Shown: positions 1 to 64,000 of the stretch, piece by piece
Numbering within the stretch: position 1 is the stretch's first letter
Layout of the letters: every line of letters begins with the position of its first letter
Source of the DNA: Telopea speciosissima
Taxonomy: Eukaryota; Streptophyta; Magnoliopsida; Proteales; Proteaceae
Assembly (NCBI RefSeq): GCF_018873765.1
Contig: NC_057918.1
Span: forward strand, 11,974,862-12,038,861
Direction: 5' to 3'
DNA: 64,000 nucleotides
The notes under the pieces: model-generated
The model's database searches: none
What the model saw: the letters and a program-made list of their open reading frames with translations, nothing else
Told to the model about the DNA's origin: nothing
Position numbers and translations under genes: made by a program

Positions 1-504
1 AACACGCCTAGATAGCATTCTTTCTCCCTTTTTTTTTAAACAAGGGTAAATCATGTCATCTCTCATAAATATTACATTAAATAACTTTTAATTTTTTTAA
101 AACTCTTTTTACTCTTTCATTAAATAACTTTTAGGAATAAAACAAGGGAAATCAAAAGAAGGCTACAAATTACAACTTTGTAGATCACTTTAAAAAAAAA
201 AACTATATTAAGAAAAGCTAGATAAAACATCCATTACATCTTCCATGATAGATATCTTAATCCTATCATTTTTAGCTTTCCTAGCTAAAAATTGTACATA
301 AAATACACAATTGTACATAAAATACATAGTCATCCATATTAAATAACATTACCAAATCCCTTCAACAACTTGTCCATATTAAATTACATGGACCTCCCCA
401 AGACAAGTATCCCCAGTTCATTAAGTTGAAACCATTAATTAAAGCAAAACATTCATAAATGATCATATTACCCTTTATTAATGTAGTTATATCCTTTTAC
501 CTTT

Positions 505-639
505 CTCCAATTTGCTGTCCGCTCTAATTTCCTTCAATTCCTCACATAGGAGCGGAAATGATCACCCTACCCCTTGCCTGATCATTTCCGCACCTATGTG
601 AGGAATTGGAAGAAATTGAAGTGGGCAGCGAATTGGAGG
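505..639. mobile_element. Foldback MITE
   Basis: Two arms of about 60 bp, 505-564 and 579-639, are near-perfect reverse complements around a short spacer. The core TTCCTCACATAG is followed on the left by GCGGAAATGATCA and mirrored on the right. A diverged relative lies at 53146-53280. No coding capacity and no clear target duplication were seen. Confidence 0.75.
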
Positions 640-1472
640 GGACACCGATTCACTTTACAAAGCTCAAACCCATCCCCTCAATGTTAAATCGTTCCAACCT
701 TATCTTCCGTAAATGATCACCACTCTATCTAGCTTGGTTTTCGAATTATATCAGAAAGGGCTTCCGAAGCCTCATTCAAACTAGCCTTGGACACCAAGTG
801 CCCTTATGAATAATGACAGAAATTTTATCCATTCTATCTATACTCGAGTCACATCCAATTCTATCTCTATATTTGTTGATCAACACTCCAAATACATGCT
901 AATTATATCCAACCAAAGTAAAGTAAAACATCCATTATTCAATTATTATTACCTTGACAACATCTTCCATCACATATCTGTACTTCAAGATTTTCCTCCA
1001 AACCCATGAAAAATCAGAACGACATGAAACAGTTCATAAGGAGTCCTTTTTGAGGAACATAAAATAGATCCAAGCGACCCATATACTTCTTTTATTCATA
1101 CCCAATAGAGTGCAAGAATTTGTTGTTATTAATACCTATCCATAAGAAAGCACTCATTAATTAAAGATTTGAGCTTCTAGATAACAGATTGGGGGAAACC
1201 AAACACGTACTCTAGTAATCCAATAACATACGCGGAAGCTTTGCATGATTGATCTAACCAACTCTTGGTGATCTGCATTAGAGAGAAGCTTTGATTTCCA
1301 TAATCAATGGATTTCTTTTATCCAAAATGGGGGACCAGTGATGAGTAGCCAACTTTTAAAAAATCAATGGGATGCTAAAAAATATTTGATTGGAAGGTGA
1401 CCTACAAAGAAGCTTGACATAGTTTAGCCACTCCTCCGTACCCTCTGAAACACCAACCAAGATGAAGGCCAA

Positions 1473-1594
1473 ATGTTCTATGTGCCAGAGGCGTGCCTAG
1501 ACACATGGGAGTGGGCAAAATGACCACCCTGCCCCCCCCCCCGAATGGAAGGCCCATGTGTCTGAGCATAGGCTACGCTGTGGCATAGAGAACA
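1473..1594. mobile_element. Foldback MITE
   Basis: Arms 1473-1516 and 1551-1594 are imperfect reverse complements. The left arm starts ATGTTCTATGTGCCAGAGGC and the right arm ends TGGCATAGAGAACAT. The loop carries a run of 12 C. The loop text (AAATGACCACCCTGCC) resembles the loops of other hairpins in this window. Confidence 0.7.
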
Positions 1595-2575
1595 TCAGCT
1601 CCAAGATGAATTACTAACTACGGATAAAAGATTTCCCTTTTCAAATTTATTCACATGCTTTCAGATTATGCGGGATATTGTTTTTACTTTCTAGCTGCCA
1701 ATTAAACTCCCTCCGAAAATGAATGCAACAAGAAAGCTTCCTTTGAGATGCAGAATTACTCTCTCTCTCTCTCTCTCACAGCTTGATTTGCTTCAGTCAC
1801 AGACTTGCATCGAAGTTACAGATCAGACACCCAAAAAAAAAATGCTGGTACGCTAGCACTGTGTCTACCTCTCTCCATGGAAAAGTCTCCATGCCCCTCT
1901 CCCATCCCAGCCCCCCCATTGGTTGAGCTGATAGCTCCAAGAAAGCTGGCCACGTGCCCAACCTTATTCAATAACATTAAAAATTTGGTGAAAATTTAAC
2001 TTCATTTTACAATCCATTTTATGAATTTAAGAAGAAAAATAAGAATTTTAATTAAAAAATTAAACCATCATATTTAGTAAAGGTTTAAGGTAGTACACAA
2101 CATTTTCTTTTTAATCTGATTTCACTTCTCATCCCTACCCTTCACCATGGGAATCTGTGAGATACAAATGAGTTTGTTATACTGACTTTGCACAATGTGA
2201 GAAGTTTAATCTTCTACCACCAATGAAATCAGGGTGATCAGATTGAGGCCCACCATAGCCATTTAGCCATTGTGTCCAGCCTTAAGCTATTATTATTGAT
2301 TCTGTCACCATAAGTGTTGATCAAGAGGACCCCTCATTTACCCTTGACTTAATCACATTGCCCACTAGAAATAATATGCAATTCTTAATTTTCCTCTAAA
2401 GTCCAAGAGAAATCGGAGGAACAGGAGACAATCCATATGGAACAGGTCCTTTTTGCTAAAGTTGGGTATTTCCAATTTGAGAATCTCTATCCAATTAACC
2501 TCCTTAATCCTCATCAAAGATTAATATTCCCCTCTTCTGCATAATGGATTGAGATAACCCTAAGCCAATCGGATT

Positions 2576-2722
2576 ATTATCTTCTCAAATTCCTAAAGCT
2601 CGGCATGCAGTGTGATAGTGCTAGGTGGAGATGCCGACATGTGGCAACTCGGACATCCAACCATCGGTATCTTCACCTAGCATTGCTGCACTGCCGAGCT
2701 TTAAGGAATTGGAGAGGATAAT
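2576..2722. mobile_element. Foldback MITE
   Basis: An inverted repeat with arms of about 60-65 bp. The left arm contains AAAGCTCGGCATGCAGTG and GCTAGGTGGAGAT. The right arm contains ATCTTCACCTAGCATTGC and CACTGCCGAGCTTT. The outer parts (ATTATCTTCTCAAATTCC and its mirror GGAATTGGAGAGGATAAT) continue the pairing. Confidence 0.7.
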
Positions 2723-2742
2723 TTTCCATAGATATATATGAG

Positions 2743-2880
2743 AAGCAGTTTTCTGTCTGAAAATGTGACCTACACCAGCACTCCCATGTATCTATCTCTC
2801 TTCTCCTCAACACAAGGGGGCAGAGGTATCATTTCATATGGGGAGAAAAGAGATGGGCTTGTTGGAGACTTGGAGTGCTG
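2743..2880. repeat. Half copy of a foldback MITE
   Basis: The stretch from AGCAGTTTTCTGT through ACACCAGCACTCCCATG to the GGGGGCAGAGGTATCATTTC segment matches one arm and the loop of the MITE at 45898-46050, including its outer AGTTTTCTGT end. The second arm is not evident, so this is a truncated family member. Confidence 0.5.
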
Positions 2881-4368
2881 AGGTAGAGGAATAATTATCA
2901 CCTCCAATTCGTGGGTATCTCCAATTCCACCGGGGTAGAGTGGAAGACCACATTTGAGGACGAAGATCTTTTTCCCTTGTATAGGAGCTATGGCATTCCA
3001 GTGTGGTGCATGGTGTAAGAGTTTTGTTTTCCAAAATTGAAGCCTCTTTGTAAAGATTATCCACGATGGAAAGCAATGATGGGCTTCTAACCTTGAGAAG
3101 ATCAATGGAAGGCCGAGATCCGTTGCTATTATTACTCTCGTGATAAATATAGCCTTCTTGATTCTTGACGGCTCATTTTTACCCTAAAGAATGTGGAACA
3201 GGGAGAACAATCAAAATCTGCTACTGGTGTGGAGGAAGAACTTTGTTGTGTATACAACAAATGAAAAACCCTAATCCTATCACGAATTCAGCTGGAGTTG
3301 CGATGCCCTCAATGCGATGGTAATTGGAGTCATATTAATGTTGCTTTGCATCTGTGAAGTTTCTCAGTCACTTTAGCAATACTCTGTACCAAATCCATTT
3401 TTAATTTAAAATCAAGTCTTCAGCAACCATTTTAGCAATGAGGTGAGCTGAGTTGATTCTTTCAATCCAGAACAATAAGGGTCGGTCGTATTTGATTGCA
3501 TAATTTAGGAATGGGGATCCAAGTTTCAATTTTGATTTGTAGGATCCAAGTTCAAACTTCAAATTCATCGAATCCTCACATGTACTCGTTGAACAAACTC
3601 CAAAAATCCGTGGCTCCAACTGGCGAATTTTTAACCCTTTTGGTTTCCAAAGTCCAAAACAGAGCCTTCTTCCTTGAAGACGATGTAACTACGGCTTCAT
3701 GCACGCCTGCCGGCGAGTTGAGGTAATTGTGGCGGCCGAGTAGCTATTCAAATAATTTCATTCTTTTCCATCTGTTAGAAGCTTTGTGGCTAACGGAGAC
3801 CACAAGCCGCCCATGCTCACATTCTCTATCATTTCCAATAACCAAGCTTCAGTGACCAATGGCACCCCAATTCATTCAGTCTATGATGATAATCACAACT
3901 CATAAACGTCACGAAAACCAAACACAGGAAAAATGGTTACCCTTTCCACTTGAGAAAATCTCCATTAGTGGTTTATTGCAGCTGCTATTGTTCACTTCAG
4001 TCCTCCTAAATACTAGACCAGTGATTACCTATGTCCCAAATCAATCCCTCTCTCTCTCTTTCCTTCTTCTTGTAATCAGTATTAGTGTGAAGTGGTGTAA
4101 TTAATTAATTAAGAGGGAGGGTAATGGCATGAGAGATGGAGCTGTTTCAGTATAATCCGCTCCCACTCATCATTAAATCCCACAAATATCACTACACGGT
4201 ATTATTTATCATCCTTGTAACTCCCATACCTCCATCACTAATCACCCCCCTTCGTTCCATCAATCCACATTTCAGATATGGCCGTTTTTATTCATGCGAC
4301 GGCGCACGATTTCCAACTCTCTGAATTCACAGATAGAGATACATTATTCCTCACTCTCCAGTCTCCAC

Positions 4369-4377
4369 CTATATACT
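4369..4377 (+). promoter_or_regulatory. Possible TATA box of RKD gene
   Basis: CTATATACT lies about 80 bp before the RKD start codon. That spacing fits a TATA box with a short leader of about 50 nt. This is sequence pattern only. Confidence 0.4.
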
Positions 4378-4453
4378 ATCCATCCATCCATTCTCTATTT
4401 CATCTGCAACTCCTAATAACCAAAACTTGCTGTAACTTCAGTGTTTCTCAATC

Positions 4454-5266
4454 ATGGATAACCACTCTCTCAAAAGCTGGTCAGGTCATGAAATGGTAAC
4501 TTATGAAGAAGACCCATTCATGTTTTTAGATCAACTATCCCCATCAGATCTCAGGTAAGATAAGATTCTTTCCTCCTCATGATGATTATTACACTTCTCT
4601 ACTTCTTTCTTTCTTTTTAATTAATTGACTCTCTGTTTCTTCTTAATTTCTTTGAAGTGGGTATTATACTCCAATGAGTTGGCAATGGGAATTCCCCATT
4701 ACATACAACATGTTTGATGTAATTCCTTGGATTGAAAGCAGTTTCCTTACTGACCCTCTGTTGGATGGCTTCCTTACTTATCCAGGTGCTCCTCATGTAA
4801 TCCCATCTCTTGAGATTGTTTTTTCAATTTTCAAAATGGTTTATTTGATCTTTCTTCTCATGGGTTTACAGAGGAACTCTTCATTGGATATGGAAATAGT
4901 TGTGGAGTCTGTGATGAACCCAGCATTAAATATGAGTCCCATGAAGAGATTGTGTCCTACAAAAGTAGTAGAGAAGATGGGGAGGAGCTAATGAAAGAGA
5001 AATCTAAGAAGTTCAAGAAATGCAGAGAAGAGAAGAAGAGTAAAAGCAGTCCAAATGAGTTGACTCGGAATGCCATATCTCGCTACTTCTACATGCCAAT
5101 CACTCAAGCTGCAAAAGAGCTAAACGTTGGCTTGACACAATTGAAGAAAAGGTGTAGAGAGCTGGGAATCGGTAGATGGCCTCACAGGAAGTTGATGAGC
5201 TTGCAGACCCTCATCAATAACATTCAGGTATATATGATTTGATGTCCTTTTTCTGTTTTGTTCTTA

Positions 5267-5300
<34 letters not shown>

Positions 5301-5639
5301 AATTAATTTACACATAATTAACATGAGATGCGTTACATTGAGCAGGAAATGGGGCAGAAGAAAGGAGAAGTTAATGAAGCAAAGCTGAGAAATGCAGTAA
5401 AGCTATTGGAACAAGAGAAGAAGTTATTGGAGGAGATGCCAGATAGTGAACTAGAGGAGAACACAAAGAAGCTTAGACAAGCCTGTTTTAAGGCTAACTA
5501 TAAGAAGAGAAAGCTTATGGAGATGGTGGAGGTGGATTTGGATTCTTCTGCTACAACCACTAGTACTGCATGCATGGAGACATATTTAAAATTAAAGGGT
5601 CAAAGAGAAAAAAGAGTCAAGCATGAGTTCTTCTATTGA
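4454..5639 (+). CDS. RKD-type RWP-RK domain transcription factor
   Basis: Four exons: 4454-4554, 4658-4785, 4872-5227 and 5346-5639, all with GT-AG introns and matching phases, giving 292 residues. The RWP-RK domain (about 138-190) contains the block [19 protein letters not shown] and the signature R178-W-P-H-R-K183. After it comes a Lys/Glu-rich coiled coil (about 200-260), as in RKD proteins. RKD factors are small nuclear DNA-binding regulators of egg-cell and germline identity in plants. They differ from the NIN-like proteins by lacking a GAF-like region and a PB1 domain, and neither is seen here. The length is in the usual RKD range. The start is the first ATG of the frame, about 80 bp after a TATA-like box. 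Intron 3 carries a (CT)n tract just before its acceptor. I cannot say which RKD paralogue it is, though context suggests the RKD1/RKD2 locus (see findings). Confidence 0.9.
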
Positions 5640-7862
5640 TTTTATGATTGCTTGTAACTTTTAATTGTAGAAGTTTTTTTAGCTTTAAGCTTATTGGGTC
5701 CTTTCTCTAGTTATTTTTCATGTTTCTTCATGACTTAATTAATCCATTAGCAAGATTTCCTTGCAGAGAACCAGAGGCCAGGGGTGAGAAGAATATATTA
5801 ATTAATTAAAAAAAAAAAACTCCACTCAGATATACATAATTAATTGGATTGGTTGATTTATCTTTCGTTTTGGAAATTAACAATTTTGAATTTATTGAAA
5901 TAAATGAAACGGTTATTTTATGTACTTAGACTATCTTTTGGTTGAATAACTGAAATTAGCCTCTTTTATTTTTATTTATTTATTAATTTATTTTTTGGGG
6001 TAAGGCTTCAAGTAACAACTGTTACATGACCGGTGAGCCATTTCCCAATCCCTATACCCACGCATAGGAACCAACGACAAGGGAATATAAAAAATAGATT
6101 ACTAATCACATAATAATTTAAGGGTGTTAAATGGTTCAGTTTTGGTGTAAACAGCTCAGTTTGATTAGGTGCAAGTGTTTTCACGTAAAACTTAAACCAA
6201 ACAGTCTAATAAACGATTTCAACGGTTTTAGTTTAAACAATTTTATTAGTTTTTTAAACTTTTTTTATTCAAATGGATTTTTTCTCTTTTAAATTTTTAT
6301 TAAAATAGATGTAAATATATATTTATATGTTTTCTTTTAATATTTATAAGCTACCATTTAGGTTTTGAAGAGTGCAGAAGATCAGTTCGGTGGTAAGATT
6401 TGAAGGGGAGATAGGCCTTGCACCTTCTTGTTTATTACATCAAGTTCATTTTCTACCAGCAAAGCAACCATCCACTAGCCCTAGACTTTCAACATAATGA
6501 CGAAACTCATAGATAACATTTTAGTTCGAACTTGACAAAATTATCAAAGATTGGTACTCCTGAATTTCTATGCAACAATGTATGAACATTTCTTTGATGT
6601 TTGAGAAGTAATTCTTGAATCCTTGTCTTGGAATAAAAAGCATTTCTATTGGTTAGATCCGATCCATTATTGGGATCAATCCTGGACCCCTCGGGTTTTA
6701 AATTTTTATTCAAAAAGCTTGAAGGTTATAGACGATTATATGTTTTATTTTTTTATTAAAAAAGTTTGAATTTTTTTAGTGGAATTTATTTATTCTTACC
6801 ATAATTGTGTATTCTAACAATGAATGACTTAACTTACTATGCATATATTAATCGATTTTTATAATAAATGACATAAGCCATGATACTTCATTTAATGTTA
6901 AAGTAACATTATCGTCGAGGATTATAAGTGGATTATCATTAGTATGTAAAATAGGATGCACAGGTACTGTGTGGGTTGGATTTACATAATTTTTTTGGGG
7001 GATTGGAATTAATTTGTGTCTTGAAAATACAACATTTCGTTATTGCCATAACAAATAACTGGTAATAGAGAAGATTAGATATGAACATAAACAAATTCGT
7101 TAACAAAAAGTAAAAAAATAATAATAAACTCAATTCAATTCTCCATTGCAACACCGCAGTGGTGAGGTTGCTCCATGTGATCTAGAGGAGCTACAAAGCG
7201 GAGAAGACATGTCATATAGTTTCAGGTTCATTGTTACATTAAAAACACAAGTATGATCCAAAGTAAGAAAGTATTTAAGTTTCATCCCAGTATGGAGAGT
7301 TGTGGAAGCTTTTTCGTACAATGATTTTAACCCTGGGATGGATATTGAGCTTCAAAAGTTCTTTCCCTATTTAGTAGCTTGAGTGGATATGGGTCAAAGC
7401 TGTTGAAAAAGATAATAGTGCTACTCTCTTGGTAGAAAATTCATCTAATCTCTTTGTTAGAGCAACCACCAACCAAAATACGAAAAGAAACAAAAACACA
7501 AGAAGACTGCACAAAGAGTTAACGTGGTTCATACACCAATATGGTATGCTACGTCCACGGATGAAGGCGAAGCTATTTTACTATGTAAATCGGAGAAAGT
7601 TACAATGGAGATCCCTCAAGAATACCCGAACAATACTGCTCTCTCCCAGAAATCCTAAATCAAGAACCCCAAATCTCACTCACTCTACATCAAAACGGGT
7701 AAAAAATATAAATACTCCTCCATCGAATTGGGTCGATCCATCAGATTGCTACCAAAAATGTTGGAGCTGGTCATTCTTCGAAATGGGTCCAAGAATTCGA
7801 GACATACATAATACTTTTTAAAATGGAAAGATCCATATGTTTTAACACTTCAACTTTTCCTC
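5640..7862. other. Intergenic DNA downstream of RKD
   Basis: AT-rich sequence with no gene recognised. The segment at about 6120-6260 (GGGTGTTAAATGGTTCAG and onward) has the look of a decayed MITE end, but no partner was found. The stretch around 7455-7800 looks like a retroelement LTR fragment and is listed separately. Confidence 0.5.
7455..7800 (+). mobile_element. Possible LTR fragment, Copia-like
   Basis: This fossil contains AACGTGGTTCATACACC and CTACGTCCACGG, phrases I associate with plant Copia-type LTRs or small LTR-derived elements. It begins near TGTTAGAGCAACC. No internal domain, partner LTR or target duplication was found. It looks like a broken, old remnant. Family and limits are uncertain. 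Confidence 0.35.
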
Positions 7863-9196
7863 AAGTCTTGCACTCGGATTTGCTCTTGTAGTGGAGGTAG
7901 ACAGATCCATGCGAGGATTTTTCCGAGATGGGAACCAATCTGATTGTACCCGGCTCAATGAAATGCCCAATCCAGATACCATTGCTTGGAACGTTTTTTT
8001 TTTTTTTTGATGGAAGAACAAAAGATACATTACTAAAGCAAAGGTAGATATACAATATTTTTGGATTGAGCATACTTAGCAAGGTTCATGGCTATAGCTA
8101 TACAAAAAGGGTCTCCTTGCTTATCAAACATTATTTCTTGGGCCATGCCAGAGATATACACTAAATCCTTAATACAATACCAGGGACAAGAAGATTTAGT
8201 TGGAGATGGAAGAATATCAATGATGTGTGGATTGGAGCACCATACTTTTTAACCTTCAACCCCATGCTAGCAGCATGGTCTAAGCCTGATCGAATACCAA
8301 AAATTTCAAGTCCCATATCATTAGTAGTACTTATATAACCTGCAGCAAGAAAGGTGAATTTGTCATCTTTCAAAAAGATATAGGACCATCTTGCCTGACT
8401 TAGTCCAAGTATGTTGTATCCTGCATAGATCAAAACAGTAAAATTGAGCACAGGTAAGGAAAAAGAAGTAGGTACTAAGAAATTCTCCACATTACTAACA
8501 ATTACATCCTGGGATGAAATTGAAGGGGGGGGGGATAATTTTAAATCCACCAACCATTTGCATATATGTTTCATAATCCAAATTGGATCAGGCTTTCCTG
8601 ACCCATTGACAACTTTGTTTCTAGTTGTCCAAATAAAGAAGCAAGTAATAATAAAAACACTGAAAAACTAGGTTAACGTTTATTTATCTAGATGATGATT
8701 AAAGTAAAGTGCTAGGTAGAAATCTATCAGGCTTTCATAGGCCAAGAATTCGGTTCTCAGGCTCAGAGGTCCAGCCATCCATATATGTTTAACCCAATCA
8801 CAAGACAAGAACAAATGCCAAGAAGATTCGATACAATTTCCACATAAAGCACATGAAGAGTCGATCTGAAGCCATTTTGAGAGAGTAGCCCTAATTGGAA
8901 GTCCTGCATTTAACAAACACCAGAAAAAGAGTTTAAATTTTGGATGAATTTTGAGTTTCAAAAAGAAATTCCACCACAATTTAATAAACAAATTATTAAT
9001 ATCACAATTAGGAGTGATTTCTCTAGCAGTCAGTTTAGTTATCCATGTTAGTTGCAGAAGTAAGAGAAGTAACTGGAGAGACGGAAAAAAAAGAGAGATT
9101 ACCGGATAGATAAGGGAAGAAAAAAGTGGAATTACCATGCTTGGAACGTTTGGATTCCCTGCTATAAGCCTATAACCGTTAGGATTCATAATTTGA
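7863..9196 (+). pseudogene. PPR protein pseudogene, 5' part (split by a LINE)
   Basis: Plus-strand translation gives PPR text. From 7863 it reads KSCTRICSCSGGRQIHARIF, then, after a one-base slip near 7918-7922, RDGNQSD, then EMPNPDTIAWNV across 7960-7996. This order is typical of a PLS-class PPR protein of the kind I recall for At3g47530. Several repeats between the first and last of these blocks are missing, so an internal deletion is likely. The coding text is cut at 7993 by a LINE and resumes at 9133 with the duplicated target (ACCATGCTTGGAACG, then TTTGGATTCCCTGCTAT), running on until the Mutator-like element near 9180-9196. The other side is at 18160-18456. The gene would have encoded an organelle RNA-binding protein. 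It is dead. Confidence 0.75.
7994..9132 (-). mobile_element. 5'-truncated L1-type LINE
   Basis: Minus-strand element with a poly-A tail (T run at 7994-8008 on plus) and target-site duplications at 7977-7993 and 9133-9148, reading TACCATTGCTTGGAACG and TACCATGCTTGGAACG (one-base difference). Reading from 9132 downward, the frame at 8680-9189 encodes the zinc-binding domain that follows reverse transcriptase in plant LINEs (CALCGNCIESSWHLFLSCDW, with a leading KLFFWCLLN). The frame at 8161-8574 encodes a decayed RNase-H-like domain. Reverse transcriptase and endonuclease are absent, so the copy is truncated to about 1.14 kb, as is usual for LINE insertions. It sits inside the PPR coding text. 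Confidence 0.9.
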
Positions 9197-9765
9197 GATC
9201 CTCTAGACCTGCCATCGTCCTACGGTAAGAGTGACACGTGGTTTTATTCCGATCCAACAGTCAAGTTATAAATCAATTAAAAAAAAAGAGAATTTGGTTC
9301 GTTCTCAGCCGACCGGTCGGCTTCTATTAGGAACCCGAGCGATGGAACCGTGAAAAGCAACAGCGTCTTCTTCCTCTGCTCACTTCTGCAACCTCTCGTC
9401 TTCTTTCCCTCGTCTGCAACCTCTCGTCACCTCTGCAATCTGCAAATCGTCGCTGGAGCATTTGCCCTAAGAAAGAAATATTGTGTGCAACGTCTCGTCT
9501 TCTTCCTCTTTTTATCTCAATGTAAGTATTTCAAACCCTAAATAAGTCATTTTGTTGATGAGAATAAAGAGAAAATGAGATTTTTTTTGGGGTATTCCGG
9601 TTCTATCTCTCTCTGTTTGTGTGTGTGTGTGTGTGTGTGGTAGTTCCCTGAATTTGTTAATGTTTGTTGATGTATTCTGTTTCTTAAGGTGAAAAAAAAA
9701 AATCCAAGTCTGATGGGGTATGTTGTTCATGACTTGCTGCAAGATTAAATATGTGTGTGTGTTTG
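9180..9765 (+). repeat. Left terminal inverted repeat of MULE
   Basis: Matches the reverse complement of about 17520-18163. Shared landmarks in order are GATCCTCTA, GCCATCGTCCT, AGAGTGACAC, a CCGACYGGTCGG palindrome, blocks of CTTCTTCCTC / CAACCTCTCGTC, GCAATCTGCAAATCGTC, TTTGCCCTAAGAAAGAAA, AAACCCTAAATAAG and TTCATGAYTTGCTGCAAGA. A GT-rich microsatellite lies in the inner part. A good 5' splice site (GTAAGT at 9522) suggests the transposase transcript starts inside this TIR and is spliced to an acceptor near 10755, giving a noncoding first exon. Confidence 0.85.
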
Positions 9766-10825
9766 GGTAAGGGGAGAAAGGAAAGTACTTATGGTTTCTC
9801 AGGTTCTGTCATGGTTACTCTTTCTCATACTCTGAGGTGCTTTAGACTTGAGTTTTCATTCTCTCGGTAAGGGTTCAGTTAACATAATGTGGCCTCTTTC
9901 AAATATCTTTTCTACTCTAGGAGGAGAAAGATAAAGAAAGAACAATATGGTTTTTCCGGTTGTACATTATTACTCTTTCTTACTCTTTGAGTGCTATTTT
10001 TGTTCCTTTTCTGAGTCGTCGAGGGTTTAATTTGCCTTCTTATGTAATGAATCAGGCTTTGATTTCACTGGTTTCTACAGTTTTTAAATGTAGCACACTA
10101 TTCCTGACTGTGAGATATGGTTTCTTATGTAAATTGCTGAATCCTTCATTATCCATGTTAACAATAATATGGTTTTCTTTCTCAAACAAGGTATCGGGAC
10201 TGTACTACATAAGACTTCCAATTTATCCTTTTGAGATGACTGCAGCTCAAGTAATTTTTGATGACCCCCTTATCCTTTTAACACTTTCGACCTTCCTCTT
10301 CTCCTAATGGTTATGATGGGGTTCAAAGTCACCGTAAGATTATGAAACCAGATTTTTATAAACTCAATTAAAAAGAAAATAGGGTTTTGTAGAATTTGAC
10401 TTCAAGTAGGAAACTGAAACTTGATGAGAAGATAGGATTTTGAAACAGAGTTTGAAATCAGAACTTCAAACCAGATCACATAATAGTAGACTAAAGAAGA
10501 AAACAGAGCAATATCTAACAGAAGAACATTAATTATTTATCTGTTGTATAGATCAAACTTGTATAACAATTTGCATTAGTCTTTGTGGCTGGTATAAGGT
10601 GTTGGCTGCTTATTTATGCTAAATTTTGCCCTAAGTACAAATCTTCTATTGCTATTAATTATGACCACCAATTTGTGTTCTAATTTCTTCCACTTGTGGA
10701 AGAGTTATTCTTATGAATTTACATGGTTTTATATTTATTTACTCTTGTTGTACAGGTGTATGGTCTGCAGTAGGTTGTTGCCACCATAGAGTTCCTGAAT
10801 TTGAAAGAGTATCTGAGACATAACA

Positions 10826-12967
10826 TTGGATATGGACAATCCAATGACTTCGCCGGTTGAAGCCAGTGGTCAAGATGATTATGTTAATTATAAGCCTCGG
10901 ATCGGCATGACGTTCATATCGGAGATTGATGCATATGATTTTTACAATCGGTATGGAGGAATAGTTGGTTTTAGTATTAGAAGAGATTATGGACATAGGT
11001 TAAAGGAAGATAGGACAATCATAAAACAAAGGAGATTTGTATGTTGTAAACAAGGACATCGAAAAAAGGACAAGAGATATGTTAACACGACCATGCCTCG
11101 TGCGGAAACCAGAACCGATTGTCCTGCAAGAATGGGAATTTCTAGATTGGCTAATGGACAGTACGAATGCCGTGATTTTTTTGATGATCATAATCATTTA
11201 CTTCATACACCAGCTACTAGTCCTTTGATGCGGTCTCAGCGTACTATAGGTTTGGCTAATGATACCGGTAGCAGGCCCAATACCACTTTTGGTTTAATGG
11301 GTATGCAAGCAGGGGGAAGTGAAAACCTCGGTTACACCAAGGGAGATCTTAGGAATTATCTTCGAACTAAACGTCAGCGTGGTTTAGCCTATGGTGAAGC
11401 TGGTAGTTTGTTAGCATATTTTGAAAACCAAGCAAGGCTGAACCCATCTTTTACATACTCTTTGCAGTTGGATAATGAAGAACAGATAACAAATATATTT
11501 TGGGCAGATCCTAGGATGATCATTGATTATTCAATTTTTGGTGATGTTGTTATCTTTGACACTACATTTTGCACAAACAAAGAGTACAGGCCGTTTGGTG
11601 TTTTTTCGGGATTCAACCATCATAGAGGTGTAATCATATTTGGAGCAGCCCTTCTATATGATGAGACGACTGAATCTTTCAAATGGTTGTTTGAGACATT
11701 CTTGGAGGTTCATGGGCAAAAGAATCCCATTACCATTTTTACTGATCAAGATGTTGCAATGGCAAAGGCAATAGTTGAGGTATTACCTAAGACATGGCAT
11801 GGATTGTGTATCTGGCATATAATGCAAAATGGGATAAAACATCATGGTAATCTGATGAAGAATGGGTCACCTTTTCTTAAGGATTTGAATAAATGCATAT
11901 TTCATTATCAAGATGTAGAGGAATTTGAGAATGCTTGGAAAAAATTGCATGATGAATACCAACTTGAGAATACATCATGGTTAGACCAGATTTATGAAAT
12001 TAAAGAGAAATGGGCACGATGTTATATGAAATACACTTTCACATTAGGTGTGAGGAGCACACAACTAAGTGAAAGTATTAACAGTGATTTGAAAAAGTAT
12101 TTAAGATCCAGTTTAGATCTTGTGCAATTTTTTAAGTATTTTGAACGGGTTGTGGAAGATAAACGTACCAATGAATTGAAGGCTGAGTTTGAAGCAAGAA
12201 ATACGTTTCTTGAGAGCATGAGTTCCAAAAACTTTGTATTGAGACAAGCAGGAAAAGTTTACACCCCTTATATATTTAAACAATTTCTAGAGGAGTATGA
12301 ATGGATGGCTGCTTGTGTCATAAAATCTCGTAAGGGGGATGATATCTTCTGTGAGTATGTGGTTGGATTGGTTGATGAGGAAATGAACTTTGTGGAAGGG
12401 GAATATGTGGTCTTGTATAAGCCATCTGAGCATTTGATAGAATGTAGTTGCAAAAAATTTGAGACATTTGGCATCCTTTGTTGTCATGCTTTGAAAGTCA
12501 TTGATGTACTAGATTTGAAGTGTATTCCTGATAAGTATATTTTAAGGAGATGGACACGGACAGCAAGAAACATTGTGGTGGAGGACAGTAAAGGTAAACA
12601 AGTTGTTGAAGATGTTCATTTGAATTGCACACATCGTTTTAGGTTTCTTGGTCATATATTTCTTGAGCTAGCAATCCAAGCATCTAACTCAGAAACTGGT
12701 TTTGAGATGGCCAAAAGTTGTGCCTATGTTATGGGTCAACAACTTGCAGCATTGGATCTTGATAGTCCCAATACAGAAGCTTCAGTTAACTGTTTTGATG
12801 TCAACACTGAATTAGTGCTCAAAAAGAAAAAAGTTTGGAAAGGTGAATTTGTGAAAAGCCTCATTTATGGTTCATTTTTTTATGTTAATTTTTCTGTGTA
12901 TGGAGGCTTTAACCATTCTTTGTATCCATTGATGCAGAGTGGAACTTTTGGTGAGGCTGAGACATAA
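10826..12967 (+). CDS. MULE transposase, FAR1/FHY3-like
   Basis: A single open frame of 713 residues with all parts of a FAR1-type transposase. The N-terminal FAR1/WRKY-GCM1-like zinc-binding region (about 30-130) has C73/C74, C99, C115 and H122-N-H124. The DDE core has D245 (IFDTTF), D307 (IFTDQD), the C328-x2-H331 insert (CIWHIMQN) and E416 (TQLSESIN). The SWIM zinc finger (538-556) has C540-x-C542 and C552-x-H554. This enzyme family binds TIRs and cuts and pastes Mutator-like elements. FHY3 and FAR1, light-signalling transcription factors, are domesticated relatives. A possible intron near 12842-12936 (GTGAAT...GATGCAG) would change only the extreme C-terminus. Because the ORF lies between matching TIRs, I call it a transposase rather than a host FRS gene. 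Confidence 0.9.
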   Translation: MDMDNPMTSPVEASGQDDYVNYKPRIGMTFISEIDAYDFYNRYGGIVGFSIRRDYGHRLKEDRTIIKQRRFVCCKQGHRKKDKRYVNTTMPRAETRTDCPARMGISRLANGQYECRDFFDDHNHLLHTPATSPLMRSQRTIGLANDTGSRPNTTFGLMGMQAGGSENLGYTKGDLRNYLRTKRQRGLAYGEAGSLLAYFENQARLNPSFTYSLQLDNEEQITNIFWADPRMIIDYSIFGDVVIFDTTFCTNKEYRPFGVFSGFNHHRGVIIFGAALLYDETTESFKWLFETFLEVHGQKNPITIFTDQDVAMAKAIVEVLPKTWHGLCIWHIMQNGIKHHGNLMKNGSPFLKDLNKCIFHYQDVEEFENAWKKLHDEYQLENTSWLDQIYEIKEKWARCYMKYTFTLGVRSTQLSESINSDLKKYLRSSLDLVQFFKYFERVVEDKRTNELKAEFEARNTFLESMSSKNFVLRQAGKVYTPYIFKQFLEEYEWMAACVIKSRKGDDIFCEYVVGLVDEEMNFVEGEYVVLYKPSEHLIECSCKKFETFGILCCHALKVIDVLDLKCIPDKYILRRWTRTARNIVVEDSKGKQVVEDVHLNCTHRFRFLGHIFLELAIQASNSETGFEMAKSCAYVMGQQLAALDLDSPNTEASVNCFDVNTELVLKKKKVWKGEFVKSLIYGSFFYVNFSVYGGFNHSLYPLMQSGTFGEAET

Positions 12968-15900
12968 GAAGCATAAAAGAGTCCAAGCAAGAATTCAGCA
13001 GCAAGGATCCTGCAAGAATTCAGCATCGATTATATTGAATGCCTTTGAGAGTGGTGGTTGAATCGGATATAGCTCTCTAAGTTTGAAAGAAAGTGAAACT
13101 AAACTTGTAGACATCAGCAATTCACACCTCGTATTAATCCTTCTGGTTGAAATTTTATTCATCAATTCACAATCCCAGTGTGTGTGTCTGTGTTTCATAA
13201 AACTGTTGAGCATCTTAATGTTGGAGTGGTTTCATTTTCCATATTGTATTAACGATGACTTCTTTATCTTAGTATTAGTTTTTCCATTTGAAATGTTTAA
13301 TTGTTAAGGGAGAAGTTATATATCAATTAATGAGGTTATTGAAGGTATCTGATTGATTTGTTTGTTTTTGACATACTGATATTCTTAATTCATGTTAACG
13401 CATAATCTGAACATTGAGGTTCCTATAATGGGATATTCTCACTTCAACATGTGGCTAACCACTATGGAGACTGAATCGTCTGTATACCACATGTGTAAGG
13501 ACAGAATACGATAGGGCTATGGGCAAGTAACTCTTATTTGGGTGACTAATAGTTCGCCACTAAGAATATGGACTGATCATTTATATGATCATAATTTATA
13601 AATTTCTCTTTTATGAGAATTTTTCATTTTGTGAGATAGTTATTGATTATATTATAGTCCATGATACAAAAAAAAAAAGTTGATTGCTTAGAGGGCTATA
13701 TTATACATTGTGGTTGCTTTTGGTATAGAAAGTTTATGATATGACGTTTTTCATTTATGACTCAAGTCAATTGTGCTGTACTTAGAACATGTACGCTTTA
13801 TGATCAAGTATTTGCTCAAACAGAGAAGAAACATACAGATATGCTTTTGATACAATTTTCGCCAAATTCTGTGTTTATAATTTCAGTCCACCATAATCAG
13901 ACATGTTGTTATAAGTTCCTCAACCCTGTGGCAACATCATTGCTACTGTAATGCACACTCTGCTCAGAGACCATATAACTGTACTTTAATATGATCAATT
14001 AAACATTATCAGAACACACGTATTTCACCTGTGAATGAGACAAGAAACTGATGCAAGTCATAAGCATCAAAGTGTCAAACCCAGCATAAACAATCGGCAC
14101 TCCTGGGTCAGTCTGACAAGAGGATTGGCATAATTAGATGTTAAACTACAAATAATTTACACAGCTAAAACAATAGTAAATCTGGGCAAGGATTCAAAGA
14201 TCAGTATTGCAGGACAAACAGTTCATAACTGTATGTCTGTAACCAATCCAGATTGTTCTGGATCCTTCCAGTCCAATAAGGATACGGATTGGATAAATAT
14301 GAATAATCCATACCAATATTTTAAACCATGAATCTGAAAGAAAGAACGAAAATAATTAATAAAGACATCATCTTCAAATCGAGGCCACTACTCCCAATGG
14401 CATCTACAATTTCAATTTTTATACCATTTATATCAATTGGTAGCTTTGAGCCAGGGCGCCTTACTCCAACAAATTTCCCCTCTTGATCATATAGAAATAT
14501 TGACTGAAGATCCCAAGCTAGCATTGATCTGGATTTTTTTGTGGCATGGGGGATTATGGAGGGAGACACAAAACAAAAGACTGAAAATACAACGTTGACA
14601 GTTGGAGGATCAAATAACCGGGGATTTTTTCTTTTAACCTCACAAGATTATGCCAACTCCAACAAATGAACAAACCATCCACACCATGTCCCACTGACTC
14701 AGTTTGGAGGAGCAAATAACCCTGTTAATCCCGATTCCAAAGTGGCTGGAAACTATCATGGTAAATTTGAAAATCTATAGAGCAGAATCATCTCCACTCC
14801 ATGATGAACACCAATTTCTCACCCTAACAATGTAAATCAAAACAATACAGATAATCCTGCTGCTTGGATTTTCAAGGCTGCAATCCTTCATGTACACAAC
14901 TAATCATCATCACCACTACTTGAATAATTAAGTCATTAGAATCCAAGAAAAAAATTCCTACACGTTAGAATCCGCTCTAGTTATGCAAAAGTGATACAAA
15001 AAATTACAGAAACAACTAATCCACAACACCACTACTTGAATAATTAAGTCATTAGACCAAGCAAAAATTCTCACACATTATAATCCGCTCTAGTTAATCG
15101 AAAATGATACAAAAAAGATCAGAACATCTACTAGAACTTAATGTTTCAAACTTCCGTACTAGACTACACTTTAATCTCGAAACAAAAGGTAAATAATAGC
15201 AACAGACACAATAATACGCCATACGATAACGAGGTTTCTAATATCAAACACTAGATAGTGTTGACAGTTGTCTCTATGTGTTTGATATTGAGTTGCATGA
15301 TTAGGGCCAATATCACGAACATGATCATGAATAGTAGGGGATGATGAAGATTCATCGGCCTTGTGGTTGCTCACCCACATGAAGGAATTTGGATGATCAT
15401 AATTTGCAGGGCATTGTTAAAATCATCGACTGTAATTACGTTCAGTATGTGCGTGCTTCAACACCATCTCACCTTGTCCACATGGACACATAGGTAATGA
15501 AGTGTTCATTGTCCTGCAATATTAAGAAAGTTGGATTAGAGATTTTAAAAGTAGTCAAGAATTTGTTATAAATCAAGCAAAGTAAGAAGAGAAAAATCAG
15601 CAACATGATAAGATTTGAATAGATTGCCTGAGAATCCAAGATGTTAAATTAAAGCTGAAATAATTTTAAAATTTAAGCCCCCACTAGCCTAGCTCTCGGC
15701 TAAGAGGCCCAGCCCAATTAGAGGGCCAGCAAGCTCCTCTGGCCTAGTTCTCAGCTAGGAGGCCCAGCCCAATTCGTGGGCTTATTCCAGCCCATCTATG
15801 GGCTTATTAGTTTAGCTACTTAAGTTTTATTTTGAGTTTTTTAATTTGATTTATTAAGTGTCCTAGTTAAGCTATGTTCTTTTAAGTAGACTAGGATATA

Positions 15901-17040
15901 ACCTGAGTTCTATTTTATGTGTTTCATATTCTGTTTTGTGATTCAGGTACTGGTTTTTCTATCAATCGATTACTATCTCTGACCTTAGATCTAATTTCTG
16001 ATTTTGTTTAGTTTTATTTCTCTGATCTAATTGCTATTGTTGGTGATCAATCCTTGTTATTATCAACTCCATTAACCACTGTTTCCAGAACTTGCGGTTC
16101 CCCTATTTTGGAACCAGTTTTCAACCTAAAACTTTGGTAATTGCAAGCTGATCTACTGGTCAGATTGAGCCTATCTTTTGGGGTTTTCAAGTGATACCTT
16201 GGAGGAGAACTCGACCCAAGTTTTGGGCCATTCCCATATCCTAGGAGAAGAACTCGACCTAGGAGGATTTTGACTGGGAGGTTATTCTCTCAATCCCCCA
16301 CAAATAACATAGAATTCTAGTGTCTTCTCAGCTGAGTAAAAGATGTTTCCAAAAGAACTTGAATTGTTAAGAAGCAGCTGGTATTAAAAAATGTTTGTTG
16401 CTTACTAAAACAATTACAGAAGCACATGATTTTGCCTGGTATCTGTTGCTCCTATGAAATTCTACTAGAAGAACATCATTCTTTATTTGGCTTTACTTCA
16501 CCCAGTTTATTTTTGAGCAAGTTCTGTCTTCACACTCTAGCACTGTTTTATTTCACTAATTAGCCTTATTAGATTTCATTTACTTTATGTTAGAGATCTT
16601 CCCATATTTCACTTCAGCTTACTTGGAATGCAAGAAGCCAAGTAATTATAATGAATATAAAGTTGCCTGATCTCATCCTGGTGGCTGGACATAATTTGGG
16701 AAATACTAGTCTTTCTATTATTTTCAGAACTATTAGGCTAGGGGTAGACTCAGTGGGTTGAGATCCTCAGTTCTGCTGTCCACTGTATCATCAATTCCTG
16801 TTTCTTCCACAGCGTAGCCACTGTATCATCAACTCCTTCTGTACATGACTGTGATCAAAGAGAATCTATTTTTGGTTCACTAACATCGTAATCATAATTA
16901 GTATCTCCTTCCTTGTCTACTGGTGCATCTTCTTTCTGTTGTATGTTAATATCTTTATTCAAGAAATCTTGTTCACACGTGTTGGGAAGAATTATTTCTG
17001 TTTACTAATGGAGAAATGTTCAATGAGCTAATGAAAATAT
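12968..17040. other. MULE internal region without recognised gene
   Basis: About 4 kb between the transposase and the right-end repeats. Only short open frames occur and none shows a domain. Visible structure: a 116-bp tandem duplication with units at 14911-15026 and 15027-15130 (both starting CACCACTACTTGAATAATTA), and at 15640-16310 a stretch with doubled phrases (CTCGGCTAAGAGGCCCAGCCC / CTCAGCTAGGAGGCCCAGCCC; GGAGGAGAACTCGACCCAAG / AGGAGAAGAACTCGACCTAG) that resembles a decayed LTR. No conserved second MULE gene was seen. Confidence 0.5.
14911..15130. repeat. Tandem duplication, 116-bp period
   Basis: Two units, each beginning CACCACTACTTGAATAATTA and containing AATCCGCTCTAGTTA and TGATACAAAAAA. 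They differ by small substitutions and indels. Confidence 0.8.
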
Positions 17041-17519
17041 AATTTTGGTTTTTTAATCACCAAATTCACTTAGAAAAAATTTCCCCCCTAAGAAACAGAA
17101 TCCATCATCATGAAGCAGTCGAATATGCACCCCATATTGTGAACTACCACACACACACACGCACAGAGAGAGAGAGAGAAGCAAAGACACATGTGTGCAA
17201 AAATAGAAACCATCAACAAACATTAACACTAAAGAAACCAAACCCGAAGGAAGGTAGGGGGTACTGTAAGCATTGAGATGGGGTGGACGAAAGATTTTTC
17301 GGAGACAAAATTAGAGAAAGCCAAAACAACCCAAGTGTTAGAAAAGCAACACCCAATTCCACCACAAATGACCAAAGGAGCAATCGTTGTCTCTTCCTCT
17401 CCCATCTCTGCTAAAACCCATTAAAAGCAAACAGTTGAAAGTAATCCAGTGATCATGAACCAGCTATGTACAAAAAGAATCCAAAAGTTAAGAAACAGAA
17501 TCCATCAACATACATTAAC

Positions 17520-17650
17520 ACACACATATATTTAATCTTGCAGCAAATCATGAACAATATACCCATCAGACTCAGAATTTTTTTTTTCACCCTAAGAAAC
17601 AGAATCCATCTACAAACATTGACAAATTTAGGGAATTACCACACACACAA

Positions 17651-17687
<37 letters not shown>

Positions 17688-18163
17688 CGGAATACAAAAA
17701 AAATCTCTCATTTGCTCTTTATTCTCATCAACAAAATGCCTTATTTAGGGTTTGAAATACTTACATTGAGATAAAAAAGAGGAAGAAGACGAGAGGTTGC
17801 ACACGACGTTTCTTTCTTAGGGCAAATGCCTCCAGCGACGATTAGGGAAGACGATTTGCAGATTGCAGAGGTGAGAGGAAGAAGACGAGAGGTTGCAGAG
17901 GTGAGGAGATGAAGAAGAGGAGAGGAAGAAGACGCTGTTGCTTCCAGGGTTCCATCTCTCGGGGTCCTAAGAACCTAGGTTATTTTTTTGTTTTGAAACC
18001 CAAGCCGACCAGTCGGTTTTGGTCTATTGTGGCCAGATTTTCCTCACTTTTGAATTAATTTGAAATTTGACCGTTGAATCGGGATAAGGCCAAGTGTCAC
18101 TCTCACCGACCTGGGCAGGACGATGGCAAGTCTCTTTTTGGCAGTAGAGGATCTGAATCCTAA
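17520..18163 (-). repeat. Right terminal inverted repeat of MULE
   Basis: Reverse complement of the left TIR, with small insertions such as the extra GAGGAAGAAGACGAGAGG-like purine blocks at about 17860-17935 and a long (AG)n at 17652-17686. The inner phrase AAGAAACAGAATCCATC, which marks the TIR interior, occurs three times here (about 17090, 17490 and 17593) against one to two in the left TIR, so the right side grew by local duplication. The mirrored splice donor (ACTTAC at about 17757) is also present, so a minus-strand transcript could start here. Confidence 0.85.
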
Positions 18164-18456
18164 TCTTAATGCTCAAACGTGACAACCTTTGGGCTTGTGC
18201 AGTGTAATGTGAAGTCCAACATATGTGGTCTGAAAACAGATGATGCCAACACTTGGGTGCTTTGGATTTTGGTGAGAAGATTCATAGTTACATCGATGAA
18301 CATGACTATGCAGATGCTTTCAATATTCAAATTTACTTATTGCAATGGACTCGAGATGCGGTTGTATGGGTAAGGCCTTTCAAGTGTTTCAGGGATGTCC
18401 AAGAGGAATGTGGTTACCTGGAGTGCAATGATATCGGGCATGGCAATGAGTGGTAA
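18160..18456 (+). pseudogene. PPR protein pseudogene, 3' part
   Basis: Continues the PPR gene interrupted by the MULE. Around 18174-18240 a decayed text resembling RDNLGLCSVM and SPTYV is followed by KTDD. Then LGALDFGEKIHSYIDEHDYA is read at about 18253-18315, and WSAMISGMAMSG at 18417-18456, in a different frame. Short deletions have removed parts of the intervening repeats (for example the motif expected between KTDD and ANTLGALDFG). It ends where a SINE-like repeat begins. The block order matches the PLS-class PPR protein inferred at 7863-9196, so the two pieces come from one ancestral gene. Confidence 0.75.
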
Positions 18457-18479
18457 AGAAAGACGTGCCATCTTACCAT

Positions 18480-18690
18480 TTATTTTTTTTTGTTTTTTTG
18501 CTAAGGAGGGTGTCCAGAGTCCAGACCTTCAGCCCCCCAACTAGTCCCCCGGCCACACGCATATGCCCCTACACACATGCATTGGGTTTGCACGAGATCC
18601 TATGAGACAATATAAGCCATGGGGCTGGCCCAAAGGGCGTAAGGGGAGTCGAACTCAGGATGCATGGTATGTAAATAAATTTCCATATCA
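18480..18690 (-). mobile_element. Possible tRNA-derived SINE
   Basis: On the minus strand there is a tRNA B-box-like word (GAGTTCGACTCCCC, plus positions about 18642-18655) and an A-rich tail (T-rich at 18481-18500 on plus). The middle contains a GC-rich block with CCGGGGGACTAGTTGGGGGG. No matching target duplications were found, so the limits are approximate and another repeat class is possible. Confidence 0.35.
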
Positions 18691-18699
18691 TGATTGAGA

Positions 18700-21297
18700 T
18701 GTGGCACCATGATTCTGACATACTTCTTGTTGGATGGCAGGAACAATTAGTAATTCTACAAAGCATGCCAGAAGGATCTTAAATGTCAACTAAAAGGATG
18801 AGCCTTCAAAGTTTGATCTGATGAAGGTGGAAAACATTTGTGAAGTGCTTCCCTGGAGGAATGTTTGAAGACGGGGTTCAGAAACTGATATTCCAAATTA
18901 AGCTTTCATGGTATTTTCCTTTGTCTCTATTTTCTGGGCTTGTTAGTTTATACAATAAATGTTAAACCACACTCCATATCTTGAAAATATTTGTCTCTAA
19001 ACGTTATGAATTCTACCATATTTTTCCTATAATCTGGACCAGAAAGCCCTAAACTGATAGATGTTTGATCAACTCTGTAAAACCGAAGAGCTTACGAGTC
19101 ACAAGATGTGGTGCTGGTTTTGTCTAATCGTTGAGTTTCTGAAGTATGAATCAGATAGATCATTTCCTGAATCCTGACACCTTTAAGCTCTCATTGAAAT
19201 GCATGGATCAATTTTATCCCTTTTTATTGAGTTCAGTGTTTGGTTTCAATTTGTATAGTTCATACTTTGACAAAGGTTGTGTGACTTGAAGGAAAACATT
19301 GCCCAATTTTTATGCTTATTCTACTAAATTTGGTTTGCAGTTTGTGTGTATCTGAGTTAGGTATCCATTCTTACCTTCAATTTGGGAATGCTACCGCTGG
19401 CTACCTCATTTCAGAGCTCTTCAGCTATGAATTTGGGTAGACTGGATTTCAACTTTAAAACTATTGATCCTCAACTCAACTCAACAAAGCCTTATCCCAG
19501 CTATTTGTGGAGTTGGAAAAATGTCGGGGCTTTTGATCCTTTGCTTCCTTAACATTTGGAGATAACTGCAGCTGCCTTGTTTTCAGCACATGCTTGAGTC
19601 ACTCTCCTGACTAGTAAAATTTTGAGGTGAAGATGACAAGTTCTGTCTTATTATTAATTGTACTGTAGCTGTATCACAGAACAGGAGATAATAGCGGAAG
19701 TAACTGATGATTGGGACATCTACACCACTAAGTGGATTCTTTTGGTCCTCTACCGCACTTTGCTTTGTACTCTCCCTGTCTTTCTGGTGCCTGAATTGCT
19801 GGAGCAAAAGCTTTAGCAAGAAGTACTTAGTGCACTACATCTGATCATGTTGGTGTAATCATTCTCATGGCTTCCCTGGAATTTCAAGAGAACTGAACTT
19901 GTTGAGAGGGCTTGTTGCATGAGTGGCTTTTGGTACCACAGACTCGCTAGACTGAAGTTGCTTATTCCCTGCACCCAAGGCGCTTTTCTACTTCATATTC
20001 CCAGCAAACTGATACTATTTCTACAGAATGTTATTTTATTCACGTACAGGGCAGGCAGATTTACCTAGTAGTGTTGCAGAAAGTATTCTATGGCTACTCA
20101 TGGAGATGTGAAGGGGAGAAAGTTTTGGTAAATGCTAGATCTGCAATATTTGGGTTGCACAGTCTATAAGTACAAAGGCGTTAGGTACAATCTGATTTAA
20201 GATACACACCATCAATAGCTTAAAAAGGATTCCAATTTGCCATGATTTAAAGTGATAATTGAGCAGCCAAGAGCCAAATCAGACATTTAAAAGTTTTAAA
20301 CATGGTTGAACCCTGAACCCTATCCTCCCAATTGGAATCTTTTTGAAGCTATTGATTGTGTGGATCTTAAATCAGACTATACCATAATGTTTGTCGTTAC
20401 TTAAAATGTTATATGAATGGTCATGATCCAAATCAAATTTAAAAAAACTGTAAAAACATGATGTGAATCATATCCTTCCGATTGGAAATTTTTATAGATA
20501 TAGAAATTAGGGCATTTTGATCATTTCATCAAGACCCTTCCTTTTTTGTAATTTTTTATTCAAGTAGCTATAGTTGGATGGTTGGGAGTCAGGCTGACAT
20601 ATTGCCGGAGGGTGTTAAGCTAAGGTTTTAATCCTTAAGACTTAGGAAAGCACCAAGGCCGCAACATGCAGCCTTACAGAGATCTTCAGTTGTTTTGGTG
20701 GCATATTTGGAATCTCTTCAAACATTTGTCTTCTTCCCAATATGATGCCCTTGAGCTGGTTGGGGCAGACTATCATTCTCCAAAGTAGTTTGTTTGGGAA
20801 CTCTTCATTTGATAGTTTGCTATTAGGGGGGGAAGAATTTTTATATAGCTTGCAGTTGTTGTTCTATAGAGTATTATTATCACCAATTATTTTATGGTTT
20901 AATTTGAAATTGGTATTTGTTTGATGTTTCTTCCTTTAACCAGTGATTAGTGATGTTGATACTGATCCACTGTTGCTTCTTTGTAAAAGTTATAGGGACT
21001 ATTACAGATAATTTGCCATGGATATACTACAGAGAAATTTATCAATGAAGAAATAAATCAGGGTCATGTTTCTTTCTGTTGCAGGGACAACCAATCATGT
21101 CCTCAGCTGTCGGCGATTTTTTTTTTCGGGTCAGTCTTCAGATACTTTGCCTCTTTTAAATAAATATGGGTTGATTAAACTAGGTAGATACTCAAATGTG
21201 CATTTTAATTGGACGGAATGTAAAGTCGCTCTTTTACTATTCTACTTCACAGATTGAAGACGGCTTTGAGATGAGGTGGTAGTTTGTGTGGGTGTGT
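18700..21297. other. Intergenic DNA without recognised gene
   Basis: About 2.6 kb with only short open frames and no domain I recognise. No tandem repeats or hairpins of note. Confidence 0.5.
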
Positions 21298-21305
21298 GTT
21301 TTGGG

Positions 21306-23649
21306 CATAGTTCAAAATCTCGCGATATTTCGCCGAAATATCGCTTAATTTCGTATATCTCGAGCTTACCGAGATGCAAAATCAGGTCGAAATGAAAAAA
21401 TATCATATTTTGTCACGAGATATCGACGAAATATGGTATTTTGGCTTAAAGTGTCACGTGAAGGGGGGCTTTAATACAATATTTTGCAGATTTCGGTCCA
21501 TATTTTGACCGAGAGCTACATTTGCTAAGGAATTTCAGTCTTTTGCCTATTCTTCCACTCTTCCAAGCTCTCATCCAACACTTTAGCTATTGTTCAAGCA
21601 CATTGTTGTCGGATTTTCGCCGGTAAACTCATCGGAGAGTCATCTAAGTTCATCATCCAAGCATTTTTCCACTATTTAAGGTAAATTCTATTTCTCTAAA
21701 ACTATTTTTTTGAAAAGACTATGTACAAATTTTGTTGGATGGTGATGATATTAATATATGTTAGACACCGGAAGCCGATCTATAGTCTCATGGTGTCGAA
21801 TTTTTTTTTTTCCATATGTATTTTTTTTTTAATTTTCTAGTTTTAAAAATTCATTTTCCTACAATTAAAATAGGAAATAATTAGGGGTAATATGACTTAG
21901 ATGGTAATGAATTAAATATATGTTAGACACCAATGGCCGATCTACGGTTTCACGGTGTCGGATTTATTTTTCTGCTCTTAAATAATTATTTTAATTTTAA
22001 GAAATTAAGAAAAATATATAAATAAATAAAAAAAATAGAAATAAATAAGGAAAAATATGAGTTTTAAGTTTAAAAATAATGAAAAAATATGAAAGTTATT
22101 TCTATATGTTTTGAAATGCATTACATGTATATTATGTTTACTAATTTTTGGTTTTGTTTAGGTCAATACTTATATTAACATTATATTTAAAAAATTGGTT
22201 TTAATTATGTGAAAAATATAAGGGTTAGGGAAAAAATATTAAATAACTATACAAGTGTATTAGTAATCTAAAAGTGTCAATTGAAGTGTATCTATATTAG
22301 TTTTTTAATTATTTGTGTTACTTACATTGCAGTAAACAAGTATCATTATGGCGGATCGTGATAGACAACGTGCGAAGGGCAAGCAAAAGGTGGGGGAAAG
22401 TAGTCAACAAAGGGGGCGGAGGGAACAAAGAGAACAGAGGGAACAAGAGAGAGCTGCCAGCCAGCATAGGGGTGACATTGCATGGTTACATAGCACTCCC
22501 ATTGATGGGGATAAGAGAAAATCTATATGTAACTATTGTCACATGCAATTTATGGGAGGTGGGTCCAGTAGACTTAAACAACATCTGACTGGAGGATCTA
22601 AAGATGTTGTAGGTTGTCATATGGTCCCTACTGAAATAGCCTGGGAGATTGGTGATAGTTTGAGGGGAAAGAAGAAGAGGAAGGCTGACAAGCAAAGGAT
22701 AAGAGAACAACTTGAGGATATAGTGAGGAGTTCGATGGGAGGAGGAAGACAATACAATGATGATGATGATGATGATGACTCCTCTGATGATGATGAGGAC
22801 ATTGCAGTACCTGATATGCAACCAATGCCATCGCCTCTTGCGCCGGCGTCAACATCATATCACAATGGATCATCTTTTTCACGGACTGGATCGATTGGTA
22901 ACCCTAGCTTATATCCTAGGATAGGTTACCTACAGTATGTTGATGATTCCATTTACGTGACACTTGTGGATGACTACACTCGTTTCTTCTCCGATTCTAT
23001 ACCGTAGTCCACATATGTCCTTCAAACAAAGAGCAATGGGCGTCGACTCCAGCGAGGCATGAGTGGGATTGATCCAGGGAGGCACAACAACTACTATTAG
23101 TAGTTTAGCACTTGTAATTTGTAACTTAAGTTGTGATTTCATTGATCTATAAACTTGTGACTTGTGACTTGTGAGTTGCGAGTCTTGTGACTTACTAACT
23201 TTGACACTTAGTATATTGCCTTTAAGGCTTTAAGCGAGTTATTGAATATTATGGAGTTTATGAGAATCATGGTACTCATCAATGTGTATTGGCTTTAACT
23301 TGATATGTGATGAAGTTAAATACTATTATTAAATATTAACTGCCTAATCTATGTGTATTTAACTATTTATACATTAGGGTCGGCGACCGTATGTCAATCA
23401 AGGGTGCAAGCCCAAAACACCAATTTGAATTCACATTTTTACAATTTTATGGTTTAAATGTGTTTATTAAGCTTAAATAAGGCTGTCCATGAAGTTTCAG
23501 GCCTAGATATGGCCAAATACCCCCCGAGATAGACCCCCGAAATATTGCAGAAAATATGTAATATTTCGGTCATATTTCGCGATATTTTGGGTATCTCGGA
23601 TATCTCGGTAGGCCCGAGATACCGAGATATCGCAAAATATTAAACCTTG
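21306..23649 (+). mobile_element. hAT element, internally deleted
   Basis: A 2344-bp element flanked by a perfect 8-bp duplication GTTTTGGG (21298-21305 and 23650-23657), as hAT elements make. The ends are imperfect inverted repeats: CATAGTTCAAAATCTCGCGATAT at the left (21306-21328) pairs with the right end, read inward as CAAGGTTTAATATTTTGCGATAT. Subterminal regions are packed with short CGATATTTCG / GATATCTCGG words. Inside is a BED-finger ORF without the catalytic core, so the copy looks non-autonomous. Two related segments at about 21762-21800 and 21922-21962 (ACACCGGAAGCCGATCTA / ACACCAATGGCCGATCTA) form an old internal duplication. Confidence 0.9.
22348..23007 (+). CDS. hAT-type BED zinc-finger protein, transposase core missing
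   Basis: An open frame of 219 residues (ATG at 22348). A basic, Q/R/E-rich N-terminus (1-45) precedes a BED finger (about 48-95) with C57-x2-C60-type ligands (ICNYCHMQF) and the block RLKQHLTGG...GCHMVP. Next come a KKKRK basic patch and a run of Asp/Ser encoded by GAT repeats (about 138-152). The C-terminus (GYLQYVDDSIYVTLVDDY) looks like a transposase tail. hAT transposases normally have about 600-700 residues with a long RNase-H-like catalytic core and a C-terminal dimerisation domain. Here the core is absent, which fits an internal deletion joining the two ends. It could still bind DNA, but that is inference. Confidence 0.7.
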   Translation: MADRDRQRAKGKQKVGESSQQRGRREQREQREQERAASQHRGDIAWLHSTPIDGDKRKSICNYCHMQFMGGGSSRLKQHLTGGSKDVVGCHMVPTEIAWEIGDSLRGKKKRKADKQRIREQLEDIVRSSMGGGRQYNDDDDDDDSSDDDEDIAVPDMQPMPSPLAPASTSYHNGSSFSRTGSIGNPSLYPRIGYLQYVDDSIYVTLVDDYTRFFSDSIP

Positions 23650-23777
23650 GTTTTGGGGGGGGGGGTTGAGAGAGAGCGAGACACAGAATTTATTGTCATT
23701 CTATTATTCAGTGAATTCATTATTGTAGATTACAGTAGATCTCTATCTTTACAAGAAGTGTACAATGGTTGGTGTGC

Positions 23778-27495
<3,718 letters not shown>

Positions 27496-29069
27496 TTTTC
27501 TCAATGGATTGGTGAGATACTTCAAATACTGAAACTGGAACACTGAGTGATATGAAGTTATTGTTGTTATTGTTGATCAGTTAAGACCTCTTAGACAGTA
27601 TTTATTTTTGGGGGGAGGTGGGGTAGAGAGAGAAATGGGATGTTCCAGCACTTTCACTGGCAGATGGTTAGATTGTTCTTCACTGTTTTCTGTTTCGTTC
27701 ATGAAGGATCTAGATTCTCATGTGGTTCTCATGGTTGACACACACAAAGAGTCATTCCAGTCTCATGGAAAAGACGAGTATATGTCGTACATGAAAACCA
27801 AGGGGGTGGGGGGGAGGGATATCCTCATTCCTCCAATGAGTCCACCAACCATACACGTGGACAACTATGGATGGTTAAATTGGATTTTCTGATTAGGGAT
27901 AAATTTCAAAACATGTCTTAATGTGCTCCTACATTACATGGTTGAAGATTTTTTATGAGCTGATCCAGTTTTAGCTTCTATTGTCTCAATTATTTGTGGT
28001 TGGTAATATGGAAATTTGGCAATTCCCTTCATTTAATTATATGGTTGGCTTGTGGGTCCCTAAGAATATTGGTTTATAGACTAATAAGCAGGTGGGGACC
28101 GGCCCAAAACTTGGATGAGTCTGTTTTTTTGGGGGGAAATTTTCATAGTGAAGCTGCTTCTAACCACTTCGATAAATTTTGCATTCATAAGACTCCCAAG
28201 TGGGTGGTGGGAACTCCTTGAGAGCGACTCTGAGATTGTCAATTAGTCATTTGGAGAAGTGTAAACAAATTGAGAAAAATGCCTAACGACACGTGAAGGG
28301 CATGAATTGGGAGTGGAGAGATAGAAGTTTCAAGATCATTATCGAAACCAATGTGATTTGAATTATATAGATCTACTAGGGCTATGGGGCTATGGATTAA
28401 AATGGCATGTTAGAAGATATAGAGGTATTGTTCCCCATTTCTTCTTGTAGGTCATCTCTATCTAATAGCAATCTAATAGCTTAAGATTTTGGGTTGAACT
28501 CTCTAATATGGTATCAAAGTCTGTGGTTTGTTGGTTTTTCTCTCGTGTGTCTATCCACGTGTACATTTTACATCTCATTCCACCTACACATGACAGGATG
28601 TTAGGAATTATAGAGTTATAATCCGACATTGGTCTGTTCAGGTCCTTAGTGCCATCATATTCTAGTGTAGCTCTCTCAACCTAATAACCTTAGGCTTTTA
28701 ATTGAACCCTCCAACATTTAGGAGTTATAGAGATACAGTCTCACATCAATTATCTGATAGCAAGTAGGAGAGAGAAACATGAAACAGAGAAGTATGAAAC
28801 CCAGCAGTTGAATACTTCAATCTAGATACAACGAAGAGTCTATCCACCCTCGAATTTACTGAATATTTTTCGGGCAAGTTTTGTTTATACCCTAACTTCA
28901 ACCTCATCAATAGGGGTGGCAGTATGATGATGACCCAAGAGTCCAATCACAAGGTCAATCACCTGTGAAGAAGAAATTCTTCCTTCTCCATGGGTCTCTA
29001 TGGGTTTAGGAAAACTTTCGCCAATTTATGAGCCAACTGTTCTTTTCAGAGTAGGATATACTATTGGGT

Positions 29070-29592
29070 TGCCAGTTACAAATAGACCAGGCCAGCGCAC
29101 GTGCGCTTAGGCTTGCATATTGATCCAGGCCTCAGGCCTTAGGCCTTTGGAACGTTAAAAGTTTTGGGCTGGGCTGGGCTAGGCTAGGCTTAAGTCAATA
29201 AGCATGAAATTTGTTTGGCTAGATTCAGTCTTAAAGGCACAGCTAACATTTGTATTCATGGAGCCGACCCTGAAGTAGTGGGATAGTTGAATACTTGGAA
29301 TTGAATTTTGATTTCTTTTGGAATTGAGTATCCCTTCACCCGTGGTGAAGATAGAATATCTTAATCCATTGGTTCTAATGGTTGGATGGGACTCCAAGAA
29401 TAGTGCCAAAGGTATTTCGGAATTCATATTATAGGGGAGGCAAAGGGAATAATGACACCCCAATGGCTAGTTTTTTATTTCACCTTAACTTTGGGCTTGT
29501 TGGTTCGAACCTGGGGCAATTCATGGACTGGCTTGGCCTGTGGTCGTGCTAGGCTTGGGCCCTAAGCTTGAACCAAGGCTGGGTAATTGACA
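29070..29592. mobile_element. Possible hAT-like MITE
   Basis: The ends show inverted similarity (CAGTTACAAATAGACCAGGCC at the left; right end, read inward, CAATTACCCAGCCTTGGTTC). The interior near both ends has repeated GGGCTGGGCTGGGC / GGCTTGGCCTG words, a subterminal pattern typical of hAT MITEs. No matching 8-bp target duplication was seen, so the call is tentative. Confidence 0.35.
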
Positions 29593-30014
29593 ATTATAAT
29601 AGTATTTTGATTTCTTAGGATCTTGCAATGTGAGTTGGAAACAGAGAGAAAATGGGGAAGAAGGGGAGTAAGGAAGGGTAGGAAAGGAATAAAGTTAACT
29701 GTCCAAAGGAAGATATTCTGGGAAGATCGTCATTCTAAAGAAGAAAGTTATAATGGGCTTTTCCCATCCAGCCCATCATTAAAGGGGGTCCTTTTAGCCG
29801 AAAACCATGGTAGAGTTAATAAAATTTCTATAAATGTCTAATAACTCCTCTTGGAAATTAACAACCACAAATATTGGTGTTAACCATTTTTTTTTTTTTT
29901 TTTTTTTTTTGCCTTCAACTTTGGAACTTCTCTTCTGGTGGATTTATGAGAGTCGTATACCGTATTGCACGTACAGACAGTGTTCAACATTTATTCTTCC
30001 CATTGTCATTTGAA

Positions 30015-30392
30015 GTATATATATATAGAAAGACATTTCTGAAAATAAAAAGAACAAACATTGAACACTAGCCATACATGGAACGTGCATATAACAACTT
30101 CTACTAATTTTGAAGAAAGTGAGCAACCCTGTATGAAATTGGAAAGGAAAGCTCCACTTATTATTTTCCTCCATGTGCATGACTCTCCCAAAAGTATAGG
30201 AAGAGCCATGCATATATAAAGACATTTATGAATAAAAGAAACAAATGTTGAGCACTGGTCATACGTACGTGCATCATGCATATAACACTGTTGCTACTAA
30301 TTCTGAAGACAATAAAACAACCTTAGGAATGAAACAGAAAAGGCAAGCTCAGCTCCACTTCTTGTTTTCCTCCATCTGTATGGCTCTCCCCA
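30015..30392. repeat. Tandem duplication, 189-bp period
   Basis: Units at about 30015-30203 and 30204-30392. Both contain AGACATTT, GAACA..TTGA(A/G)CACT, GTGCATATAACA-type text, AAGCTC...CCACTT and TTTTCCTCCAT...ACTCTCCC/GCTCTCCC, with scattered substitutions and indels. Not coding on either strand. Confidence 0.75.
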
Positions 30393-30720
30393 ATGCATGG
30401 AGAAGACCACAAAAATCATCCCCCAACCATAAATCATGACTAATAATTCTCAAGCATCGAAAGTTCTAAACGGATGTCCCACCATGTATTGAGCTTACCG
30501 TTCTAACTTATTAATTAATATGGATTAATTACATGTCAAATCTCATAGCCATACATTATATGGTCCAATATATATATATATATATTAGATTCTTTTTCTT
30601 AGTATTTTAGATCATCTAAGGGAATATTTGACTATGTTTATGAGGTTTATTTTCTAATTTTAAACTTCTAGAAGTTAGCTTCAGGAGGTATTGAGGTAAG
30701 GAGGCGGATCCAATGAAAAG

Positions 30721-31139
30721 TGTCGATTTCAAATCTAGATGGTCTTTTCTGCCTTCAGGCGCCTGTTAAGCCAAAAGGTTCAATTTGGCTCTCCTCCAGC
30801 CGTGGCGGGAGCTGGATCCAGGGTTGGGGGGGTGATGTTTGGTCATTTCACAGGGGTTCGGAGAGTCAGGTCCCAAAAGGTTAGGGACAACGAGGGCTTA
30901 TGGGTTGGATCCGACTCCTCTACTTCTGCCTACCCGGTACTATCGTGCGCCCCCACACTCAGTGCAGTAGAAAGTATCGCCTTACCCCCACTCGGGCAAG
31001 GCGCTCGGGCAGGGGTAAGGCGGTACATTCCACCTTGCTTGTGTGTGGGGGGCACAGGGCAATAGGGGTAAGCGGAAGTAGAGTAGTCGAATTGTTATTG
31101 GTTTCTTAGATTGGAGGAGGTAAAGATTTGAAATCGACA
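30721..31139. mobile_element. MITE with 16-bp TIRs and nested hairpin
   Basis: TGTCGATTTCAAATCT at 30721-30736 is a perfect inverted match of 31124-31139. Between them, 30909-31092 forms a second, imperfect hairpin with arms of about 78 bp (TCCGACTCCTCTACTTCTGC mirrored by GCGGAAGTAGAGTAGTCGAA; GTATCGCCTTACCCC mirrored by GGGGTAAGGCGGTAC). No coding capacity; no target duplication fixed. Confidence 0.65.
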
Positions 31140-34100
31140 ATTTGGTTGTGAATTGTGATGCTTTCTTAGAATGCAATCCAAGAATGAATACCCAACGCTG
31201 CCTAAATTTTGTTGGGACAAGACATTCGTGGAATTAGTGCACGTACTACTTTTATGAGATTTGGGTGTATCTCATGAAAAAGTTTTGAGAGTGGTGGTTG
31301 TCTTCCTAACCGATTCAAAGGTCTTCTAGATAGTTAGTTGGAGAGTCAGAAGCGTTTCTTAATTATAAGAAAGGTATAATTTCCAATCTAGTGGTCTTCT
31401 CATGTGATTGCATGGGCATTGTATATGGAGTGTAAGTTCTTAGAAAAAATGTTCAGATTTTGTAGTGAGATTCAAGGTATTTTGTGTTCTTAACTTATTC
31501 AGTCTTGGAATTCCTATTGGAATTAATTCTACATCGACTAACTTTCGGATTTTAGATGATTTCACATTTTACTTGAGCCTCTCCACCTAAATAGTTGACG
31601 TTTTTGAGTTGGATAATTCAACATGGTATCAAAGTCACCAAGCCGATCTATATCCATCTGCATAGAAGAATGGCATATATATTGTTAAGAGTGTCAAATT
31701 GATTGTTCCAATCAATGTCGGTATGGCTTAATCAGTCTTGCACCTTTGAGGATTAGACCGAAACCAACAAGCAACCTAAATTAGTCCTCATAGCCAAGAC
31801 CAAGATCGGCTAATTGGTTATTCATCTTTAATCAATTTTGACTAATCAATTAGTTAATTAAAATTTTTTTAATATATACTTTGTCAAAGGATATTAGGAT
31901 AGGTTAATATATTACTCCTTAATTATGATCCTTAATCAATCGGGTTTTGGGCGGGTTTGTAGATTTGGTCCTAATCGATCGATCTATCAGATAAATCAGA
32001 TTGGACCGAGATTGTTCAATTAAAAATCTATATCTTTAAAACCAAAATCAATCTATTTGATAGGGAAAAAATAATGTTGCCTGTGACTAGACTCAGCCTC
32101 CCTCAAGTGACTGTCTCACCCCCTTACAAAATGAAAAATATCCCTTGATGGATGCCATGTACGCGTTCCCATTAGCCCCTGTACTGGTGCAAGGGCCACG
32201 CAACGAGATAGTGACCCTTTCTCTATTTAATCAACTGTTGATTCAATTTCAGTTGTGTTTGGACAATCTCAACTGGGTCTATGCATGAAAATGGCACCCC
32301 TATGTAGTTCCACCTAAATGAAAAGAACTATTTGGAATAATCTTGTGTTTATTAACTCTAGGACTTTAAATGTTGGGCAAGAGATCATTGTCTGGTTGAG
32401 TAGTGCCTAAACCAATACAAGGGCCAATGAGAGCATGCACATAAATATCAACACGAATAGAATTTCTTTTATTTCAAGGGAGACTAGGTACAAAGAACCA
32501 CGCGACCAGGTAGAATTTTTTAATTGCTCATACCAATTGAGACTTTTCACTTAATAAAGTAGTTTTTGAGTTGAATAATTTAACAACTCCACTATTAAAT
32601 ACCAGGGTTTTTATTTTTTTATTAATCATTTCCCTTATGATGTTGATTTTGGGCCATGGTTATGTTGTTTAATAGTGTGTCCCTGGTGGCCTGGTGTGGT
32701 GAGGTGGGCTATCGCCCTACGCGATTGATTTTCCTCATGGATGACGGGGAAAAGAGAAACATGGGTGGACGGGGGGTTTGAGTTTCACACTCTCCACTTT
32801 CGAAGACCACAAACAACATGGTTGCCCACCACTACCTCGGTGACTCGGTAACCATTCTCCGTTTCAGACAATGGAATGGAGAGTGGAATGCAATGGTCTC
32901 CAAATCTAATCCGAATTGAATCAGTGAAAGTGACTCTATCCGTACTGAACGGACATAGCTCCAACCAAATTGAATCGATTTTGGATTGGGGTATTGCAGG
33001 TCCAAAATCAAAATCAAATCAAATCGAAGCTTTTCTTATTGTTTTGGTTTTGGATTCACTTATGCCACATTGAAACCGATTCAACTTGTATTAAAATTGG
33101 CCCAAATCGACCGATGACACCCATTCTGGAGTTGACGATATATCATATATGAGAGATTACGCATTGCTGGTGAGTGGTAGGGGTGTCATTTCAATTGACC
33201 GGTCTGTCTTAGTCTTGATTTCAATCCTATCTCTTTAAGGTGCAAGACTAATTAAGCTTGATTGAAAATTAGGGAATTCATCTTCAGTTTTAATGAGTTT
33301 TCAAATCGAGTTATTCACATCTGATGTGAGATCAGTTGCTTTCATGAAATTACAAAATATTTCCATCCACGCAAAATGCATAAGAGATTGAGATATTTCT
33401 TAAGGAATTATCTCTATCGTCCTTGTCAAAAGTCCAAGTCTTCAATTTCAACTTAAGAACTCTTCTATTATTACCCTTTAAGTTATGTTAGAGGGCTTAG
33501 ACTTTAAGAGCTATTGATTTCATCGAAAGTCCACTCCTTCAAACTTTGATCAATTCGTATTTTGCTAGGGCACACCTCTTTATTTATTATTTTCTTTTAA
33601 TAATATTTTTTTTGAATATTTCCAATTGGTGTTTCAGTCTTTCATTTATTAAATAAATATATCAACACAAACTCAACTCAGTCTTTGATATGAAAGTTTA
33701 ATAAACAACATCCCACATCTCTAATTTAATTTATTGGATTTTAAAAATAAATAAATAAATAAGTATATCAACACAAAATCCCTCTTAATTTTATTTATAA
33801 AGTGGTTTACAAAGCAAGACCCCACCCTCTTTCACTATTTTATAGATAAATAAATGGGAGAGAGTTTCCTACACGGCCAGTGTGCAATTTCATGCCTTGA
33901 AGGAGGGGTATAATGGAAAAACACTAAAACAAGGGGTTACATGAGACATTTTACAAGGGATGGTGCAACAGTAATCTGAGTTTTATGAGGGCTTTTTCCC
34001 AAAAAAAAAAAAAAAAAAAAAAAGGTTTTATGAGGGTGCCCACATGCAATTTTGGAATTAGACTGGCGTTGTGCAAATCTTTTATCCTAAATATATTAAC

Positions 34101-35832
34101 ATTGAACCCTCTTCCCCACCAATCCCAAAAGATTAACCGACTTCTAAGACCGAGGAATGGTGAATATACACACCACACCACACGCACCTTTCTAGAAGGA
34201 AGTTCTATTAAACAACACCCACCCTTACATCTGATGTCTATAGACAACATTTGTTTGTCAAGAGAAAGTGAGAGCACAAGTGAAAGTGGAGTCTAAGAGA
34301 GTATAAGGAAAGGAAATGAAATGAAACGTGATAGACACAACAAACATCTCAATGCCTCTCTAGCATACTTGAGCTCGTCTCCAGGGAGGTGTGCACCCAG
34401 GGTGCTGTCAGGGGGCATCCAGCGACTGAGTTGTGCCGCACACATCTCGATGCATGCCTAGGGACGTGTGCAACACAGCCCAACGACTGACAGTACCCTA
34501 GCAATTCCCTGCTCCCTAGAGACGATCCTGATCCTGCCATCACAACCCTCTTCAGGTAATTCTTTTAATTTAACCTATATTTACCTAAACTTTCAAATAC
34601 TTCTTTTTTTATTCCCTCAATAAAGTAGAATTTAATTTCTCCTTCTCTCCTAGGTTTTTAAAATGTTTAGATTACTCAATAATGACACATTTTCACTATT
34701 TTTTTTTCACTTTACTTTAAAATCTACCTCTTAAATATTCATTGAAATGGTGATAACTACTACGTATTACATAATTTTTAGTGCTATATTATTCTATCAA
34801 TGCATACATTATGTTCTAACATCCACTTAGCCATTGTCAATTTAATAAGGTATGATATTTTATGTATAAGATGTAAATTGATCAAATTTATAGCACATTT
34901 TCTATTTATGTATTAATTTAGTTTAATTATGTAATAGAATAATTTGTTGCTTTTATTTGTCCACTAATTTTGTAAGGACCTTTAAAGAATTTGAAACATA
35001 TTATGAGGCACATGGACATTATAAGGAAAATATTTTTTTTAAAGGGATAAATATTTCATTAATAATTATGTAATAGGTACATAAGAGGTAGATTTAAAAG
35101 TGAGTGAAAAAATAGTAAACATAAAACCATTGAAGAGTAATTTAGGCATTTTAAAATAAAAGCCTAGTCGAACCCTAAAAAAAAAATAATCCAAGGTTAC
35201 AAGAAAATTTTATGTAAATAAGGAGAGGGAAAAGCACACGCTCACGCCGCACACTGCCCATGTGTAGCAAGCTACGGGCAGCACCAATGGGATCGTGCGT
35301 GAAGCATTATATAGAAGGGCAAGAGAGTCATTTCAAGAGGAAAGAGAGACACAATGGGTGCTAATTAAACTTGCAGTAAGCAAAAGGCAAAAGGTCTGCC
35401 CTGCCTTTTTTTCCAATTTAGTATATGTTATGTTTAAGGCATGGACAAAAATTTCCTCACTTGTGAATGATACCTCATGTGTCGCATGATGATTGGGTAA
35501 TGAATGACTTTTTTTTTTTTTTTTTTGGTAAGAGGTAATGAATGACTTTCATGGGCCTTTGAAAAGTCTCACTACTTTGAGGTTTCTTGTACAAAAGTAA
35601 TCCAAATAAAAAAAAAATTTGACTGAGAAATACTAATTTATACAGAAAATTGTATACATACACCCTTAGACTTCCATTATTTTTGTAATTGCACCCAAAC
35701 CAGAGGGTTTCTTCTATAATTCCAGCTAAATTAAACTTTAGGGTTACTTCTGTAATTCTTTGAAATACAAGGGGCATGCCTGACGAGTCACGATTCACGA
35801 CTCACGACTCTCACGGTCTCACGCTCACCTGG
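31140..35832. other. Intergenic DNA without recognised gene
   Basis: About 4.7 kb of AT-rich, unannotated sequence. Notable stretches: GC-rich text at about 34330-34545 with paired phrases (GGTGTGCACCC..., ACGTGTGCAACAC) that may be a decayed inverted repeat, poly-A at 34001-34023 and poly-T at 35510-35526. Short open frames here are not supported. Confidence 0.5.
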
Positions 35833-35840
35833 TATATAAA
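35833..35840 (+). promoter_or_regulatory. Putative TATA box of GALT1
   Basis: TATATAAA followed by AGTGGG is the best TATA element upstream of GALT1. It would place transcription start near 35865, with a long leader. A plausible 5' splice donor (AACAAG|GTACAT) lies at 36304, and possible acceptors lie just before the ATG (near 39137 or 39165), so the 5'UTR probably contains an intron of about 2.8 kb. Confidence 0.4.
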
Positions 35841-36303
35841 AGTGGGAAGAAACAAAAAAAAAAACAAAAAGTTTGACCGTTTTCTTTCATTGACCTGTTG
35901 TGGCCTGCTGAGTGATACGACTACCTCAGATATGAAATACCAAACCAAACGAAAGACATATTAACTAATTCTCATTAAAAAAAACATATAATTAAAGTGG
36001 CAGTGTTCGTAAATAACAGGACTACGGAAGCACGGTTTTATTGACTTTCTCCTTACCCCGTACGAGAAAACCAAAAAAAAAAAAAGAAAGAAAGAAAGAA
36101 AGAGAGAGATTAACAGAAAGACACAAAAACAGATTTCATTCTCCCAAGTCCCACCGTCGTTGCGTAGAGTCCAAGTTCAAAAAGAAAAGAGAGAAAAGAA
36201 AGAAAGATATTGAAACTACTACTCATTCCTCTGTGAGGAGGACTTTCAACATTGTTTTCAAATTCATTCTCTCTCTCTCTCGTTTTGCTGAAGAGATAAC
36301 AAG

Positions 36304-39171
36304 GTACATTTCAGAACCATTTTTGTTTGCATTTCTGATCTTTAATGTCCCCTCTTTCCTTGTTTTCTAGTTCAAATTCATAAAATTTTAGTGCTCTGTT
36401 TTCTCTAATTCCCTTCTTTCTGGTTTGCTTGAGACATTTTTAATGTTTTCCTTCCTCACTGAATTTTAATGTGAGTGTGTCCGATCAGTTAGTGAACTGT
36501 AATGGTTGGTTGGTTGCTTACTTGATTTTGAGCGGGTGGCTTTTCGTTGCTTTTAATGAGACGGAGTTAAGTTCTAGAGAGTACGGAAATAGAAATTTTC
36601 AGGTAATTTTATGGATTGCTCGGCTTGGTTACGCTTCCCTCTCTTCCCAACCTTTTTTTAAACTTTTTGTTGCATGGTTAATTTTTTTTTTATTATGGTT
36701 ACGAAGTTATTTTTTGGCCACTCTTTGGAGTTTCTGATGGTTTGTTTGCGGAATGGGGGAATTCTTATGGATTCTGTAAGACTGCGAAATTGTGGGACTT
36801 GATCAAGTAAAGCTTAATTATCCTGTTCGAAAGTCAGATGAGGTGCAGTTTGTGCGTTGAGATCTCACAACTTTTAGTTTTGTAAATTAAAGTTCTCTGG
36901 GTTTAGGGTTTTATAAGTCTTTTGATGGCCGCTGGAGCAATATTGTCTGTACCTCTTTTGAAGACTCTAGAAAAGAAGACGGAACTTCATTCTCTGCTTT
37001 AATTATCTTTATATAAAAAAATTTATATCTTATTCAATACTTCTGGTGCAAGCAGAAACATTGTTCTCTTGCTATATTTGGACAATCTAGACTATAGAGT
37101 ATCTACTCGTTAAGAGTTAGCTGTGGATTGTCAACATCTCGTATAAGTTAACAATCTGTCTGGAACTCCTTCCTCTTCTCTCCCTGGGATCAATTTTGTG
37201 CTCCTGGACTTCCAACCCACCAACCCAGAAAACAAAAACAATTCCATTTGAAAATTAATTACTTCGACTGTTTCCAATTATTTCTTGGAGAAACTGGTGT
37301 TGAAAACTTGAAAACTTATTAGGAATCTCGAGACGTGAAATTCCCAAGTTCTTGAGCTACTAAATTATGCACTTCGAAGGAAGAATGAATGCTGGATGTG
37401 CAAAGATTCCATTTAAAAGCTGTCTTAAACAAAGTTCAAAGGATTCGAACCACATTATTAGTCCTTCCTTTACTCTAGAATAAGGGCTATATGAAGAATT
37501 TCTGTATTGGATAGGCTTCATTGTTGATTGTAAATGGGGAGGATTTCAGATCCATCACCCTGTCCGTTGTCTCCCCTGGGGCTGAAGGGTAGTCAAATTA
37601 CTTGAAGACTTGAAAAGCTGTTGCATTCAGCTTAAGCACAGCCAATGGAAGGTTTTAGGGATGAAAAGTTTTGAAAGTCAGTACCCTATTCTTCTCTTTT
37701 TATTAGGGGGGCAGATACAAATGCAATGAAAGCACCTTCTTATTGATGGTTGCTCTGAAGGCCATCTTTACTTACTACCCCAGTTTTCTCTTTTTTTGTT
37801 TTAGCAGTCTAGATTCTATAAATTAATTTCCACCTCCATGAAAAGTCCATTTGACTTGGTTGATTGGACATTTAAAAAATACAGTACTACAGTTAAGGGA
37901 TAGTAGAGATCATCATAGAAATTCAATAAACTGGTTACGAAAAGAGGAAAAGGGAAAATGGAAAACATTTGACCACCAAACTTGGTTGAATTTGAGCTCT
38001 AATTTCTAAATCAAAAGGCTGTACCTCTCTAACTTGTGACTTGGGTGCAAGCGAGCAGCTGGGGAACCAAATTCACTAGGGACTTTTGCAAGATTGTTTT
38101 GTTGGTAATATCTCCAACAGGCCAGCCCAACTTTTCCTTCACCAAGGAACTAGTAAATGGTGTATGGAGAGAATCTGCATTAAGGGATTTGATATTTGTA
38201 GAGTTTAGCTATATGTACTATACTCTTATTCATTGCTCATAAATAAATTTTCTGTTATTGGTAATTAGGGGAAAAAAAAACCTGTACCTTTGATGTTTTG
38301 GACTTTGCAAACGATTTTCTGTATCCTGATCATTGATTGAGAATTTCTTCTTACCTGGATATTTCTCCTTGCTTTGAAACTTGTTGTTTAGTTTCTCTTT
38401 TTTGGGTCGCCCTCAAAGAATTTGATTATTTACTAAAGGTTTTAGAGGCTGCATGCTGAGTTCTTGTAACTAAGTCTTGGACGTCCTTTTTCCTTAACAA
38501 TACTTATGGATATTAACATGCTACAATAATGCCACTTTTTTTACGTCGGTGCTTTCATGGGTGGTTAAATTTTTTGTCTGGAGATTCTTCTTTCTTATGT
38601 TCTGCCTTTGGCATTTTTATGTTTATTTGTGGGATCTTCTGACAGAAACTCTTATTACAGGTTTTACTGTCCAATTATTATATTTATTTGGTGGAGGCTG
38701 ATTAAATTAGCTCCTCATGTTCCAAAAGGAAGTCCTTTCTTTTAATGCTTCATGATGATATGCTTTGGTAGGTCTGTTATTATGAGACCAGATGAAGGAT
38801 TTTAAATCTTGGGCCTACTGGAAGCGGTTCAGTGATTGTTGTCCACTTGCAAGATGGTTTGATGGGTCAAACAGAGACTGATGGATTGGAGATCTACAAT
38901 AGTTCAGAACATCAAAGAAGTTGAATAATCCTTTGCAAATCATGTGCTGATGTACCACTAGAGCATAATTATTTCTCGCCTTCTGTTTTCTTCTTAATTT
39001 TCTCCCTATGCATCTATGCATTTATGATCCTGCTTTGGAAAATGATATTCTGGAGACTGGAAGACATGCATGTGCCCCAAGATACTATATGATGCACTTT
39101 TAGTACTAGATTAGTTTGTTGGGAACTTTGAATTCAGATTGATTTTGGAGGTGTAAGTGGGAACAGAAAAA
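36304..39171 (+). other. Probable 5'UTR intron region of GALT1
   Basis: No coding region is recognised between the purine/pyrimidine-rich leader (36060-36303) and the GALT1 ATG. A leader intron is inferred from the donor at 36304 and the lack of any nearer promoter signal. A cDNA would settle it. Confidence 0.35.
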
Positions 39172-42040
39172 ATGAAGAAGTGGTCTGGAGGTGTTCTAAT
39201 TGCATCCTTGTTTGGGTTGCTCATTCTGAGGTATGGTGTGATGAAAAATCCCCTTGGGGAAAGTTTACTTTCCAATCCGTTCTCTACCAATAAATCTAAT
39301 CCACTTGAATGGGTGCGTGGGGTCCCACCTGCCGTTCAAAATCCAGAGAATGCCTCCCAAGTAGTTTCTGCTGCTAGATTGGCTGCCGGTCTCTTTCCTT
39401 GGAGAAACTTTTCCAGTGAAGAGCAAAGATGTTTGCAGACATGGAACCATTTGAATCACTTAATCAATTATACTGAAGGTTTACCTAATGCAATGGGTGC
39501 TGTCAAAGAAGCTGCAATGGCATGGGATAGCCTTATGGCTTCCTCTGAAGAGGAAGGACTTGGTTCCATGAATGAAAGTTCACATCCAAAGACAAAAGAG
39601 AAACAGTGCCCTTATTTTTTGAACATAATGAATGCCACAGAACCTGGTGATAGTGGTTATAAATTACAGATTCCTTGTGGCCTGATTCAGGGTTCTTCCA
39701 TTACGATTATTGGCACTCCCAATGGCCTTCTTGGAAATTTCCAGATCGACTTAACTGGGGCACCACTTCCGGGGGAGCCAGAGCCTCCCAGAGTATTGCA
39801 TTACAATGTTCGCCTTCATGGTGATAAAATAACTGAGGATCCTGTGATAGTTCAGAATACATGGACTGTAGCTCATGACTGGGGTGAAGAAGAGCGGTGT
39901 CCTTCTCCTGTTCCCAACAATAATAAGAAAGGTATATGCTCCTCTACGTTCGTTTTTCATTTTTCATTTTCTATTTCTCACTTTTCTTGTCTCATTTCTT
40001 CATTTTTATTCTTCATTTCTCTTTGTGAGGTCCTCAGTTTTCCATACTTTGTCTTGAAAGGATCCATGTAGCCGACCCCATTTAGTTGGGATAAGGCTGA
40101 GTTGTTGTTGTTGTATATGCTCCTCTGCATGTGCTTCGGTTTTGGAGTTTTGTAACGCATTGTTATGGTCTACTATTTATGATTTGCTTTACCACGTAAG
40201 TTTGTTGCTTAATACTTCATCTTCATTCTAGCCCATAATAAGGATTGAGTATTATTTTTCCCCTTTCAGCCCAACAACCTTATCTGGTTTTTCCCTTATT
40301 AGTGGATCCAAGAGTCAAAGACTACCTGATGGCCTCCATTTGGATTGCTCTGAAATTGCTGAGTTGGTCCAAAACTCATGATACATTGATACCTGGTTAC
40401 TTGTGCTTGTTTCATTTGCTACTGATACCAACCCTAGTTGTAGATACAGTGTGTCATGGTTTCAATGATCAGCGTAGAATTGTTCAGATAGTTCGCTCCA
40501 GAACAATCCGATCTGGGATGGTAGTGGATTGCCGATCTAAATCATCTTAATAATTTTTTGACTGGATGATCTGGATCTCGCCATCTAGATTGGTATTGCC
40601 CAGGAGTGATTTGAACTATGATACCAGTCTTTCAAACCTTGGTGTGTTTACTGGCAATTCTCTCTTTTTTTATTGGAATAGAGCATTCACACTTATTTTT
40701 CAATTCCTGTTGATTTCTTATTAACTTTATCAACATAATGCTTATAACTATTTTCTTCAAATAGGAATAGGTTCAAGTGCTGAGAAAATCCATGAATGCT
40801 TATTAGTTAAAAGAAGATATGACAGTATAGAGTAGGGTGGTGGAACATGATTCATGCAGCTGAACCTATTTAGCGGGGATAAGGTTTAGTTCTGTTGAAC
40901 TGAGTCTTTTGCTAAGAGATATCTGTAACAAATACTCAAATATTAAAATTTCCATGAATGTCAGTATTTGGGCTGTATACGTGTCAAATGCGGAGAAGAT
41001 ATAGGTCTATCCATATTCCATATTCAAGTCTGTTTGAATATTCAAACTTGTTTTGCTTAATTGAACTAAAATTTCACCTATGACGGTAGTAATACCCATA
41101 TATTCCTTTGGATGTCAAGAAATAGGACATCAAGCCCTAGTGCCCTGCTACAATATCCATTTTCTATTTTATTTATATTTTAAAATAAACTATTTTGTTA
41201 TAATCTGTTTTCTTCAGTCTATCTTTTGTAAGAGGAGGAAATTTTTTCAATGCAATATATGCTGTTGTTTGTGCTCTAAAAGTTGGGAATTCAAATTTTG
41301 CTCTGATATTTTTGAATTTTAAATTGATATAAGAAGCATCTGGCTTTAATTTCTGTTGTGCAGCCCATGTTCATGACCAGAAAATTTTTTGAACTTGCAT
41401 CTACAGTAGTCAGTTACAGATTCATAATCTTGATCCTTTTTTTCCCCTTTTGTGTGAGTGTTATATTTGGGTTGTGTTAAAACCATCCTGCTTTTGGTTG
41501 TGCTTTACAATATTTACCTCTTGTAACAGTAGTCAGTTACAGATTCATAATCTTGATCCTTTTTTTCCCCTTTTGTGTGAGTGTTATATTTGGGTTGTGT
41601 TAAAACCATCCTGCTTTTGGTTGTGCTTTACAATATTTACCTCTTGTACTGGTGGTGTTATTATTTTTGCAATGCTACAGTAACGTGTAATACTACATAT
41701 CTCTCGTTATATATATATATATATATATATATACATTCATGTAGGAAACTATTTTCTATGTGCCCTGATTCATCTAATGTGTTAAACGATGTGGAAGTCT
41801 TTCTGTGGTGTTTGCCAGTCTTTCTTATAGCCTTTTTTGGTACTCGTATTGTATTGTTGGTCTTTTAGTAATAAAGCTCCTGGCACACACACAGTTGTTT
41901 CACAGTGAAGTATGTTTTCAGGTTATCCGTTCCAAAAGGAGAGGGGGGGGGGGAGTAAAAAGTACTCATATAGTAACAAATGTTGATTTGGTGCTGTCAA
42001 TTTTTGACTGTCCTATATTCTTTCTTGGATCCTATTAATC

Positions 42041-42074
<34 letters not shown>

Positions 42075-44995
42075 ATATAATGAGTGCAAAATTTCAACGT
42101 TTACTCGTTAGGGCAGGTAGGAGAACTGCCTATTCTCCTAAGCATAGTGGAGTGTGCTGCAGATCTGCGATGTTGCAGGCAGCTTCCTGGCATGCAAGTC
42201 TGGTGCTCACTTAGGCTCCACATTTGCCTTGCTTTGGCACAGTTGGAAGCTGCCACATGGAAGAATATAGGCTGAAAAGTAATGCTTTTGGAACAATCTG
42301 GTCCTTTTAAAATAGAAGGCAAAAGAGTTAAATACTTGGTGGGGCACATCCTTGAAGTGTAGTTTAGCTTGTGGTCTGTGATCTGTATTATAATTGCTTT
42401 GATGGCTGCCTTCCTTTTACAATATTTCTAACTTAACTTTTTCTCTTAGTGGATGAATTGGACCTGTGCAATTCTCTGGTGGGTAAAGATGATAAAAGGA
42501 GGTTCACGGTTATCAGACATTCCAATGGTTCAAGAGCTCAGGAGGAATCTAAACCCAGACGTTATTTTCCTTTCCAACAAGGGCATCCATTTGTTGCCAC
42601 AATTAGGGTAGGAGCAGAAGGGATCCAGATGACAGTTGATGGCAAACACATAACATCCTTTGCTTATCGCGAAGTAATGTTCTTTCTTTCTTGGATTACT
42701 TCTGAAATCTAGGAAACAACTGCTGGTTCATTTGGACTTAATTGTTTCCTTGGTCCCCCCCCCCCCCCACTCTCTCTCTCTCTCTCTCTCTCTTTCAGAG
42801 TCTGGAACCATGGCTTGTCAGTGAATTGAGGATTTCTGGAGACCTGAAGTTAATTTCTGTGCTAGCTAGTGGTTTACCGACTTCAGAGGATTTAGATCAT
42901 ATTGTCGATTTAGAAGCACTCAAATCAGCTCCTCTTCCTCATAAAAAAAAATTGGATCTCTTTATTGGTGTCTTCTCTACCGCTAACAATTTCAAGCGTA
43001 GGATGGCTGTTCGTAGAACGTGGATGCAGTATTCTGCAGTGCGGTCAGGAGCTGTTGCTGTGCGCTTTTTTGTTGGTCTGGTGAGCATCAGTCAGACACT
43101 GCTTCTACTATCATTGTTTGTGACGATGACAATCATGTTGCAAAACTAGTGTTGTAAGAATTATGAGGCCTTGTGCAGTAGTACACTTGTATGCTGTACA
43201 GAGCTTCTGGTAGTCTTGAATCCTTTTCAATGTAAATTTCTTTTTGATTTGTAAAGAATCAGTAGCTCTGAACTTAAAGAAAATTGTATCTCTTGAAGCA
43301 AATATTAAAATCTGCAACATGGTGCAGCATAAAAACCTTATGGTGAACGAGGAACTCTGGAACGAAGCAAAGACATATGGGGATATTCAGCTAATGCCTT
43401 TTGTTGACTATTACAACCTCATTACCTGGAAAACCATAGCCATATGTATCTTTGGTGTAGGTTCTTATCTCTTCTTGTGTCCAATCTTTATTGATTTCAC
43501 TTAATTTATCTTTTCCCAACAATTAGGTTTGCTATTTGCTTCAACAGACACAGGTTGTTTCGGCAAAATATGTTATGAAAACGGATGATGATGCATTTGT
43601 TCGTGTGGATGAGGTGCTCACTTCTTTAAATAGGATCAATGTGACTCGCGGGTTACTCTATGGTCTTATTAACTCAGACTCTCGACCTCATCGGAATCCT
43701 GACAGCAAATGGTATATTAGCCTGGAGGTAATTTTCTCCATCATGTCTTGTAAATCGTAGGATCATAGATTGGATTTGTGAAAATTAATTCTGTTGTTAG
43801 ATTTGCATGAGTCAAGTGCACAACAACCATGCTCAAACCTGGAATGAATTTTAGGAGGCTATCTGAATCTCTTAGCTCAACCAAGTTGACAGAGTCTTAT
43901 TGCTATTTGAGAATCTCTAGTATAAGCCGTACACATGCTTAGCTAATAATTGCGACCTAGTGGTTGCGGGTTCATGGAAACCGCCTCTCCGTGAAGCAGC
44001 AGGGGTAATGCTGCTTACATAATGACCCTTCCCAGACCCCCGCAGTGACGGGAGTCTCATGTACTGGGTACGCCCTTTTTTTAATTAACCAATTACAATC
44101 TGCTGTCCTATGACTCCACTTAAGCCAATTTTTGCAATATTAAAAATATTTACTAAAAATTAATAAATGACATCCTTGATGAGCTTATCATTATCTAAAC
44201 TATAAATGCTTGAGTAGTAGCACTTAAACAAAATTTTTTCTTTTTCCTCTCTAGCCAAGCTTTCTTTGAGCGTCTGAATGTCATTTTATGTATTATGTAA
44301 AATGAGTAGAACAAAGCTGTCAGCTTTGGAAAATTTTTTGCCATAAAAGCTGTTGATAGATTTCATTAATTTTATGGGAAAATTTTCAATATTTGGTTTT
44401 CATTGCTCTCCCTTTTTCTCTTCATTGGTGAAGGAATGGCCAGAAGAAACTTATCCTCCTTGGGCTCATGGTCCTGGTTATGTTGTGTCACATGACATAG
44501 CAAAGGCAGTCAACAAGAGGCATAAGAAGGGGAGGTTGAAGGTATGGCAAATATACTCTCTTTTATTCTTTGATTATCATCCAAAGTGTTAGCTTGGGAT
44601 AGGATTGTTCCGCAATCATGTGTGGTATCTTGAAGATTTCAGCTTGGATTATGCATCACAAATTGCCTTTCTTGTTAGCTATTCAATGTATGAGATGCAA
44701 ATTGAACCTTAATTACCCAAAAAGATTTACACCATTACTTTGCTCCTCAATCTGAAAACAATATTTACATGGTACATGGCAGATGTTCAAGCTGGAGGAT
44801 GTGGCGATGGGCATCTGGATTGCAGAGATGAAGAAGGAGGGGTTGGATGTTAGATATGAGAAAGAGGAGAGGGTTTATAGTAATGGGTGCAATCATGGTT
44901 ATGTGGTTGCCCACTACCAAGGCCCTAGGGAGATGCTCTGTTTGTGGCAAAAGCTGGAAGAGGGGAAGGGGGCTAAATGCTGTGGTGATCGATGA
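39172..44995 (+). CDS. GALT1: Beta-1,3-galactosyltransferase, GALT1 type (GT31 with galectin-like domain)
   Basis: Seven exons: 39172-39931, 42450-42673, 42799-43080, 43328-43456, 43548-43727, 44434-44541 and 44783-44995, giving 631 residues. GALT1 is a Golgi type II membrane enzyme that adds beta-1,3-galactose to complex N-glycans, the step leading to Lewis-a structures. Visible: an N-terminal membrane anchor (about 7-24), a galectin-like domain (about 164-365; [27 protein letters not shown]-type strand, [20 protein letters not shown]), then the GT31 catalytic domain with [20 protein letters not shown], the metal-binding D478-D-D480 in [12 protein letters not shown], the [10 protein letters not shown] block and EDVAMGIW near the end. 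Similarity to Arabidopsis GALT1 as remembered runs through every exon. Exon 3 follows a C13 plus (TC)n tract that serves as its polypyrimidine tract. The stop at 44993 is followed by a duplicated copy of the last exon end. Confidence 0.92.
39947..40112 (+). mobile_element. SINE in GALT1 intron 1
   Basis: The 3' end GGATCCATGTAGCCGACCCC...GATAAGGCTGAG plus (TTG)n is a plant SINE tail. The element is flanked by near-perfect repeats GTATATGCTCCTCTAC (from 39932) and GTATATGCTCCTCTGC (from 40113), read as its target duplication. The first repeat includes the intron's 5' splice donor. Confidence 0.8.
40853..40905 (+). mobile_element. SINE 3'-tail fragment
   Basis: ATTCATGCAGCTGAACCTATT followed by AGCGGGGATAAGGTTTAGTT is a diverged version of the SINE tail at 40060-40112. 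No target duplication identified. Confidence 0.5.
41403..41648. repeat. Perfect tandem duplication, 123-bp period, GALT1 intron 1
   Basis: Units 41403-41525 and 41526-41648 appear identical by eye (ACAGTAGTCAGTTACAG through TTTACCTCTTGTA). Identity over the whole unit points to a recent event or an assembly artefact. A (TA)n microsatellite follows at 41709-41734. Confidence 0.9.
43949..44077 (+). mobile_element. Au-type SINE in GALT1 intron 5
   Basis: Reads TTGCGACCTAGTGGTTGCGG, then a B-box-like GGTTCATGG, GCCTCTCCGTGAAGCAG, GGGGTAATGCTGCTTACAT, AATGACCCTTCCCAGACCCC and GGGTACGCCC plus a T run. This is the order of the Au SINE found across flowering plants. Slightly truncated at the 5' side. 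Confidence 0.85.
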
Positions 44996-45070
44996 GGGCC
45001 TAGGGAGACACTCTGTTTGTGGGAAAAACCTGGAAGAGGGGAAGGGGCCTAAATTCATTGGTGATCGATA
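44921..45070 (+). repeat. 75-bp tandem duplication at the GALT1 stop codon
   Basis: Unit 1 (44921-44995) is the last 25 codons of GALT1 including the TGA. Unit 2 (44996-45070) follows directly and still resembles [17 protein letters not shown] but has shifted frame after LCLWEK. It lies in the 3'UTR as read here. Confidence 0.85.
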
Positions 45071-45508
45071 AGGGAGCCAGATATGATAAATGGGGCTTCA
45101 GGATGAGATCCAGCTCTGGCTACAGCTTTGAGAAAGAGGCTAGAGCTTTGGTATCCTCAGAAGGGGAGATTTAACAGAGTTGAGTTGTATAGACGAACCC
45201 TTTTAACCGGGTGACTTTCATGTCCTTATAGATAGACTTGTTTTCTAGTTAGTGATAGATAAAGGTTGAAGTATACAGTTGGTTAACATTTTTTTTTTGG
45301 GGTGGGGGTGGGGTTATTGGAGAGATTGGTATACACGGTATTGAGGCATCTGTAACATTTTTTTCCCCTTTCTATTTTTGGGGGAAAGGGTTTTTTTTTC
45401 CGCCGGGGGGGGGGCAGTATAAATGGTACTGAGGAATCTGTAGCATTTGTAGTTGAGAGAGTACACTCACTTGTATAAATCTCCCGTTACCCATTGTTTC
45501 ATTACTCT

Positions 45509-45514
45509 AATAAA
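45509..45514 (+). terminator. Possible polyadenylation signal of GALT1
   Basis: AATAAA about 510 bp after the GALT1 stop. It is the first canonical signal downstream. Confidence 0.4.
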
Positions 45515-45621
45515 AGGTTAAAAGCATTCTTTTCAGTTTATCATTGATAAGTGTTGCGTCCACCTATTCCTGACTACAAGTTTTTTTTTTTTTTGGGGGG
45601 TGGGGGGTGAGGAGGTTGGTG

Positions 45622-45679
45622 GTGACCCTCCCTAGACCCTGCAGTGGCGGGAGAGCTTCACTCACTGGGTATGCCCTTT
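45622..45679 (+). mobile_element. Au SINE 3' fragment
   Basis: GTGACCCTCCCTAGACCCTG, CAGTGGCGGGAG and CACTGGGTATGCCCTTT match the 3' half of the Au SINE. Confidence 0.75.
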
Positions 45680-45897
45680 GTAGGTATTTGCTTCTTCGGT
45701 TCTTCTTTGCAACCGGGTCCAACACCACGATATCTATATGAATCTTAGGCAAGAGCAGGGGAAAAAAATCTGAGATTTGTACACTGGTCGTGAAGGGAGG
45801 CTTTGGGGGGATTAAATGTAATATATCTTCTCAAAAAATTTGCGTGAAGCTGTTGAATCCATTCCAACAGTGGCCCTTTATATTTATTTTTCTGAAA

Positions 45898-46050
45898 AAA
45901 GTTCTCTATCCGGGAGTGTGGTCTATGCCAGCACTCCCATGAGTCTATCTCTCTCCTCTTCATGTGAAAAGACATCTCTGCCCCCTTGTTTTAAGGAGGA
46001 GAGAGATAGACATATGGGAGTGCTGGCGTAGGCCACTCTCCCGTACAGAA
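45898..46050. mobile_element. Foldback MITE
   Basis: Arms 45898-45960 and about 45990-46050 pair closely: GTCTATGCCAGCACTCCCAT with ATGGGAGTGCTGGCGTAGGC, TCTATCTCTCTCCTC with GAGGAGAGAGATAGA, and outer AGTTCTCTATCCGGGAG with CTCCCGTACAGAAAACT (diverged). The loop is a GACATCTCTGCCCCCTTG word. A half copy is at 2743-2880. Confidence 0.8.
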
Positions 46051-46609
46051 AACTGCTTCCCTTATTTTTCAGATCTATGAAATAAAAATTACCTGCGGTT
46101 TGTACTAGATTTGTCCTATCTACAGCCTTTGGTGTAACCCTAGTTTCATAAACCTAACCAAATTATTTTTTATATGAAAGGGGATTACTGGTTAAATACC
46201 AAGAAGGGACTTCAAACCAGAAATGATGAAAAAATGAAAAGAGAATCCGAAGCAATGAAACTGAATCCAAGAAGTATCTGTAATCCTCAACAATCGAAAT
46301 AAATAAACGTGACAAGAGTCTGGCATGATCCATGACATTCAAAAAAATTGGCACTGGTTGTCGAGAGCCTACTAGCAAGGAGAATCAACAAGGCAGTGGC
46401 CTACATTTTATTATTGTAATGTATCAACTTATATTACATATTTTTATCACTTGTGGTTCCCCTGCTCGGTAATAAAAGGGGGGTGGACCCCACTTGGGCA
46501 GTGTGTTCGGTCAGGTAATAGAATGATCATTTCAGCCTCTCTATGAGAGGAACCATACAATCGTACCGATCAGCGAACCTCAGGGGATACAGGTCCATTA
46601 TATTACTTG

Positions 46610-46650
46610 GGCACAAGGCTCCTGCCACTGCTAGGTCTGGGGAGGGTTCT
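46610..46650 (-). mobile_element. Au SINE 3' fragment (minus)
   Basis: GGGCACAAGGCTCCTGCCAC, TGCTAGGTCTGGGGAGGGTT is the reverse complement of the Au SINE 3' region. Short fragment only. Confidence 0.6.
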
Positions 46651-46855
46651 CCCCCCCCGCCTCCCACTCCCTTTGTTGAGACTTGAGAGGCGCAATAGAG
46701 CAACCTTACTGTTGTACGAAGGTCTGCCCTCTAATTGCAGCAATAACTTATGATTTACAATTGCCAAAACAATAATGAAACTGCATATATTGTGAAACGA
46801 TCGAAACAAATAAAGACTAACCTACGGCAAGGGTGAAATACAATTCCAGGGAGCC

Positions 46856-47509
46856 TCAGGCGGCCATGCACCCTATGCCAAAACGAGAGTTGGGGAAGAC
46901 GAGAAAGAGGCCACTGCATATGATACCCACCATTAATGGGAAACTCTCCATCACCTCGTCCATCTCCTTCACATGACCTGGGAACAGACAATCCGTTACC
47001 CGGTGATCTGAGAACGCTATGGCAACAAAAACCATCACCGACATTACGGCATGCACGAAATCAGTCAGTCCAACTTTGTAGCGCTCGTCCTTTGGCACTT
47101 CCACCCCAAGATCCGACTTAAACACCGATAGCCCTTTTGGAGTTACGAATCCGTAATATACCTTACCGTCAGATCCTCTGAAACTGTCGGTGAAGTGGAA
47201 GAAGAAACAAGAGAAAGCGCATAATCCCATCATGACATTGATCATGGTTGTCTTCACAGGAGAGCAAATTCCGTCACCGGACACTGAAGGTAATAGCATC
47301 TCGAATGTCAGTAACGTTCCTGTAGGAAGGAAATTCACAAGCATTGATGTCTTTGATAGTGTCTTCTGCACTCCCTTCGCCACTGCACGGCGTTTACGTC
47401 CCTTTTCCGGTGGCGCCGCTGCCTGTGGCGACACTGGATATGAAGTCGCCTCATCGTTGGGTGTAGCATTATAGATTTTGATTCCGACATCTTCAATTGC
47501 TTCCTCCAT
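46856..47509 (-). CDS. DMP (DUF679) membrane protein
   Basis: A single exon of 217 residues. DUF679 membrane proteins (DMPs) are plant-specific small proteins with four membrane spans, placed in ER, tonoplast or plasma membrane. Different members act in membrane remodelling during senescence or in gamete fusion. Here a hydrophilic N-terminus (1-48, with KGRKRRAVAKG) is followed by family hallmarks: LVNFLPTGTLLTFEMLLPS (about 58-76), GLCAFSCFFFHFTDSFRGSDG (about 95-116), VGLTDFVHAVMSVMVFVAIA (about 146-165) and a last span near 190-205 before a FGIGC tail. Which DMP subtype it is cannot be decided here. It lies 304 bp downstream of CHLP on the same strand. A TATAAA on the minus strand (47616-47611) sits about 100 bp before the ATG. 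Confidence 0.9.
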   Translation of the reverse strand: MEEAIEDVGIKIYNATPNDEATSYPVSPQAAAPPEKGRKRRAVAKGVQKTLSKTSMLVNFLPTGTLLTFEMLLPSVSGDGICSPVKTTMINVMMGLCAFSCFFFHFTDSFRGSDGKVYYGFVTPKGLSVFKSDLGVEVPKDERYKVGLTDFVHAVMSVMVFVAIAFSDHRVTDCLFPGHVKEMDEVMESFPLMVGIICSGLFLVFPNSRFGIGCMAA

Positions 47510-47610
47510 TTTCCGGCCAATCTATTGACAAGAAGGTTAAGAAAACAGAGAGAGACAGGAATTGGAGTGGTGGACTAGAAAAGGAGTTTGTTCGTTGCTT
47601 ACTGTTAAAA

Positions 47611-47616
47611 TTTATA
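47611..47616 (-). promoter_or_regulatory. Putative TATA box of DMP gene
   Basis: TATAAA on the minus strand, about 100 bp upstream of the start codon at 47509 and within the 304-bp gap to CHLP. Confidence 0.45.
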
Positions 47617-47813
47617 GCAGGTTGGTTGATTACTGTTTTAAATTTGAATTCTGGAAACCTTAACGGAAATTAACTGCCATCCATCCATAACTGTGGAGGT
47701 TTTGGGGGTTGCATCGGTTCACAAATCATAATACAGTAGCAATTACATATTACATAAATATATATATATAAAAGAAAGAACCAAATCGCAAAATCCAGCT
47801 TATCGGGAAAATC

Positions 47814-49274
47814 TCACAAACTAATCTTGTCCATCTCTCTCCTCAAGGCATTGGCTCTGACTAAACTCCCAATCGTATTAATGGCGAGCTTGATATCGTC
47901 AAGTGGGTTACCAGGCACAACCCTCTTGTACAGGTAACTATCGAACGTCATCTTCTGCACATACTCATCCGCACACATCTCCACAAAGGCTTCCCTTGCC
48001 GGATTCGACCTGTAAAAAACCTTCTGCAACACATCCAACACCTTATAAGTTGGCCAATACGTCTTGTCCCACTTCTCCAGGTACTTCCTCAGATCACTTT
48101 CCTCCACCATCCTCTTCCCATTCTCCGTCCCCTCCACTATCGCCTCTGCAACCATTCTCCCACTCTTCGCCGCAAAGTATATCCCCTCGCCGGAGCATTT
48201 GGTCACGTAACCGGCGGCGTCACCCACTAGGGCTACTCTCCCTGCAAGCCTCTTGGGCCTGGGATGCTCAGGGATCGGGTGAGCCTCAACCCTGATGATC
48301 TTCCCTCCATGGATCTTCTCCTGTGCTCTGTTCCTTGTTGCCAGCTGGAACTTCTTGATGTCACCCTTGTGGGTCACCGTTCCTGTCCCCACCGCCACGT
48401 GGTCGCATTTTGGGAACACCCAACCGTAGAAATCGGGTGACACGTCATCTCCCACGTACATCTCGGCGAGATTTTCATAATACACCATCTTATCGTCCGG
48501 GATTTTGACTCTCTCCTGAAACGCGATGGCGTAGTCGTATTCTCCTGCGCCAATCGCCTTTGCCACGCGCGAGTTGGCCCCGTCTGCGCCGATCACGGCG
48601 TCCACCTCTAACGTGCGCTTCTCCCCGACTCCACCTGTTATTCCATTGTAAGCATTGTAGTGGAGGACGTAGGGTGAGTTGGCGTCACCTGGTAAGTCCA
48701 TCTTGAGGAAGAGACCGTTGATGATGGTGGCGCCGGATTTGGCGGCACGATCACGTAGGTATGCGTCCAACACCTCCCGGCGCACCATACCGATGTACTC
48801 GTGGGGCTTTAGAGTTCTGCCCACGTCGACTGCCACGTTGGACGGGGAGATCATCTTCATCTTGGTGACTCGACGGTCGATGATGTCTAGAGGTAGGTCG
48901 AACTCCCCCACCATGCAGAGAGGGATGGCGCCACCGCATGGCTTACAGTTGTCCATCTTCCGTTCGATTAGGTATGTCTCGATGCCACCCTTCGCTAGGG
49001 TTTCGGCGGCTGAACCCCCAGCTGGACCACCTCCAATAATGGCGACCCGGAGGTTTCGACCGGAGATTTTGGGGCTCGATTTTGCCGCGAAGATGTGTAA
49101 TCCCCTGCGATTTGTCCTGGTTGGTAGAGATTTGGTTAAGGACAACGAATGGTGGTTGTATGGAGTGGATTTGCGGAGACCCACGAAGTGTTTGATGGTT
49201 TCACGACGAGATTTAGTGGTTTTTGGGTCACAGCTGGAGGTAGAGAACCCGGAATTAAGGGCAATGGACGCCAT
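47814..49274 (-). CDS. CHLP: Geranylgeranyl diphosphate reductase, chloroplast (CHLP)
   Basis: Intronless frame of 486 residues from the ATG at 49274 (MASIALNSGF). This flavoprotein reduces geranylgeranyl groups to phytyl groups using NADPH, supplying phytyl diphosphate for chlorophyll, tocopherol and phylloquinone at plastid membranes. A Ser/Thr/Arg-rich transit peptide covers about the first 60-70 residues. The FAD-binding Rossmann motif is IIGGGPAGGSAAETLAKGG (about 79-97), followed by CKPCGGAIP, the MVRREVLDAYLRDRA block, IGADGANSRVAKAIG, FYGWVFPKCDHVAVG and LVGDAAGYVTKCSGEGI (second FAD-contact GD motif). The frame stays open 57 codons upstream, but MASI is the usual kind of start and that extension has no transit-peptide character. 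Length fits the family (about 460-490). Confidence 0.95.
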   Translation of the reverse strand: MASIALNSGFSTSSCDPKTTKSRRETIKHFVGLRKSTPYNHHSLSLTKSLPTRTNRRGLHIFAAKSSPKISGRNLRVAIIGGGPAGGSAAETLAKGGIETYLIERKMDNCKPCGGAIPLCMVGEFDLPLDIIDRRVTKMKMISPSNVAVDVGRTLKPHEYIGMVRREVLDAYLRDRAAKSGATIINGLFLKMDLPGDANSPYVLHYNAYNGITGGVGEKRTLEVDAVIGADGANSRVAKAIGAGEYDYAIAFQERVKIPDDKMVYYENLAEMYVGDDVSPDFYGWVFPKCDHVAVGTGTVTHKGDIKKFQLATRNRAQEKIHGGKIIRVEAHPIPEHPRPKRLAGRVALVGDAAGYVTKCSGEGIYFAAKSGRMVAEAIVEGTENGKRMVEESDLRKYLEKWDKTYWPTYKVLDVLQKVFYRSNPAREAFVEMCADEYVQKMTFDSYLYKRVVPGNPLDDIKLAINTIGSLVRANALRREMDKISL

Positions 49275-50352
49275 TTTCCCGGTACCTGAATTTTCAGGCG
49301 AGGAGTGCTCTTGCCCTTTTTTGTTATCACCAACACAGTGTGGATATGATATCTGATATTTCGAGCTACTGGCCGTTCGATTTTGGGAAATCGATGGTTG
49401 TTGTTTGTCATGGATAATGCGATAAGATTTCTTCCCTCCCCACACCCTTATGTTCTCAATTATGTCCCCGTGGGTGACTCACCCGATTAACCTGATAAGC
49501 AGAAAAAGTATCTACATATATTCCTCTAAAATAATGCTATCCTTTTTTCTTTTTTTCGCACTTCGATATAATAAAGTGAGCTACCTAGATCACCAAAGGG
49601 GTTATCCTATTACTGTCCTTCCGGAATTCCGGTATTTATGTCTTCTCCGTTTTTAAGTGTCTGCTATTGAGCCACGTAGTCCCTTTCAGCCAGGGGTACG
49701 CATTTCTAAATTATTTAGACAATTTATCACTTAAGCAAGGGAGTGGCGAATGTATTCATGCCACGTGTTTTTTAACTAAACATTTCTTCTAACCATATGA
49801 TTAGTTGGACACTTGGACCCCACCAGATCCGTTGGTCACATCAGATCAGATCAGTCGCGGATGATTGGAACTGAGTGTGATCAAAAGGTTATGAATCATA
49901 TCATAGATGGGTCCCACTCCAACTGAGGTTCTAGATTTCCATCCCCCCTGGGTATAGATATATTAGGTCACTCTCTGCCATGACAAATTGGCAATTCGGA
50001 TTTCATACTTCACCATAAAAGAAGAAGTTAAGAGGTTGTTGCAGGTAGGTTTTGAATTTGCAACGGTTGGTTGCTTGGTGCATCCAACCCCTCTACTCTC
50101 TCTCTCTCTCTCTCTCCTTCTCCAATGTAATAGTAAACCCACAATTGGCCAACTGTCTCCATTTTCTTCTTGTTTTGTTCTTAACAAACCCATGCATATA
50201 TGGGCTTTACTACAAGCTACCTCCTTATGTTTTAAATCCCACCATCAATTACAGTTCTTCATCTCAAGAGATCAAACCACAACACAAGCTTCTTTACTTT
50301 GCTAATTGAGATTCTTATCTAGCTAGAAATCACAGAAATTGATTCAGCAGAA
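49275..50352. promoter_or_regulatory. Shared upstream region of CHLP and the GDSL gene
   Basis: A divergent intergenic region of about 1.1 kb. A CACGTG core (GCCACGTGTTTT, near 49760) is a possible G-box for light response of CHLP. No strong TATA box was seen for either side. A (CT)n tract at 50095-50116 lies in the GDSL leader. Confidence 0.4.
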
Positions 50353-51920
50353 ATGAGATTCATAGGGTTGATTACAATCTTGCTCTTCTTAGGAATTGCA
50401 ACTGAGTTGGGCTCTTGCAAACTTGTACAGTTCATCTTCGGCGATTCCCTTTCCGACGTCGGTAACAACAAACACCTCTCTAGGAGTTTAGCAACAGCCA
50501 ATCTGCCCTGGTATGGAATCGATTTCGGAAATGGACTGCCAAATGGGAGGTTTACTAATGGCCGAACTGTGGCTGACATTATTGGTAAATTGAGTAAATC
50601 TATATCTATACTTCTCTGTTTCAGGTGTAATTAATTAAACTTCAATTCTCAGTTTCAAGACTAACTAAGCTTCCTGTGTTTATTATTAAAATTAGGTGAT
50701 AAAACAGGTCTCCCAAGACCACCTGCATTCTTGGATCCATCCTTGGATGAGGATATGATACTATCAAATGGAGTTAATTATGCCTCTGGAGGTGCTGGAA
50801 TCTTGAATGAAACTGGTACCCTCTTTGTAAGTTACACTACTACTTTTGACACTTTTTTAACTCTGCAATTTTTATTAGTTTTGAAATTGAATCTATTTTA
50901 TCACTTGCAGATACAAATGCTTCCATTCTTTAAGCAAATTGAGTTGTTTCAAGGAACACAAGAGCTAATAAGGAATAAAATTGGTGCAACAGAGGCCCAG
51001 AAGTTCTTCGAAGGATCTCGTTATGTGATTGCCATAGGAAGCAATGATTTCATTAACAACTATTTGATGCCAACTTACAGAGATTCATGGACATATACTG
51101 ATGATGGTTTCATCAACTACTTGATGACAACACTAGATCAACAACTTAAGGTAAAGGATACAGCAATCAAAACTACTCTTCCATGTTTAATTAACCTTCT
51201 ATGATTTTGATTAAAACACTAAGGTGTGGTGTTTTTGTGATTTGGTTTTGAACAGCTATTGCACAGCTTAGGTGCTCGACAATTAATAGTATTTGGGCTA
51301 GCACCAATGGGTTGTATCCCTCTACAACGTGTTCTAAGCTTAACTGGGAATTGCCAGGTCAAAACTAATAATCTAGCTATCAAATTCAACACTGCTGCAA
51401 CAAAGCTTATAGAGAACTTATCAGGAAACCTTCCAAATGCAACTTTCAAATTTGGGAATGCTTATGATGTAGTTGCAGAAGTAATTAACAATCCTCAAAA
51501 ATTTGGTGAGTACATATATAATATCTTCTTCTTCTTCATCTTAATTAATTCCTTATTTTGATGATAATAACCAATTTCTTGTTTGTAGGTTTCAATAATT
51601 CAGACTCTCCATGTTGCTCATTTGGAAGGATTAGACCTGCTCTGACTTGTATCCCTGCATCAACATTGTGTCCTGATCGAAGCAAATATGTGTTTTGGGA
51701 TGAGTATCACCCTTCAGATAGAGCAAATGAGATGATGGCTGATGAGATCATAAGTAAACTTGGCTTCTTGGGTCCTTCAAAAGCACCAACTGCTTCTCCT
51801 GCTCATGCTCCTGCTCCTGCTCATGCTCATGCTCATGCTCCTGCTCCTGCTCATGCTCATGCTCATGCTCCTGCTCCTGCCCATGCTCATGCTCATGCTC
51901 ATGCTCCTGCCCCCCACTAA
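50353..51920 (+). CDS. GDSL esterase/lipase with Ala-His/Ala-Pro repeat tail
   Basis: Five exons: 50353-50584, 50696-50826, 50911-51150, 51256-51505 and 51589-51920, giving 394 residues. GDSL lipases are secreted SGNH-fold ester hydrolases of the cell wall or apoplast. A signal peptide (1-22) precedes block I FIFGDSLSDVGNN (Ser32 nucleophile). Next come the Gly block YASGGAGIL, block III GSNDFINNY, and block V DEYHPSDRANEMM with the catalytic Asp and His. The gene resembles Arabidopsis At1g74460 as I recall it, which is also next to CHLP. The last ~45 residues are odd: after GFLGPSKAPTASP the chain becomes tandem 10-residue units of the type AHAHAHAPAP. Such a tail is not a usual part of the fold. 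Ala-Pro pairs could be hydroxylated and glycosylated, and the His runs could bind metal; both are inference. Confidence 0.92.
51787..51917 (+). repeat. In-frame 30-bp minisatellite in the GDSL gene
   Basis: Tandem copies of a unit built from GCTCAT and GCTCCT hexamers encode the (AH)n(AP)n tail. Three to four units with small copy differences are visible. The repeat sits in the last exon just before the stop. Confidence 0.9.
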
Positions 51921-52299
51921 TGAATAGATATCATTGTGTGGCAGCATTATAAGCTGCAAATTAATTTCTTGTTTGGGTAAACCAGTGAGTTAAATATGGA
52001 TTTTATTGTTATTCAGGTGTGTAACATCACATTTTTCTAATGTAATTGATACAAAATTTCTAGTTCAACTGAATGGGGATTTACTTGTGGATTCAACTGA
52101 ATCAATTCCGTGTTCTAGTTCCCAGGAAGAGAATAAAACACAGCTTATCCATTTTGATTGGACCAACCAGAGAGAGTTTTTAATAGTTTGGTTAGTTAGG
52201 TAATTAATCTAAGTATAGAAGCAATTGACTGGTAAGCCTCCTCAATGAGGTAAGGAGATATATGGGCCATGACGTAGCACTTCAATCTGTACTGCAAAA

Positions 52300-52466
52300 T
52301 TATCTCCTCTAGTTCTCTGTCCGGTCCAGTTCCCCAGTCCCTCTAATAAGGGGGGTGGACCCCACCAGAACAGAGTGTTCGAGCAAGGGTAGGGTGGTTA
52401 TTGCACCCCACCCCTTGTTAGGGGGATTAGGGAACTGAGCAGGGCAGGGAACTGGAGGGGGATAAA
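52300..52466. mobile_element. Foldback MITE
   Basis: Arms 52300-52357 and 52405-52466: CCAGTTCCCCAGTCCCTCTA pairs with the mirror of TTAGGGGGATTAGGGAACTG, and the outer TTATCTCCTCTAGTT with AACTGGAGGGGGATAA. A similar GGGGGGTGGACCCCAC word is at 46479-46495, suggesting another decayed copy there. Confidence 0.75.
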
Positions 52467-53145
52467 GATCCGAACTTAGGTTTAATTAAAAAATGGGGAA
52501 GATTTTCATGCATGGTCGCATGAGAGAGAATGGATTACGATGTGTAAATAGGAGAGGTTTTGTCATTTCGACAGGCTCATGTGAGAGGGGGGACAAGACC
52601 GTGTACAGTGCACGGAACCTTTTGCCTAAAAAAATAACGCTGAGAATCCTAAAGTGACAAAGGTTGCCACAAAGGAAATGTCAAGATTAAGATTTTCTCC
52701 CAGCTAGTGAACAATATCTGCCATCAATTACAAAGTTTAAAAACCTGGAATTGAACACACTATCAGGCACCATTGATTTCGATTCAAATCGAATTGGAAT
52801 TGGGCCAGACGTCAGGAAGAATCAAAGATTTCCACATATCTATGATTTTTTTGGAGGTTTTTATTCAAAAGACTAGTAATCTTTATAAGGGAAAAAAAAT
52901 TTTGGGGAGGTTTTTATTCAAAATACTAGCAATCTTTATAAGAAAAAAAAAATTTAGGGGGAGTTGGGGTGGGGTAGAATCTTATTATAAGAGATTGACT
53001 ATAAGAAGGGGAAAGGTCAAAAATAAAGATCCAAGTGCATACATGCAGTAGTTTGAAAAGATAGGTTTATAAATCAAGGCATAATTCGGAATCAGCTTTG
53101 AATTTGTAGTTCCGGTTCTTTTAAACAACGATTAATGTTTAAGAA

Positions 53146-53280
53146 TCGTTGTCCCCTCCAATTCGCTGCCTCTCCAATTCCTCACATAGGGGCAGAAATG
53201 ATCATCCTACCCCTTATCCAAAAACACTGCCCAAGGTGGGATCCACTCCACCGTATTAGAGGAATTGGAGGTGATAATTA
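53146..53280. repeat. Diverged relative of the foldback MITE at 505-639
   Basis: Shares CTCCAATTCGCTGCC, CCAATTCCTCACATAGG and GAAATGATCATCCTACCCCTT with the element at 505-639. The right arm is shorter (AGAGGAATTGGAG). Confidence 0.6.
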
Positions 53281-53481
53281 ATCGAATAAGGGGGAGGGGG
53301 ACCAGAGGAGGGAAGTCATGGGTAAATCTCAATGTAATCACAGATAGTGACAATAATATATCATCACCATCCTATATAGCACACGAGACAAAAACCATTA
53401 ATGATGATAACTTTGTCATTACCCAAAATACCCCCTATTGTATAAGGGTTTTAGCAAACAACTTTGCCCAACCATAGTTAC

Positions 53482-54320
53482 ACCAAGCAAGACCCAAAGT
53501 ACATTAACCAATATTCATCCTAGATCCACAGAAGAAATAATCGTCTCTCTTACCCCTTCCATCCCTTCTTCTTGCTGCTACCCACACTAGGTGTAAAGAT
53601 GAAAGTCTTTTGATCCCTATCAACACCAATTTATGCAACATCCCCGTTATTTCTCGACTCTTTCAAATCAGTTCGGCAATTTGTGTTTAAAACGACAAAA
53701 AAACGGTATGCCATTTTATTCATGTTTTAAACGCGTTTTAATTAACAGAATTACACCAAGTAAGACCCAAATAATATTAACTAATATTCAACTTCTTTTT
53801 TTCCGGTAAATATCGATTTATTGATCAGCAGAAAAAGGGCGCCCAACTGGGGGAATACAAAGATCCTTCAGCCAAGGATTGGAACTCGGCCACACTATCG
53901 AATTCTGTAAAAACAGGGCCTTCCTTGCTAGGGAGTCTACTACAGAGTTTGCCTCCCTAGAAATAAAAGTGAATTTACAGTCCAAGAAGTAAGGGGCTAG
54001 GAAAAGGATGTCTGAAATAATGGCTGAAGCTCAATAGTTCCTTTGCTGTCCGACTCAATCTCGATATAGTCCACTCCCATAGCCAAAGCTTCAAGCATAC
54101 ATGATCGGATGGCCAAAGCTTCCCCTTCCCCAACTTCACCGAACTGGGTAATCTCAGATTTCGCAAATAAAGGACTTCCTAGGTCCACAGAAGATAGAAT
54201 CGTCTCTCTTACCCCTTCCAGCCCTTCCTCTTGCTCTACCTACACGGCTACACTAGGTGTGAAGATGTAATTCTTTTGATCCCTTAAAACACCAATTTAT
54301 GCAAAATCCAAACTGGTGTT
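53482..54320. repeat. Tandem duplication interrupted by a LINE tail
   Basis: Unit 1 (about 53482-53750) and unit 2 (53751-53790 plus about 54179-54320) share ACACCAAG(C/T)AAGACCCAAA, CTAG(A/G)TCCACAGAAGA, ATCGTCTCTCTTACCCCTTC, CTAGGTGT(A/G)AAGATG and ACACCAATTTATGCAA. Unit 2 is split by the minus-strand LINE fragment. Confidence 0.8.
53792..54178 (-). mobile_element. LINE 3' fragment (RNase H end)
   Basis: Minus-strand insertion with a T run at its left side (53796 onward), preceded by ACTTC and followed by ACTTC (likely short target duplication). The minus-strand frame at 53997-54188 reads EGEALAIRSCMLEALAMGVD, YIEIESDSKGTIEL, the RNase-H-like end typical of plant LINE ORF2 proteins. Only about 390 bp remain. 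Confidence 0.75.
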
Positions 54321-54724
54321 TTGGGACATGAATCTTCCTATGAAGGGTTTTCAGATAATTTTCCCTAACAAGAATAATGCAACCAATTAGGGTTTAAATT
54401 TTAAGTGATAATGAGATGTAATCCCCAAATTGGGATTGAAGTTAGGATGTTAGACAAGGCTTATCTAGTCAATGATGTTCAATATGTATATTACAAGCCA
54501 AGCTTTGTCTGTCTTGGTGACAAAGTGTGCAAGTATAATTAATTACTTAATGACCCACTACCAAATAAGAATTTCTAATGATGAGGCACTAATTTCCTAC
54601 TCATTTCTTTCTTTACAAGCATTAAAGTCCATATGTAGTTACTAAGAAAGGACCCAAAACCAGGAGACCTGTAAGAGTCTAGATTCCCAAAGTGGTTAGG
54701 AGATAATGAAGGATTGAGTCTAAG

Positions 54725-56603
54725 ATGGCTTTTCTTTCATCTTGTTGGTTTCTTGTTGAGTATGTTCTCATCCCTGTTGGAGATGAGAAGTGGTTTCGTT
54801 TGAGCTTTTTCATCCATCCTCAAATCTTCATACTCTGTCAAGTTTTCTCATGGATTAGAGTATTTGGAGTAAAGATGTTGGCTGTATTATTTTTTCCTTT
54901 CAGAATTGTTTGGTTTGTGAGTTACCAAGTGTCTAAATTTTTAAGAATTTGCAGAATACTTTTGCTCTCAATCAACCACAGGACTGTTGAAGAGATTATA
55001 AGGTGTGAAATTCCCGAAACTTCTAATTCAATTCGAACAATCATCTCGCGTAATTGTTATCCAGGTGTTCTACCCAATTCATGCAAGATGAAGAGTGTAA
55101 AAGTTGAGAGAAATTGGTTTGACGTGAAAGAAAGTATCAAGGAAGAATCAGTAGTTCATGTGGACAAGGATTTGAGTGAGAATGAGTCCTCAATGTATCT
55201 TCAAAGCTCTGTTTCACAAGTTACAGGAGTTGATGCTGAGAATGAAACAGATGGATCAGATATCAACAACTTTTCATCATGTGTTTTGAGCTCTGAATCA
55301 CATGATATGGAAGCAGAAACAGAGACGAACGAAAAAGAAAACGATCAATCGGATCCATTCTTTGCTAAGTACATTGAAAGGATGAAATGGTTTGATCTAC
55401 TCAATTATGAAAGAACCTGTGGAACAAGTATGTCATCATTATGATCCATTTTTGCATAATTAGCATATGCTTCCTTGGTAGTAAATATGTTTTGATCTCC
55501 CACTAACCATCCACTTTATCAGTGTAGGTTCAATCTTAAACAAGCAATTGGGAACTCCTAGTTCATTTGAGAGCAAAGAGCCCAGAGATTTCTCTGTTCC
55601 ATTTCTCTCATGGAGCAAAATGGATAGAAGAAAACTCATAAGAAGCCTAGAAAATGACTTTGAGATGGTCTATGTGGGTCAGTCATGCTTGTGTTGGGAG
55701 GCCCTGCATCATCAATACAGAAAGGTTGAGGCACTTGCATGCACTGGTTCCCAAAATGGTGCTTTTTATAATAATGTAGCAGGAGAATTCCAAAAATTTC
55801 AAGTTCTATTGGAGAGGTTCATGGAAAATGAAGGTATACAAGGCAAAAGGCTTTGGAATTATGTGCAGGGAAGATTCTCTCTCAAAAGTCTTCTCCAAGT
55901 TCCAGAGGTTTCAGGTTTTTAACTCTACCTTATATTTTCCTTGGTCCATCCTCCATAAATACTAAATCTTATTTGTTGAATCAATAAACTTTTGATTGTT
56001 CTTTAGATAGTATTCAATTTTCCATCACAAATTTTGTCCTTGAAGGCTATTTTGAGGGAGAAAATGAAGCAAGGGAAGGAGAAGCCATGGGAGCAAGTGA
56101 AGTGCTAGAAACCATAGAGGAGTCCATTATGACATTTTCAAAATTTGTAAACACAGACAATAAGAAGTCATGGTGGAAATTTAGAAGTTATCTGTGGAGT
56201 CATCAACCAGTAGAAGATCCAAAAGACTTGGAACTTTCATTTGACCTCACAAAGAGACTTCAAAAAGTAAGCCTTAAATGGTAGTTACTATCAAATCTCC
56301 TGTAGCTTTTTACAAAATTGCCATCATATTAACATTTCTTTGTTTTTGAAGAAGGAATTATACCTGAAGGATCTGCAGAGGAGAAAGAAATGCTGGTTGA
56401 AAAGAGCTAAGCTAGTTGAACATAATCAAAGAAGGGAGATTCTTTTTAGCATGATAGATATGAAACTCATATCAAGAGTGCTTCAGATGCCTATCATTTC
56501 CACTTCTCAGCTTAAGTGGTGCCAAGAGAAGCTGAACAGCATAGAATTCACAGAAGGAAAAGTTACAAGGGTTTGGACTAATTGCCTTTTCCCACCTTCT
56601 TAA
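54725..56603 (+). CDS. DUF1666 protein
   Basis: Four exons: 54725-55427, 55528-55914, 56046-56266 and 56352-56603, giving 520 residues. DUF1666 proteins (sometimes labelled ribosomal L34Ae-like) are plant proteins of unknown function; no enzymatic motif is seen. The N-terminus (1-85) is hydrophobic with Phe/Trp-rich stretches (about 20-36 and 50-75), possibly membrane segments. An acidic, Ser/Glu-rich linker follows (about 120-220). The conserved part starts near DPFFAKYIERMKWFDLLNYE and includes FEMVYVGQSCLCWEALHHQY, ETIEESIMTFSKFVNTD, LQKKELYLKDLQRRKKCWLK and FSMIDMKLISRVLQMP near the C-terminus. The exon 2 donor was set at 55914 (phase 1) because only that choice keeps the next exon open and joins to the conserved EVLETIEES block. 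Confidence 0.88.
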
Positions 56604-56936
56604 GGGCACCTAAATGGAAAATGCTAGTTTTGAGCTTGTAGAAACTGCATGTATTCTCATTAAGTTGTTTCCTGACACTGTTAGAAATATGCATATGGCC
56701 TATTCTTGGGATTTTCCTCTCCTCCCCCCTCCCCCCACACCCCTAATTTTGGTATATCATCTTTTGTTTTGTTTCTCCCCCCCCCCCCCTTTTTGGTTGT
56801 TCTCTATTTTTATTATTGTTTCTTCCTCCTAGAATTTTCTTGTATCCCCTATTGATGGTTGTCTCTTTAGTTAAAGGTTTTCCTTTGTTATCATCTTGGC
56901 TTGTCTATTCTTCTTTGTTTCTTTTAATATATTTTT

Positions 56937-57100
56937 CGGGAAAAGGCTAGGTATGCTAGCGGTATATTGTAAGCTAGCACACTATGCGTCTCTCTCTCCC
57001 TTCCTTTGAGGGGCAAGGGAGTCATTTCAAAGGGGGAAGAGAAAGATAGACACATAGGTTGCTTACTTACGGTGTACCGTTAGCAAACCCATCCCTCTCC
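56937..57100. mobile_element. Foldback MITE
   Basis: Left arm GCTAGCGGTATATTGTAAGC...GCGTCTCTCTCTC pairs with the right arm GAGAAAGATAGACACATAGG...TTACGGTGTACCGTTAGC. The loop has GGCAAGGGAGTCATTTCAAA, close to the loops of the other hairpins in the window. Confidence 0.7.
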
Positions 57101-57219
57101 CTATATTTTAAATTCACCAAAAAAAAATTTGTTTTCTAAATCATGAAATGATTTAGTACTATACCATTTACTTTTAACAGTTGGATAAGAATTTGAGAAT
57201 CATTTGTATAAATAATTGC

Positions 57220-57285
57220 TAATAAAGCTGATTGAAGGAAAAGGATCCATGTAGCCGATCCCATTTTGTTGGGATAAGGCTGAGT
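57220..57285 (+). mobile_element. Truncated SINE with 15-bp target duplication
   Basis: Ends with GGATCCATGTAGCCGATCCC...GATAAGGCTGAGT, the same tail as in GALT1 intron 1. It is flanked by the perfect repeat TGTATAAATAATTGC (57205-57219 and 57286-57300). Only 66 bp long, so strongly 5'-truncated. Confidence 0.85.
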
Positions 57286-57669
57286 TGTATAAATAATTGC
57301 AGTTGATGATGTGAGATGAACTCTAATCTTATAGTCAAGGGGTTTTGATAGCAACTGCCCACTTTCTGTTTTTTAAAGATCATTTCCCAACTTTGGGCAG
57401 TGATATAAAAGCAATCAAATATTATGCCCATTGTTGTAATTTGTGAGGCCTATATATCATTTGTCTTTGATATTGCTCATCATCAAAGAAGCAGTACTTG
57501 GAGGAATTGCAGAAATTTCTTTCTATTCCTATTTTTTTAAGGGAGAGTGTGGTGGGGATTAGGTGTAAGGGATCGTCTCCAATCACTGGAAAAATCCAGT
57601 GACAGGAGGGAGGGAAGGAGGGGGGAGCTGCAGCTGCAGTTCTATAACAGCTCCACGACCCACCTACCC

Positions 57670-57830
57670 TCTTTTTGGAGCATAGACCAGGTCTATGTAC
57701 GTGGTCCGACCTTGGGACCTGATCTTTGCCCATATGGAATCCAAGAGGGTCCACAGAGGGGGCAATGGATTCCAAGTGAGCACAAATAAGGTCCCAAGGT
57801 CGGATCACGTACGTGGACCTGATCTGAGTT
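57670..57830. mobile_element. Foldback MITE
   Basis: CAGGTCTATGTACGTGGTCC, GACCTTGGGACCT on the left is mirrored by AGGTCCCAAGGTCGGATCAC, GTACGTGGACCTG on the right. Its right arm is also part of the 186-bp tandem repeat that follows. Confidence 0.65.
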
Positions 57831-58140
57831 CCTCTTTTTGTTACTCTCATTAGGGTCTTTGGGAGGCCTCTTTCTCTGGGGATCTTCTTAAGAGTGTACT
57901 TTAGTTTTAAAATTTTCTAACCATCGTGGGTATGCAAAAAATAAATAAATAAATAAAAAGGATTGAAATGGATAAGGTCCCAAGGTCGAACCACGTACGT
58001 GGACCTGATCTGAGTTCCTCTTTTTGTTACCCTCATTAGGGTCTTTGGGAGGCCTTTTTTCCTGAGAATTTTCTTAAGAGTGTACTTTAGGTTTTAAAAT
58101 TTTCCTAACCGTCGTGGGTAAGTAAAAATATATATATAAA
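57787..58140. repeat. Tandem duplication, 186-bp period
   Basis: Units 57787-57972 and 57973-58140 both start TAAGGTCCCAAGGTCG and share CACGTACGTGGACCTGATCT, GAGTTCCTCTTTTTGTTAC, CATTAGGGTCTTTGGGAGGC and CTTAAGAGTGTACTTTAG, with few differences. Confidence 0.85.
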
Positions 58141-58950
58141 AAAAAGGAACAAAAAATCCAAAAAATCTTTTTGTCTAATGGGAGAACAAGAACCTTTCTC
58201 ACATGCTAGGAGGCTATAACTTTCAATGGACATGTTCTTTAAGTCATTAATTAATCTTATATTAAACCTAGAGTAATCTAATTTCTTCACATGTCATTAC
58301 AAGGCTTTATAAAATTGTTTAAATAAGTGGGGACAATTTAAATCCAATTCAGCCAGTTGATGAGTTTTAAAACTTGGAATTGGGTATGGAATCAGTAACT
58401 GATGGATTACAATTTGAAAATTCATATCGTCTCAGATCAGCCGGACTCAGCCCTGACTCACTCTAACTGGATCAGACTAAGTGTATATTGAATAGGGAAC
58501 CGGGTTTAATTGGAATCACCTTGGTCAACTCGGAGTCAAATCAGCAAATTGATTGGAGTTCCCTAAATGAAATATCAACTAAAGTGAAGCTAGTAAACGG
58601 TTCCAGGGCCAACAGACACCTTCGTTCAATAAATAGAGGATGAAATGGCTCTTGGGAGAGTTGGGTGAAATACAAAAATTATTTAAGAATTAAGACACAT
58701 TTAAAATCTTCTAATATTGATATTAAAAAACTTCACAAATTAAGCTCAGAAATTATAAAATAATTTCATAATTTCTCACCTTATTCGGATCAATATGGCG
58801 TTATTTGGCCTATCCCCATCATTTACGTTTATAAAATAATCACCACCGTACTCTAAAAATCAAAATTTCCTTTTTCCGATTCTTTTTCTTTTGGCCACAC
58901 TCTCTGAAATTTTCAATCATTTTACCTTTTCTTATAGGAGATGGGGCCGG

Positions 58951-59406
58951 CAGGGATGTAAACGGATCGGATTCGGATCGGATACGGATCGGATTTGATA
59001 GGAGCCGGATATTCCCTGGTCGAATACGGATACCTCTAAACGGATTCGGATGCGGATCGGATTCGGATTTTCGACCATCCGTTTACATCTCTGCCTTGTG
59101 TAACCCGGACCTTCCTCCCCCTAGCGGATACAATTCACTCTCAATCCATATCTCTTAGATCATGATTCTCTTTTCATCATATTCTAGAACTTGTTTAATC
59201 TTCAAAAACCCTTGAAATCATTATTTACTTAATTTTTTATTATTAAGTATTTGGATTTTTTTTCGGACGAATTTTAATCGGAGTATTCGGATTATTTTTC
59301 GGATATCTCTAAACGAATACGGATGCCCCTAAACGAATACGGATGCCCCTAAACAAATACGAATGCGAATTCGGATTCGGATTTCGGTTATCCATTTACA
59401 TCCCTA
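58951..59406. mobile_element. hAT-type MITE upstream of SS2
   Basis: A 456-bp element with ends CAGGGATGTAAACGGAT and (inward from the right) TAGGGATGTAAATGGAT. The subterminal parts are dense with CGGATTCGGAT / GGATACGGATCGG words, the usual hAT-MITE pattern. The word ATGGGGC occurs on both flanks (58941 and 59408) and may be the decayed target duplication. No coding capacity. Confidence 0.75.
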
Positions 59407-59429
59407 AATGGGGCTGTTCTGGAAATGAT

Positions 59430-59439
59430 TATATATATA
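59430..59439 (+). promoter_or_regulatory. Putative TATA box of SS2
   Basis: TATATATATA followed by GCAACTACCCA. It lies 24 bp after the hAT-type MITE and about 570 bp before the SS2 start codon, so the leader would be long or contain an unseen intron. Confidence 0.35.
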
Positions 59440-60006
59440 GCAACTACCCAATTACCTTCTCTCCACGTTTTTGTCACCAAGAATCTGTAACTTTGTTTGT
59501 TAGAGACCAGGGATTTGCTGTCAGCCGCTCGTTCCATCGATCCAAGTCTCTGGCCGTAATTATCTGCTGCAATTTCCATCCTAAACCTAAACCTCAAGTT
59601 CCCCTATGATTTCCCTTTGGTGGGACCCTTTTTTGACGGAACTTAAGGCCAACTGGCCAAGGAAGAAGAGTTGTCCTACTGTTATTGTTGCTGTCGTTGT
59701 GTGTCCAATCCATGGTTTCTCCTTCTACGGTTCTACCTGCCTCTTATAAATTCACACATACTACAGACACTGCTCCCCTTCCGACTCTCGAGTGTTCTCT
59801 TCACTCATTATTGTTTTTGACCAACTGGGTCTCTTCCAATCTCATCGACATCTTCAGTTTGGTAGTCTTGAATCTTGATTCTCAGATTGCTTTACTGGGT
59901 TTCCTTCACTCTACATTTTGATCAACTGGGTTACCTCCAACCCATGAAATTGTGTTAGTTTGCAGTCGTAAAGACGTCTTTCGTCTATCGTTCCTTCTAC
60001 ATTGAG

Positions 60007-62160
60007 ATGACAATGGAAAATTCCATTCTACTTCATGGTGGAAACTACCTTCGGCCTAGACCTGCTGTTCCAGTTCCTCGAGGTTGTAATTCCCTTGATT
60101 CTCATCGGAATGGTTCAAGAATCTGGTATCTTAGGGCTCTCGAAAAAGAGAAAATTCCCGGGCTCTATTCGAATTATGGAGAAGTGCTAAATGTGTATAG
60201 CAGAGGGCAGCCTTGGAAGAAGTGTCCCAAAGCGGTGGACAAGAACCGTGTAGGAGAGGAGAGTGACGATGAATCGGAAGATGCACTTCAGGCCACTCTC
60301 GAAAAAAGCAAGAAAGTTTTAGCTATGCAAAAAGACCTACTTCAACAGGTAATTCGATTCATTCTTTCTTCTTTTTCTCTCCCCCCACCCCCCCCCCCCC
60401 CCAACAAATCTTTTTTTCCTGAGCCAAATGCTTCTACAAGTGGTGCTTCTCCTAGTGAATGATATTAATCTTGTATGTCTTCTTGGTGTTGGTTTGGTGC
60501 CTCAGCAGTTTTATAGTCTTGGTTACGATGGAATTTTTACTTTTCAATGCTAGAACTTAAGTCTTGGTTACGATGGAATTTTTTCTTTTTAATACTAGAG
60601 CCTATAATTTCGTCTCTTCCGTTTTGTACTTCCATTTCTTTTAGTCACGATTCAAGAACTCTTGCAAATTGTTTGTAATTCACACAATGCAAGGACGGGA
60701 ATCTTGTGTTGAGTCTGTTACTATAAATCTGAAACAATTCCCATCTGGCTAACACCTGGAGGCCATATCAGGGGAGGAGTGCCACATGGCTAAGCAGGTG
60801 TGTCTAAAAGTACAAGTCAGAGGCATTAGGCTACCAGGACCATGTCTGCTGAGCAGAGAGGGCTTAAGAATAATGTTGAAGGGTTGTTCATTGAAGCAGG
60901 AGTGTTTCCCTGTCAAGGCTTGAGGAATCACCTGTCAAGTTGAGAGGAATGCCTACTTAGTAGACATTGAGATCTTGCAATTGGCAAGAGGCTAACCTAT
61001 AATGCAATAACATTACCCTTCCAGGGGTTGAGGACTTTTCCCCTTGAAGCTCTAGTCTCATCTACCAAGGAAAGTGTGTTGGTCTTTCAATGCTCAAGGA
61101 CTTGATCTTCCAACAAATAACATTCTTACTCTTCCTCCTGGTCCTTTGGAGGTTCCAATATAAGGCTATGCTATGGTCAGATGAGCCTCATGTGAAATAT
61201 ATCCTCCTATATGAATTGGATGATAGAGAGGTAGAAAGTCAACTAACTATTGTGATGCAGATAACCTTGCTGTTACTAACTCAGTTACTCAAAACAGTTT
61301 CGTTTCTGGTACTTCTGCATGGTAAGTTGTGAGATTTGATATTTGCCTCATGTGTCTTTATAATATATTACAATCTTGAGTGTAAAATAGAAGTTATGAA
61401 TTGTTTTGGGTTGGTAATACAGTCATCGACACTTTAAAAATGTTGCCTATCATATTATACCATACTTTTCGATGTTAATGGATTATACTGGTTGAATGAA
61501 TTTCTCTTCTCTCATGATCCGAGTCAAGTATTTATATTATCTATCTCCTTTTGATGCTTGTACTCCTTTATCCATAAGTACATTATTGACTTCTTCACTT
61601 CAAATTCCTCATTTTTGTGCAGATTGCAGCAAGGAGAGAACTTGTATCATCCATAAAAGATAGTATTATCAACACAGAAGGCAATGTAGTTTCTTATGAT
61701 GAGACTGACAACTCTTTTCCTAATCTTGATCTTCCTTCGGTTGATGCTGAAAGTACTCATGAAGAATATGCTAATGAGAATGAATTTCTTCCCGGAAGCT
61801 ATGATCATTCAACCACTGTTGGGATTTCAGACACCCTACCAATCGGTGTTAGTGGAGGGTTTGAAGCAGAGAAGAACCCAGGGAATAATTTACCCCTTGA
61901 AAAGGTTTCTTGCGACATGGATTCCTCAGGTGAACTTAAAGAAATTAATTCATCGACAGTTCAGTCTTACATTCCATCTTTTCTTTCAAACGTTTCGGAA
62001 TCACATGATCTTGAAGATGAAAAGGTCGAGAGGATAACAGAAGCAGGTTTAGGGGATGTAATTTCAGAGGATGAAAATGTTAAACCCCCTCCTTTGGCTG
62101 GGGCTAACGTCATGAACATCATATTGGTATCTGCTGAATGTGCTCCTTGGTCTAAGACAG
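60007..62160 (+). CDS. SS2: Starch synthase II, chloroplast, N-terminal part
   Basis: Two exons are visible, 60007-60348 and 61623-62160, giving the first 293 residues. The gene continues past the window. Starch synthase II transfers glucose from ADP-glucose to amylopectin chains in plastids, extending short chains to intermediate length. The N-terminus is a plastid-targeting and low-complexity region: basic early part, then an acidic stretch with EESDDESEDALQATLEKSKK (about 79-98), then a Ser/Glu/Asp-rich linker. The catalytic GT5 domain begins at about 273 with PPPLAGANVMNIILVSAECA, followed by PWSKTG, where the intron interrupts the ADP-glucose-binding K-x-G-G motif after KTG (donor at 62161, phase 1). 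The PPPLAG...NVMN lead-in is characteristic of SSII rather than GBSSI or SSI. Intron 1 (1274 bp) shows no other gene. Confidence 0.9.
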
Positions 62161-63191
62161 GTACGTTGATGCTTTAAACCATTAATTGACATCCCATTTG
62201 TGAGATCATTTCATTTTCTGAAAGATTTCTCCATTGGTTTATGGCAATTATTCAGTTATAACTACATATTTTCTTCAGTTTTCTCTAACGTCACTACCTC
62301 AGACCAGGATTGACTTTCTCAGGGTCCCATTGTTTCCTTTTTTTTTTTAATATTTGGACGTTCATATTTCAGTCTAAAAAAATAAAAAAGACAGAGCAAA
62401 TGTTCTTACGCTTCATAAAATGAACTTATTCATTTATAAAGGAGGTAGCCGTTGGGTAGACAGTGAGAACAGCCTTTAAAGGCACAAAAGTTCAAGGGGC
62501 TAACATTCTGGGGGTTTGCAGCCATCATTCAATTGATTGACCCTATATATCTTCCTGGCAAAAAATTTTCCTGTTCAATATGTTAGATGCTTTTGGATTG
62601 TGAAAAGATGTGGAAGCAGCCTGGGGGAACAAAGAAAGGGAAAAACAAATAAATGGAATTAGTTACTAGATCAAATTCTGTTAAAACCTTCCAGATCAAG
62701 TCAGTGTTTGGTGTGGTGTTCTCACATAAGTGATCTTTAGAGTGTTAAGTCTCAGCCCAATCTGTGCTCTCTCTCTCTCTCTTGGGGGGGGGGGTGGTTC
62801 TGTGCTGTTAAATTGGCCATGTTGGGTTCAGAATCTCTGACCTCATATCTCATATATGTGCTTAATGCCATCAAGAAGCAACTTTGACTTAATTAGGCAC
62901 ATATCACTTAGATCATGTGCGATATAATCTGTTGCTTATTACCTAACTAACAAGGATCCAGATACTGTAGCTGTCTTGTTAGGGCCAGCATCTCGGACTC
63001 CTCATTCTGTGCTCTCTCTGAGTCTCTGCTGCGAAATCTGCAAGATAATTGAGCACATTTTACTAACGTAGCTCTTTTTTTAAAGCTAGTTTCGCTTGTG
63101 GGTCTTTCTAGATCTTCTCTATTGTTTGCAACCTACATAACAGGATACAATATGGGTGATACACCTTTTGTGAAAATGATAAGGTGTACTC
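62161..63191 (+). other. SS2 intron sequence
   Basis: Sequence after the donor at 62161. No further SS2 exon (GLGDV...) was found in the window, so everything to the end is probably intron 2. Contains CT and G runs near 62770-62800 and no recognisable repeat apart from the hAT-like element that follows. Confidence 0.5.
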
Positions 63192-63980
63192 ATGGTTTAA
63201 AGTATCGACCGATACATCTCTTTTTGTTTTTAAATGAACTGTCTCGAAGTGTATCGTTATCGGTCGATACCGATACGTCTCTTTTTTTTTTTAAAATGAA
63301 CTGTCTCGAAGTGTATCAAAATGTATCGATCGATACGGGCCGATACGTATCGATACCATCGATACGTCCAGTAAAGGGTTCAGTGGGTGGTTTAATATGT
63401 ATCGATACGTATCGGCCGATACGGCTCGATACATACCGATACATCACCGATACGTACTGATACATACCGATACACACTGATATGTACCGATACCATCGAT
63501 ACATACCATAAAAAAAAGCCATTTTCACTCACAGACTCGATACAATTCCTAATCTAACGAAAAAATGAAGGAAAACTCTCAACCAAGAGTCTAAAATCTT
63601 GCATTTAATCTTGGTTTTTCACACTTTTAAACTAAAAAATGAATCAAGGAGTGCTACAACATCATCCTTTGCATCATCTAATACTCTTCAGGGCTATAGA
63701 CGATTACAATATGTGAGAAACTTCATCTTTTATAACAATTTCAATTTAATGCACTTGTTTGGTTATATATTATTCACCATTTTAGGTTTTATGCATGGCA
63801 CTTATTAAATATTGCTTATTTATATTGTTTTTTGTTCCAAAAGTGTATTTCCATGTGTATCTTGACCATTTCTACGCGTATTTGTATTGTTCGATACGTA
63901 TCTCCGAAACGATACATACGATACGTCTCTTAAAATCACCCGACCGATACGATACCCGATACCGATACTTAAAAAATTGT
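63192..63980. mobile_element. hAT-like MITE with GTATCGATAC subterminal arrays
   Basis: A left end near CATGGTTTAAAGTATCGACC is matched, inward from the right, by CAATTTTTTAAGTATCGGTA. Within it are dense, partly palindromic copies of CGATAC / GTATCG words (63205-63510 and 63890-63970). The start CA-GGTTTAA resembles the hAT element at 21306-23649. Target duplications were not matched (GGTGTACT versus TAATGTTA), so the ends are tentative. It lies in an SS2 intron. Confidence 0.55.
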
Positions 63981-64000
63981 AATGTTATTGTTAGTCGGGC

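Follow-up and report, generated by a model that had tools for sequence, protein, structure and literature searches.

Results

The window, that is, the whole 64-kb stretch of DNA that was analyzed, contains at positions 9179 to 18163 a 9.0-kb segment, very probably a copy of a Mutator-like element (MULE), with imperfect inverted arms at both ends and an open transposase frame between them. The left terminal inverted repeat (TIR) occupies 9179 to 9763 on the plus strand (585 bp) and the right one 17517 to 18163 on the minus strand (647 bp). Long terminal inverted repeats, which some MULEs lack, were therefore present, and the flanking repeats of about 0.6 kb described in an earlier note on this DNA were recovered with coordinates that had been correct to within a few bases. 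Local alignment of the left arm with the reverse complement of the right arm gave a score of 618, with 497 of 677 columns matched, 122 gap columns, and 89.5% identity over the aligned bases. Under different gap costs, global alignment matched 495 of 542 aligned bases (91.3%; K2P, 0.093) and contained 23 gap openings and 148 gap columns. The earlier note had proposed a comparison of this identity with background; the top score among 291 pairs of random window segments of the same lengths was 58, far below that of the arms. Identity between the arms was patchy, with matches at 132 of 138 aligned bases in 9451 to 9590 and at 74 of 87 in 9231 to 9330. Twelve of the 23 between-arm indels were located in the outer part (9188 to 9353), eight in repeat tracts, and three in clean inner stretches. 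A hairpin at the right end of the element was unremarkable (z-score, -0.64).

The ends were searched for marks of insertion. Exact target-site duplications of 9, 10, or 11 bp were absent from 180 × 200 end combinations. Two exact 8-mers were detected across the same combinations, compared to 0.55 expected, and both were far from the right end. A narrower scan near the ends detected no 8- or 9-mer with at most one mismatch and two 10-mers with two mismatches. As no target-site duplication was found, the exact termini of the element are uncertain. In a grapevine survey, duplications are recorded as having been seen for a subset of MULEs only (PMC2528002), and this, together with the uncertain termini, makes the missing duplication compatible with membership of the MULE class. 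A search of the 64-kb window for a second copy of the element found none, and matches outside the element were simple repeats only. The left end is adjoined by a minus-strand frame at 8683 to 9219 with a zf-RVT match (E = 1.1e-10), a LINE-type remnant; the frame enters the left arm, while its matched part stays outside. The right flank gave a PPR-like match that was below the cut-off (E = 0.015). Because the two flanks are unlike, no single interrupted target was visible.

The transposase open reading frame (ORF) was delimited from the ORF list, Pfam matches, and a check of residues. A single plus-strand frame is open from stop to stop at 10817 to 12967, and the ORF runs from the first ATG at 10832 to the stop at 12967. 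The earlier description of an open transposase of 713 residues was right as to the open frame; the length from the ATG is 711 amino acids, and a count of 713 starts at a TTG at 10826. Pfam matches to MULE (PF10551; E = 1.8e-24), FAR1 (E = 1e-20), and SWIM (E = 2.9e-5) all exceeded the curated cut-offs. With the FAR1 DNA-binding domain N terminal and the SWIM domain C terminal, the protein has the layout of Jittery/FAR1-type MULEs, a likeness in domain order. All seven residues named previously were present (D245, D307, E416, C540, C542, C552, and H554 in the numbering of the earlier note). Together with the PF10551 match, D245, D307, and E416 are the D-D-E residues of a MULE transposase domain, and by analogy with the family they would form the catalytic triad. 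The arms, the Pfam domains, and these key residues all support the previous naming of the locus, namely, as a Mutator-like element that has long TIRs and whose transposase, of the FAR1 type, is open.

Several further analyses of the transposase were performed. The C terminus is less certain: as judged by eye, its final ~40 residues may come from an intron that is read through. Codon usage showed no preference for the ORF frame (r of 0.44 for the true frame versus 0.49 and 0.46 for the other two). A single-sequence structure prediction had a pLDDT of 31.9, too poor for active-site geometry to be judged, and was not used. A PDB sequence search returned one match at the level of chance (E = 0.61). 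None of 4 pattern matches in the viral_contigs set and none of 23 in the genome_contigs set were confirmed as relatives, as is expected because this is a plant gene.

Both arms contain sequences that may belong to a gene model. A TATAAAT is present in the left arm at 9267 to 9273 (plus strand), and the aligned sequence of the right arm is TTTCAAAT. The splice-donor-like 16-mer TCAATGTAAGTATTTC is common to both arms, at 9517 (plus strand) and 17754 (minus strand). Motif positions, with the acceptor read by eye, delimit a candidate 5′ untranslated region (UTR) intron at 9522 to 10755 (plus strand; GTAAGT ... ACAG). With the TCAATGTAAGTATTTC donor and an acceptor at about 10755, the first exon would be untranslated and would lie within the left arm. 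The occurrence of the same donor-like sequence in both arms suggests that the left arm probably supplies the transposase gene with its promoter and its first exon, including the splice donor and 5′ UTR. According to published work, promoters and binding sites for the transposase are located in the long TIRs of Mutator elements. A pattern search detected the 28-bp subterminal motif AAACAGAATCCATCAACAAACATTAACA on the plus strand in the region from 17201 to 17520, with copies at 17201 and 17493, on the inner side of the right arm or at its margin. Each arm had a copy as well, at 17597 for the right arm and, in inverted orientation, at 9655 for the left. When up to three mismatches were allowed, there were four matches versus none in 100 shuffles, the pattern having been composed from these same copies. 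A binding role for this motif would be a guess.

The interior of the element, 4.5 kb at 12968 to 17516, was examined by a domain scan of ORFs and by repeat searches. MuDR has a second gene driven by its right arm. A similar gene was rejected here, as no Pfam domain scored above the cut-off in the 15 ORFs scanned of 29 in the interior (at least 45 amino acids and wholly within 12968 to 17516). The top subthreshold match was to FeS_assembly_P (E = 0.0041; 17.8 bits versus a cut-off of 23.5), and a 108-amino-acid frame at 14324 to 14647 had no PDB match up to an E value of 1. A 113-bp tandem duplication was found at 14896 to 15124. A third copy of the TIR appeared as a candidate at about 17016 to 17316, with local scores of 109 against the right arm and 117 against the left arm, compared to a maximum of 88 in 164 random segments against the right arm. 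This candidate was rejected after simple repeats were masked: the best scores fell to 53.6 and 52.4, at 17442 to 17516, within the masked null (top scores of 64.0 and 71.4 across 419 segments). Of the internal TIR-like signal, only the copies of the 28-bp motif stand. Nested elements were likewise discounted, since the interior contained just two short inverted pairs, of 73% and 78% complementarity.

The CpG observed/expected ratio of the whole window was 0.45, as was that of the ORF; the left arm had a ratio of 0.85, the right arm 0.58, and the interior 0.34. We considered whether CpG depletion marks silencing here and dropped the idea, as the aligned CpGs (12 shared by the arms) differed by only 5 left-only versus 3 right-only sites.

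Discussion

Comparison with published elements indicated that the class is already established and that this copy is most likely another member. The plant Jittery group (group 36 of PMC6446971) is described as having an N-terminal FAR1 domain, a C-terminal SWIM (or CCHC) domain, one ORF, and TIR-bounded members, as here, but the TIRs tabulated there for dicots and monocots are 39 to 292 bp or none, compared to 585 and 647 bp. Jittery itself is reported to have TIRs and a 9-bp duplication. CitMule of Citrus (PMC4334395), an element of 6.8 to 6.9 kb encoding 795 to 805 amino acids and related to Jittery in the tree of that paper, shares the FAR1, MULE, and SWIM domains and TC stretches at the 5′ end; ESTs of it exist. 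In the account given there, its ends are short and degenerate (17 bp at 100%, 34 bp at 88%, and 65 bp at 78%), unlike the ~0.6-kb arms, and 9-bp duplications match in three of the five listed elements, whereas none was found here. A MULE inserted in maize ZmTOM1 (PMC5826256), annotated as Far1-related sequence 5, resembles the present element in matching FAR1-related-annotated loci and in having TIRs of more than 100 bp but differs in that these are 130 bp, with 8-bp direct repeats, and in having been discovered as the insertion of a mutant allele; a review also cites it. In grapevine, Jitvine-1 and Jitvine-2 (PMC2528002) are likewise Jittery-like and large (11.9 and 14.4 kb), some copies having potentially functional ORFs; unlike the present copy, they are multicopy and have no TIR or duplication recorded in the table of that paper. 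The statement in the earlier note that autonomous TIR-bounded relatives are rarely seen intact was thus too strong, since the published FAR1-type MULEs include ones that move or carry TIRs. The arms are longer than those tabulated for the plant Jittery group, a comparison drawn from a literature search that was not aimed at TIR length. As TIRs of 710 bp (grapevine Mutavine-7; PMC2528002) and 640 bp (a red-algal group; PMC6446971) are listed for other MULE groups, the length is a difference of degree.

We consider it highly probable that 9179 to 18163 is one copy of a DNA transposon, a Mutator-like element of the FAR1 (Jittery-like) type bounded by TIRs. Evidence for this reading is the inverted repeat, the presence of FAR1, MULE, and SWIM domains in one frame, the key residues, the 16-mer and 28-bp motif shared by the arms, and the published relatives; against it are the missing duplication, the unlike flanks, arms above the Jittery-group range, and the lack of a second copy in the window. 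By analogy with the family, the left arm probably drives transcription of a single transposase gene. In the encoded protein, binding to the arms would fall to the FAR1 zinc-finger domain, with assistance from the SWIM finger, and the RNase H-like domain with its D-D-E residues would carry out the cutting and joining of the ends by cut-and-paste chemistry. The likeliest state is an older insertion, potentially transposase making, whose ends have eroded or were always unequal.

The main tension within these data is between the open frame and the diverged arms. Had the two arms started out identical, an ORF free of selection should be broken by now: simulated neutral decay to the present arm divergence, with substitutions only, left the ORF stop-free in 66 of 2000 runs, and from the between-arm indels 13 to 27 frameshifts would be expected in the ORF, the lower figure resting on three indels. 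The open ORF therefore suggests either that the arms were unequal before insertion or that selection has since acted on the ORF. It is no more than a pointer, as the arms were perhaps never identical, and the aligned CpG counts decide neither reading. Unequal ends would also suit a recently inserted, currently mobile autonomous element, a form of the transposon reading that we regard as unlikely. The open ORF with its key residues and the near identity of the arms in 9451 to 9590 are in its favor, but the literature has tied young MULEs to highly similar TIRs whose similarity drops with age, and arms of 89.5 to 91.3% identity with 23 gap openings, no 9-bp duplication near the ends, and no second copy in the window gave no support to the suggestion in the earlier note that the element may be recently active.

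Selection on the ORF would instead be expected of an FRS-type host gene domesticated in place, with its ORF and left-arm promoter maintained by the host and its ancestral TIRs left to decay. The simulations and predicted frameshifts are consistent with this reading if the arms started identical, as is the missing target-site duplication, and genes of the FAR1-MULE-SWIM type are abundant (5,067 of 18,744 models in 80 species). FHY3/FAR1 and other FRS transcription factors have the identical three-domain order but are described as domesticated, with transposase activity lost or most likely lost (PMC6000157 and PMC13306707). Domestication is opposed by the retention of the catalytic residues, by the possibility that MULE arms differ already at insertion, by the concentration of indels in the outer part and repeat tracts, by the absence of a clear one-sided loss of aligned CpGs, and by the description of domesticated grapevine transposons as single copy and without TIRs, since TIR-like arms are present here. 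On balance we judge it unlikely, and its intermediate form, a gene still held open by host selection between decaying ancestral TIRs with the left TIR as its promoter, decidedly so. A non-transposon origin, in which the promoter and first exon of an FRS gene were copied in inverted orientation ~8 kb downstream, would account for the missing duplication, the unlike flanks, and the extent of the arms, which cover what is probably a promoter together with a UTR exon and its splice donor. It appears very improbable, as promoter-bearing long TIRs are described for Mutator elements and the protein family is reported to include transposases of TIR-bounded elements.

If the copy is mobile, it would bring a long-armed member to the group of elements that has the FHY3/FAR1 light-signaling factors among its relatives. 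If host selection keeps the ORF intact between decaying ends, the locus would offer a direct view of a stage of domestication, which the FRS reviews (PMC6000157 and PMC13306707), in their treatment of the subject, describe only as an outcome.

Other features of the window

A scan of the window detected no Rfam family at the gathering score and no tRNA. An ORF with an RWP-RK domain (4814 to 5239, plus strand; E = 1.9e-23) is likely an RKD-type gene near the element, and a BED zinc-finger ORF (22336 to 23004, plus strand; E = 3.8e-6) is possibly a hAT-type transposase remnant or a gene. FtsH-like exons were present on the minus strand at 24174 to 27576, with an FtsH_ext match (E = 3.7e-7) at 26860 to 27576 and the remaining parts recognized by eye. 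An inverted repeat pair at 2736 to 2867 and 45934 to 46065 was 78.8% identical over 132 bp, and the region from 45900 to 46054 is self-palindromic (75%), as expected of a MITE. An exact 123-bp tandem duplication (100% identical) was located at 41403 to 41648. A galactoside-binding lectin domain was found in an ORF at 39157 to 40068 (plus strand; E = 5.9e-14), and at 46859 to 49478 (minus strand) a DUF679 gene (E = 1.2e-63) adjoins a frame of 554 codons in which FAD-binding and geranylgeranyl reductase matches were detected.
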